From NCBI RefSeq assembly GCF_963678975.1, contig NC_089274.1:26015053-26079052 (forward strand): DNA of 64,000 nt, given 5' to 3'. Within the stretch, counting starts at the first letter, position 1, and each line of letters begins with the position of its first letter. Position numbers and translations under genes: made by a program. A model generated the notes under the pieces. It did not search any database. It saw nothing but the letters and a program-made list of their open reading frames with translations, and was not told the origin of the DNA. The stretch is from Dysidea avara (taxonomy: Eukaryota; Porifera; Demospongiae; Dictyoceratida; Dysideidae). Shown in pieces: positions 1-64,000 of this stretch.

Positions 1-667
1 ATTCTGCTGCTGAGCTTAGCAACAACTTGCAAGGCAAAACTTTAATGACACACCACAACTCTAGTTATATAGAGTGAACTGTACCTACTTAAATACAAAC
101 TGTAATTATGTCACATATCACCTAATATTTCTATTAACTACACATCACTTAACGCTAATTTACTGCGTGTTACGGATCGTATCACAATATGAATATAATA
201 ATGGTACGTAAAGCTTTTATGAGGCCTACCAAATGTAACCCAGCTAGCTGGGCCACATACAAAATGTAGACCGGGCTACATCTGGGCAGTGATTATATAG
301 ACGTTAATAAGGCCAAAATTGAATGTGGGGATCAATTAATACTCAATCAATTAGTATACATGATTTAGATTTTGCCATGAAAACCACTCAGACGGAGAGT
401 GTTTTGTTATCCTCGCAATCTTATGAGTTGAAAAAGTTGAGCTAAGCTGAGAACTAGTGCTATAGTTCATTCACCAATCATTTCTGCATGTTTCCAAATA
501 CAGACCACACAACTGCCTGAGGGCTGCAGGCCCAAAGGCAGAGAGCATACATATCAGGCAAATTCATTATGCCCATGTTACAACTATTACATGAATTCTG
601 TATGCTCCAGTTTATCTCTCCGCAGATAAAAGTATTGCATTGCTGCTAACACTATTTGGTGGTCATA
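1..667. other. Upstream noncoding DNA, no gene seen
   Basis: I see no coding exon here. The stretch is AT-rich. Around 480-590 it holds a degenerate relative of the hairpin repeat found at 11.36-11.47 kb, recognisable by shared words such as 'ggcaaatca' and 'gcccatgtt'. Confidence 0.5.
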
Positions 668-676
668 ATATATATA
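668..676 (+). promoter_or_regulatory. Possible TATA element of collagen gene 1
   Basis: The sequence TATATATAA lies about 115 bp upstream of the chosen ATG at 790. This upstream region is unrelated to that of collagen genes 2 and 3, so gene 1 probably has its own promoter. AT-rich words are common here, so the assignment is weak. Confidence 0.25.
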
Positions 677-789
677 AACTATTCACCACAACAGACTTCC
701 CCCTTTACCACTGACACACCTACGTACCTTGTGTTCTTGTAGACAATAGCCATTGTCATTACTATTGTCCAGTGTACAGTATTGTGAAA

Positions 790-1853
790 ATGACTGTTAC
801 AAACAATGGATTGATTTGGTTGTCTCTACTGTTTTTAGGAATTGTGTTTGTGGGTGGCTGGTATTTCCAGTCATCACTGGTTGAGTTGAGGACACAGATG
901 ATAGAAGATATTGTACAGCAGAGGATCAAAATTGAAGTACAAGCTGAAATAATACAACAACTCAAAGAAACAGTCAAGGAACAAAACAAACAACTTAACC
1001 TGCTACAACTACAGATTAACCAACATCAACCAACAGTGAGTTGGCTTATACCAGTAACTATGTACATTAGTAACTCTGTATGTATTTGCTATAGAGTAAT
1101 GACCAGTTCACCAATGAACCTCTCAATACTAACTATACCACAAAACAACATACTGTAATGAAAAGATCTACCAGTAGTACTGAGACAACACTAGAAATCC
1201 TTAGAGGGAGAGATGGTCGAGATGGTAGGGATGGAATACCAGGTCCCAGGGGACTGACTGGACCTCCTGGACACAAGGGAGATACAGGAGCTGCTGGTCC
1301 TAAGGGAGAAGGAGCAGGTGGAGTGGTGTATGTGCGATGGGGCCATAACTCTTGTCCAAGTACCGGAGCACAACTAGTATACTCTGGCAGAGCTGGTGGA
1401 TCATACCGGCATCATAAAGGAGGTGGTAGTAACCCACAGTGTCTACCACTTGACCCAAACTACCTCAAGACAGTTAGTGGAACACAGAATAATGCCTATA
1501 TGTATGGAACAGAGTATCAGCTCACAAATGGACTAGTAGCAAATTCACACAACACAGATGTAGTATGTGCAGTATGTTATGTTCCTACAAGAAATGTAGT
1601 TTACATGCTACCAGCTAAGTATACTTGTCCAACAGGCTGGATCAGAGAATATTATGGCTACTTGATGAGTGAACGATACAACCATCACCGATCAACATTC
1701 TTCTGTGTTGATCACAGTCTCACACCAGTAATTGGATCAAACAAATTTGAAGATGATTTCCTCATCTATCCAATAGAAGGAGTGTGTGGATCACTACCAT
1801 GTCCTCCTTATGATCAATCTAAAGAACTTTCTTGCGCTGTGTGTACCAAGTAG
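790..1853 (+). CDS. Membrane-anchored short-chain collagen C4-like protein, copy 1 (2 exons)
   Basis: Two exons, 790-1035 and 1095-1853, encode a 334-residue protein. The 59 bp intron begins GTGAGT and ends TTTGCTATAG; both junctions are phase 0 and the joined frame has no stop. From the N-terminus there is a short cytosolic tail, one hydrophobic segment (about residues 8-25), a Gln/Glu-rich stem that looks coiled-coil (about 33-75), an NYT sequon, twelve Gly-X-Y triplets starting GRDGRDGRD (about 120-155), and a Cys-rich C-terminal domain of about 180 residues (VRWGHNSCP near its start, SCAVCTK at its end). That last domain resembles sponge short-chain collagen C4. The topology suggests a type II membrane collagen, like class A scavenger receptors or membrane collagens in plan; this is inference. 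Without splicing it would read as two unrelated frames overlapping at TAATG. ATG790 was chosen because copies 2 and 3 begin at the same residue. A possible ATTAAA poly(A) signal lies at 1909. Confidence 0.9.
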
Positions 1854-3949
1854 ACTTCAGTGATAATGATACTTGACAAAGATTTGAAATGTTAGGCCTC
1901 TATGTTATATTAAACATTGTAGCTGTTATATATCATTGTCATATGTGTGTATGCATGACTGCTGGTATTGGCAAGTTTACACCTTCTGAGAAGACTGCAT
2001 TTGTGTTGTGACGTCTTCAATGAGTTTTAAAAAATGCCTTTGGACTATATATTATAGTGGAGCAAAAGAAAGCCTATATTATAAAATCTGCATAGATAAG
2101 TCTGGTTGCGAGGTGGTTTCTTAAAATATGGGTATTGCGAGTAACGTACAAACTGAAAGAACGGCTTTCCTGATGGACTTTTGACAATTTAATGAGCGAA
2201 AAATATCGCTGGCCTCAAAGAACAGCATAAGTATCTCTGGATGTTGAAAGGATTGTATCTCTTTTGTACACGTACAGAAATAAAGAGTACCCTAAAGATT
2301 GGTCTAGAGAATTTGTGCAAGAAAGCACAACCTCCATGCAAAACCAGTTCGGCTGTAAAACAGGGTGCATCCATGAAAGTACATAAAAGTAATTGTAAAA
2401 ATAACTGGTAACTGAAAGAGCTGATATCTGGAGCAGCCAAGAACGAATGGTAATATAACTAACTGCAGTATTAAAATTGGACCCTTATCATTGACTTGTG
2501 TTCTATATTCAGTCTTGCTACATTCCCAGTTAATTATTTTAAACTTCGTAGCAATTTGGTCTCCTTTTTCAACAGTTATGTGGGGTGGAGAAAAAAAGGC
2601 AGCTAAGTTATGTGTTAGCCAATTAGAGTCGAAAATAATTATTTGGGAATGCAGCAAGAACATGAGCCAGTGATAAGGGTCCAATATTAAACTTTCAGTT
2701 AACTACTAGAACTTTTAGTTAATTACTAGCTGAGGCATTAATTTTAACACTTAGCATATTTTAGATACCACAAAATTAGTTGAAGCACTTATGCTAGGTA
2801 GATACCTGTAACTTCACAATAAGTTACAGACCACACCCACTGGTTGATTAGTAATGATCGAGCATGGACACCACACCTCTTGACAATCTATTTACTCGAT
2901 CACGATGACTACACCTTCTGAATATTGGTCTAGCTGTATTCATATTGCTAGCACAGTGAAATAGTGATACGCCCCCTGAAGGCTGACTCGAGCTACTCCA
3001 ATACAACAGTCGTTCTAATAGAACAGTCACACATGTATAGCTGTATACAGCAAAATCCAAACAAACTAGTACGTACAATTAATCTAAAAATGAAGTAGGG
3101 ACCCAAAGCGATAAAAAAATTACAAAATAACTTGGTGGGAAAATCCCTACTTTGGCATTGAACAAAAATAATTCTTATAACATGTCAATGTAGGGATAGT
3201 CTCACAGTGTAATACTGTACCATCATTCATCTCTTGTTTCACTACATTATATTGCTTGGATCCCTATTCATTTTTAAATTAATAATTTTAGCTACAATTA
3301 CGTATATGCATTGAGGATTCATCCCGTACAGGCCCAAGTGATATAAATCATGCAAAATGGCCTTATAATGAAAAAATACAGACTAGTAACTGGTTCCCCA
3401 CTAGCGAATCATTACATACCACATCAAGGGAAAGAATGGTGCCATGCAGTCACATTGAGCATGCACCGGTTTATTTTGAAGCCCACTTGGACTTTGAAAT
3501 ATGTACTATATATTTCGCTGAAATTTTCTGCTTTGAAAATAACTTGCTACATGTACACATATAGTAGACGAAACTACATGTGTATAGGTCGATGATAAAT
3601 AAATTATTGCCAGCTTCAAAGGAATGTAATTCATTATCCCAACCATAGAAGAACCCTGTCTCTATATAATCTATTTACAATAAACACATGGTAAATTTCC
3701 ATGACATCATTTGTAGACCATCTAAGGCTAAACCTAAAAACATTTAGTCCACAAATGATATTCATACATGTGGTACCATACAATATCTACTAATTCATTT
3801 TGTGTACTATTTGATGATAATTGATCAATAACATGACTAAATGTAGTAGTATTGATTCAAATAACTTATAATTGTTAGTAGAAAAGTACAAACTTTACAA
3901 CTATAGCGTAGCTTACAACACTGATATTCTGTAGACTTATCCACTGAAA
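1854..3949. other. Intergenic DNA, left arm of a segmental duplication, with two MITEs
   Basis: No gene seen. From about 2,190 the sequence matches 12,073 onward (upstream of collagen copy 3), giving duplicated upstream DNA for copies 2 and 3. At about 2,467-2,690 there is a roughly 220 bp element with inverted ends of about 24 bp (GGACCCTTATCA and its complement). At about 3,092-3,290 lies the 'checkpoint-like' repeat family described separately. A small conserved inverted repeat (ATCATTTGTAGAC to GTCCACAAATGAT) lies near 3,706-3,760 upstream of copy 2, and again upstream of copy 3. Confidence 0.6.
3092..3290. repeat. MITE family with ends GAAGTAGGGATCCAAGC (copy 1 of 5)
   Basis: The two ends are inverted copies of each other: GAAGTAGGGACCCAAAGCG on the left and GCTTGGATCCCTA on the right. 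Inside are CCATCATTCATCTCTTGTTTCACTA-like words (shown here only as CATCATTCATCTCTTG). Related copies or halves lie at about 14,334-14,500, 39,455-39,560, 41,420-41,520 and 63,040-63,140. Confidence 0.6.
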
Positions 3950-5046
3950 ATGACTGCTACAAACAGTGGATTGAATTGGTTGTCTCTACTGTGTTTGGGA
4001 ATTGTGTTTGTGGGTGGCTGGTATTTCCAGTCATCACTGGTTGAAATGAGAGAACAGCTTGTGGCTCAACAACAAGAGCAGAAGACACAAATGATAGAAG
4101 ATACTGCACAACAGAGGATAAAAATTGAGGTACAAGCTGAAATAATACAACAACTCAAGGAAACAGTCAACGAACAAAACAAACAACTTAACCTGCTACA
4201 ACTACAGATTAACCAACATCAACCAACAGTGAGTTGGCTTATACCAGTAACTATGTACATTAGTAACTCTATATGTATTTGCTATAGAGTAATGACCAGT
4301 TCACCAATGAACCTCTCAATACTAACTATACCACAAAACAACATACTGTAATGAAAAGATCTACCAGTACTACTGAGAAAACACTAGAAATCCTTAGAGG
4401 AAGAGATGGTCGAGATGGTAGGGATGGACTACCAGGTCCCAGGGGACTGACTGGACCTCCTGGACCCAAGGGAAACACAGGAGCTGCTGGTCCTAAAGGA
4501 GAGGGAGCAGGTGGAGTGGTGTATGTACGTTGGGGCCATAACTCTTGTCCAGACACTGGAGCACAACTAGTATACTCTGGCAGAGTTGGTGGGTCAGACT
4601 GGACTCATAAAGGAGGTGGGAGTAACCCACAGTGTCTACCACTTGACCCAAACTACCTCAAGACATTTAGTGGGAATCAGAACTGGGCTTATATGTATGG
4701 AGCAGAGTATGAACAAACAAATGTACTAGTAGCAAATTCACACAACACAGATGTAGTGTGTGCAGTATGTCATGTTCCTACAAGAAATGTTGTTTACATG
4801 TTACCAGCTAAGTACACCTGTCCAACAGGGTGGACCAGAGAATATTATGGCTACTTGATGAGTGAACGTTACACACATCACCGATCAACCTTCTCCTGTG
4901 TTGATCACAGCCTTACACCAGCAGCTGGTTCAAACCAAGATCACAATGGTTTCCTCTTCTATCCAGTAGAAGGAGTGTGTGGATCACTACCATGTCCTCA
5001 TTATGATCAATCTAAAGAACTTTCTTGTGCTGTGTGTACCAAGTAG
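3950..5046 (+). CDS. Membrane-anchored short-chain collagen C4-like protein, copy 2 (2 exons)
   Basis: Exons 3950-4228 and 4288-5046 encode 345 residues. The intron (4229-4287) is almost identical in sequence and length to those of copies 1 and 3. The plan is the same as copy 1: a hydrophobic anchor near the N-terminus, a coiled-coil-like stem, twelve Gly-X-Y triplets and a Cys-rich C4-type domain. The stem is 11 residues longer than in copy 1, adding a Gln-rich stretch (MREQLVAQQQEQK, partly shared), about one and a half heptads. It is the longest of the three. AATAAA lies at 5086-5091, 40 bases after the stop. Its 5' flank matches that of copy 3 for about 3 kb but not that of copy 1. Confidence 0.9.
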
Positions 5047-7311
5047 ACTTCAGTGACAAAGATGTTTGACAAACAGTTAGAACACAATAAATGTTAGGCT
5101 AGAATACTATTTCACAGAATATTGCATGTAGCTGTTACCTAGTACTGTATGTATGGTCAAGTGTCAAATAATTATTTCTGAGTATTCATTAAATGTAAAG
5201 CCAAACAAGCTGACACTATTATTACGTAGCTACATTCCAGGCATGATCAATAAGGTTGCACACATACACATTAACTATGCGTGTACCTGTATACACCCCT
5301 AGGGAGACAAACACACCCAACTAAACTAACAAGACTAGCTCCATTGTAAGATAGTCACTCAATTGTCTGAGATAATTGGTTTCTACTTACCATAAACTCC
5401 AGCTATTAGGCACATAAGGTTATTAAGTGCATATTGCTTGTTAAGCACATATGAAATATTTACGCTAAACGGAACGGACACACACACATACATGCTTATG
5501 TAATCTTGAACAGTTCCTGTTAAGCGTATATAGTTGAAATCGCTCCTGCAAGCTCGTACTATGTGAAATGGTATCAAAATACCAACAGAACAAGCCAGAA
5601 GCATCACAATACACTCAATACTTCGCCAGACACATGTCTAGCAGATACCACCGCCTGTATTAACAATAACTACACCTGACTTTTCAGGACTGTTTTTTCC
5701 TTGACTGAACACTGGTAACTAGATCACTAGAAAAACGTGGTGGGAACAAGTAATACTCTCCTAGCAGAATCCCGTTACAATCACTTATTAAGCACATGCG
5801 CTTAACAAGCATAGTGTATTTCACAAACAATTCCTCCAAAATTTATATGTGCATGCACTTAATAACCAGAGTCTATGGTATTATAGTTATGTTTACAATT
5901 TTACAGCTAATTTCTGGGGATGGCTCTACAAGGCTTTTCTACCAAGTAGAGGCAAACACAGGGATTTTGTGTAAACTAGAGTAGCTAATATGCCTGGCTG
6001 CTTTATTAGAGTATCTCAAAATAATTTAAGTAATAGATTCTTCATACATTGATTTAGCAGCTCATGTGGGATGCCTTTGTTCCTAGGTAGGGAACATTGC
6101 TATGTTAAATTCATAATATCAATAATGCACCTCCAAAAACTTTATGCTGCATAACTAGACTGGCAGTAAGATAACAAGAAATTAAACAGCTTCAATACCG
6201 ACACACTGTCGTCCCTTTAATAATTCTATTTTATCATCTGTAGCAATTTTGGCTAATCATCACTACAAGTAATAGTTTATGGGTCCCCGTATAGTGTACA
6301 AGTGAGTATCAGTCAATGTGTTGACTATGTACTTGTGACCACTTTGTGATTGCCATGCAAGCACATGTTGTAGCTATTGGCACTTTACACTAATAGTACA
6401 CATTTACTCTAATCTCAGTGCATGAGTGAAGTGTGGTAGTGTGGTATAGCTTAGTGGGATAATTCACCAAAATTGCTATAACAACGTTTGTACACTTAGC
6501 AAAGCCTTGCAACTGCTGATGGGACACTTGATCCTACAAGTGAACTGTATTGTAAGGTTGGTAGAACTCTTACCCACATCAGGTTTCCACGTATGATAAA
6601 TCATCTACGTAAATACTTTGGTCACAAAAACTTATCTCACATAACAAACTTGTACATATATGCCTAGTTGTTCTAGTGTACACTAACTGTAAACATTTTG
6701 TGCTGGAAAGGATCAGTGTGTTCCATTGCTTACAGTCTTGGTATTGCCCATGTCCTCTTGCCATAGTATCCACTTGTGAAACCTGATCCTGAGGAATGTG
6801 GTTACTTGATGGTGAGAGTCTTGCATCGCTTTGCAAGCATTACATTACTATTGTCCACTATGCTTGGTTAGGGGTGTAGCCAGGTAGGTTTGAGGAAACC
6901 TTTGTGCACTGTTTAGAACATTAAGAAATTGAGACTTCAGGTTACCAAAATCTGTGGAATAGGATGGCTACAAAATTTATCTTAGTAGTTTGTCACATAC
7001 ATATGGTAGCAGCATCACTTTAAGAATATGTAATTTGCCATTAGACTCTTTTGGTGGTGGATTTGGTAGGTTTTGGAGGTGTCTAAGTTACTTAGACCCT
7101 TTTCATGTTTACTTAGTTAGACACTTTTCATGTTTATTATGCACACCTGCACTGGTAAAGCACCAATTAATTTTAAACCCTGTTGCTATGGGTGGAGTGA
7201 TGGCTTGTTTCTACTAATTAATGATACATTTCTCTGTTACAAGCAGCTGTCAGCAATGTTCAGGTACAACAACTACATAAGAGTCCAAATAAGTTAGACA
7301 TCGGACCTCAA

Positions 7312-7428
7312 GGGTCTAAGTAATTTAGTAACCCTCAGGCCCTGTGGTAGTGCCTTTGCTTCGCTCAGGTACCACATCGCTCAAGCGCCACAACACAGGG
7401 CCATCGGGTTACTAAATTACTTAGACCC
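7312..7428. repeat. Hairpin element
   Basis: The ends are inverted copies: GGGTCTAAGTAATTTAGTAA on the left and its complement on the right, with an imperfect middle containing GGCCCTGTG and CACAGGGCC. No TSD was recognised. Confidence 0.6.
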
Positions 7429-10176
7429 CTGTGATCTGAAGTCTAGTGGGTAGGGATGATCAGGAGCCATGCAAACACAGAACAGTATAGTATATCAATG
7501 AGTAGTGAATGCAACATCTAAGATAGCAAAAACAAGTTGATGCTATGCTACTTCTAAAAACCAGGCGCCATGCAGCTAGCTAACTCATCTGGAATTAACC
7601 AACTATGTATTACTATTTTTATTATGTTGTGCAATAATGCACAATTTATTGTAATTCTCGGATTTTGTAATTCATGAAATTTTTGTAATTCTTCAATTAC
7701 GTTGCTATGCACTACTAAGAAAGTGCTTGTTAAACAAACCACTTTTTAACAACATATTACACACAGAAGTAACTTCTAAACTGTTTTGTAGTTTGACTAT
7801 AGTGCTTTTTCCAAAGCTGTTCTTTATTTTCATTCGCGTATGTCAGGGATACGCTCCCTTTCTAACTCGAAGGGATAGGCTATTCCTGGTAGTCTATGAG
7901 GCCTGCACTGTTGTTTCTCAATTGTTAAATGCCTGTAAAACCCGAAGGGAAGGTAATTCACAAAGTCTGAGGAGAGTTGCCACACCTGTATTTCAGACCG
8001 CCGAAAAGAAACCACCTCAGAGCAAAGTTCACCAGTATGTAAGTTAATACAGACTTCATTTCGCTTTTATTTCTCATGTAAAAGCTGCTTTTATCATTAA
8101 CAATTTTGCTCACATGGGTGCATACAGACAAACATAGGTAGATAGATAGGTACACACACACTTTTACAAAAACAATTTCAGTAAACCAGGCGCGCGCCCC
8201 ACAGGGTGCACACCTGGTTTAAAAAATATGACCACAAAATCTTCCATAATAAGTGGGGATACAGTTGCCCATCTCTTTGAAACAATGTCAGCATGCAGTA
8301 GGACCTGACCACAGCCACTAGCTAAAAGCAGCAAGAAATATTCTGTTTCTAGTCATGTGCTCTCCTCTTCTGTTGCTCACTCCTCAATTGTTCTCTTCTT
8401 GGTAACAAGTTGACACAACAAGATGTAGCATACAGACTTAAAATGATTTCATCAAGTATACATGCTGATGAAATATGTACCAGAAACCACAAGTAGTTTA
8501 TATTCAAATGAGCACCATCATCAACAGCAGTAGTGTGACAGGACAGACTCACTAGTCAACAGCCAAAAGCTTAGATGGCTCAATACACATCATGACAGAC
8601 CTCCTTCAATAGTTGAGCAATGGTGTTAGGAACAGACAGATAAAAAAAACACCCTGAGGACAGCTTAAGGTATGTTCAGCAGTAAGAGGTTCCACACATA
8701 CAGACAATATATATATATATATATACACAGCCACTTTATTAGAAAAACTGTATTGTATACACTTGGGAGTACACGGCTTGTCATCAAGTGTCATTCACGG
8801 CAAGGCATAAATGCAACATAACACATCTTTTCACTGCAAACGTTTCACAGTTAGTGTATAGCCTGTAGCAGAAGCAGCTGTTGATATGAGAGGGTAGCTT
8901 GAATCTGTGGAAATAGTTCAGTAGCAGAGTTATATTTATTAACTGAAGCGGTAGATCTGATAATGCACACTGCAGCTGTTTAAGGCATACTTTACTGAGG
9001 GTTGAAAACTTTTCTGCATATCAGCACATTAACAATGGTCTAGATTCCAGACCCAATTCTATCTCATGACACAGTGATACCCTCTGCTTCAATTCTTTCA
9101 AGAGTACAATATAAAGCACATGCTGAAAAAAGGAATGCTCTAAATACATTGTAACAGTCTTTCTAGTAAGTTTTAGGCCAGCAAAAAAAACCAATTCTGC
9201 ACAGTGCTTTGTCAAGTTGGCTCAGCCAATTGTTAGGAATAGAAATGGTCATTGAGTACATACATAGGAGCTTGAGCTAGCCCACCATTTCTCCATGATT
9301 AAGATATACAAGTGCAAGAAGACAGTCAATATCTACATAGCACAAATGTTAATCTTGCATTTTCTGGACTGTCCTTCAAACAAGCAAGTAAGAGAAAAAC
9401 AAAAAAGTAGATACGTAGCATATCTTCAAAGGAATAGGAATTACCTAAATACAAAATATAGTACATATTTGAACAATTCTGCAGCGTGAACAATTCTGCT
9501 TAAACATGTACCGTAAGTTTGGCAAATCAGCATGCGAAGCAGGCTTGCAGACAAAACATTGACAAATTTACTATGCAGCTAATATGGAACTATATATTGA
9601 ATAGCCGATTGGCAAATAAAGTTCGAAGAATTTCCTTGATTCATCAAATTTTCCCCAACTTTAGTAGTTATGTACTCCAAACTTTTGTCGTTTATAGTAT
9701 AAGAGTGTACTGCATTTTTGTAAGTAATTAACATACGTACAAGATCCCATACCATGTTCTACACTTGTGGCTTCTAGTTCTACTTTGTAAGAAGTAATGA
9801 AACTTCTCTACATATGTAGATGTTGGCATTATCCTTGTGGTGTTACTGTAGATCTGTTGAGAAGGCTATTGAAGACAAAGTGAAAGCCAAATGAGAAGCC
9901 ACACGTAATTAAACATGTACACTACTTATTGCTTTTAATGAATAGAAGGGACTATTGCAGTAAACAGTTCAATCTGCGCAAAGTGTTAGAATATTGGCAT
10001 GCATACAAATTACAATATAATTAAATTACAGAACCTAGTCGCCTCAGGCCTGGAGTTGGTGTTTAATAGACATTAGTAGTTAAAGAGCTCCAACTTATTC
10101 AGAGATGCTTTCTTGAGAGCTCATGTGGTTTAGAAAGATTAACATGAGTAAATATCCAAATTGCGTTGTCTACTAC

Positions 10177-10509
10177 CAGTATTGGGCATAACACATTACT
10201 TTTGTAACGCATTATGTAATATTATTACTTAATACAGTAACGAAGTAATATAATGTGCTACATTTCTTATGCTAGTAATATCTAACGGATAGTTACTTTA
10301 CATAAGTAATGCGTTACTAAAGTAGCGCATTACTACTCGTTACTGTAATATTATTACCTAACAAAGTACCTTTATATATTGTGTAATATGTAATATAACA
10401 TATTACTAATTACTTTTAAACTGAAGTAATATATAACTGTAACACGTTTCATCATCACAGTGGCAGTAACAAGTAATATATTACAACTTTTTAAAAGTAG
10501 CACTCCAAT
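10177..10509. mobile_element. hAT-like palindromic MITE
   Basis: The left end is CAGTATTGGGC and the right end contains CCAAT. The inside is built from words like GTAATATTATTAC and AAGTAATGCGTTACT on both strands. Flanks TCTACTAC (10169-10176) and ACTACTAC (10510-10517) would be a 7-of-8 TSD. The right terminus is imperfect, so the exact end is uncertain. Confidence 0.45.
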
Positions 10510-11085
10510 ACTACTACGTAGCTGTGCAAGAATACTGGTTAAGCACTACAAAATTACACATTGTACTTTGTGGGGGAGGATCAAAGCGATACCACGTATC
10601 ATATTGTCCATACAGTACTAATCAGCTGCATAACTGTACTGCATGAGTCATACAGTACAGTTATGCACTTAATTGGGCAAATACAGCACACTTGGGCAAA
10701 TACAGTACAGTTATGCGGAGAATTTATTTAAGAAATGTTATAATCACGTAAACAACACACTGTAAATCACTAAAACCAGCCAAAATAATCCTAGGAGTTC
10801 GTTCTACGGCTACAAATAGATTGTATAAGCACTTACTGATTGCCTGATCATGAAGCTTTTTAAACACAACTCCACTAAGACAGCACAATTGATCACGTGC
10901 GTGACATTGTAAATCACTAAAACTAGCCAAACTAATCCTATTAGTTTGTTCTACGACTAGAGTTAAACACTTACTGATATCTGGCCTGATCACCAAAAAT
11001 CGCAGTGGTTTGAGTACTAGAGAAAGTTGCTCCGAGCCAGATGACCAGGAAGTACAATATAACAGTTCAAGCACACCCTATGCTT

Positions 11086-11203
11086 GTGTGTATGAAAAAT
11101 ACAGCATTCGGGGGGTGTCTTGAGGCAAATACAGCACTTGGCTTCGCCTCATGCTGTATTAGCCTCTCAACACGCCTCCTCGTACTGTATTTTCCATACA
11201 CAC
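11086..11203. repeat. Hairpin element
   Basis: Inverted ends read GTGTGTATG and CATACACAC, with repeated 'atacagca' and 'tgctgtat' words inside. It is similar in plan to the hairpin near 13.65-13.79 kb. Confidence 0.5.
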
Positions 11204-11361
11204 GTGTGGCGGTGCTTTAAAAATAACATACAGATTTGGTTGAGTGTGACTCACAATACACAAACACTTTGCTTGACAAAATTCTAGGGTATCCAGCAGT
11301 ATGGCACAAAATCACTTTCAGTAGACAAGGGCTACCACATCCGAGTACAATTTATAGTTGC

Positions 11362-11466
11362 AACATGGGCACAAGTGATTTGCCATAAATGTATGCCCAA
11401 AGTCCGAGGGCGCAGCCCGAAGACTGCAGGCATACATTTCTGGCAAATCACAAGTGCCCATGTTAC
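11362..11466. repeat. Long-arm hairpin (arms about 37 bp)
   Basis: AACATGGGCACAAGTGATTT near the left end is matched in inverted form at the right end, continuing through 'ggcatacat'. The loop is GC-rich (GAGGGCGCAGCCCGAAG). A degraded relative lies near 480-590. Confidence 0.6.
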
Positions 11467-12072
11467 AGTTAATATGTAACACTTCCGTTAATGCTGGTAG
11501 CCTTAATACCAATATGAGTGGTATCACTGGATTCGTTATATATGCATGCCTGAAAGATTCGGCTTTTGCGTTGTTTAAAGACTAATCACAACGTATACTA
11601 AAGACCTAAACTTCATTATAGAGTGGTTAATTCGTGTCATCCGTAATGTGGGCATGTCCACATTCAAATACGTGCCGAAACACTTGGGATGCACTGTAAG
11701 ACTAGTTCTCACCTTTAAGTAACATTTTCCAACTTGTAGAACGGCAAGGATACCAAAACGCCTTCATTTGACTGCTGCTTCTGGCAACACTTCAATTTGT
11801 GGTAATCATCACGTGAGCATTGATTTATTCCCACAATCGATTTCAGTCTGAGCTTGTATAAAACAAACAGAGGGTGGTACCACTACTTCATCCACATCAA
11901 GGCCATACTTGTTTTGATGAAAGTGGCTTGCTCTTTTAGAAGTGCAGCCACTTTCCCAAAATACATTTCAATGTACACCGGTGTACATTTAAATGTCTCC
12001 CTGTGTTGAGGTATACATGGCAAATGTATCCTCTGGAATTCCTTTGATCTGAGGTGTGAAAGTGTTACATCA

Positions 12073-12321
12073 TTACATTAAATCTGTACCACAAATGAAG
12101 CATAAGTATGTCTGTATGTTGAAAGGATTGTATCTTTTTGGGGTACATGTACAAAAATAAAGAGCACCCTTACAGCTGGAATTAGTGTAAGAAAACACAA
12201 CCTCCATGCAAAACCAGTTTGGCTGTAAAAAAGGGTGCATCCATGAAAGTACGTAAAAAAGTAACTGGCAACTGAAAGAGCTGATATCAGGAGCAGCCAA
12301 GAACGAATGGTAATATAACTA
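12073..12321. repeat. Segmental duplication, right copy, 5' part
   Basis: This matches about 2,190-2,460 at high identity. It ends exactly at the TA used as target by the element starting at 12322, and the match resumes at 13897. Open frames on the minus strand here are duplicated repeat sequence, not a recognised gene. Confidence 0.75.
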
Positions 12322-13896
12322 CAGTCAAACCTCTCTAATCCGACACCTGCATAATCCAGAATCCTATCTAATCCAACCAAAATGTCAATTACCAACACTT
12401 TTGTGTAGAAAACAACCTCTGTAATTTGACACCTCTATATTCCGTATACAAAATTTGATTCTCTAGACTAGGAAATACATTGTTTTCAACCTTTGTAATC
12501 TGACAGAATATAAAAACAATCACAGAAAATAATTGTTAAGTATTTAATTGATTAACAATAATTCTATCCCAATGAAGCCATACATCAAAGTAAAAAAACT
12601 GGGAGTATATGACAGTTAAAGTGCGTGGTAGTTAAACCCCAGTACATATATGGAAATTACACATTAAGTGAAGTGCAAATTGAAGCCATACACAACATAA
12701 AATCTACAAGCTCAGCAAAATTTGAAGCCATACCATTACATATTCAGCAAACAATTAAGCCATACACAACTGACATGCTTATTAACACGAAATTGACTAC
12801 TTCAAAGTGTGGGATAGAAGCTAGTTAAACCCCACCTGCACTTGTAGGATATCTAGTTATCAACACCTCGGCTTCACCTCTGATAGGTTGATAACAATGA
12901 TATCCTACTCCATGGTGGGGTTTAACTATAACTAAAAAGCTGTAATACTTGCAAATTCTAAAATTCATTCATGTTAAAAAAAACATTGTGTGATCCATTT
13001 TACTGCATAATCTGACATGTAATTCTAGTTATAGAACTTTGCGTGGGCGAGATCAAATGAAGAGTGTACTTTAAATTTTATAAAGTACACTTTGGGGCAA
13101 ACAGTGCTTTATTACCCACAAAACCCACAAAGAGTGCTTGCTAAGCACTCTTTGTGGGCAATATAGCACAGTTGCCCACATGCCTTAAGTGCAGGCTAAT
13201 AGCCTGCAGGGCTAACGCCAGTACGACTAATCACCTAAGCCGGTGAAGGCTGATAGCCTTGCCGCACTGAGTGATCAATCACCCCAGCCAATATGAGTTC
13301 TACCACTGGATTGTTTTTATAGCCATACCTAAATGGTTCGATGATGGGTGGGAGAAGGTAACATTGCTGTTATGTTTGTTAATGTAAACGGACAAGTCCT
13401 GGAGATGTCACAGAAATACTTCACCATGTGTCACAATAGAATCGATTGTGGGTTATGACCCAAACCTGCCACAATATGCGATGAACGTCTACCATGCCAA
13501 ACTATGGTGAACTACGCACAAGTTACTTTGTTAAACCAGTTTGTGTGCATTCAGGCTGCTAATAGTTCGTGCAATGCATGTTAATTATGAGTCTTAGTGT
13601 ATACATGACTAGAAAGTTCCACAAATCATTTAAAACATAGCCTTGCTCGTGCTACATGTATATGAAAAATAAAGCATGAGATGCGCGGCCGAGATGCTAA
13701 TAAAGCATGAGGCAAAGCTGAGTGCTTTATTAGCATCAAGGCCAAGCACCGAGTGCTTTATTTTTCATATAGCACTCGCGGCTATGCTTTAACATATACA
13801 TATTGTACAAAGTCGGATTACAGATAATCCAGCAACCTCTTTAATCAAGCAAAATTTATGGCTCCCATTGAGCGTCAGATTAGAGAGGTTTGACTG
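12322..13896. mobile_element. pogo/Tigger-like element with TA target duplication, non-autonomous
   Basis: The 1,575 bp element has terminal inverted repeats of about 24 bp (CAGTCAAACCTCTCTAATC, then about 5 bases with one or two differences). It is flanked by TA at 12320-12321 and 13897-13898. The paralogous site at about 2,459 holds a single uninterrupted TA, so the empty site is visible in the same window. The CAGT start, ACCTC word and TA duplication fit pogo/Tigger (Tc1/mariner superfamily). No transposase frame is present. Inside are several hairpins, at about 12,830-12,930, 13,060-13,160 and 13,640-13,795. Confidence 0.85.
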
Positions 13897-15143
13897 TAAC
13901 TGCAGATTTAATATTGGACTCTTATCATTCATTGACTTGTGTTCTATATTCAGTCTTGCGACATTCCCAAGTTATTTATTTTAAACTAGTAAGTTGGCCT
14001 CCTTTTTTAATAGTTATGTGGTGCAGAGAAAAAAGGTGGCTAAGTTACAACTTACTAGTCAATTAGTGTCAAAAGAATTATTTGGGAATGCAGTAAAACT
14101 GAATGATATGCCCCCTAGTAGGTAAAAGGCTGACTCGAGATACTTTACTCCACCTTTTCAAACATAACAACTTTAAACAGGCTGTAGGACCAGGTATCCT
14201 ACAGACCTTCAGCACTTGTGCTGTAAAGCCTTAATAAATAAATAAAATACTACAACAGTTGCTCTAATAGAACAGTCACACATGAAAAGCTGTACATTAA
14301 ATACAGCAAAATCTAGTACATTTAATTTTAAAATGAAGTAGGGATCCAAGCAATAAAAAGAATTACAGCATAGCTTGGTGGGAAAATCCCTACTTTGGCA
14401 TTGAACAAAATAAGTGTTATAACATGCCAATGTAGGGATAGTCTCACAGTGTAATACTGTACCATCATTTATCTCTTATCGCTTGGTTTAGTTCTAACTA
14501 CAATTACGTACATGCATTGAGGATTCATCCTGAGTGATATAAATCATGCAAAATGGCTTATAGTGAAAAAAAAATGCAGACTAGTAGCTGGTTCCCCACT
14601 AGCGAATCATTATATACCACATCAAAGGTAAGAATGGTGTCATGCAGTCACATTGAGCATGCACCAGTTTATTTTGAAGTCCACTTGGACTTTGAAATAT
14701 GCACTCTATAATTTGCCAAAATTTTCTGCTTTGTAAATCAACTTACTACATGTACACTGTGTACTTAGACAAAACTACACTGTGTATAGATAAATAATTA
14801 TTGTTAGCTTCAAAGGTATGTAATTCATTATCCCAACCATAGAAGAACCCTGTCTCTATATAATCTATTTACAATAAACACATGGTAAATTTCCATGACA
14901 TCATTTGTAGACCATCTGAGGCTACAGCTAAAAACTTTTAGTCCACAAATGATATTCATACATGTGATACCATACAATATCTACTAATTCATTTTGTGTA
15001 CTGTTTGATGATAATTGATCAATAACATGACTAAATGTAGTAGTATTGATTCAAATAACTTATAACTGTTAGTAGAAAAGTACAAACTTTACAACTATAG
15101 CGTAGCTTACAACACTGATATTCTGTAGACTTATCCACTGAAA
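13897..15143. repeat. Segmental duplication, right copy, 3' part with collagen copy 3 promoter
   Basis: This matches about 2,466-3,949, with roughly 300 bp present only in the left copy (near 2,690-2,960) and about 90 bp present only here (near 14,155-14,250). The last few hundred bases before the ATG are nearly identical to those of copy 2, including the small inverted repeat with ATCATTTGTAGAC. No gene lies inside. Confidence 0.7.
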
Positions 15144-16174
15144 ATGACTGCTACAAACAGTGGATTGAATTGGTTGTCTCTACTGTGTTTGGGAATTGTG
15201 TTTGTGGGTGGCTGGTATTTCCAGTCATCACTGGTTGAGTTTACGATAAAAATTGAAGTACAAGCTGAAATAATACAACAACTCAAAGAAACAGTCAAGG
15301 AACAAAACAAGCAACTTAACCTGCTACAACTACAGATTATCCAACATCAACCAACAGTGAGTTGGCTTATACCAGTAACTATGTACATTAGTAACTCTAT
15401 ATGTATTTGCTATAGAGTAATGACCAGTTCACCAATGAACCTCTCAATACTAACTATACCACAAAACAACATTCTGTAACGAAAAGATCTACCAGTACTA
15501 CTGAAAAAACACTGGAAATCCTTAGAGGGAGAGATGGTCGAGATGGTAGAGATGGAATACCAGGTCCCAGGGGACTGACTGGACTGACTGGATCCAAGGG
15601 AGACACAGGAGTTGCTGGTCCTAAGGGAGAAGGAGCAGGTGGAGTGGTGTATGTACATTGGGGCCATAACTCTTGTCCAGACACTGGAGCACAACTAGTA
15701 TACTCTGGCAGAGCTGGTGGGTCACTCTATACTCATCAAGGAGGTGGTGGTAACCCACAGTGTCTACCACTTGACCCAAACTACCTCAAGACAATTAGTG
15801 GAACACAGAATCATGCCTATATGTATGGAGCAGAGTATGAGGTCACAAATGGACTAGTAGCAAATTCACACAGCACAGATGTAGTGTGTGCAGTATGTTA
15901 TGTTCCTACAAGAAATGTTGTTTACATGTTACCAGCTAAGTACACCTGTCCAACAGGCTGGACCAGAGAATATTATGGCTACTTAATGAGTGAACGACAT
16001 GCACATCACCGGTCAACATTCTCCTGTGTTGATCACAGTATCACATCAGCAATCGGTTCAACTGATAATCACAATGGTTTTCTCTTCTATCCAGTGGAAG
16101 GGGTGTGTGGATCACTACCATGTCCTCCTTATGAGCAGACTAAAGAACTTTCTTGTGCTGTGTGCACAAAGTAG
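15144..16174 (+). CDS. Membrane-anchored short-chain collagen C4-like protein, copy 3 (2 exons)
   Basis: Exons 15144-15356 and 15416-16174 encode 323 residues. The 59 bp intron sits at the same place as in the other copies. The stem is the shortest of the three: the segment after SSLVE is replaced by FTIKIEVQ. The twelve Gly-X-Y triplets are kept, but two are changed (GLT repeated, then GSK). The C-terminal domain has VHWGHNSCP where the others have VRWGHNSCP. The ATG that could start a separate second frame in copies 1 and 2 is ACG here, while the spliced frame stays intact; this shows that the two parts are exons of one gene. A likely AATAAA is at 16324. Confidence 0.9.
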
Positions 16175-16963
16175 ATTCCCAGCAAAAACATACATGTTAG
16201 GCCTCTATGTTTCATTGAACATTGTAGCAGTCATCTATTTTGTACATGTGCATGCATGTATAGTCAAATGTCATGATAGCTCTTTTTCTGCTTCTTTAGT
16301 AATACATAGAGTTTTATCCTAACAATAAACTGAAACTGTGAGGCCAGAACTTGTCCTGTAAGTAATGTTTTGGTCAAGAAACACGTTAACCCTTTACATG
16401 CCTTTACTAAATTTGATGGTGGTTGTTCTCATTAAGTTGCGATAAGTTCTGTTTGATTCAACATTAAGTTTAAAAATCAGACCATATTTTACTCATGTGA
16501 TGAAAGCCTCAATCGCATGGCAAAAATTCTGAATCACAGAAATGCAAGTTGCTGTCGTTCATCGCTTCATGTGTAGAAATAGGCAATGGGAGCTCCCCAC
16601 CTACTAAATGTCACCATGTACACACGTATGCCCATATTGTATAAACCCAGAAGTTTTATGGGTAAAGATGATAAACAATGAATACCTTATAACATATAAA
16701 ATGTAATAGATATATATATGTACGGATCGGCCATGCAGTGTTGTTTCACTTCTGCTCAATAATATTGAAGTATTGAGTGAAGGAGAACAGCTCTCCTGGT
16801 CTGCTCGTTGTGATTTGATTACAAGTCACAACATTGTCTGCATGAACTTCTATTTTATTTTATTTTTTTAATGTGTACTTTTTAATTATCATTGTAGAGT
16901 ATAACAGCATTGTCAAATCATAGCTTCTCAATTGCAGCTCACAAAAGTTCTTAGCATAAGTAC

Positions 16964-17385
16964 TAGGGCTGAGCGATACTGCCATTTTAGTATCACGATC
17001 AATACTAAAGCCACTATTCACAATACTGAATAGTTCACGATACTTACAAATAAGTCAATCATAGCTGGTGCCACATAGTGTATTGCTCAGCATTCCTGCA
17101 GGAAGTCCTTATAGGTGGCCACTATCATCCTTGTTTACAGTAACAGTTATTGTAACACATGCTTTGAGGTTATGTTATGGTGTTCACACCTCTCTGCAGG
17201 GGAAACCAGATGGGTGGACTTTATCATTTACAAGGATTCTTAGCCTAGTACTGCATAACAAATGGATTTTTAATGACAGTAATGTACAGGTATGGTATCA
17301 CGATAGTTAATAACAAAATATCGCGATATCGATACTTTCAAAATATCATGAGATATCGCTAAAACAGTAGTATCGCTCAGCCCTA
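16964..17385. mobile_element. hAT MITE with 8-bp TSD
   Basis: Inverted ends read TAGGGCTGAGCGATACTG and its near complement, and the element is flanked by perfect 8-bp duplications ATAAGTAC (16956-16963 and 17386-17393). It is 422 bp long. A second, inverted copy lies at about 30,163-30,581. Confidence 0.9.
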
Positions 17386-17446
17386 ATAAGTACACATATG
17401 CACACATACATGCATACAATATATATGTAACACATGTAATACTACA

Positions 17447-17602
17447 GACACAGACACACACACACACAGACACACAGACACACACACACACCACACAAAC
17501 ACATACACACACACCACACACACACACACACACCACACACAACACACACACACACCACACACACACACACACACACACCACACACACACCACACACACAA
17601 CA
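17447..17602. repeat. CA-rich microsatellite
   Basis: This is an imperfect (CA)n tract interrupted by CCACAC and AGACAC units. Long Cys/Val-rich minus-strand frames here are translations of the repeat. Confidence 0.95.
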
Positions 17603-17833
17603 CTGTTAATTTAATCACTATGTACAAAACAAAACGTCTCTTTTGTAAGACACATACACTACTCACATGTGTGCAGTAGAAACTCTGCCAATGGTTCCAG
17701 TTGTGTAGTGTTCTTATTTTTCTGCTTCTTCCCTTTACCTTGCAGTGAAGCTGGTATTCTGGTTGAGTTTCCTAAGGATTACATCAATAGTAAACTCCAG
17801 CATCTCAACATGGCCTGTGATACAGTACGTATA

Positions 17834-17937
17834 CAGAGTTGGGGTTGTTACACTAAAAATGTAACTAGTTACATATTACTAGTTACTTTTACGCGATGTA
17901 GCGCACTACATTTACGTATTATATACCCCCAACTCTG
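17834..17937. mobile_element. 104 bp hAT-like palindrome
   Basis: The ends are CAGAGTTGGGG and CCCCAACTCTG. Flanks are TACGTATA (17826-17833) and TATGTATA (17938-17945), one mismatch in 8. The inside is palindromic (GTAACTAGTTAC). It may be related to the element at 10.2 kb. Confidence 0.75.
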
Positions 17938-19640
17938 TATGTATATACACCTAAGAGGTAATGACAATGAGGTTGCTTGCATTAATATTCCTCTAAAAAA
18001 AGTGTAGTTTGTGTTGCATGTATAAAACAGGTAGGCAACCTAAATTCCAATCGAATAAACTTGCACCAACTTGGAAGCATCTGGTATCACATTTGTAGCA
18101 TTGTTAGGCTATTGTGGAGAGTTCCTGGTCTCAGTTATTAATACCCGTTATCAACTTTACCTGAAACTTGTGTCAATAACTAAGATATTTTCCCAAATAT
18201 ATGTAACACGTATTATATACGTATCAATGTTGATACTCCACTGTATCATATCATCAACACAGCCATCAACACATAAACATCTGGTACTATAACATGTTAG
18301 CTTCAGAAATCAGCTAGATGACATGAGCTTTTCATTGGCATTAAAAGGTTGTTCTGAAGCAATACCATATAGTAAGCAGGCCATGCTGTCATATGATCCT
18401 TCCATCTCATAATATAAACTAAAAATTAATAATTTTAAAATGAAGCAGATAGAAACATGCAAATGAAGGGATTTCCCCCACATAATACCATTATTTATGC
18501 ATATCTCTGCTTTAATCAATGTTTTTTTAATACACTAGTTTACTTTTTAAATATAATATAGCTATTATATATACGTGTGTGACTGACTACTCTATTAATA
18601 CGCATGTGACCAAATTATTGAAAGGGGTCTTCTACATACATCCAACTTCAAAGACCACAACTTATTGCTTAAGAAACATAAAGCTGAAATTTTCACTAAA
18701 CCGTTTCAGTGCATGACTAAATTTCAAGTCAGTTGTCTACTCCAATCTGAAGTTATGCATCGTCATAGTGGATGTGTGTGGTAGACCCCTTTTCGCAAAC
18801 CCAGTTACATATTATATTGCACGTGGTTGTTGTATCAGGGTGACTGCTTTATTGAGGCATTTTGATCTCACTGCTGATCTCATGTGATAGGTCAAAGGCA
18901 TGGTCACTGTGCCTTGTTTTCTGCAGCAAAACCAATCATAGCTATAAGTGCAGCTGGAGCATTAAGAGGGTGTGGTCACCATACTCTGTTTTCTGTATGC
19001 AGCTATTTACTCCATCCCACAATAGCATAAAATCTTCAAATAAATACGTGGCATCTAAATATGGATGTCAATTAACACCTCAGTATGGTTCATTGCATGA
19101 AGAACATAATGACTAGTAAAAGTAACCAAAAGCAAAGGAAAGGTACAGAGAGCAGATACGTGTTCTTTGGCACACCAAAGAGTTTTCTATTGTGCTGTAA
19201 AGCGGTGGTTGTACATTGCATCGTTTAGCCTCTAGCCAATCAACTATGGCCAGGAAAGAAGGCACTGTAGACTGACCAAAAATCAGATTTTAACAAATTT
19301 TCTTTAAAAAATCAATGTTGGTGCTTTTATAAGGACTTTCCAAGTTTCTATAGATATGATCATACCCTAAGACTCTTCTGTGGAGGCATGTTTCATCAGA
19401 ATATTTTGTATGATGATTTTAATGTAGTGTTATGGCGGGCACACTTATTTGAAATTGAACTACTGCTGTATTGTATGATAATGTGTCCTCCCCATATGAG
19501 ATCTACAATCATAATCTGTAATTTATCTCAATTACAAAATGTTGTTATAATGTTGTTAAGAGGCTAAACGAAGTTAACGCTCAAGTGTATAGCGTGACAG
19601 AGCATGTAAGCCCACACACTTAAGGAGGGAAATTATACGT

Positions 19641-20567
19641 AATCCCCATGACAACACAGTCACATAGTAACACAAGTACATTGTGTTGGTTGCATCATTT
19701 TGGTGATTTCTGTCTAGTACTTAGTGAATTACTAGTAGCATCATGGCGGAAGTATCTCTTCGCCTGGAAGATAATTGCCAGGATAATGACACACCCAGAA
19801 GCCATGGAGTCAGTTGCACAACTCATATGCACAGCTCTCAATCAGTCGACCTCCCAAACAGATACAAATTCTGGAGCCAACTCAAGCACTATTTCAGGAG
19901 CCAACTCAGGAGCTAGTGTAGGAACCAACTCAGGAGCCAACCCTCAACAGCCCTCTTCAAGTGGTAAGTCACAGCTCTATTCTCATTAGACTCTCTTTTT
20001 CTCGCTGGGCCAACATCCAATTACCATGTTCAAGACACTCCATGTCTCCCCTATGTCGTACCATGTTGCGCATAGGGTGAAATTACTTCCTGTGGTCTTA
20101 GTAGGTAGAATATATTGTTTGTTTTGTTCTCTGGACTTTTCTCCACGCCTGTACCCACCTTACCTGTGTAGTTCAACAACACACCTCCTTACTGAATGCA
20201 AAAGAGTAGTAACCTCAAGAACACTGTTACACATCCGACAGTCAGTCATGTGTTAGTGGATGAGTTACTAGCTGATAGTTGGTTACAATCAGGTCACAAG
20301 ACATGTATACTTGGAGTCCATACCCTTACCTAGGTATAGCCCTTCATAATATTATGCTTTTGGTCTAATGTACTATGTTGCTTACACTGGACAACAGGCA
20401 ACGGGTCAGACAGAGCACAATGGACCCCAGGGGTGGATCCAGACTTTTTAAAAGGGAGGTTCCAGTCTAGAATTGCAACTTCAGTCTAGAATTGCAACTT
20501 CAGTCTAGCTGTAGGTCAAAGACCAAACAAAATGGTCATTACCTGCTGAAAATAGCTGCCCCTCACC
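19641..20567. other. Unassigned stretch with a low-complexity open frame
   Basis: A + frame near 19,790-19,965 has repeated 'SGANSG' and 'TNSGAN' motifs and is followed by GTAAGT, so it might be an exon or the start of a retroelement gag. I recognise no domain. A 21-bp direct repeat (CAGTCTAGAATTGCAACTT) lies at 20,464-20,507. Confidence 0.3.
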
Positions 20568-20575
20568 ATAGATAC

Positions 20576-21121
20576 TAGGACTGGGACAAAGCTGCGAATG
20601 TTTCGGTGGTTCAAAGGTTAAGTAAACTTCAAATTTTAAAAATATCCTTCGAAGCTTCGTAATGCACTCATTGTTTACGAAAGAATTACAAATAAACGTC
20701 GTTGTCTTTAATGCAGCTGATTATTGATCTTGCACGATCGTTGTTCATCTCTTCGCGAGTGCCACGCCCACTTTTAAACCATCGAAGTTTAGCTTGTTAT
20801 ATAGCCTTGAAAAACCTTATAAAGTGATAGATATTACAGGAAAACGTCCTTTTAGCCATTAGTTGGTGTTTACCTATGCATGAATGCAGTATAGCAGACA
20901 CGCCCATTTGCAATCGATCGATTGCGTCATTCAGTACTGCTGCTATGCGCTTTCCAAATGCTTGCAAACTTACTAAATAGGACTAGAAAGATAAAACTTA
21001 AGAAGGATGTTAGTAAGCACAAGAAAATCTGTAACTTGAAAGCTAACACCGAAGCTTCAAATGTTCGAACATTTTCCAAGCGAATATTTGAAGGTAAATA
21101 TTGATATTCGTCCCAGCCCTA
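20576..21121. mobile_element. hAT MITE with perfect 8-bp TSD
   Basis: The ends are TAGGACTGGGAC and GTCCCAGCCCTA, flanked by ATAGATAC on both sides (20568-20575 and 21122-21129). It is 546 bp long. 'CGAAGCTTCG'-type words repeat inside, and there is no transposase. Confidence 0.9.
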
Positions 21122-21281
21122 ATAGATACCCTCACCAACTATATAACTCCACACGTATCCTGCTACACTGCTCCTCTAAGAATACTGTAACTGCTCTATT
21201 AGAGTATCTCAATCTTGACTGCTCTAGTGGAGTATCTCGAGTAGGAGAGGCTCTTTCAAAAGGGGGGTTCCATAGAACCCT

Positions 21282-21307
21282 TTGAACCCCCCCCCCCCCC
21301 CCCCCCT
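21282..21307. repeat. Poly-C tract
   Basis: This run of about 20 C residues follows a degenerate 'aaggggggttcc' word. It is probably polymorphic or hard to assemble. Confidence 0.9.
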
Positions 21308-21380
21308 ACATTATAGGTTTCCTACATGACAATCATGAATGGTGAATACATGCCACTATACATCCAGAGGTAACCCCACT

Positions 21381-21830
21381 GATAACCTCCATCCACCTGC
21401 AGACTTACTGGAGACCAGCATAAGGCAATTTGAAGAGGTGGGAAATCAACCTATTTCAGGCCCCCAGCACCACAGCTCACCCCTAGTGTAAGTAGCAGAG
21501 GGTCTTCCGATCCTCCCCACCAGCATTATCAAGCAGATACAACGGGGAGACTATTGCTGACCTCCCCCTTGCAAGGGTACTTTCTGTACTATTTCCAAGA
21601 GCATGGAGGGCCAAGTGGTATGGCTAAATATGCGTGTTGTTGTGTGTCCCAAACGCCTACCCCAAGACTTTCAGACTTGGGTGCAATGCTCTGGGCTATA
21701 CTCAGCAGTGGTGGCGCAAACTCAGCCACACAGAATACCCGACCTCATGGCTCATCAATGCAATATCATGTGGTACCTGGCCAGCTGAAACTATAAGGAA
21801 CTGTCCAGATCTGTAGGAATTGGTGATGTA
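21381..21830 (+). pseudogene. DIRS-like retroelement, gag-like remnant
   Basis: Stop-interrupted + frames include EGLPILPTSIIKQIQRGDY and a later segment with NALGYTQQWW. These resemble the N-terminal ORF of DIRS-type retrotransposons, where a similar 'GLPPIP ... I..GEY' segment precedes pol. It probably belongs with the DIRS pol remnant at 24.5 kb, making the gypsy remnant a nested insertion. The family match is from memory. Confidence 0.45.
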
Positions 21831-22069
21831 CATGACTTCGCAGGATGTTTGCCCAGGATGCTGGTGGTGCCATTGCACATGATGTTGACTGGTGCTCAAT
21901 AGAATGGCAGAATTTACAACAAAGTTCCACTTGATCTTTCCTCATTGACATACGTAAAATACTCAGCATATAGGCCTTTATCTGCCTTAGCCCAGGATGA
22001 GCCTGGGTTAAGGTCTTTGGCTTGGCGGTAGTTGGTGTTGTAGATGACCCAAGAGGACCAGAGATATTT

Positions 22070-24300
22070 TAATGAATATTAAGAAAGATGTGAAGCAGTT
22101 TTGTAAACCATGCCCATGAGTGCCAAGTTGTTGGGAAATCAAATCAGAGTATACCAGTTACACCTCTGAAGCCAATTCCTGTGGTAGAAGAACTGTTCAG
22201 CCAAGTGATTGTAGATTGTGTGGGGCCACTACCATGTACCAAAGCAGGTAACCAGTATCTGCTTACAATAATGTGCGCTTCAACTAGATTTCCTGACGCC
22301 ATCCCCCTTAGAAACATCAAGGCCAAGAAAATAGTTAGTGCCCTCATCAAGTTTTTACACTGATGTGTCTTCCAAGGTCAATTCAATCCGACCAAGGGTC
22401 AAACTTTATGTCTGGTTTGTTCCAGCAGGTTATGCATCAACTGGGTATCAAGCAATTTAAATCTAATGCTTACCTCCCGGAGTCACCAGGAGCCTTGGAA
22501 CGATTCCACCAGACCCTCAAGAATATGATGAGAACATACTGTTTGAAGGAAGAGAAGGAATGGGATGAAGGGGGTGCACTTACTACTATTTGCCGTCTGT
22601 GAATCCATACAAGAATCATCAGGGTTTAGTCCCTTTGAGCTTGTATTCAGAAGAGTAGTCTGAGGACCATTGAAGTTACTGAAGGAGATATGGGTGGCTG
22701 AGAACATTCACTCGAACATTTTAGTATCTGATCTCCATGACAGATTATCTACAGCAGCACAACTAGCCCAGATGAATTTGAAAGATGCCCAAGGTTGTAT
22801 GAAGCGATGGTATGCCAAGCATGCACGGTCAAGAACTTTTAAACCAGGGAACAACGTGTTAGTCCTCCTACCCATTCATCACCACCCACTACAGGCAAGG
22901 TACTGTGGCCCATATGTAATAGAGAAGAAGCTTAATGAGGTAGATTATGTCGTTTACATGCCGGATCATTGTAAACAGCCAAGGGTTTGCCACATTAATA
23001 TGCTCAAGGAATACCATGACAACTCTTCCTCACCCTCAATAGTGCCAGTGGCCAATGTAGTAGGTCTGAAAGATGACTGTGATAAATGAAGAATTGGTGG
23101 AAGATGTCAGGCTGAAGAATTCGGATGCGTTAGCCAGTTTACACAGTAAACTTGGTCATCTCTCGGTGGAGGAGAGAGACAGTATAGCAAACCTTATTTA
23201 TGAGTTTCCAGAGCCTTTTACTGATGCTCCCAAGAAGACTAATGCTATACAACATGACGTAGATGTGGGAGATGTGAAGCCTTGTAAACAGCACCCATAC
23301 CGGGTGAACCCACCGAGAGCGCAGCATATGGAGAGTGAAATTAAGTACATGTTAGAACATGATATCATTGAACCAAGTAGCAGTGAATGGAGTTCACCGT
23401 GTATGTATATTAGATTCATAAGTTAAATGCTGTGACCAAAACTTGATTCTTTTCTGATTCCTAGAATCAATGACTGCATAGAGAAGATTGGTTGTCAGTA
23501 AGCTGGATCTATTGAAGGGGTACGTATTAAAAGGTCTCACTCACCTCTCGTGCACAAAGGCTGTCAGCATTTGTTACTCCCACAGGATTATACCAATATA
23601 ATAAGGTCACGCCCTTTGGCATGAAGAATGCTCCCACAACTTTTCAGTGACTAATACAGCAGTTCTTTTTTTAACAAGTGATCTTGTTGGTTGTGAGGGA
23701 TACATCAATGATGTTGTAATCTACAGTTCATCCTGGGAGCACCACATGGACCTCCTTCGTCAACTTCTCAGTGGACTGTCACAGGAAAACCTTACCATTA
23801 GCGTGGCCAAAAGTGAGTTTGGGCACTGTCAGTTAACATTGTTGAGACGTGTTGTAGGCCAGGGAAATATTTCTCCTGTAATGGCAAAGGTGGAGGCAGT
23901 TACTCGTTTTCCTGTACCCAGTAACAAAAGAGAGCTAATAATGTTTTTGGGTATGGCTGGGGAGTTTTGACCATTATGTTAGCTATTTAAAAAAAAAGAA
24001 ATCTGATGAGCATCAAAAGAGGTATTCCACTATTGAGAAAGAAACTCTAGGTCTTATGTTGGCTTTGAGTCACTTTGATGTGTATTTGAATCCTACAGTT
24101 TTGCCAATAGCAGTGTATACAGACCATAACCCTATCGTGCTCATCAATAAAATGAAGGACAAAAACCAGCAATTGTTGCGTTAGAGTCTAAACCTTCAGC
24201 AGTATAATGTAGACATCTATCATATTAGAGGCAAAGAAAACATTATCACCGATGTCTTATCGAGAGTTTTGATTTGAACACTGACTGTATTATATAGTTT
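22070..24300 (+). pseudogene. Ty3/gypsy retroelement remnant with integrase before reverse transcriptase (Gmr1-like)
   Basis: Going 5' to 3' on the + strand: an integrase zinc-finger remnant (CKPC ... C, 22,090-22,130); the integrase core (VIVDCVGPLP at 22,205, SDQGSNFMSG at 22,385, GALERFHQ at 22,490, giving D, D and E); an integrase C-terminal region with GPYVI and CHINMLKEYH (22,670-23,010); a linker; the RT N-terminal region (PFTDAP, then EPSSSEWSSPC, 23,210-23,400); RT palm remnants (GYINDVVIYSS, 23,697); and RNase H (YSTIEKETLGL, VYTDHNP, 24,025-24,260). This IN-RT-RH order is the reverse of usual Ty3/gypsy and matches the Gmr1 group. It is dead: several frameshifts and stops, and YIND in place of Y.DD at the RT active site. 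No long terminal repeats were matched. A purine run (AAGAGGGGAGG) at about 24,398-24,408 may be the polypurine tract. Confidence 0.8.
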
Positions 24301-24509
24301 AATAGTTTCACTTTGTGGGTTTGTAATTAGGCTTGTAGGATCTTTTTTGTTGACAATGTAATTTTATTTAAAAGTTTCTGTAACTGCTCTGCTTTTTAAG
24401 AGGGGAGGCGTCATGGTGTGCAATGTTTTGAGTTATACAGTTTGGCATGTGAGTGGACCTTGTGTTGTTGTATTTGCTTAACGTCCGTAACAACAGTCTA
24501 ACCTTCGCT

Positions 24510-25830
24510 CTGTAGCCCAGCACCCAAACGTAATCTCAGAACAAGAAGTGAGGAAAAATCAGGTAGCTGAACTCAGAAGGCACAGACCTACCCCTTACCT
24601 GGGGCTGCAGATCAGCCCACTTGGTGTGGTCCCATAAAAGGAAAAATTCAACAAGTGGAGGATGATTATGGACCTATCCTTCCCTCAGGGTCATAGTGCA
24701 AATGATGGCATCACTAAAGAGAGCTACAACTTCCACTACACATCCATCAATGAGGCAGCAGAACAAATCCCAGCATTTGGTTCAGGTATCTTAATGGTAA
24801 AGATGGACTTTTTGTAACATCTCTGCAGCCCCAGAGGACAGGCACCTTTTCTGGAATGTCTTGGGATGGTCATTTGTCTGTGGATAGAGTAGCCCCATTA
24901 CTATTTTCAGCCATTGCTGACACACTTCTATATATCATGCTCGATAATGGAGTGTCTTGGGAAATACACTACCTGGATGACTTTATTACCATTGGTGCCC
25001 CAGATTCCCCAGAATGTTTCAGAACATGCAAACCATGCAAGCAATCTGTAGAGAGACGGGCCTGCCACTGGAACCTGAGAAGACTGTGGGTCCCACTACT
25101 ACACTGACATTCCTGGGGATTGAAATTAACTCAGTGTCACTTCAACTCTGTCTTCCACATGACAAGTTAGTGGATCTCACAGAATCCCTCACCCAATGGC
25201 AAGAGAAGACTTCCGCAAAAAGCGTGACCACTTGTCACTTATAGGGTCGCTTTCCCATGTGAACAAGGTTGTTTATGCAAGCAGGGTATTTTTATACCGT
25301 CTGATAGACCTCTCCACTACAGTACACAACCCAGAGTATGTTATATGCCGAAGCCCGCTCTGACATTGAGTGGTGGTATCAATTCATTGAGGTGCATTCG
25401 CTACTCTGATCACAGATGCCTCTGGAGATTGGGGGTGTGGTGCCTATGTGGATACATCCTGGTTTCAACTTCACTGCGCTGGACACCTAACTGATGCTCA
25501 CGTCTCTGTGAAGGAATTAGTTCCCATTGTTATTGCAGTAGTGATCTGGGGTCACAAATGGGTCGGGAAAGCTATCCTGGTCCAGTTGGACAACACAACT
25601 ACAGTTGTGGCTGTCAACAGTCATAGCAGTCAGCACAAGGATACAGTGCACATGTTACACTGTCTGACATTCCTCATGGCAGTGCTGTTTGATCGCTGAG
25701 CACCTATCAGGGAGTAATAATGCTATTGCTGATGCTTTGTCACGAAATAATCTGACTCACTTTCAACCACTGTTCCCACAGGGAGCACCAGAGCCAAAAT
25801 ACCATGTCTACAGCAAGTATTTAGGGGTAT
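24510..25830 (+). pseudogene. DIRS-like retroelement RT and RNase H remnant
   Basis: Broken + frames carry LQISPLGVVP, then KWRMIMDLSFPQG and NDGI (RT start, about 24,605-24,710), WEIHYLDDFITIG (RT catalytic YLDD, about 24,958-24,996), TLTFLGIEI (about 25,105), LIGSLSHVNKVV (about 25,240), an RNase H segment DASGDWGCGAYVD (about 25,410) and ADALSRN (about 25,732). This sequence set is typical of DIRS/Ngaro-type pol. Several frameshifts and stops make it a fossil. Confidence 0.75.
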
Positions 25831-26282
25831 ACGTATCACACAAGCGGCTTCCTCTTCAATGCTTGTACCACAGCAGAGGCTACCCCTCGTACCTGATATC
25901 ATTTGTCAGATTAGACAGACATGGGTGCAGAGAGGATTATAACTAGTCTTTGTTGATCTGACATTATGTCAGATCAAAGTCAAAGCTGATCTGACATTGT
26001 ATGGTAATGCTTAGCAGCATGCATAAGCATACCAACTTGGGGCATACCCCCTGAAAACAAAAATTGGATTTTCAAAGCTTGGATGTGAGTATTTTGACAC
26101 CCAAACTCCTTAGCAGCCATGCACTGTTACATTGGTAAACCACATACATAATAAATCTGTAATAATAACATTATGATGATTTGATATGAAACTATCCAAT
26201 GTGATGTTTTGTGACATGTATCTATATCAGTTATGGTTTTAACTGCAAGACATTTAAAACCCCTTTAGAAACCAATAAGAGA

Positions 26283-26345
26283 ATGTGTGAGCATGTGGTA
26301 GAATGGTGCAGATTGCACTTCGTTGAAAGGTGCAGATTCGATTCC
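26283..26345 (+). repeat. tRNA-like (SINE-type) remnant
   Basis: TGGTAGAATGG resembles a pol III A box and GATTCGATTCC a B box, at tRNA-like spacing, followed by T-rich sequence. I could not fold a full cloverleaf, so a tRNA-derived SINE head is more likely than a gene. Confidence 0.4.
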
Positions 26346-26589
26346 TGAAATAAGACAACTTTTTCTTTTTTGCTTTTTTGAACCTTTTTTTAAAAAGCTG
26401 TTCGACTGCTCTTTTAGAGTCGCTGATTGTTCTATTAGAGTATATCAATCTTTTTTAGCAGAAATTGATCAGCCATCCTTGACCAGTTCAGTAGGTAATT
26501 GGGCAGTCTTTGAGCCAATTGGTTGGTAAATGTCCGATGGCTGACCGTTATAATCCACTCTGCATGGGAGAGAACCACCCTTGATGACA

Positions 26590-26760
26590 ATAAGCGAATG
26601 TTTTGAGCAGCCTTTATGATGGCTTTCTTTGGCTTCATGCAGTCGGGAGAACTTTGTGCCAAGAGGGGATATGGCAGTGACACTCTCCCCTCAGGACATC
26701 ACAGTCGATAATGTCCACGACCCACAATTGCTAAAAACTATTTTATATCGCACAACACTA
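26590..26760 (+). pseudogene. DIRS-like tyrosine recombinase remnant
   Basis: A + frame reads AAFMMAFFGFMQSGELCA, and a shifted frame then reads SPQDITVDNVHDPQLLK. The pattern 'FFGF.R.GE' followed by '.L...D' is that of the DIRS/Ngaro tyrosine recombinase. It follows the DIRS RT/RNase H remnant in the expected order, which strengthens the assignment. Confidence 0.55.
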
Positions 26761-27343
26761 GTACTTAGCATCTATCCTTAAATATAAACATCCACATTAC
26801 AACAATTCAGTTCCTTGGCAATATGTTCCCTTTGGCGGTCAGAACTACATACTACAATCAAGTCAGTTAACAAACTAGACAGACCAATTAGGGTATGTAG
26901 ACAGGCTTATCACTATCCATAGATATGTCAGTAATAGGCCAACAAAAGTGCATTACACAAATTATACCCTGTACTCAGAAATGCATGCCTTACACTATGT
27001 AACATATATACCTCTTCACTGACAGGATAACTATCACATGAGGTATGTATCTAATCATAGGGTCTGCCTAACAGGTTCCTAGTACCAAGCGCATAAATAG
27101 GGGAGCCATATAAAATCTGGCTGGACCAGGCTACCTGAATCACAATAATGTCAGCTAGGCTGCTCCAGTATGGCATCCCCTGATCATCTGCCAAACTATA
27201 ATAATAGTCACACACATGGCTATCCAGATACACCCGATATAGCGTGCAGGAAGTTAATGGTCAATTGCCAAAACATCTTGTAGTAATTACTGATACTGTA
27301 CTTACATGTCCAATGTTCCAACAAACACACAAATCATGTGTAC

Positions 27344-30300
27344 CTTTCTTGAATGGTTTATCCACAGTAGCACTTGGTTGATGGGCATCCAGTAGTTGCC
27401 ATGTATCATCATCAGGTATGACATCATCCTGCATCATGTCTATCCTCCTGCTAGACTGTACACGCCACACACCCATGAAATCATGTGATCATATTACATG
27501 TGTGTAGCTTACCCTTCGTAGCAGGTGTGATTTGGGTGTCTCCTCTGTGTCACTATGGTAACCACCACCCATGTCCATTTCTGGTGCATCATCAATTTCC
27601 ATGGTATCCACTAAATAAGTACAAGGAAACTTAAAGAGATATATTAACCATTTGTGCACACATCAATATCTGAGCTCCCACAGGGTTGGAAGCAACATGT
27701 GCTGTAACTTTCAAATAATTACTCCTCTTGCTACATAATTTTTGTGCAAACATGTGTTCCTAAGCACATTACAAATACGCAATTGTTCCGTTAGAGTATA
27801 CACCACTACTCAGGGCTGGAGGAAGCAATCTCAGGCACTGAAAGTTTCAAAAAGACTGCTATAAAAAGTTACTTTGTTGTGTTAAAATCCTACTTTCATT
27901 TAATCATTTTCAATATACGTTGATACTGTGTTAGAATACGTCTGATTACTTATTAGAGTGTCTTGGGTCCAGCATTTTCTGGACCTATTCCTCATCTTTG
28001 ACACCTATCTACTGCCACTTCTTTATAGTGACATTAACAATTGCATACATCTCAAACATAGCTAAAGTCATGGCCTCATTAATAATACAACTTTGTTATA
28101 CACGGTGGCCATATCCAATAGGTCCCAAACATGAGTAACATGACATCTTCATTATTGAGGTCATGTTGTTTGGTCCCAAAGGTGTGTAGCCCTACAAAAA
28201 TGAGGTTCTACTAGAATTGTTCCCTATGGTGAGCTACAGTGTAGTGAGACTTTTGTTTAGCCTCCAATCTTCAAAAGCTGCACATCCTAAATGAATTGAC
28301 ATCTATCACTATCACACAACATACACACATATATTATATACATGTACACAAGTGACTCACCACCATTAGCAACTGGTGTTACTGCCTCAGGAGCTACAGC
28401 AGAAGTGTCCAAGTTCAATGGAGGTACTGGTGGTATATTTCGAGGAGGCAAGCCATGTTTTCCGTCAATATAAATGCGACTCATTGGCTCCAGTAACAGT
28501 GCCCCAGAATCATGAATTGATCCAGTATTCATCTATAGGTATAAAGTAGAAACTTACATACAAAGATCAGGATATTTGATAAGGTAATATGGTGTTCCAT
28601 TGGCCCAGTGTGAACATATAATGGCCACTACACTCCATGGCTTCTGTTCTATTTTCTCAGCACTTTGTGGGCCTTCGTTAAAATCCGGAATGGACCGGAC
28701 CGGACCAGAATTTTATTGTTGAGGAGCGCGTATCCAACTAAAATAAATTTAGGTGCGCTTGCAAGGGATACAGTACGTGGACTCTGTTCTTCATTTGCAC
28801 TCAGGGCACGATTCTCCACTGATCGCCAGAGTGGCTGATGGTAATTTCGAAGCAAATATAGTCGTATACTGGTATATATACAAGTTTGCGAAACGGAAAT
28901 GTAGTGTGTTACAAGGACTCGATATTCTCACCGTAGCTAACAATGGCGGCGAGATACAAGCTAGTTTAGACATGTCATAGATGATATAGCTAACTGGACT
29001 GATCTGTATACATACCGTACGCAAGGAAATTTTGACGTAAGAAAAATTTGACTAGCTAATCAAACCCGATTCGGCGTCAAATTCTCTTACGTATAAATTT
29101 CCTTGCGTATGGTATGTAGATCAGTCCTAGTGTATTATCTGTGACCAGTCTTAGCTAGCTTGTATCTCGCCGCCATTGTTAGCTACGGTGAGAGTATCGA
29201 GTCCCTGTAATAGCTACACTACATTTCCGTTTCTCAAACTTGTATATATACCAGTATACGACTATATTTGCTTCGAAATCACCATCAGCCACTCTGGCGA
29301 TCAGTGGAGAATCGTGCCCTGAGTGCAAATGAAGCACAGAGTCCGCGTACTGTATCCCTTGCAAGCGCACCTAAATTTATTTTAGTTGGATACGCGCTCC
29401 TCAACAATAAAATTCTGGTCCGGTCCGGTCCGGTCCGTTCCGGGTTTTAACGAACGCCGCACTTTGTGGCTACAAACTTGAAGCAATTGACCCAGTGGAT
29501 TACTGTTGGTGGAGCAGTAGGTATCTGGGTTGGGCAAGCTTAGCTCAGAACTTCATGGTAGAAATACTTATCAAAAACCTGACATACATAGATATAGCCA
29601 TATAAACATATAAAACCTAAAACCTAAATGCTGTTAACTGTTCAGGAACTATACTCTTTGCATAGTGAGTGCATGTGGACCTCCCCTAGAGACCATTCTA
29701 TACACAGGAAGCAAATCATTTAAATTTACAGAACCATCTACTCCAATATAACAATCATTATTTTGACATGAACTATTTTAATTGTACAGTCATGGTTTTT
29801 TGATTTGACAATAATGCTGATGCTTAATTTTCCAGTACTAACTACAAGAAGCACTCTTGTCACTCACAGTTGCCATTAATGTGGACACCTACTCACTCAA
29901 ACACACACATATTAACATACACACTAACACACTAACACACACACACTTATTAACATACACAGAATCATATATCATGCCAAAAAAATATGCTAATGAGGTA
30001 CACAGATTGTAGTATATGGTGTTCAGGTGTAATACACATCATGATATAATGTACCTTGTAGTCTTGCTTGTTGCCTAGTATTTCACCAGAATGACTGTAA
30101 GAAATATGTACACACAGTAAACCATGTACTTCATTAGCATTTGACATTTTAATAGCATGAACAATACTACCGTTTTAGTGATATATCGCGATATTTTGAA
30201 AGTATTGATATCGCGATATTTTGTTATAAACTATCGTGATACCATGCCTGTACTTTCTGTCATTAAAAATCCATTTGTTATGCAGTACTAGGCTAAGAAT

Positions 30301-33140
30301 CTTTGTAAATGATAAAGTCCACCCATCTGGTTTCCCCTGCAGAGAGGTGTGAACACCATAACAACCTCAAAGCATGTGTTACAATAACTGTTACTGTAAA
30401 CAAGGATGATAGTGGCTAGTTTGCTATCACCTATAAGGACTTCCTGCAGGAATGCTGAGCAATATGCTATGTAGCACCAGCTATGATTGACTTATTTGTA
30501 AGTATCGTGAACTATTCAGTATTGTGAATAGTGGCTTTAGTATCGATCGTGATACTAAAATGGCAGTATCGCTCAGCCCTACTATATATGTATAACGGAT
30601 GAGCACCCTCACAGTATACAGTATGAATACGTTCTTAATGCAATGGAACCTCTAAAAACATTTTGCTGGCAACCACAACGTAATTTTGTAATGCTTTTCC
30701 CCTGCAGAATTGTCATACGTACATCCCTGCTCTATCCCAAGTAATGTTGCATAATATGGCTCTGCCAGAGTGTCGATAAAAATGGCAAATGCTACCAGAC
30801 TCATTTATCCATGCCTATGCACACAAAGGGTGGAGGAAAAGAAACAGCGACTACTTCTCCATAATGGACACTTTGGGACCATAAATCCTTATTCCTTTTT
30901 GGCTGTAATATACAAGTATTACTAAAGAGACATGGCCTAACCTATGAAGTGACCACAACATAATTGACATGATCACTATCACAAGGTGGTAACTATATAG
31001 TGATCAGGTTCTGTACAACATGCTAGTGTAAAGGGAATTACACAAGTCTCACCTTCTCAAGGCACTGCCTTGTTTCTCAACATCTTGTAATGGTATCAAT
31101 GCCAGAGGTGTCCGTGGTAACAATGCAACATTGTGCTCCTAACAAATATAACACATATGAAGTGTCATTACATGCACAACATCTTTGGATTAATTTGAGG
31201 GAAATATATCTAGTGAATTCTGTTACATATTAGTTAATTTGGAGAGTACGTACATTATGATTGGAGAATTGGTGCCAGGACCATATTTTTGGCAGATACT
31301 GGTGTATCTCTAATTTAATCAATTTGCCTAATTATTGTTGTCAATTAAATCCTGTACACAGTAATTATAACTTCTAGTCCATAGGGAATATGATTGAATT
31401 CAGTCCCTAATAACCTGTTGACATGCCATACAGAAACACTATAGATGTTCCCAAAACAACTGGTCTCATGAAGGTTACCATGTACTTAAAAAAATTTAAG
31501 AGGACAGACTTGTGCTGTTTTATTTCCTTGGGGCCGCCAAATCTTCCAGTACTTCATATTATTGGATCCTTCTATGTATCCATGAAACCGTTTTTGTTGA
31601 AATTTTGCAAGCCTAAAAAACTCCAAATGCAGGTATCTGCTATTATACATCCCTCACTTGGAATTTGTTTAACAGTGGAACCTCGGTTATCTGAGTCCCA
31701 GTGGTCTCAAGTAATGGAAATACTCTAATAGAACAGTCATTTAAATTCAGGTACAGATAAATGAGGGTTGGATGACTGGGGGCATACTGTACCTGTAATA
31801 TGTGCATCTGATTAATAATAAAAGTTTGCAAAAGCTTTAAGCAAATAAAATAACCTCACCACGAGTGATTAGCAGCCACCATGTGTACCACCAATATTTG
31901 GAGTCCCATTTCTGTGGAAATAATTCATGTGGAGCATACTGCAGAAGCTAGTGAAGACCTTTTCAACAGATTGGTCATGTATCCCATGTGAAATTTCATA
32001 CCTTGTACCGCTGACAAACTTCTAGCGTTTCTTCTCTTGTACAGTTGCACCATGTGTTGGAGTGTCCACATGCACTTATCAACCATGATTAAGTACAAGA
32101 AACAAGTGTGCACTTAAATAATATGCGCTTAACAACCAGACTCTATGGCATTTTCCTAGTTGTGACTTTTGATGCACTTAGGAGCAGCAACTTTTGTAGT
32201 GATACCTTGACTGTTCAGCTGGCCTCTTTATTGAGGGAATATTGTGTTAGTTTTATGTTTGGTCCCAGTCTGCAGTATGGGCCACTGGCCTAATTAATGA
32301 AGTGCCCTAGTTTATTAACAAAAATTACATAGAATGGAAAATACATCAGGACTTGGCATCTACAACAAGGTGGCCTTATTACTGAGGTGGCCACTAAGTG
32401 AGGCTTCACTGCATGTAGTGTAGTAAACATGGTAATATGAAGCAACTAATAATACCAAGCTTGTATACTGAGACACTAATGCAGACAAACTTACCTTTCC
32501 AGCATATTCCACCATGTCAATATTTTTTGCTTCTTTGATGTCGTCCAGGGACAAAAACTGGTATTGCTGCAAAGTGGACAAACAAATGTAGCCACATTAT
32601 ATGTTGTTCACTGTGACTCACCCCATCACCACTTTGCCCCAGGGCTGCAGAAACATCAGCATCATGTCCTTGGGCGTCCACCGATGAAGCAAGCCCTTCT
32701 TTCCTGACAGGTATATTATACAATGACGTCACAGCTTCACGAGGTTTTTATATTACTGACTTTTTGCTGCTAATCATATTCAAGGTCTGATATACTAGTT
32801 TATGCAGGTATTCGATCTGTGGGAAGGGAAACAGAACGATATGCTAGCACCACCTACTACTAAAGATCATATACACCTTTTTGCTGTACACACAGGCGGA
32901 TCCCTGGATAACCAGGGCAGCCTCTGCGAAGTTCATAACGCTGGCGCCATTATCAAACGAAATGGTGATCCCCTCGATCTAAAACGAAAGGAGAAACTAA
33001 CGTGACATGTCGAGTATCTTTAGCGTCCTGATCACCTCGTGTAAATACTCCTCGAGATACTTGGCAATATTGATATTCCAGTTCTCAGTAAGATCCCTGA
33101 TTGGCCTGAGCAAGTGAGCAAAGCGACTTTCTGGTTCCAT
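27344..33140 (-). CDS. NCAPH2: Condensin-2 complex subunit H2, N-terminal ten exons
   Basis: This encodes the kleisin-associated H2 subunit of condensin II, a chromosome-compaction complex. Ten exons on the minus strand: 33140-33036, 32978-32877, 32816-32761, 32703-32622, 32566-32495, 31138-31053, 30094-30055, 28532-28361, 27610-27513 and 27455-27344. All have GT-AG borders and compatible phases, giving 308 codons plus one base. Conserved family segments read [18 protein letters not shown] at the start, then [57 protein letters not shown] and, last, WQLLDAHQ...KPFKKG. In human H2 nearly 300 more residues follow KPFKKG; I could not find them. The DIRS-like recombinase remnant ends about 600 bp downstream, so the gene may be truncated or may have a very long intron. 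The short first introns contrast with transposon-filled later ones. The start lies 99 bp downstream of the CTU1 stop, on the same strand. Confidence 0.88.
28670..29458. mobile_element. Mutator-like (MULE) foldback element, long inverted repeats, 10-bp TSD
   Basis: The 789 bp element has arms of about 340 bp that are inverted copies of each other, ending GGCCTTCGTTAAAA and, reversed, GGCGTTCGTTAAAA, followed by GGACCGGACCGG. It is flanked by GCACTTTGTG at 28660-28669 and 29459-29468. Long inverted repeats with 9-10 bp duplications are the Mutator signature. The centre is another MITE (29015-29112). It sits in an intron of NCAPH2. Open frames at about 28,753 and 29,179 are mirror images of the same arm. 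Confidence 0.88.
29015..29112. mobile_element. 98 bp MITE with TA duplication, nested in the MULE-like element
   Basis: The ends are CCGTACGCAAGGAAATTT and the complement AAATTTCCTTGCGTATGG, flanked by TA on both sides. A 193 bp relative lies at 58043-58235. It forms the loop of the surrounding foldback element. Confidence 0.8.
30163..30581. mobile_element. hAT MITE, second copy, inverted and end-truncated
   Basis: This is the reverse complement of 16,964-17,385 at high identity. The right end (ATCGCTCAGCCCTA) is intact, while the left end has lost its outer dozen bases. No TSD is readable. It is in an NCAPH2 intron. Confidence 0.85.
31674..31800. mobile_element. pogo-like MITE, partial
   Basis: It starts CAGTGGAACCTCGGTTATC, matching the end of the element at 36449, and contains the TACTCTAATAGAACAGTCA motif at 31721. 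The right end is unclear. Confidence 0.4.
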
Positions 33141-33239
33141 TCTTTGTACAAATTTTGCCGCCACAACTTACTCCACTACGCGCACTATAATATAATTCTT
33201 AAATAAACAATACAAAATATACACGCTATAAATAAAACA
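33141..33239. promoter_or_regulatory. Short CTU1-NCAPH2 intergenic spacer
   Basis: Only 99 bp separate the CTU1 stop from the NCAPH2 start, both on the minus strand. It must hold the CTU1 3' end and the NCAPH2 promoter, unless the two are transcribed together. No TATA box is clear. Confidence 0.4.
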
Positions 33240-34319
33240 TTAGAAATCATATGTGGGTTTGTCATTGGTGGTAAATTTTGTCTTACAGCTACATGAACCG
33301 GAGCATTTTTCTCCTTCGCTATCTTCTGCTTGTTTCAGTTTCTGCTTTGCTATGTGAGTTTGTAGATTAGCTGCAGTTGCTTTTCCTATGCCAAGACGTG
33401 GTAGGCCACGATTTAGTCCCTCCAACAAAATACAAGCCTTACAGAGTTCCTGACTTGATATATAGCCACACCTTAAACATGTTCCTTGCACTGGTAACTT
33501 CACATCACCCTTAACTGACAGGCTATCACCGGAATGTATTATATCAATGATTGTTGATGGTCGAATAGACTCAAGATCTTTTAAATAAGTTCTGGCATGT
33601 CCCCTGTATGCATTTGGTGAATAGATACACTCTGTAGAAAAGTAGTCCAACTTTTTAAAGTAAGCATACATCACAATTTCTTTTTCATAGGTGTACTTGA
33701 ATGGTTTGGAGCGTGGAATTGATCCCTCAATGCCTGTAGTTATAGCAGTACACCGCTGTAAGCGAGCAATGTCTCCTCGTAATATATTCATCAACACAGT
33801 CTCAGCAATGTCATCTGCATTGTGGCCGGTAACAATTTTTTCAACACCTAGCAACATGGCTCCCCTGTCTAGAGCTTGACGACGGAACACACCACAAAAT
33901 GTACAGTTGTTCTTGAGACCAATCTGCTGCACTATCTTATCCATAGTCCAACCATACAATTCTTCATAGGAGACTATTTTTAATGGCAGCTCGTATTGTT
34001 GTTGGTTTCTTTTCACAGTCTCTAAGGAGTCATCCCTGTACCCCGTTATTCCTTCATCCACAGACAACAGTAGTAGTTCCAGTCCGTATTTGTGTCGTTC
34101 GTTTAACGTCTTCATAACGTGTGCCAGCACCGTTGAATCTTTACCGCCGCTAGCTGCTATCGCTACTTTCTCTCCCGTCTTGAATAACTTGTTAGAGACA
34201 ATTGTGTGGTGGACTTCGCTCTCGAATATTGAAAAGAAACATTGTCTACACAACGCTTCGCCATTCTTAGGTCTCTTCAACACTGCGTTACCGTCACATT
34301 TGCAACATTTCACAGGCAT
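33240..34319 (-). CDS. CTU1: Cytoplasmic tRNA 2-thiolation protein 1
   Basis: An intronless 359-residue frame, full length for the family. CTU1 (NCS6/ATPBD3) adenylates and thiolates U34 at the wobble position of Lys, Glu and Gln tRNAs, with CTU2, using sulfur passed from URM1. Visible features are N-terminal zinc ligands (C5/C8 region and C24xxC27), the PP-loop SGGKDST at 57-63, [10 protein letters not shown] with C139xxC142, GHNADD at 165-170, and C-terminal pairs C281xxC284 and C293xxC296. The last 25 residues are Ser/Cys-rich and variable. It is divergent from the gulonolactone oxidase-like gene across 76 bp and in tandem with NCAPH2 downstream. Confidence 0.97.
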
Positions 34320-34395
34320 TCTAAACAGTGGGCGTTACATAGAATACGGTGAACTTTATTTAGAATTTTCGAGTAAATATTTAGCTCGAAAATCA
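34320..34395. promoter_or_regulatory. Bidirectional promoter with palindrome
   Basis: Seventy-six bp separate the divergent starts of CTU1 and the oxidase gene. At 34365-34393 lies a near-perfect palindrome: arms ATTTTCGAG and CTCGAAAAT around TAAATATTTA. It is immediately upstream of the oxidase ATG and could be a factor-binding site or a 5' leader hairpin. That it is regulatory is inferred from position. Confidence 0.5.
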
Positions 34396-37300
34396 ATGTC
34401 TTGCAATCAAGTTCCTTTACTTGCACTCAACACCATATTGGTATTTGCTGCATGGGTGTTGAGTTGGGATGGAAGAAGTTTTGGAGTACCTTACATCAGT
34501 GACGGTAAGCTCAGGCCTGCCAACCTGGAAAGTAAAAAAAATCTTGAGATTTCTGTACCTTTATTGTAGTATTGCAGTGTGTAGTAAAAAAAAACTGGTA
34601 GATGCTATGCTGAGACCAAAAAAAAAAAAAAAAAAAAAAAAAAAAGGTCTCGACTTTTCTCAAAAACCGTGAGATTCGATCTGCTGCCCTTGAGCAGGGT
34701 AGTAAAACCGTGAGACTCACGGTAAATCCGTGAGAGTTGGCAGGCCTGTAAGCTTTACAAAACTTTTAATGTCATATTGTGCAGGGAGACGTTTGCAACA
34801 CTCTTGCAATCAAGTTGCAATGCATCATGTGTATGCATGTGTTACCCAGGAGAGCTTGTACATAGTAAGAAGATAATTGACACATTTATTAATTGTTTAT
34901 ATGACATTGCATCATACACACACACTGGACACAAATAGAATGCTATCCATTACGGACTCATAACATAATAATAAAGTAGCACCTGGTTTGCAAGTAGGCA
35001 CTTCTATCAGAACTAGAGAGTGGCACTCAAATATGTCCTGTACTACGATCAGTGGTGTACTAAATCCGGGCTTTCGAACACTGTAGTGTATTACTGAAAA
35101 GATCAAAATACTCTAATAGAGCAGTCAATGTGATGACTCTAATAAAGCAGCCACAGTGCTCAGAAGCAGTGTAGCCAACTATGTAGATATAAAAATAAGG
35201 ATTTTGATTATCAGTGATATAATAGGAGGCAGCCAAGTAGTGACCTTTTTTTTTTTCTCTCTTACCAAATTATCTAGCCTGGTATCAGTGTTTGTCTAGT
35301 TACGCCACTGATTATGATCTCCTCTTCTTGTCAAAGTCAAGTTAGAATTTGCAGTTGATTGGAGGACCAGCACAATTCATCAGTAGTTTTAGATTACAAA
35401 ATTATTACAGTTGTCAAGTGCATTTTAGTAAGGTCAAGGTTTATGTTTTAGTTGACCAAGATTAGAGTACGGAATAGAGTAAACCCTCCTTCTCCCCTCC
35501 TTGCAGAACTGCATCTGATAGGTTGATTGGTTGGACTCTTGCTTCTTGCTCTTGCTATTTAATTAACACGAATAATATTTTCAGATGGAGAATTGTATTT
35601 CAATCATGATGACCTACATGTAGTACATTCCAAGGAGGAAATTGTGGCAGTGATTAAACGTGCTCATGATGAACACCTCAAGATACGTGTGCTAGGTTCA
35701 GGACACTCATGGTCACCAGTAGCAACCAGTGATGGACTCATCATGTCATTATATCACTATCATGGGCTGGTGAGTCATGACATGGAGAAGAAGCAGGTGA
35801 CATTACGTGGGGGAACCACCCTGGCAGAGATGAATGGTATACTAGATGGACTAGGATTAGGCTTGAGTAACCTTCCTTCAATATCTGCCCAAACCATTGC
35901 TGGAACTATTGCTACAGGTATGTGCACATGTTACTACTGCATAAGCTGCATTGTGTGTGTGCTCACCCAATTGTGCTCACTCATCAGGTGTGGCCTAGTT
36001 AGATTTTAAATTCCTTAATTTCACCCATGACACTAGTCCTGCCCTAAACTCCAAGAACCTGAAATAGTGCATGTAATTCCAATGCTCTCTGGGCAGCAAT
36101 GCTAAGTTACAGCTACTTGCTCTTTGTAGGCTTCTCTGTTCATATGTGTACATACATGCATATCATAGACCCTTCATAACATAACTTGTTGATATGTTTT
36201 GTATTACTGTAGCTACCCATGGGACTGGCATCAAGTTTGGTAACCTAGCAACATTTGTTACTAGTTTTGAGCTTGTAACAGGAACAGGAGAGGTACTTAA
36301 CTCATGATTGTATGATTGTGTTAATGACAGTACTAGTGAGTTGTGTGGGTGCATGTAACATTCTACTAACCGATCTTACCAGTTGTCTGTGTATGTCAGT
36401 ACATGTGTCCAGTTTTTATCTACATACCAAAATATCAACAATCCAGTACAGTGGAACCTCAGTTATTCAAACCCTTTGGGAACAGGGGTAGTCCATAAGC
36501 CTGAAAGTCCATACCTGTGAAACTGTGTGTAAAAACAGTCACTACTCTAATAGAGCAGTCATTTCTGTAGTTCGGTTAACCAAGAATAAGTGGGTTCCAA
36601 ATAACTGAGGGGTTCCACTGTATAGACAACTCGTCCGTGTACTGCATGACATTGCACAGTACACCAACCCATATCCAAGATCCAATGGTATATACTACAG
36701 TCAATTGCACAATTCTTACTATGCTGTAGCATACAGTATATCTGTAAGACCAGTTGTTAGTAACTTTCTGCATATCTAACAGATTTAGGACAAAAGTGAC
36801 TTAATTTGGCACCACTGAAAATCATTTTCCTTCTCTTTCAAATTAATCACACACTAGTGCGGTGTGCCACCTTCCTTGGCCACACAACATACTACTGTGT
36901 GTTGTTTTGATTTATGACATGACAGGATATTGCAAGAATGAGCTCTACCCACTTTTGGTAACTTTATTTTACATTGCTGACCGAAAATATACACAAAAAA
37001 ATTGTTAATAGTTCCAAGGTACATTGTTGTAATTAAATATGTTCATAATCCAACAGATAATCAAAGTCAGTCCTGATCAAAACACTGACATATTCAAGGC
37101 TGGACTGGTCAGTATTGGTCTGTTAGGAGTAGTCACAGAGGTCACTCTGCAGTGTGAAGATGCCTTCAACCTACGTGAGGTGCGGGAGCCAAAAACTGTC
37201 GAGCAATGTTTAGCCGAGATGCCCACTATAATAACAAGATCTGAACATGTCAAGTATTGGATTGAGTACCACTCCAACACATGTGCTGTATATGAAGTGA

Positions 37301-38860
37301 ACCGTACCACAGAAGAACCACGTGATAATGTCCCACAAGCTCTGTTGGATTTTATGATGCACATATCTAATTTCTTTCAGTGGATAATGTCAGTCATCCC
37401 TCCCTCCACTCCTTATCTTATGAAGGCTCTTATTGGTACTGGAGTAGTGTTTCCACCCCACACTAGAGTGGACCACAGTCCAAATGTGTTCAACATACCA
37501 CACAGAGTTGATGGCCACCCAGAAACTGAGATAGCAATCGATGTTAAGGATTGTGTTGCAGGAATAAAAACCCTATTACAAATGATCAAGGAAGACAATA
37601 TACCAGTGAACCATATAATAGAGGTATGTGTGTACTGAAGCTTTTTAGTAATGATGCCACAATATATGGTTGTAATGTGATGACAGAGAAATAATCTGCT
37701 AGGAATGAGAATTTTTCACTACACAAGAACCATCTCGAAATAACATAACTTGGGACTCCTTATTGATTGAGGAATGTCTATTGTTTGTCCTATACACGTA
37801 GCTTAAATACTATCTTACAATACAAGTACTATAGTGATCATGAAGGTTGTTTTTGTCAAAATATCAGGATTGAGGAAAATAATTTATGATCTCACCACCT
37901 GTTTAATAATAAGCCTACCTAATTACATCTAGTAGGTCCCAAATGCAACTAAAGTGGACCTCATTGAAGCCTTATCTTTTATGATCTGATGTATTTAAGG
38001 AGAAATGATTGCCATAATTTGCTCTTTATTTCATTGTAAAATAATGTTCATATGCAAAAATTATACGATTTTTTCACAATTTTTTGCACATTTGCATTTT
38101 AAAGATACTTACCAAACATTAGCTGCATGTGGGGCCTACTGCCTTTAATACTTATATTGGCTTTCAACTAAGACACAGTAAGCATCAAAGAACATGGCTA
38201 GTCACTGGCTACATCCTTTATCACTGTAGCTCAGGGGCTCCCAAAGAATGGTGTAGCAACACTCTACTTTACTTAAAATTCCTTTGATGTGGTAGAAGGA
38301 ATGTATATGATTAACAAATAATTGACTTTGATGTTTGTAGTAAATTGACTGTTTTACCGCTCTACTTTATTTTGCTGGGGAAACCTCTAGATCTGTTAGA
38401 TCGAAATATTCTAATAGAGCAGTCACATAAACCACATACATAGACAAAATTCATTTACTGTGAATCATGTGAAAATTTAATAATTATCATGAAACTTTTT
38501 GCATGAAAATAAAGCAGTCATAGTATGGTGTCTGTTATTGCAACTTTGTTTCAGGTGCGATTTGTAAAATCTGACAATATTTGGTTAAGTCCAAACTACC
38601 AGAGAGACTCATGTCACATTACACAATTACTCTACTCTCCTAGTGAAGAAGTGAAACACAAATATTTTAAGAAATTCCATCATACAATGGAGCAGTTTAA
38701 TGGCCGGCCACACTGGGGCAAGGAGTTTGGTGTCACTGTCAAACAACTGAAAAAATTGTATCCTAAATTTGTAGACTTCCTTGCAGTGCGCAGAAAGATA
38801 GATCCTGATGGAATATTTGTAAATCTATTTCTAAATCAACAGCTTGGATTGAAATACTAG
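34396..38860 (+). CDS. L-gulonolactone oxidase-like flavoprotein (5 exons)
   Basis: Exons 34396-34504, 35585-35917, 36213-36292, 37057-37623 and 38555-38860 join in frame to give 464 residues, close to the roughly 440 of vertebrate GULO. GULO makes the last oxidation step of ascorbate synthesis, as a membrane-associated, FAD-linked enzyme of the secretory pathway. Seen here: a hydrophobic N-terminus (residues 5-22, signal or anchor), the FAD-binding segment with VLGSGHSWSP (H77 is the expected covalent FAD site), the loop GTIATATHGTGIKFGN, GLVSIGLLGVVTEVTLQC, and the C-terminal HWGK at 416-419 of the ALO domain. All junctions are GT-AG (for example CTACAG then GTATGT, and TTTCAG then GTGCG). 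A MITE sits exactly at the exon 1 donor. Other aldonolactone oxidases share the fold, so the substrate is inferred. Fragments of a dead second copy follow at 39.3 and 41.8 kb. Confidence 0.88.
34513..34747. mobile_element. MITE inserted at an exon-intron junction, duplicating the splice donor
   Basis: Inverted ends read AGGCCTGCCAAC and its complement. Flanks are GTAAGCTC (34505-34512) and GTAAGCTT (34748-34755), a 7-of-8 duplication in the hAT size range; the perfect core is TAAGCT. The duplicated word is the splice donor of exon 1 of the oxidase gene, so a usable donor remains directly after the exon. It contains a poly-A run (34,619-34,645). Confidence 0.75.
36449..36620. mobile_element. 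pogo-like MITE with TA duplication
   Basis: Inverted ends are CAGTGGAACCTCAGTTAT and the near-complement ATAACTGAGGGGTTCCACTG, flanked by TA on each side. It is 172 bp long, in intron 3 of the oxidase gene, and contains the TACTCTAATAGAGCAGTCA motif at 36,543. Confidence 0.85.
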
Positions 38861-39256
38861 TGAATTTAAAGATTTTTGACTAAGTGTTTCAAAAACTTTG
38901 TATTAATTGTTATTTTTATTTGTGTTGATAGCTGTGACATGAAGACCTATGTTCAATTCCTGTGACACAAATGCTTTCTTTGCCCAGTCAGTAAGTATTG
39001 TCTCATGAAACAGGATTGTCTGTGTATGGTGGGCTGCATTATAATATTTTTGTATGTGTGCAGGTACATTATGTTCAGTATGGCTAATTTGCGTTGTATG
39101 TATCCTAATATCGCAACTGTATAGTATAGCCTGGTCATGTTCACCTAATGCTCCAATAAAAGTCAATAACATCAAAGTAATGGACATGCATAATACTCCA
39201 CTCAACAAAATACTATCAATTGTAACTCAGCATAAAAAAAAGAGGACCTGTAGTAT

Positions 39257-39456
39257 GTTAAACACATTAGGGCTGTGGTCCACTCTAGTGTGGGGTGGAA
39301 ACACTACTCCAGTACCAGTAAGAGCCTTTATAAGATAAGATGTTGAGGGAGGGATGACTGACATTATCCACTGAAAGAAATTAGATTTGTGCATCACAAA
39401 ATCTAACAGGGTACGTGGGACATTATCACATGGTTCTTCCGTGGTATGGTTCACTT
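39257..39456 (-). pseudogene. Fragment of a second gulonolactone oxidase-like gene (exon 4), inverted
   Basis: Read on the minus strand, this matches about 37,290-37,500 of the oxidase gene at roughly 90 percent identity by eye (TTEEPCDNVP, FFQWIMSVIPPS, GVVFPPHTRVDHSPN). It has no splice context and ends abruptly. Confidence 0.85.
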
Positions 39457-39560
39457 AATGAAGTAGGAATCCAAGTGATAAAAGTAGTGAAACAAAAGAT
39501 GAATGATGGTATTACAGCATAGCTCTATGAGAAATCCTTACATTGGCATGTTATAATCAC
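39455..39560. repeat. MITE family GAAGTAGG, partial copy
   Basis: The left end ATGAAGTAGGAATCCAAG and the inner GAAACAAAAGATGAATGATG match the repeat at 3.1 kb in one orientation. The right half is missing. Confidence 0.6.
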
Positions 39561-40164
39561 GACACAGTAGTGTGTCGTGCGGCCAAGAAGCTGGAGTGCC
39601 ACACTATGAATATATTGACGGAAAGCGTGATTTTCACACATATGTAGCTCTGTGATCCCTTATCCGATTGCAACTAAATTTGGTACAGAAGTGCCTGCCA
39701 GAAAGGGGAGTCTACATACCAAATTTGAAGAAAATTGCCCCAGCCATTTCCGAGATACGAGCAGCCAAAATTTCATTTTAATTTCTTTGTTTTTTTCTTC
39801 TTCTTTTCGCACACTTTTCCTACCAGGTAAACTGCTTGGAAGAGTGAGCTTAACCAGTTTATAGATGGAGTAATCATCATAGAAAGTCCATGGGGTAGTA
39901 TAGAAGAATTGTAGTATGAGAGATCCAACTATGTGTAGCAAGTGTGCGATTGAGATACTCTAATAGTGCAGTCATCCTATTAGAGCATTCAGTTTGTATA
40001 CAGTTCAACTTACTTACATAAATTATATAGTTACTTCAGTGTGTTCTATTATTACAATAATGACATTTTTTATTCATTTGATACTGTTTTTGTTGTTGAA
40101 GAAAAAATCACAGGACTTCATAGCTACCAGCAACTGTATACACTGTAGATAAACTGGATGCTGC

Positions 40165-40431
40165 CTGAATGGAGAATTTAACTACAAACAGTCACCCTGT
40201 AAAGAGTTCAACTACATATAATCAGTAGAAAGTGTTGCTTCAAACAAGTCACACTATAGAGAGTTCAGCTATAAGCTAGTCACCTGGCAAGAATTCAGCT
40301 ATATACAAGTCACCCTGTAGAGAATTTAGCTACAAACAAATTACCTTTAGAGAGTGCTACAAACATGTTACCCAGTAGTAAGTTCAGCTACAAACAGGTC
40401 ACCCTCTAGAAAGTTCAGCTACCAACAAATC

Positions 40432-40476
<45 letters not shown>

Positions 40477-40725
40477 AGAATTCAGCTACAAAAAAAAACA
40501 TTGTGTAGAGTATTCAGCTACAAACAAATTACCTTTAGAGTGTTCTGCTATAAATAAGCTACCCATAAAAGAGTTCAGCTACAAACAAGTCACCCAGTAG
40601 AGAGTCCGGCTACAAACAAGTCACCCTGTGTAGAGCTCAACTACAAGCAAATCAAAGTTATGCTATAAGCTAGTCGCCCAGCAAAGAATTCAGAAGTGAT
40701 ATAGTAGAGAGTTCAGCTACAGATA
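40165..40725. repeat. Degenerate minisatellite, unit about 31 bp
   Basis: Around sixteen diverged units share words such as GAGTTCAGCTACAAACAAG and TCACCCTGTAGA. A (TA)n tract at 40,436-40,473 interrupts the array. Units vary in length and sequence with no constant repeat and unique spacer, so this is not CRISPR. Confidence 0.85.
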
Positions 40726-41073
40726 ACTTCTGTAACTAAATTATGTAGTAGATTAAAGTAACTACAGTAATATAACCAAGAGTTCATAATATAAGTAAGG
40801 GAGTTGTATTATGAACTCTTGATATAATAGTTACATAGTAATTTGTAACATTAACTGTCCAAAATTGCAATAAGTTGGATAATTACATTCTTTTGGCCAG
40901 GTGAGAAAATTTCATTATATATACAAGTACAATTATAAAAAAATGTACGTTCAACTCTACAACTGCTTTACATCTTGTTTCTTCTTCCTGTAGTAAAAAA
41001 AGACAGGTAAAAAGAAGCCCCAAAGCTGGCCTGTGCCAGCTTTGAAGTATACAAATACAAAAAAAGTGATATC

Positions 41074-41410
41074 TAATCCAAAACAGCTAAGCTGTGAAAA
41101 AGGGTGTGGCCCCCAAAAAGCCATGGTGAAAAAAGATGCAAAATCCAAGTTGGCAGCCAAGAAATGGCTGTGATGGTATACGAAAAAGGCAAAAATTTTA
41201 ATAATGACAAATCAGGTGAATTTCTTGCTGAGTCCTAGTGAAACTTTGGAGGAGGCACTACAAATTCACCCAAATTGATGTTATTAAACTTTTGCCATTT
41301 CCCTGTACCATCACAGCCATTTCTTGGCCGCTAACTTGGATTTCACATCTTTTTTCACCATGGCTTTTTGGGGGCCACACCCTTTTTTACAGCTTGGCTG
41401 TTTTGGATTA
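41074..41410. repeat. Inverted-repeat element with arms of about 103 bp
   Basis: The arms 41074-41176 and 41308-41410 are inverted copies (TAATCCAAAACAGC at the left, GCTGTTTTGGATTA at the right; both include GGGTGTGGCCCCCAAAAAG or its complement). The plan is similar to the 'GGGTGCATCC ... GCAGCCAAGAA' sequence at 2.3 and 12.2 kb. Confidence 0.8.
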
Positions 41411-41419
41411 TAATTATTT

Positions 41420-41520
41420 TGTTGAATGCCAATGTAGGGATTTTCCCTCCAAGCTATGCTGTAATACCATCATTCATCTCTTGTTTCACTACTTTTTATT
41501 GCTTGGATCTCTCTAAGTAA
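41420..41520. repeat. MITE family GAAGTAGG, right-half copy
   Basis: It carries ATCATTCATCTCTTGTTTC and GCTTGGATC, matching the right half of the repeat at 3.1-3.3 kb. Confidence 0.55.
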
Positions 41521-41757
41521 ATAGTTTTTAGTGTACTGGTTTGTTCAGTTTTTGTTTTGTTATAGCATGCAGCTATTGACTGTTCTATTAGGGTGAGTGC
41601 TGTATTAGAGTAAATCATGTCAGCCTCTAGCTTACCAAGACTGAGGCATGGTCACTATTCTTTAAATACAACTAAACCAATAAGTAATTGGTCATCGTGT
41701 TCAAGGGTTTCCACACTTGATTGTTATTTATCAACCAAGATTGTTAATGGGCATGGC

Positions 41758-41930
41758 CTCTCTACTCTCCTAGTGAAGAAGTGAAACACACTTCGGCAAA
41801 GAGTTTGATGTCACTATATACCAGGCCATTGAAAATAATTGTACCTAAGTTTATAGTACAAAGCAAAGCAAGATGGATCCTGATAAAATACCATTTCTAA
41901 ATTAAATCAACAGCTTGAATTGAATTACTA
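41758..41930 (+). pseudogene. Fragment of a second gulonolactone oxidase-like gene (exon 5), with internal deletion
   Basis: Its start (CTCTACTCTCCTAGTGAAGA) and end match exon 5 of the oxidase gene, but about 70 bp are missing, including the HWGK codons' left side, and the frame is broken. Together with 39.3 kb it marks a decayed paralogue, now in two orientations. Confidence 0.8.
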
Positions 41931-42267
41931 ATTAATTTTGTGATTGTGTATGTGTTTATGCTTAAATCGCCTCTGACTAATCAGCTTAAACCAGTACATA
42001 GTGATGATACTATACGTAGTGGCCAATACATACATGTACATCAAGTTGACAGATCACTCTGGAATGAACATCCACAGCTTCAGTTTTGAACTTACTTGTA
42101 ATATACTTTTATGCAACTGGAAAGGCTGGTGTTTACATTAGGAGTAGCACCGGTAATCATGGAATCATGGATGCTAAACTAAGTTTCTTACTCACCATTA
42201 GATTGATAACAAAATGGTACTTATGATGGGATCTAACCATACTGTAACCACATGCAGGAGTAATATA

Positions 42268-42964
42268 CCGTATAAGCAGAAATTTTGGCAAACTGAATGT
42301 TTGGCAATTCCTTGATAAATTGCATTTGGCGAAAAATTAATTTGGTGGAATGTATTATGTGTACATGTGCATGTCAGCAAGCCTTTCAGTGACATGGAAT
42401 TCCAGCTGGAGTTACACGTGGTGAAAAAGTGTGTATGTGGCTGCCGGCTGTGGTATAAAATCAGGCGAAAGAAAACTGAAGATCGGAGTCGATAATTTCG
42501 AGGTCTACTCATCATTCCAGGAAGAGGGAGCACGCAGCAGAGATCTTGCGTGGAATATTACGCCCAATCACGTTACTTCCTTTCTCAGTGATGGCTACTG
42601 TATATGGATCAAATAAATTTTCATCCTCCATTTCACAAGTTGGATTGCAATTACTTATATTTAAGAGTCGCGACATGTACAAAATTAAACGGCTAGTAAA
42701 GATTGGCCCTCCCATCGTAGATACTAGCCTAGTATCTATGCTCCCATAGAGGCCGAACAGACGAAGCCATTGAAATCTAGACTTGTCACACAGACCATCA
42801 GCCAAGAAGAAAATGACAATAGCAAAAGTGGCTTCGATTTTCAGCAGGTCTTGACACGTGTACAATTCATATTATTACAGAAAAACTGACAAACAAATTT
42901 TAATTTGGCGATTTTGTAACAATTCACCAAATTTAATTCCATGCCAAAATTTCTACTTATACGG
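42268..42964. mobile_element. 697 bp MITE with ends CCGTATAAG and TA duplication
   Basis: Inverted ends are CCGTATAAGCAGAAATTTTG and the complement, flanked by TA. Frames inside (for example 42,431-42,616 on + and 42,512-42,865 on -) show no recognised domain; sequence from about 42,400 to 42,850 may be captured DNA. It is similar in plan to the elements at 29015 and 58043. Confidence 0.8.
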
Positions 42965-43435
42965 TATAAACAAGAGTTAATAATTAACTCTTGGTATAAA
43001 TGTAATCAGTGAGGGTTCTTGGTATCCTTTGATCAACATGTATGATTATACCTTAAAACTTCAACTGTGCACATATCATAATTCCTTGCTACACTGTACC
43101 AAAAATTCCTATAGGAGCTATAGAACATCAACAGAGATTATTGTTATATATATATATTATTTATTTGTAATTGCTTCATCATACAATGACGATTATGCAA
43201 TAATTTGTTATATTATGATTTCACAACAGTGTGCATTGAGTGGTACAGCTATACCATAACAAGTACACAGTGCAATTCTATGTGTGTCTACAAAACTAGC
43301 AGGTATACATAGTTAATAGTGTGTAAGGTCGTGACATGTGCATATAATCACATAGGGTGAAAAAGAATAGAAATAAAGATGAATGTATTAGCTTAAGGTA
43401 ATTTGATATACACAGTTAAAAATCTATCGAAGGTT

Positions 43436-45699
43436 CTAATTCAGTGCAGTACCACAATCACATTCTTGGGGATTAGTTACGTTAGTGGCTCGAGCCAAGT
43501 TAAATCTCCAGCATCTTGTTCCATTTGTACTAGGATCATTCTGGGCAAAGCGACACCGATTTTCTTTATTTATTCTTTCATTGAAAGAATCTGCTAAGTT
43601 GCGATTTCCCTCTCTCATTTTCTGGTAAGTAAACAACAACTGCTGAATTCTACCACCTTGCAAAGCAGTCTTTAGTTCTTTTAGTGTTTCATCATCAGGG
43701 TGGTTATAGTATCTGCTGTTAGTGCTGACTACACATACCTCAGTTTTTATCTGAGCAAGAAATTCTCTAGGATTATTGTGTTTTGACCCATGATGTGGCA
43801 TGTCTATGTACTTGAAATTGTAATAACCATTTGGACGTAAATGTTGTGCAAGAGTGGCATTTTCTGCTACTACATTTTGAAGGCCTCTAATAATCTTTCT
43901 TCCTGGTGTATCACCAGTCAATAATGCATATATATACCTTGTGGTCCCACCTTCACTTATTTGACACTCAATAAGAAGAGATGCAGAAGCCCTGTTAGGT
44001 GACGTTAATCTCATTTTGTTAGCAGCAGTTCTACGACTCTTATCAATTGCACTAGGGGTAAGCATAAAAATGCGTAAACCTTGTTTGGTAATGATAGGTG
44101 TGTTTGGGTTAGCAACCAAATCTTCCAATATTAAACCTCTTGGCAGTCTTTCATGAGCAAGATTATACAAACTTTTTCCATTTCGTGGTGATTTGAACCT
44201 TGCAGCAGGATCCTGTGGATGCATGGTATACAGTGTGCCAATTTCAATGGGAATGCTCACATCTTCAAACAATCCCAAAATACCTACAATATGATCATCA
44301 TCATAATGTGTGACAACTACCACGTCAAGGCATTGGTCCATTGGCAGTCGATGGACAGTTTCCCAAAAACAAGGTGGATCTTTTAGAGGACCACCATCAA
44401 CCAACATGTTGAAGTCATTCCAGTGAAATAGAGTACTATCACCATTAGATGCAGGGAACACTATTAGATGAGGGTCATCTATCAAGCACTGTGCAACAGG
44501 TTCTCTAGGCAGTAATCTGAGTGGGGCTGACAATGAAGGTAATTTTGCCTTGTAGTTTTCGATGACTGGATACAATTCAGGAAGAATCCCTGTTGCATAA
44601 AGAGGACCTGCAGAAAAGGGTACTATTGACACTTCGTAGTTCACACAGCCAGTAAATCCTCTGCATTGAATTTGTTGCACTATACTGTAAATTTGTAAGG
44701 TAATAAAGTGGTTTAATTTAACCCAACCACTAAACAACTGGTCATCTTCTGGTTCATTATCAGAAGCAATCTCTATTGCTTTTGAAATAGTATCATTATC
44801 ATCTAGATCACTATAGTCAGTGATAAGAGACTGCAAAATCTCCTTTAGTTCAGTCATTTGTGAGGACAACTCCAAGCTAAGACAGCCAATTAAGAAGTTT
44901 AAGCAATTAATATCTTTCGCAAATCCAAAGCCATAACAACAGTTCAACAAGATATGTATTTTGAGGTAATGCTGTGGCATTACAGCTTTCAGAACTGCTA
45001 GAAGATCAGATCCTGAAAATCTATCATCTCCACGAAGAACCCAGCTACCACTGCCTTTTTCACCATGCCCACTATAAATAAAAGTAAGGGAGATGCCACT
45101 ACACTGTGGTATATATGTAGACAGTACACATTTCAATTTTTCAGCTTTTGGAACCATCAGCAATGTAAAGACACCTTTTTCAGTATGGCACCGACCATAA
45201 CCATTATGCATATGTGAGTCATAAAGCTTTTGCAAATCATTATCTGTGAGGCCAGCAATATGTGCAACAATTTTCACATCCATTTCCAGTTGTTCCTCCA
45301 AACCATTTGCATCACCAACCACCAGCATGTAATGGTGGTAACCAATTTCATGACAGACCACATCGATAGCTCTTGTAGCATCATTATCTACACCAAGAAA
45401 TGAACCATGACGATAGAACACAAATAGTATTTCACTATCCAAAAACTCTGCAATGCATTGCTCAACTTTTATAATATATGGTTTCTCAATGAGACCGTTA
45501 GCCCATTTAATGTTTAGTCTTCTTAATTTTCGTCCTTCAACATGTGTGAAAGAGGCCACTTTAGGAACACACGGATAGTTTCCATGGAGCCTCTCAATAT
45601 TCCCTATACCTGCTTCCATTGATATGACTACAGTGCCAAAGGTAGTTACATCGTTAACAATACTATCAAATATCCTCTGCACATTGTCCTTGTGTTCAT
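43436..45699 (-). CDS. Caspase-like / metallo-beta-lactamase fusion protein (large 3' exon)
   Basis: One uninterrupted frame of about 754 codons on the minus strand. Numbering from the upstream limit of the open frame (45781): an N-terminal region of unknown fold (about 30-150); a caspase-like clan CD domain (about 150-300) with TFIYSGHG (His239) and HILLNCCYGFGF (Cys281/282); a linker; and a metallo-beta-lactamase domain (about 435-700) of ComEC/Rec2 type with ASNGDSTLFHW, MLVDGGP, VVVTHYDDDHIVGIL (H492, D494, D496, H497), LLTGD (622-624) and MPHHGSKHN (H663/664). Both catalytic sets look intact. The C-terminal 80 residues are Asn- and Cys-rich. The frame has no ATG before residue 55; a good acceptor (polypyrimidine, then ATATAG) lies at 45700, so an upstream exon ending in G is expected, but I could not find it. 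Likely a Cys protease effector coupled to a hydrolase; the function is inferred. See findings. Confidence 0.85.
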
Positions 45700-48600
45700 C
45701 TATATAACAGAATAAGCAAACAAAGTATACATTTATTGCTGCAAACACACAGTAACACAAGTAGCATGCATGTACATGCACATGATATGTACAATAAAAT
45801 TAATATATACTAATTGTGGTGCATGCCACTATATTGAATTAAAATTAATTTTGATGTTGGTTGATTTTTTACTGAGGTAAACGTCATCTACACTTTGCAC
45901 CCCATGAAAATTTGTAGAAACTACTACTGTATTGTACCAGTGCAGTAGTACGGATCCCCCCACCCCCCCCCAAAAGTGACATGAAAATGCTGCCTTCAAA
46001 ATCATTCTTTATGGAATAATATTAGTCCATCTAACATCAAATACAGCATTAAAAAAAAACAAGAAAACACTTGCAGTCAGCTGGACATAGAATTTTTCTA
46101 AAAAATCACCGAAACTCAAATGTTTGTCTGCCTGCACAGTTGCAAGGTTGGAAGCCAAATGAAGCAGTGCACAGCCACCATTTTACTCTACAATAACCAA
46201 CTCACCAGTGGCATGTGCCTTTAAGAGTTCCAACGAGTGTGTACCTTCTGTGCCTTGTCTTTTCTATTATCTTCGATCAGGCTGGTTTTCATCCTTCTTC
46301 ATGCAATTAAACCATATTGAGGCATTAATTTTCCCTATCAACATTTTCCTTGAGCAGCATATTAAGACGCTGCAACCTTATTTAAGCGCTATGCTTGGTA
46401 GATACCTGTAACTTTACAATAGGTTCAAGACCACACCTCTTTTAGCTTGTGTGGCTTTTTAAAGTTTGAGTTTTACATGGCTGCTACTAATCCACGGAAC
46501 GGAACAAACCACTAAAACATGGAACAGAAAGATTTTTCAGTACCACTTAATTTTCAATATTATATGACATGTAACTTGTTTATTCTTTGCAAGTGCTACA
46601 CAGTATTGCTGAAAGGCATGGACTGTGGCTTCAAGGCAGTGAAATACAGTTGCATATGCCCAGAGTTATGTGGAAATTCTGAGAACACAAGAAGCGTCCA
46701 CGCTACTTTTGAAAATCAAGGGGTAGTCACTACCAATAGCCCTGTAGAACCATCTGCAACTGGGATCAAGGTTTTTGATCGATGAAAATGTATCTTGATT
46801 GCTTGATTTCGCCTGAAAAAGTGCCTCGATTGCTTGACAATGTAACAAATATTTTCGTAAATTCTTGTTTTGTTTTCAAGCTAGCTTGATCGCCACTTTC
46901 AAGGACTACTTGATAGCCTGTGAATACAGGGAGTCAGAAACATGTAACTAAAACATGAAGAATGCTGAAAAAAGTATATAATAACATGGAATAATGATGA
47001 AGTTTGCCTACCACTTTCAGAGTGAACAGGACTGTAAACTGGTACCATAGAATCTATGCCGGTACTGATACTAATCAAAGTGGCCCAACCATAGGTTATA
47101 GGAGGTCCTTACAGCCTAGTCTCGCACGCTGACAATTGTACTTCTCCTTAAACAAGGAGACAAGGACAGATGCAGGTGCATGCACGCGCACACTCTAGGA
47201 GTCCATGTTTGAATAACATGGCATGTGAGGCGGATTAAAAAGTCTATTATTGTTTTCAGTCATAGCTTACTTATAAACCAGTAATATTGTCGTGCTCTTC
47301 TCACAGGAAGAGTCACAAGGGAAGTCTGTTCATGAATGGAAACAAAGATTGTATCGTTTTGCAGTATGAGAAAAAAAATTGGCAGGGGTGAGAAGCCCCC
47401 TAAAGACTCACAATGGGACGGGTTTGTCCCAGTCACAAAGACCAGAGTAAAGAATGCATTTGACAGTACCATCAGCTTGTAAGCAGCATTTTGTATGGGG
47501 CCCTATAAATCATGCATATAAATCTGTGTGTGTATGTAGCTATCTCTCTGTGTAGTCACAAAGCCAGCCTACATACCCTTCTTCTTTTACCAGTCAATCT
47601 ATTGGTCACGTTGGACCTTTCATATGTATACTGCTACAATATTTTGTCAGTAATCATATACCTCCCCTCCCATTCCAGCCACTGTTGTCCATTATAGCTG
47701 GCTACTACATACTACACTTGTTCTTCAATACCTCCTCCTTGTTAGTGATGCTACAGAAAGGCTGTGCATGTGAGTGAACCAACAGAATTACTAAGAACAC
47801 ATTGTAGTGTGTTGTCTACATTAGTGGTATCCCCCAAAGTGGTGGCGGGAAAGGTAATTCACCAAGTCGGAGTTTCCATCCTATGTTACAGGATACCCAA
47901 GAGTCTTTAGTTACCCCTACTGTTCCCATTGCAATCGTGACTGCCACAAGTGTCACCATGCTGTTACTGTCTGCTTTTACCTATAGCTAGGCCTGAGCCT
48001 ATTATGCTCAAAATTTTACCTATTATTCTTTCCAGAATTTCCCCAAAAATTCTCCTATTATTCTTTTTGTTATTCTTGTATCCAGCCTATTATTCCATAA
48101 TTATTCTCATTCAATATATATCTGTGGCTAGTCGCTTAGTTTTCAAGATGCTGCTATAAGTGGTTTTGTCCAAATTATTAATAGCCATATATGAAGCATT
48201 CCACCTTACACATTATTTTTCTATCCATAATAGTTACAGCAGACTTAGAATAGCTATCTACAGTAATAATTGAAGTGTATTTAATTATTAGTGTATTATA
48301 ATAATATGCTGTATCTACTTTATAGCTACTAAGTTAGGTAGATAATAATGCTCAAAGACTTGAAGAAGATACACTGGTATAAGATGTACAAGTTTCAGAA
48401 TTGCAGATAATCATGCAATTAAATCGCTGATGCTGGCTGCAGATTATTAACATGAAATGATCTGACTTCTCTATTAGAGTATTTGAGCGTTCTATTAGAG
48501 TATATCGATCTTTTAGAGGCTTTTCAGCTCCTTTCAGCCAGCACTCCTGTCAGCTTTATATCATTTGTAGTAGCTTAACTCTTTCTTCTAGGTAATCAAG

Positions 48601-51057
48601 AAGAGACACGCCCCCTAATTCCACCGATTATTCCCATGGTCGTCCGATTATTCTAAAATTATGCCTATAACCATCCTATTATTCCGGAATTATTCTCATG
48701 AAATTGGTGACCTATTATTCTCAAGATTATGCCGGCATAATAGGCGCAGGCCTACCTATAGCTCTGCAGCAGTGAAATTGGTTAGTCAGTGTGCCAGATT
48801 CCTGATGACTAACCCAGTTGTTATCAGTTTATCTGTGACCTTATAGGATGTTGCATTGCTATAATTACAAAAGAATTAGCCTATAAAATTCATACAACTA
48901 AAGTATCGTCATACATGCAAAAATTAACAGAGCAAGTATGTAAGTGTACGTGTCGTATAGCTACAGACAACATTTTGGAGTTCTCAATAATTCTACCTCA
49001 AACTCATGTCTTCACACATCTAAATTCTGTGGCAACCACAAAAGATTTAGGGCATAAAACTGTTAATTTTGTGTGCCCAATTAACTAACTATATATTGAT
49101 TCATAAAAGATTTCCGACCCATGTAAGTGCAATCTGTATTGATAAAATGCACTGTAACAAAGTGTTCCCAGACATTACCCCATATATTGAGCAACTCATA
49201 ACCATAGTAACTCAAAGGCACCGTACCCAATCTTTTAATCTAGCTCATGTGCTGCACCCCAAGTGTTACTATGCTGCTTTCTGCCCTAGTTCACAGGGAA
49301 CTTGGTCTGTGCAGGAGTAATGGAAAATAGCAACATTTCAAGCACAATTATGACATCTTAGAAACACTAAATCTTTCTACAGTGACAAATTGAGACTACT
49401 TGTAGAGAGTGTAGCTAAGTTCTATGCCATGAAGGCACAATATAAAATTCTAAAGCACAACTTTGTTCTTAAATCTGTAGGGCTTTGTTGAGGTATAGTA
49501 TAGTGGCTAGGACTTGGTTGTTAGAAAAAGTGGTCTAATTGCTGACCAAAAAGCAGTACTACAAGACACTACACCAGTTATTCAGTTAGTCAACAGCCTG
49601 GGCATGTTGTCAATTGCTGCATTGTTGGATCGAATATTATTTAGAGATTAGCCCTGTCAGGGGGCTATGGGCCAACTGTAGTGTACTGACTACCGGTAAT
49701 GAACACACTCCTCAACATTGAAATGTCGTTAATAGAATATCACCCTCCTGGAACCCAGTAATGTCTAAACACATACAGCTGCAGCACTCAGGCTATGGAA
49801 CAAAGACTCCTAGGTAGTATATACAATGTCAGACTCTCATGAATAATAGCAATGTAATTGTAGTAGTAATACCCTTCTGCATATTACACAAAACCAACTT
49901 ACAGTATGAATAGCAGTCACACTTTACTTGTCAAATATTCATGATGCAGGTTTCCATTATGCCCGTGCCAGTTTAGATTTACAAAATTATTTTATATTGA
50001 CCTGCAAATATCAAGTTTAGAGTAGCATTATTGAAATATCAGAAATTAATTATCGCATAGCTCCACCATTACGTGAGTAATGTTCATCATAAGTAACAGC
50101 TGCAAGGTACAATCTGTGAAGTGCAAATGGGTTTCAGCTTTGCTTATTTATGTTGGTAGTCTGCTTGCAGATCCCATGAGGATAGCAAGAAATAAAAATC
50201 AGACCAAGGCCAACCGAGCTCTTCCCCCAGTAGGTTTGAGTGAGTCCTGTCAAGAGGTGATAAACCAGTTGTTAAACCACCAGCAGGGAAGCCCTTCTAA
50301 ACAATAAAGAATAACCCCCTCCTGGCAACAACAACATACTGGCTGCACAGTGCCTGTAGCTCTCCAGCTGCATAAGTCCCCAAGGCAAAATCTGGGGAAA
50401 GCCCTTCAAATAAGTATTAGCACTGCCTACCCACACTAGTTGTCTCCTGGAGACAGCAGAAACGAGCCATATATGGTCCACCAAGAGGTAAGTATGAACG
50501 GGGCTCTATCAAGGGATTATAGACTGGCTGTACAAGTTTAACCGAGCTTCCTAAATAGGGGAATGATAAAGTAACACTCTCTTGGTACAAGTTTTATCAT
50601 AGATAATATAGGATGTACCTATAGTTCAAATGGAGTCCTGTCGAGTGGTTATAAACCTGGCTGTATGTACTGAACCACCAGCAAAAACAGCACTACCAGA
50701 GTGTAATAAAATACAAACCCTTCATATGTTTTCTGTATCAGCTGCACAGCAGCTATAGCATTTTAGCTGAAAGACTCTTTTTCTTGAGTCCTTGTCAACC
50801 TCACATTGCAACAGCTTTGTGTGCCAGCTACATGGCAACTGAATCTTTCGGGCTGCTGGGACTAAATCCAAGCCCCTTTTAACTTTACACCCTTCATGTT
50901 GTAATGGCTTTGTGTACTGGCTGCACGGCAGCTCTCAAGCTACTAGGCACTGGCTAAATCTGAGCCCTGGTCAACTTTACACCCTTCACATTGTGATGGC
51001 TTTGTGCACTGGCTGCACGACAGCTGCAGCTTTTGGGCTGCTAGACACTTTCCAAAA
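45700..51057. other. Largely gene-free DNA upstream of the caspase-MBL exon
   Basis: The missing 5' exon(s) of the caspase-MBL gene should lie here. Short open frames at 46,519-46,785 and 47,260-47,472 have no recognised domain. It contains a MULE-like element (47,989), poly-C/A tracts near 45,957-45,972, and a tandem repeat at 50.7 kb. Confidence 0.45.
47989..48753. mobile_element. MULE-like element with 10-bp TSD
   Basis: The ends are AGGCCTGAGCCTATTATGC and, reversed, AGGCCTGCGCCTATTATGC. It is flanked by ACCTATAGCT on both sides (47979-47988 and 48754-48763). The inside is built from 'CCTATTATTC' and 'TAATTATTCTCA' words and contains two copies of the TCTATTAGAGTAT motif near 48,470-48,512. 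It is related to the element at 61199. Confidence 0.85.
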
Positions 51058-51065
51058 CTAAATCC
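50710..51065. repeat. Degenerate tandem repeat, unit about 100 bp
   Basis: About four units share words such as CTTTGTG.ACTGGCTGCA, CGGCAGCT and TTTACACCCTTCA. The last unit runs into the final exon of the small minus-strand gene (stop at 51058). Confidence 0.7.
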
Positions 51066-54000
51066 GAGCCGAAATATGCCGAGCAAGGAGCTCCAGCACT
51101 TCCTTATGTGACAATAGAGCGGTAACACCTGACATCACAGTAGTTACATAATCACTTCCGCAGGGCAGAAAATGTACACATACCATTGGAGCTTGAGTTT
51201 ACTTCACCTCGAGTTTGTTGAAACCGTCTTTCTAAAAGTGACCACGTTATCAAGAGGAAGGAAGAGAGTAGTGCAAGAGATATTTAAGTAGCGCAGGTTA
51301 ATCTGATCCTTGCTGGGCAAGTTACTGCTGATAATTGGCAAAAATGCATGGGCACAAGGATTTTGACACCATGCCAGCTGCACAAGACAAGATTGTTTAC
51401 TTGTATTTTATATTGTAAAGAGCATGGCATGTGTTTTATATTAATAGTCCAGCGCCTAAGCCAAATATTCATTCACTTTTTGATAAAAGCACCAATTTTT
51501 TTTACAGAGTATATGGAGCATGCACTAAGTGTTTTAAGAAGGGGAGGCACGTAAAAAGTCCTCAGGAACACCCCTTTTTGCACCCTGACAAGAAAACTAT
51601 TTGTTACTATTTAAAATCAATCATGTTTCTATCAAGTTAACTGCTGGGCCTAATATCATAGTAGTACAAAGCATACAGCTGGAACATAATAGCCTATTAG
51701 TAATCTATAAAAAACAAATAGTTTTCTCACCTAGGCAGTAAACAAAATCGCTAAAATTTCCATTTGCAGGGATTCTGTTAAAGTTTTGGACCTTTAATGC
51801 TGACGATTGTGTAGTACTATATACAAGGATCATCCTGATGTGTATCGTTTCTTTATTAAAGGGGTATAACAAAAGTTATGTAATGCTAAAGTCACAGGTG
51901 GATATCTCAACAGAAAACCATGAACAACAACAGTTCAATTATCAAGCACAGAGCTTGGACAAAAGGTCCCTTGTCCTTATACTGGGCACCATATGAAAGG
52001 TAATTAAATTTCTAGTTTAATGAAGGCAGTTGCAAGTTGTTTCAACATCTTGTTCTCAAGTTACAGCGCTTTCAATTCAGTGTAATATCATCAGCAAGAA
52101 AAGCACAAGGATGTGTCATAAGGTACTTTTTAGTGCTCAAAATATCACTTCATTGGAACCCAGCTCCTTTATGCTTATTTTGAGCATCAGCAGAGCACTA
52201 AGAAATACCTTAATACTCATCTGTGTGCTTTTCTTGCTTATGCTATATTACACTGAATTGAAAGCACTGTAACTTTGAGAACAAACAACTTGCACCTGCC
52301 TTCAATAAACTAGAAATTTAATTACCTTTCATATGGCGCCCAGTATAAGGACAAGGGTCCTTTTGTTCAAGCTCTGTGCTTGATAATTGAACTGCTGTAG
52401 TTCATGGTATTCTGTTGAGATATCCACCTGTGACCTATTAAAACTTTAGCATTAAATAACTTTTGTTATACCCCTTTAATAAAGAATACACATCAGGATG
52501 ATCCTTGTATATAGTACTACACAATCGTCAGCATTGAAGGTCCAAAACTTTAACAGAATCCCTGCAAATGGAAATTTTAGTGATTTTGTTTACTGCCTAG
52601 GTGAGAAAACTATTTGTTTTTTTATAGATTACTAATAGGCTATTATGTTCCAGCTGTATGCTTTGTACTACTATGATACTAGGCCCAGCAGTTAACTTGA
52701 TAGAAACATGATTGATTTTTAATAGTAACAAATAGTTTTCTTGTCAGTGTGCAAAAAGGGGTGTTCCTGAGGACTTTTTACGTGCCTCCCCTTCTTAAAA
52801 CACTTAGTGCATGCTCCATATACTCTGTAAAAAAATTGGTGCTTTTATCAAAAAGTGAACTTACTTGTAATCTTGTTATTAACGTGTAAAGTGGCCTCTC
52901 GCTCTCCTGCAGTCACTTCACGGACATTCACTAATCTTCTCCTTCACGCAATCTGTAATTAAGCAAGGGTGTAGTACTGGGTGTTATTATAGAATTACAC
53001 GTATGGTCAAGTCATGAGCACAAACGGGGCACAACGATTATACGTTTGTGCCTTCGTTCACAGGCGAATCGATCCCCAGTTAGTTTATGTCTCTAGGCCT
53101 CGTAGTTTTCTCAAACATTAATTATTTATTTATGACGTAATTTTAACCACGTTTCGTATTATTCTTAGTGCTTGGTTGTATAATCATATATTCCAATACA
53201 GCAACTTAATGATGTCACACATCGCTGATTGAATATTCTTGTTACTTATAACCCCATATAATAGATAGCTAATAAGTCATTCTCATAAAAATGTTTAAGG
53301 TATGTGCTTAATGTATGTATTTAAAGTATACAACCTGTACATGCATATGTGAACACATTGCAAACCTATGCATGACTGTAGCTAATAGCTAGCTATAAAA
53401 TGATACAACAACAACAATAAACTCCCTTTGAGAAATACCACCAATAAGCTAACAGTGAAGTGCTAATGCACCTATCAATGTCACGCCCCACCTATCCCAG
53501 TGGGTGGGGGTTTCGTCACCCTAACTTGTCCCGGCATTTGCAATGCAGATAACTATACTGTTAGCATGTGTTAGTGATTCCCGAGATAAATAGTACGAAT
53601 TGGTAGGAGATTTGTAACTCAAAGTTGTCCCTAGGGGTAGGGAATTTGTCGTCTGGCTTTTGCAAATCTCCAATAAATCCCCACCTCTGCCCAACAGGGG
53701 CATGACATTGATAGGTGCATAATCATCCAGTACTTGTAACAAAGCAAGAAATAATTAAGCATAAAACATAGCTAATATTAATTAAATATTCAACTTTAAC
53801 GATATGGATATCAATTCTCTGTAACAAAAAAGTAGTTCTTTTCCTTCCCGTTTTTCTCATCAGTTTTCTTTCTCTCCCTGGAGAAATACCAAAAACAAGC
53901 TTCTTGCATGGCCAGACCACTTTTTCTCCCACGGCGCTTAGTGTTTGCTCGAAAAAGGATCAGGTCCACATAGGCATAGGAAGCGGGGGGGGGGGGGGCT

Positions 54001-57000
54001 GTGGGGGATATAGTCCCCCCCCCCCCCCAATAATTTCGCTAACCATTTCAAGTTATCTCTTAAGTACTCAACAATCTACCTATCACCAACAATTCAGATT
54101 ACCATATAATCACCTTTTTAACCAATCAGCAATCCATAAAGTAGTTATGAAACTATCTACCTGCAAACTCAACTCCTTAGCAACACTTTAGAGTGATGAT
54201 CGTGATAACCACTCTAAAATTAATTTTTGTGTTCAGAAGTGTTGTTTGTATTGGACATAAAGGTAATGTACACAAGTAAGTATACAATACTAGCATGATT
54301 TTTACTGCTAAAAATACACTGAATTTCAATTTCAGAGCATCAGTTTTTAATTTTTCTGTGGGGGCATGCCCCCAGACTCCCTAGTTTAGCAGGCTTCCTC
54401 ACATGCTTTGCATATTCAACCATCATTTTATCTTTACCATTGCCTAGCCCCCCCCAACCACACGGTACTAGCTATGTCTGAGGTTTTGTTACCATATAGT
54501 AAAAAACTTTGGCAAGTAACTAACATTATAATTGCCAAAGTTTTTCCCACTAATTATTTTTAGCAGTCACATGAGCAGATCATAGCTATGTTGAAAGGAT
54601 AGGTATCGAAGTATCGTGACAGGTATCGTGGGTATTTCTCCAAGCGTTCCCTTCGATTATTGCGAGGGTCATTGTCCCTCAAGAGTTCACGAAAATGCAA
54701 ACATCACTCTTGACTAGCTAGATATGGGTATACTCAAAGGCCTGCGGCCTAACCTATAGCAGACTGGTATGGTAACCGCCCATTCAGTAATAATAAAAAT
54801 AATGACATTTAGAACCAGCGAATGATGCTTAGGCCACTCCAAGAAAATTCATTGTTTCCCATTTCCCACCTGCATGCAGATTTGCATGGTCATTCATGTC
54901 AACCAAACATTTTATTCATTATTAAATTTATCCTGTGATCGATTGCATAGCAGTAACCAGTTTAGCATTCAGAAAGCCCATTTAGCTAGCTTTTCACTGT
55001 TCAGGTTCTTAGCTTTCTAGCTACTGTGTTTTTACCTGTTAGTTATGAATTTCAAAACTTAGTGGAAATATCTATAATGAATCCTGATAATGAATAATGG
55101 ATAATGAACCACCCACCCGCATGTATTTTTGAAGTCAATGAAATGAGAAACAAGGAATTTTCTTGGAGTGGCCTTACACTTGTATGGTAGCTACCACTCA
55201 AATGTAAAGACTCGCTAATTAAGGGGTGTGGCAGCCGTTTCCATCGTGAGTTGTCATCCTAGAGGAACAAAGACTTGCGATCGAAATGGCTGTCATGCCC
55301 CTTAATGTTAATCACTCGCACCATAGATAACATATACCTTACTATGCTCACACTCGCATGTACCGATGTTGTATTCGAGCGGTACAGTATGCAGTAGCTA
55401 AAAAATTTCAGGTGAAGCCCCATTTGCCAAAGTTTTTTTTGTCAATTTTGCAATAGTGGGTTTTTGCCAAACTTTTTTACTGCCAATTTTTTTACTAAAT
55501 GGTATTGTTACACAAGTGTTTGCATCAGCAAGTCGTTCTCAGCACCATTCTCAATGTTTCTATATGATCGAATAGTGCACACAAAAAAAAATTTGGCAGT
55601 TGCTATTGTTCCGGCAGTCACGTGAATAAAAAAGGTCCTCAAATGAAAATATAAAAACACAAAATATAAAAACACAAAATCCTTGAGTGGGAATTAAACA
55701 CAGGACCTCCAGTGTTTGAGCCTAGAGTCTTAGCCATTGTGCTATGTGGCTCCCAGCTACATAACTCCTTAGTTTCTACCTTATATGTCTCCAAGTGGAG
55801 TGACTTCTATATATATATATAGGCAGTGGTTACTGAACCGAAAGTCGGTTCAATAAATCGGACTCACTATTGAACCGACAGTAAAACTTAGACAAAAAAG
55901 GGTCACTAAATGACAGACAAAAAAAAAACAAAAAAAAACTTAACCTGGGTTCAAACCCTGGACTACTGGAACTGTAGGCAGTGGGCTTACCACTGTGCTA
56001 CCACTGCTAACTACCCACTACCCCTACTTTTCTACCTTATAAATGCTGTAGTCTCACTATGTATAGTAAGAACATAATCTAAAGCTGAAGAAAGAAACCA
56101 AAGCTGAACCTAACGTTAATGCTACTTTTTGCATCCCCTAAAGTCGAATGCTCGGGGCAACTACTAGACGCAAAAAAAACCTTTCGGTTCAGTAACTACT
56201 TCCACATCAGTCTCGTGGCGCCCGACCCTAAAAAGAGAGTCTGGTGAAACTGTGTAACAAAAAGTTTGAACTCTGGAATGTTTATTGGATGACGTTTTAC
56301 GTGTTACGTAAGTGCACTGTTTGCGTCACAACATCCATCCAACCAGATCCACTTACAGCATCACCAAACTAATAGCGCTACTTTATTTATTCAACATTAA
56401 AACAAACCCAACAGAATTGTATGGCTGTTTTCTCAATGAGTTTAAGCGGTAGAGTCACCGGATGTAATTAACCGTAAGCCCCGAATCTTTTGAAATGTAC
56501 GTACGCATTACATAATCAATTTGAAATGGAGCGATCTGATTGGAGCTTCCAACATTCCGGCAGCGCCAAACTTTTTGTACACAGTTTCACCAGACCCTCT
56601 TTTTAGGGTCGGGCGCCGCGAGACTACTTCCACATATATATGTTGAAGGTGAAGAAGAAACCAAACCTGAACCCTAACGCTAATACTACTTTTCGCACCC
56701 CCTAAAGTTGAAGCTCGGGACAACCTACTAGATGCGTAGTCTCGTCCTCGCAGACCCTTCTCTCCGGGGTGGCACTTATCGATTAGAGATTATAAGCGCC
56801 CCCTTCGAGAGGGCGCTTATAATCTCTAATCGATAAGCGCCACCCCGGAGAGAAGGGTCTGCGAGGACGAGACTACTAGATGCGTGCCCTAAAGTTGATC
56901 ACTCGGGGCATAGCATACAACTAGTGTGCCTGATAGTGAGAAATCTATAGTGGACTGCCGGAACAATAGCCCTGACAAAATAGCTAGCAATTTCGAAAAA

Positions 57001-57129
57001 ATTATGTACTAACTAACCAAGCTCGGACTCCAACTGTAAGGCCTGTTTAAGTTCAGCGACTTTTGTGTAAAACATATCAGCTTGTTTTCGGGATGACTGA
57101 TCGTTGATCCTCAGACTTGAGAGCGCCAT
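51058..57129 (-). CDS. Predicted 90-residue alpha-helical protein (4 exons)
   Basis: Exons on the minus strand: 57129-57018, 52906-52865, 51231-51184 and 51128-51058. Every intron is phase 1 with GT-AG borders (GTTAGT, GTAAGT and GTATGT donors; CTGCAG, TTTTAG and GTCAG acceptors), and the total is exactly 91 codons including the stop. The protein begins MALSSLRIND, has a charged helical segment (YTKVAELKQALQLESEL), then HVNNKITKRRFQQTRGEV, and ends LSHKEVLELLARHISARI. No signal peptide or membrane segment. I do not recognise the family. The start has a good context; the first donor is weak. The first intron holds most of the MITEs of this region and the second holds a 1.39 kb palindrome. It could also be a fortuitous chain, but matching phases at three junctions argue against that. 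Confidence 0.5.
51472..52859. repeat. 1.39 kb palindrome (arms about 690 bp)
   Basis: Left and right halves are inverted copies with small differences, centred near 52,165; both ends read TTCACTTTTTGATAAAAGC in opposite directions. No terminal duplication or transposase was recognised. It fills intron 2 of the predicted small gene, its right end lying a few bases from the exon's donor. Confidence 0.93.
53467..53719. mobile_element. Harbinger-like MITE with 3-bp TAA duplication
   Basis: Inverted ends are TGCACCTATCAATGTCA and the complement, flanked by TAA on both sides. It is 253 bp long, with 'GGTGGGG' and 'CCCCACC' words inside. A degraded relative lies at about 59,136-59,388. Confidence 0.75.
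53983..54029. repeat. Poly-G and poly-C tracts
   Basis: A G-run (about 53,983-53,998) and a C-run (about 54,015-54,029) face each other across 16 bp and can form a hairpin or G-quadruplex. Their length is probably unstable. Confidence 0.85.
54832..55173. mobile_element. Harbinger-like MITE with 3-bp TTA duplication
   Basis: Inverted ends are GGCCACTCCAAGAAAATTC and the complement, flanked by TTA on both sides. It is 342 bp long, with no transposase. Confidence 0.75.
55664..55760 (-). repeat. tRNA-derived repeat, degenerate
   Basis: On the minus strand, TAGCACAATGGCTAAGA resembles a tRNA A box and GTGTTTAATTCCC a weak B box. Probably a SINE remnant. Confidence 0.35.
55834..56202. mobile_element. 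MITE with ends AGTGGTTACTGAACCGAAAG
   Basis: The left end AGTGGTTACTGAACCGAAAG is matched by the complement near 56,180-56,202. No clean TSD. It contains the tRNA-like segment at 55.94 kb. A stretch of about 85 bp (56,085-56,170) is repeated directly at 56,648-56,736, on the other side of the element at 56208. Confidence 0.6.
55935..56012 (-). repeat. tRNA-like sequence (SINE head or tRNA pseudogene)
   Basis: On the minus strand, TAGCACAGTGGTAAG fits a pol III A box and GGTTTGAACCC fits a B box, about 33 bases apart. The acceptor stem does not pair well. It lies inside the MITE at 55,834-56,202. Confidence 0.45.
56208..56626. mobile_element. MULE-like MITE, TAGTCTCG family, 9-bp TSD (419 bp)
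   Basis: Inverted ends of about 60 bp, starting CAGTCTCGTGGCGCCCGACC and ending GCGCCGCGAGACTA. It is flanked by CTTCCACAT at 56199-56207 and 56627-56635. Confidence 0.9.
56737..56875. mobile_element. Near-perfect hairpin element, TAGTCTCG family, 9-bp TSD (139 bp)
   Basis: The arms of about 66 bp are complementary with a single visible mismatch; ends are TAGTCTCGTCCTCGCAGACC and its complement. It is flanked by CTAGATGCG at 56728-56736 and 56876-56884. The near-perfect arms suggest a recent insertion. Confidence 0.92.
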
Positions 57130-57252
57130 CGATAGACCACTTCCGGCGGGAGTGGTACATAGTCTAGTCTCGTGCCCAACCGGGCCCACGCTAATACAGG
57201 AACACATCATTGGACCATAGATATATTATCTATGGTATATCTATGATTGAAC

Positions 57253-57301
57253 CATAGATATTAGAGGCGCGTAAGCGCCTTACGCGCCTCTAATATCTAT
57301 G
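57253..57301. repeat. Short GC-rich hairpin
   Basis: CATAGATATTAGAGGCGCG and its complement face each other around GTAAGCGCCTTA. It adjoins an AT palindrome at 57,211-57,233. Confidence 0.7.
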
Positions 57302-57711
57302 AACATTTATATTATAATATAGTGAAAGTTTTCAGCTGTTAAAAATTATTATAGTCTATAGAGAGAGAGATAAACGTAATAATAATTGACAATTACATGA
57401 ACAAATAATTACAAGGGGTCAGGAGTCCAGTCTCAGGGTTACCAAGTTATTACTAAAAAGTATGGAGCCCTGGCAAGACCAAAAAAAAAAAAAACTACAT
57501 ACAAAACTAAACAATTATACATGGTTTCTCAACAGGTAAACAGATCAACTACATCCCAAGTAGTGGAAGCACGGGAATTAAAGATCCTATATGAACAGGA
57601 GATTGCAACACGAGCTGCTTACTGAAGAATACAACGACTGAATAGTATTCTTCGGTAGATGGCATACCATCGCTTGCTATGTAACAAATGGAGTCAGTAC
57701 TCAGTAGGCCT

Positions 57712-57853
57712 TAGTCTCGCATAGCCAGACTCTATTTCTCCGCACGGCGCTTATCGATTAGAAATTTATAAGCGCCTGCTCCGAAAGTGCTTATAATTTC
57801 CAATCGATAAGCGCCGTGCGGAGAAATATATAGGGTCTGGCTACGCGAGACTA
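57712..57853. mobile_element. Hairpin element, TAGTCTCG family, 9-bp TSD (142 bp)
   Basis: The ends are TAGTCTCGCATAGCCAGAC and GTCTGGCTACGCGAGACTA, flanked by AGTAGGCCT at 57703-57711 and 57854-57862. The inner part shares 'CTTATCGATTAGA' and 'TTATAAGCGCC' words with the element at 56737. Confidence 0.92.
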
Positions 57854-58042
57854 AGTAGGCCTAGGTTTATGATTTCTGGTCACAAGCCATATAGTTATTT
57901 CAAATAATCAGGGGCGGATCCAGGAGCTAGGGGAGGGGCACAAACAGGCTAAGTTGTAGGTGGCTGGGGAGAGCCAGAATCTCTTGTTAGTTGCTACATT
58001 TTTGGAGCAGCAAATAATCACCTCGCAGCTAGTTTAACTATA

Positions 58043-58235
58043 CCATACGCAAGGAAATTTTGACGTCAAAAAAATTTGACTAATTCAGACTTCAGCAGAT
58101 TTGACGAATAAAATGTTGACGAAAATGAAGAAATTGTAGGCCGGGGCAAAACCTGTACTTTTAAGGACGCTTGGGCTAAACATTTGACGAATTTAAATTT
58201 GACGAATACCGAAATTCGAATTTCCTTGCGTACGG
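58043..58235. mobile_element. 193 bp MITE with TA duplication
   Basis: The ends are CCATACGCAAGGAAATTTTG and AATTTCCTTGCGTACGG, flanked by TA. It is a longer relative of the element at 29015-29112, with 'TTTGACGAA' repeated inside. Confidence 0.85.
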
Positions 58236-58239
58236 TAGC

Positions 58240-60128
58240 TCGCTTTAGTTTCAGGTGAATTTGTAATAAATCTAGTAAAATGTGCATATTTTCATGAGTT
58301 TTCAGTATGAACTCAGTGATCCGCTTGGCCTGACAAAGTTTAGTATCTGATTTTAATCACTATAGACTGAAGTATGGCTGGCTCCTCCACAAAGTGAGGG
58401 GGGGGGATTTTCCCCAAATGCCCCATCCTGGATCCGTAATTGATAATAGATCAGTTAGATTAATAACAAACCAAAGTACTGCATTGTCAGTAGACATGCC
58501 GGCATGCCAATACCTTCTAACCATGTAGCTAAGCCATAAATAAGTAAAAGCCAAAATCTGAGCAACAGATATGGCTTAAGTAAACACTAAAAATAACGTA
58601 ACTAATACAAGACTGTAGTTAGCTACAATAGCTAGCTAGCAGCAAGCTACAAAACACATGAATGTGAATTGATACAGTTAGTTACCGGCAGTGGCAGTGC
58701 ATGCATTCCACAATTTAATTAATGCTGGGTGGAAGCTTAAGCTGAACTGCAAACATAGCTACAGGCGTCCTTAATTGTACTATGAGGAGGTTCTATCAAA
58801 AATAATAGCTGGAATACATTTATACTGATGTATTGATGAGACCTTGAACATCATGATAGTAATTTGAACTGAATGAAGACATGGAAGTATGATAGCAGCA
58901 ACCATTGTATTAATCACTGAATAAGGCTGCATGGCAAATCACTGCTTTTACTTTATATTCTTGGCAAGGAGTAGTTTTGTTTTGAATAAATTAGCTAGCC
59001 AAAAATCTAGCTATGCTCTTGATCATAATACCAGTCGCCAAAAATCCTGGAGCCGCCTATGTATATGGTACATGTGTATGTAGTTTATATTTCACTTCTT
59101 GCCATGCCCACATGGGTGTTTTAACGCTGCTCAGTGGTGTCAATGTCATGCCCCATCTACCCCAGATCAGGCAGAGGCGGGGATTTGGAAGAGTTGTTTG
59201 ACTAATTCCCCACCCCTGCAGCTGGGGACAGCTTTGTGTTACAAATCTCCATATATTTGCCATGGAAATCACTAATGGTATGCCTAAATTTGTTACAAAT
59301 GCCCCTCTACCCTGGGGAGCAAAAATCAGTAGACAAATCCTCACCTGCTGCCCAACCTGGGGTAGGGGAGGCATGACAATGATGGGTGCAAAATGATGCC
59401 TTTCACTATCTGCATGTAGGTTTTAAGGGTTGGAAGTCACTTTGACCCAACTAGCTTGCCTTGAACTCATCAAAAACTTACCTTCAGTTTATACAAATGG
59501 TGTGCTTGATAATTTAGTTGTTCTGGTTGGTGTCAATAGCAATTGGTGGTGTTATTGTCACTGACAGTTGACATCAATAGCTGCTGTGTATGTTTATATT
59601 CTATTCCACTGTTTACTGCATAACTGTTCTGATTGCGTACTTGAACTTAGAGTATATTAGCTATGAACTTTCTTCTATAGTTTCCCAGTCGTGGAAGAAA
59701 ACCATAACACTTGTCCCTTTTCAGTCTCAGACTCCCAACAGCATGCATGGAGTACTGTAGTAAATATAGCCACTACGTATGTAGCTATGGCCATATTAAG
59801 AGTTGGAGGAGAGTTTTTTATGCTGGATTCACAACTGCTTTTGTTCAGTCTTGTTGGACGTTATTTATCATATTGTTTGCTTTGACACTAAAAACTTTGT
59901 TGTCAGGTGTTCCATTCCAGCAGTACAATCCAGTGATTAAAATGTTACAGTATACTTCTTAGTTATGTGCATGCCAATCTCTTAACACATTCGGCAATAA
60001 TTTCACACTAAATTAATGAGACAAAGTAATAGAGGCTGCATAAAATGTAGCCGGCAGCTTATATATAACAAGTTAACAAATAGCTGTGCTAAGCTAGTAG
60101 TGTATCAGTTGCACATATAAGTTGTTCC
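58240..60128. other. Gene-free DNA downstream of the fibrinogen-like gene
   Basis: No convincing exon. It contains a degraded Harbinger-like relative at about 59,136-59,388 (GGCATGACAATGATGGGTGC at its right end). Confidence 0.5.
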
Positions 60129-62834
60129 TTAGCAAACATAAATTGCTACTGTTTGCTGAGTTTGAATTGCTTTAGTAGAAAGACCTGAAGGTAAATGGCA
60201 ATCATGCCAGCGGCACTCTGCCGGTGAATCAAGACTGCCCCAAATTGTATCACAGTTTTGAAGGTGGTTATAAGGGCTGTGTTTATCAAACGCTAATCCT
60301 AATAAATTAGGATTTGTCGAATGGCTGGAAGGAGCTGGTAGTATTCCTTTATTTGCAGTCGTGCATTGATCAACGATTTTCTTAAAGTCCACCAACACTC
60401 CACCAGTCCAGTCATGGTCTATATTATAGTTGAACACTCCTTTATATGCATACACAATGGTTCCCTTGTGGTAGGCTACAGTCATTTGTTCTGTTGGATT
60501 GAAGCGTTCTTATTGGGTATATTACACCAACCACTAGCATAGGTAGCACAGGTCTTGTAGTAATCTGAGAAGTAGTACATGTTAGTGGAGAGAGGTGATG
60601 TTTCCATGTATGAGTGTTGCCATACAAGTGTCCATCCTCCACCATCAGTTGTCATGTCACAGTAGACCTACAGCCAGTAAGACACAAATATCATACATGC
60701 ATGATATATAAGTACCTGCTTGTCCTGTACCCAGTACACTCCACTATTGGGTAGGTTAGTACAATCAGTTGCTAAAACTTTTCTGATGTGTTTACATGAA
60801 TCAGCACTGAGTGATCTAATCTTTCCCAATTGTGGCTCAATCCTTCAGCATAAATAGTTGAATGCAGACATGTACATTACAGTGCAGTGCATTACACAGT
60901 GCATAATTATTAGTACGTAATTCTCACTGGTAGGGTATCCATTCTCCACTTCGACATATCCATATTGAGTTGTGAAGACTTCCATCCAGCTTGCTGAAGC
61001 CCTCATTAGAATCAGTACATTGGGTTTTTGGTGGTCCAGAACTTTTCTGCATTAACAGTATAGCAACACAACTGTAGCAGAAATTATTAAGCAGAAACAT
61101 ACCTTCACAACATTATGCAAAACAACATCAGTAAAATTGGCATCAGTCGCTCTGTACATACAAAAGAGTTAGATGGTTTCCATACTTAATATACAATTAG
61201 GGACCCGCCGATTATGCTGGCATAATTATGAGCATAATAGGTGTCTGAAAGCATTGAGCATAACGCTAGCATAATAGGTAGAATATTTGTGTAATAGTAT
61301 GAATTTTTGCTTATCAAAATAGGTATCACAGAAAGATCGATATACTCTAATAGAACAGTCAGTAACTCTAATAGAACAATCACATAACTGACTGTTCTAT
61401 TAGAGTATATCGATCTTTTCTGTGATATGCATTTTGACAAGTAAGTTTGTGCTTCAGCCACTTATTATTTATCCATAAATTGGAAATTATTAGCAGAGCA
61501 TGAGAACTGAGGCATAAATAATTGGGCATAATTTGAGCATACTGGGTAAGTATTGAGCATAAATTTAAGCATAATAGGTAAATTTTTGAGCAGTGCAGCA
61601 TAGCATAATAGGTAAAATTATGAGCATAATCGGCGGGTCCCTATATACAATACACAAGCTACAATGAATGAAAGTGACTTACTTTGTCATCAACACCCAC
61701 TGGAAGTTGAAGATTAAACAAATCCAAACAACTTTTGCTGGCATTATAGCTGAATCTCACAGAAAAGAATTTATACAGTATACCAGTAGTAATGAAGCAA
61801 ACAGAATGTACATAACCATAAAAGGCTAAAGTAAGTTGAGATAACACTAAGGTGTGAAATTTTATCTGGACACGCCCTATCATCAATTTTGACTTCCATT
61901 GCACAAAAAAAAACTACAAGCACAATGACAGCTTGATATATATAGGCTTGAGCAAACAGTATTATAGGATGGCAGATGTATCTGGTGGTCAACTGTTTTG
62001 CACTGCAATGTATAGGTACACTTGCTAATGAGTTTGGTATTTGAGTATTAAAATTGGTATGCATTATATTAAAGAACTTGAAAGTTGTATTGGAGTCCTT
62101 GATTGTTTCAGCAGTCACCTCTGCATTGTAGTTTTTGTTATAATATAGATACTTCATCTCTGACAGTCATGTACCTGTTGTGATTTAACTTGTCAATATC
62201 AGTAGAACACATTGCAGTAGTGCCCCTAACATTTCTATACTGTAAAAACTGAAGTGTCAGTGCATACATAGCTAGCTATATGAATTCTCCATATTTTATC
62301 CTTTATATATACTATCATTAACTTGTTGTCATCTATAAGACTTGGAATGATCACAAGTGGTGAATGTAGTATTTGGAGCATAACATATTACACAATTTCT
62401 GAACTACAGATGTATGGCTAATATATTAGACTGTGCAAAAGGCCTGTGTATATGGTATAGAGTTAGAGAGACTTCTCTACCTGAGAGATATTCTAATAGA
62501 GCAGTCAATAGAATTGCAGTACCACCTTTCATCAAAATACAATACTTGAGGGAAGAGGCCACTCAGATCAATTTCATTGGCATCAGTACAATAACAATTT
62601 TGACATTCACACATTTTGTAACATTGATTGAATTCATAAAAACTTAGCATGGATACTTCACTCCTATCCACCTGTATTTTCACTTACTTCCTGAGCATGC
62701 CCCCCTCCCCTTGCTAGCTCCCCACCCTCGATTTGAAACATGCACATCATGCAGTAGTATTTTGTTGCAGCCATATCACAATACTCATCATAAGTATAGA
62801 CCAACACAAAACAACATACAAAAAGTAAGTCCAT
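60129..62834 (-). CDS. Secreted fibrinogen-like domain protein, multi-exon, with a frameshift
   Basis: Well-supported minus-strand exons: 61755-61683 (NASKSCLDLFNLQLPVG), 61151-61103, 61046-60928 (IWICRSGEWIPYQ), 60842-60716 (CKHIRKVLATDCTN...GVYWVQDK) and 60667-60129 (VYCDMTTDGGGWTLVWQHS... to the end). Phases agree across the last three introns. Less certain exons lie at 62239-62175, near 62,150-62,030 and near 62,680-62,560. An ATG at 62834 begins a hydrophobic signal-like peptide (MDLLFVCCFVLVYTY). The DGGGWTLVW block and Cys pattern place the C-terminus in the fibrinogen-related superfamily as found in sponge proteins, probably extracellular binding. In the last exon the frame shifts by one base near 60,505-60,513 (NIPNK, then RFNPTEQMTVAYHKG), so the gene is a recent pseudogene, a null allele or carries a sequencing error. 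A MULE-like element lies in one intron. Confidence 0.65.
61199..61641. mobile_element. MULE-like element with 9-10 bp TSD
   Basis: The ends are AGGGACCCGCCGATTATGC and the complement, flanked by ATATACAATT and ATATACAATA. The core (about 61,325-61,425) is a palindrome of about 100 bp containing several copies of the CTCTAATAGAACA motif. The 'GCATAATAGG' words show kinship with the element at 47989. Confidence 0.85.
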
Positions 62835-63908
62835 TATAATGTGGAAAATATGCACAAGTGTATGGTCTGTTACTACACTGTGTGTACTAGTATGTTACAT
62901 GTACAGCATGTGCTAGTCTTCTTGTTTTTCAGGAGGTAATCCACAGGGTAGCAGCATTTTCTGTAAGGGAGAATACTCTAATATAACGCACAACAATTTT
63001 GAAACACACCATACTTATAAACTTTTAAAAGCTTCATGGTACATATATTGGCATGGATTTTCCCACTGTAATACCATCATTCGTCTCTTGTTTCACTACT
63101 TTTTACTGCATAGATCCCTACTTCATTTTTAAATTAACAATTTTTTCAAGTATTAGTTTGCTTACTTTTTTGTTGTAGCACAGCTAGTCACAGTGTAACT
63201 TATGACTGTTCTATTAGAATATCACACATGATTGTTGTATTAGAGTAACTGTTCTATTAGAGTATCTTAAGTCAAAAAAGGAGTGAGGTAATCTTTTTTA
63301 TTGTTATGTAAATAGCTAGCTTGTTAGCGGTGTGGTCTGCACATTCTACTGCTATTAGTTCACCTAGATCTTTAATTGATGGGTGTGGTCGCGAACCTAT
63401 TGCGAATGGGATCCCAATCACAAAGTTGCAGATGTCTATACCTCTTATGTACCACTCTGCGTGGGCAGTTCAAAGGTACCGTGAGTGCTATAATTCGTAT
63501 ATAGCACTGCTGTACTAACCGCAGCGAGTGCATTATAACTTATAATGCACTGACCGCAGTGCAATATATTTATATTGTACTAGCTGCGGTTTTGTGCTAC
63601 ATTGCACAAGTGCTGGCGGCTAAGGCCGCTACGACACCTCACCTAATAGGTGGCAAGACGCTACCCTCTTTACTCGAATTCTTATATAGCCTAACATGCG
63701 AAATTTGATTGTGGGGCCATACAGGGAACATCACTACTACGTTATACATGCGATCTAAAAGCAGCCAATGGCGATCAAAGAGGCAAACACAGCAGGTAAA
63801 ACTCTATTTACATATATATAAACGTAGTTACATACCTTACTAGTTTGATCGAAGCTTCCACCTTAACAATTCGCTTTTTAAAACAATATTGTTCTAATTG
63901 ATACTCAC
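62835..63908. other. Noncoding DNA with repeats
   Basis: No gene seen. A GAAGTAGG-family half copy lies at about 63,040-63,140, three copies of the TCTATTAGAGTAT motif at 63,206-63,267, and a set of GC/AT palindromes around 63,500-63,600 (GCAGCGAGTGCATTATAA and related). Confidence 0.5.
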
Positions 63909-63957
63909 CATAATAATCGATTGTGGCGTTGCCATGTGACTGTATGGTCAAGGCCAT
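63909..63957 (-). CDS. Possible first exon of an unidentified gene
   Basis: On the minus strand an ATG at 63957 opens MALTIQSHGNATIDYYG and is followed by a strong donor (GTGAGT at 63908). No second exon was identified. Speculative. Confidence 0.25.
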
Positions 63958-64000
63958 GCTTGATACATAATAATGTCGTTAGTTTTAAGAGTGCCACAAT

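Follow-up and report, generated by a model that had tools for sequence, protein, structure and literature searches.

Can one exon of a sponge encode both a caspase-like protease and a nuclease-type metallo-beta-lactamase (MBL), and if so, does it belong to the animal, what might it do and where could it have come from? The question was raised by a first-pass annotation of 64,000 nt of Dysidea avara DNA (assembly GCF_963678975.1, NC_089274.1, forward strand, 26,015,053-26,079,052; this whole stretch is the window, and its numbering is used throughout), which proposed a death or defence effector acquired from bacteria, or an ancient immune fusion. In the following, fusion protein and fusion gene refer to the 753-residue product of exon 43436-45699 (minus strand) and to its gene. 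That interpretation was partly supported: the MBL falls into a defence family and such MBLs are paired with proteases in bacteria, but a recent bacterial transfer is disfavoured and the caspase fold is not demonstrated.

The sequence comparisons and the analogy with bacterial systems point to a single-chain caspase-like/MBL protein in an animal, which is probably a protease-activated nuclease. It is known from bacteria that partner proteases, caspases included, activate gated MBL nucleases, as described in 2025 (PMC12799240); the new element here is the fusion in one chain of two enzymes that bacteria keep as separate partners. If our reading is true, the presence in an animal chromosome of a fusion whose two active sites are intact would extend this mechanism to immunity or cell death in animals, and the MAP1 family would gain a testable ancestry from an immune effector.

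The fusion exon and its genomic setting

The host assembly comprises 550.8 Mb in 108 contigs; the window belongs to C3, a contig of 50.3 Mb, and is located at 26.0 Mb (C3:26,015,053-26,079,052). The stop-to-stop frame of the fusion gene extends over 787 codons (43436-45799, minus); the exon begins at a predicted phase-1 acceptor (TTATATAG|AT, at 45699, minus) and ends with a TAG stop at 43438-43436. The first reading of SGHG, NCC and an entire ComEC-type MBL motif set in one exon was confirmed: the metal motifs HxDxDH, D, HHGS and HP form a full set, with DGG at residues 434-436 and HP at 666-667 in addition to the features of Table 1.

Table 1. Features of the fusion gene (window numbering; residues are those of the fusion protein)
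Feature	Position	Strand	Basis
Main (last) coding exon, 753 residues + TAG	43436..45699	-	frame; predicted phase-1 acceptor at 5' end
Caspase-like (clan CD) core, residues 120-275	44873..45340	-	hhalign to five bacterial C14; predicted strand/helix order, low confidence
His211, candidate catalytic His of YSGHG	45065..45067	-	sequence; kept in paralog; alignment to bacterial C14
Cys254, candidate catalytic Cys of LLNCC	44936..44938	-	kept in paralog (LLNSC); aligned with DCC/DAC of bacterial C14
Acidic linker, residues 292-323, after candidate Cys; possible processing segment	44729..44824	-	sequence; role inferred
MBL nuclease-like domain, residues about 405-735	43493..44485	-	profile matches and fold search
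HYDDDH metal motif, residues 464-469	44291..44308	-	H464, D466, D468, H469 invariant in 41-row alignment
Candidate gating insertion 1, residues 519-532	44102..44143	-	pLDDT block 521-530 = 61; inferred
Candidate gating insertion 2, residues 549-567, directly before invariant N568	43997..44053	-	pLDDT blocks 60 and 55; residues 559-565 < 50; inferred
TGD motif, residues 594-596	43910..43918	-	D596 invariant in 41 rows
HHGS motif, residues 635-638	43784..43795	-	H635, H636 invariant in 41 rows
AATAAA, possible poly(A) signal, 273 bases beyond stop	43160..43165	-	sequence alone

When the genome was searched with the fusion protein, six stretches were obtained: the gene itself, an intact paralog on contig C13 and, on C10, four fragments of a broken copy. 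The paralog has 46% identity over residues 57-752 and no stops, and it has kept all motifs save the first Cys of NCC (replaced by Ser) and the middle Asp of HYDDDH (replaced by Ala); its exon also starts at a predicted phase-1 acceptor, not more than two residues from the matching place. Over 715 aligned codons the two genes share 45% identity with an NG86 dN of 0.50 and a dS of 1.52, the latter near saturation, which corresponds to a dN/dS of about 0.33. The third copy (G000:C10:13032065-13033792) has decayed, with an in-frame TGA, frame changes and a substituted last His of HxDxDH. A comparison of the window frames at 45691-60000 with the 10 kb upstream of the paralog and with the C10 stretch, in search of a 5' exon, gave chance-level tblastn matches only.

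Since an intact paralog, the dN/dS, the setting in a 50.3-Mb contig and the acceptor phase agree in this respect, the fusion gene is a real animal gene under purifying selection and not a chance frame. Bacterial contamination, which the first-pass annotation named as a refuting finding, is ruled out by the contig context, the intact and decayed copies and the phase-1 acceptor shared with the intact paralog. Other frames of the window also fit an animal, namely a CTU1-like gene (Pfam ATP_bind_3 and zn-ribbon_14), a FAD_binding_4 exon and collagen-like frames. A cathepsin exon containing Ser (locus L104), considered as a possible silicatein marker of sponges, matched cathepsin L best, and a cathepsin/silicatein chimera came further down.

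The metallo-beta-lactamase half and its bacterial partners

In the Pfam search of the fusion exon the MBL was recognised and no caspase: MBL_MAP1B matched at 4.3e-12, Lactamase_B at 1.4e-4, slightly below its cut-off. The PADLOC profiles LmuA (1.1e-27), RTasMBL (2.1e-24) and Avs1a (5.1e-17) each matched in two stretches, one for each half of the MBL. By these sequence matches the MBL is a member of the Avs1a/LmuA family of anti-phage proteins; it is not an Avs1a proper, because the NCBIfam Avs1a model (E 1.7e-22) gave 79.7 bits against an equivalog cut-off of 420. A match to poxin was a chance one (E 0.47) and was rejected. The fold search rows cover residues 401-753, the MBL part of the protein, and the MBL shares fold and motif set with that of ComEC/Rec2 (9ic4), which is, in contrast, a competence protein without a protease.

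The distance between HxDxDH and HHGS is 171 residues in the fusion protein and 178 in the paralog, compared to 127 in 9ic4 (counted from the alignment), i.e. 44 fewer than in the fusion protein, and 201-228 in the eight bacterial rows linked to a caspase or CHAT. It could be measured in 69 of the 80 bacterial loci, where the median is 220 and seven are short (122-143). The insertions are shorter than in the gated bacterial rows. In the model, low-confidence loops at about 519-532 and 549-567 sit between the two motifs, and pLDDT has another dip (68) at residues 491-500.

A scan of species genomes gave 108 MBL relatives, the best 80 of which were kept as loci, and in none of these 80 was a fused caspase detected by a screen for a GHG motif upstream of HxDxDH. 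From the 289 neighbour ORFs of the 80 loci 56 rows (55 distinct) were selected; Pfam recognised 19 subtilases (Peptidase_S8), 5 CHAT, 3 Trypsin_2 and 2 C14 domains among them, and PADLOC the LmuA, Avs1b, HamA, RT and IetS families. In three further loci (L051, L052, L062) the second ORF upstream of the MBL encodes a C14 caspase; in a Rhizobium locus (L055) a C14 domain was recognised upstream of the MBL and a caspase-type motif pair was seen downstream. One relative was found on a plasmid in the plasmid collection; the phage collection held no relative of the fusion protein, and the viral contigs none with the fusion protein as query and one weak MBL with an MBL-weighted alignment. The plasmid relative, from Rhizobium (L010, 2234-8788), is an MBL encoded next to a FRG-pYEATS protein, a subtilase and a SIR2-like protein, in what looks like a nuclease-protease defence island.

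In the published account of such pairs (Tuck and colleagues 2025, PMC12799240) the MBL is a gated pro-DNase that is activated by proteolysis: in Hachiman and AVAST a trypsin-like protease opens it, and in canu a caspase complex is the activator. The abortive antiviral systems with MBL-protease pairs include AVAST 1, Lamassu, Hachiman, RT systems and canu. The words sponge and metazoa have zero occurrences in the main text of that paper, and the available text of an eLife 2020 paper on conflict systems (PMC7159879) mentions caspases and has no match for MBL. The Avs1a, LmuA, HamM and RT-associated MBLs are of the same family as that of the fusion protein; unlike there, they are described as separate genes, the trypsin-like partner being fused to a defence enzyme.

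The closest counterpart is canu of Klebsiella aerogenes (CanA caspase, CanB and CanC, a gated MBL pro-nuclease), where, according to PMC12799240, a caspase-family protease precedes a homologous MBL nuclease, the order that the caspase-like domain and the MBL have in the fusion protein. The canu components are however separate genes and include CanB and an Ig-like domain (no Pfam match for the latter in the fusion exon), whereas the fusion protein is one chain in an animal, with shorter MBL insertions and an MBL that does not group with the caspase-linked rows.

The caspase-like half and a proposed activation

The N-terminal domain was named caspase-like and not a C14 member, since Peptidase C14 (PF00656) did not score above its cut-off; no C14 or CHAT row was obtained for the caspase crop at E up to 10, and the fusion gene is absent from the 89 stretches of the host genome that match the caspase family at E <= 0.001. 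Of these 89, 31 form a 0.4-Mb cluster on another contig (G000:C9:3,098,607-3,500,234).

In profile comparison against five bacterial C14 sequences from MBL loci the caspase core reached an hhalign score of 25.93, with SGHG on AGHG and NCC on DCC/DAC, a score attained by none of 200 permuted C14 profiles and none of 400 permuted animal profiles, and an automatic alignment to the bacterial caspases also paired these motifs. The two L055 sequences alone gave E 0.0095 in register; the other three alone did not reach significance (E 0.74), even with SGHG in register. The comparison with CHAT was near chance (17 of 200 permutations as high). CHAT and C14 are a distant pair of one clan. Compared with each other as a control they gave 14.2 only, so the method misses distant kin.

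A structure model of low confidence predicts the order strand-helix, then strand 201-208 followed by SGHG and strand 244-251 followed by NCC. In the caspase part of this first model pLDDT is 25-80, mostly under 55, and a second model of the region, given bacterial caspase rows, had pLDDT 40; the best PDB sequence match of the crop was a chance one (E 0.83). A caspase fold is therefore not demonstrated: its support consists of motif order and profile comparison, without a confident model or Pfam match. On the same sequence evidence we consider the caspase-like reading of the N-terminal domain likely. As to the match with C14/CHAT-type folds that the first-pass annotation wished to see checked, the profile comparison with C14 supports it (0 of 400 permutations); those with CHAT and Pfam do not, and the models are too weak.

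Two domains, intact catalytic-type residues, purifying selection and the family membership of the MBL are established. As to their function, we favour, with a probability of roughly 0.55, a single-chain protease/pro-nuclease, in which a caspase-like domain would be joined to a ComEC-type MBL DNase of a family paired with proteases in bacteria. Short disordered loops close to the active site might keep the MBL inactive; the signal would come from a sensor acting upstream or from oligomerisation, to which the N-terminal region and a 5' exon outside the current model may contribute. It would switch on the caspase-like domain, which could then cut, in cis or in trans, the acidic linker, the loops or both, and the released MBL would degrade DNA, by which the cell would be killed or arrested. 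Gating and proteolytic activation are taken from the bacterial relatives, and that the fusion protein acts likewise, with DNA as substrate, is what we infer; all steps beyond two domains with intact motifs stay conditional, since they are drawn from those relatives. Literature searches covering few subscription journals found no paper pairing caspase-nuclease with metazoa, or MAP1S with caspase-like.

The MAP1 heads and the origin of the fusion

The best Pfam match of the MBL leads to the MAP1 family, microtubule proteins of nerve cells with a link to autophagy. The fusion protein scored 46.1 bits with MBL_MAP1B (cut-off 37.6), and in the genome search the gene (48.7 bits) and the paralog (38.5) were above the cut-off and the broken copy below it, these being the sole matches reported for the genome; 14 control genomes gave a single match, in Bacillus subtilis, below cut-off. 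Of 41 MBLs, five matched at E <= 0.01, the fusion protein best. Conversely, a profile of the MAP1B/MAP1S MBL (first 98 residues) ranked the gene and the paralog first and second of 83, with 38.8 and 34.3 bits compared to 22.3 for the best bacterium.

An alignment of the N-terminal MAP1 head with the caspase core, spanning first strand to Cys, scored 21.0 in hhalign, which permutations reached in 0 of 400 and 2 of 400 cases. The similarity was weaker with other crops (2 of 300 and 17 of 300), and at default settings only the first strand was aligned (19 columns). With full-length MAP1 (probability 96.9) the MBL half was clear and the N-terminal half was in a register other than that of MAFFT. 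A gapless scan over 49 columns gave 7.0 for MAP1S (1 of 123,378 decoy positions and 11 of 2000 shuffles as high) and 4.7 for MAP1B (8 of 123,378; 48 of 2000); it was not convincing at 40 and 46 columns, where some best placements lay elsewhere in MAP1, and it is weak evidence, since among the decoys its profile failed to rank true caspases first (one CHAT protein was third at 63 columns). The Pfam model MAPB1_N matched the paralog crop at E 0.053, and neither the fusion-protein crop nor, at E 1, the full-length paralog; its genome matches were below cut-off, including a leucine-rich-repeat frame at E 0.76 that was taken as noise. A repeat frame of 3127 codons without stops, leucine-rich-repeat-like by eye, was noted at G000:C6:27653755-27654030.

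The MAP1A/MAP1B/MAP1S head (MAPB1_N plus MBL_MAP1B) thus shares the domain order of the fusion protein, with an MBL match above cut-off and an alignable N-domain. The fusion protein keeps what MAP1 lacks: in the MAFFT and hhalign alignments MAP1B has TGQC and MAP1S has AGPC in place of SGHG, which removes the His; where the fusion protein has HxDxDH, the MAP1 sequences read THIGDDN or THAGADS and lack the first Asp and the last His. We know of no accepted origin of the MAP1 head. On these alignments we propose, tentatively, that MAP1A, MAP1B and MAP1S may descend from an animal caspase-nuclease cell-suicide effector, their head being a dead caspase plus a dead MBL nuclease and the fusion gene representing the ancestral enzyme, in which neither active site has been lost; the gene would then be a testable candidate for a living ancestor-type of the head. 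The MBL domains of MAP1A, MAP1B and MAP1S have been counted among putative nucleases in the text of a 2024 paper (PMC11377751).

Trees per domain had been suggested as a check, and the MBL tree (78 of 83 available rows, near-copies and short rows dropped) placed the animal pair beside a subtilase (S8)-linked clade (support 97/89), away from the caspase-linked rows. The stem of the pair is 2.54 changes per column, and since long stems are easily misplaced this position is unsure. The MBL was not found among the caspase-linked nucleases as a canu member would be, and the fusion protein was consequently not filed as one; the fusion may have arisen independently or may be old.

Three other explanations have to be weighed. 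The first domain could be another alpha/beta fold in which SGHG and NCC occur by chance, the protein being an MBL hydrolase (nuclease or phosphodiesterase) with an unrelated regulatory N-terminus; the lack of a Pfam C14/CHAT match, the low confidence of the models and the chance-level PDB match speak for it, but the His after strand 201-208 and the Cys after strand 244-251 are both kept in the paralog, the score against bacterial C14 was not reached in 400 permutations and protease neighbours recur beside this MBL family, so that we regard it as unlikely. It is likewise improbable that the gene is primarily this animal's representative of the MAP1 lineage, coding for a protein of the cytoskeleton or an adaptor which has kept the catalytic residues for structure or another reaction and is no death effector. 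The three MBL_MAP1B places in the genome, the first and second rank with the MAP1B/MAP1S profile and the N-domain similarity would suit such a protein; the metal ligands and the dyad are however intact in two paralogs, while MAP1 has lost ligands and the SGHG His. MAP1 proteins carry long microtubule-binding regions, and the exon, which continues for no more than about 20 residues past the MBL, contains no MAP1-like tail.

A recent horizontal transfer of a bacterial caspase-nuclease fusion, the origin for which the first annotation had taken the scarcity of introns as support, appears very improbable. The large intronless exon would fit it, as would the finding that, in the prokaryotic and viral collections searched, the MBL relatives apart from MAP1 were bacteria, one plasmid and one viral contig only. 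It is opposed by the motif screen of 80 bacterial loci, by the phase-1 acceptor common to two diverged paralogs together with the decayed third copy, by the long stem outside the bacterial clades and by the MAP1 link. The single-chain protease/pro-nuclease therefore remains our preferred reading.

Elsewhere in the window three near-alike frames of 252 codons (1095-1853, 4288-5046 and 15416-16174) combine a collagen stretch with a cysteine-rich C-terminus, the first copy only matching Pfam Collagen, at 1.3e-4 and below cut-off, and broken frames at about 21400-25950 resemble, by eye, pieces of a retroelement polymerase.
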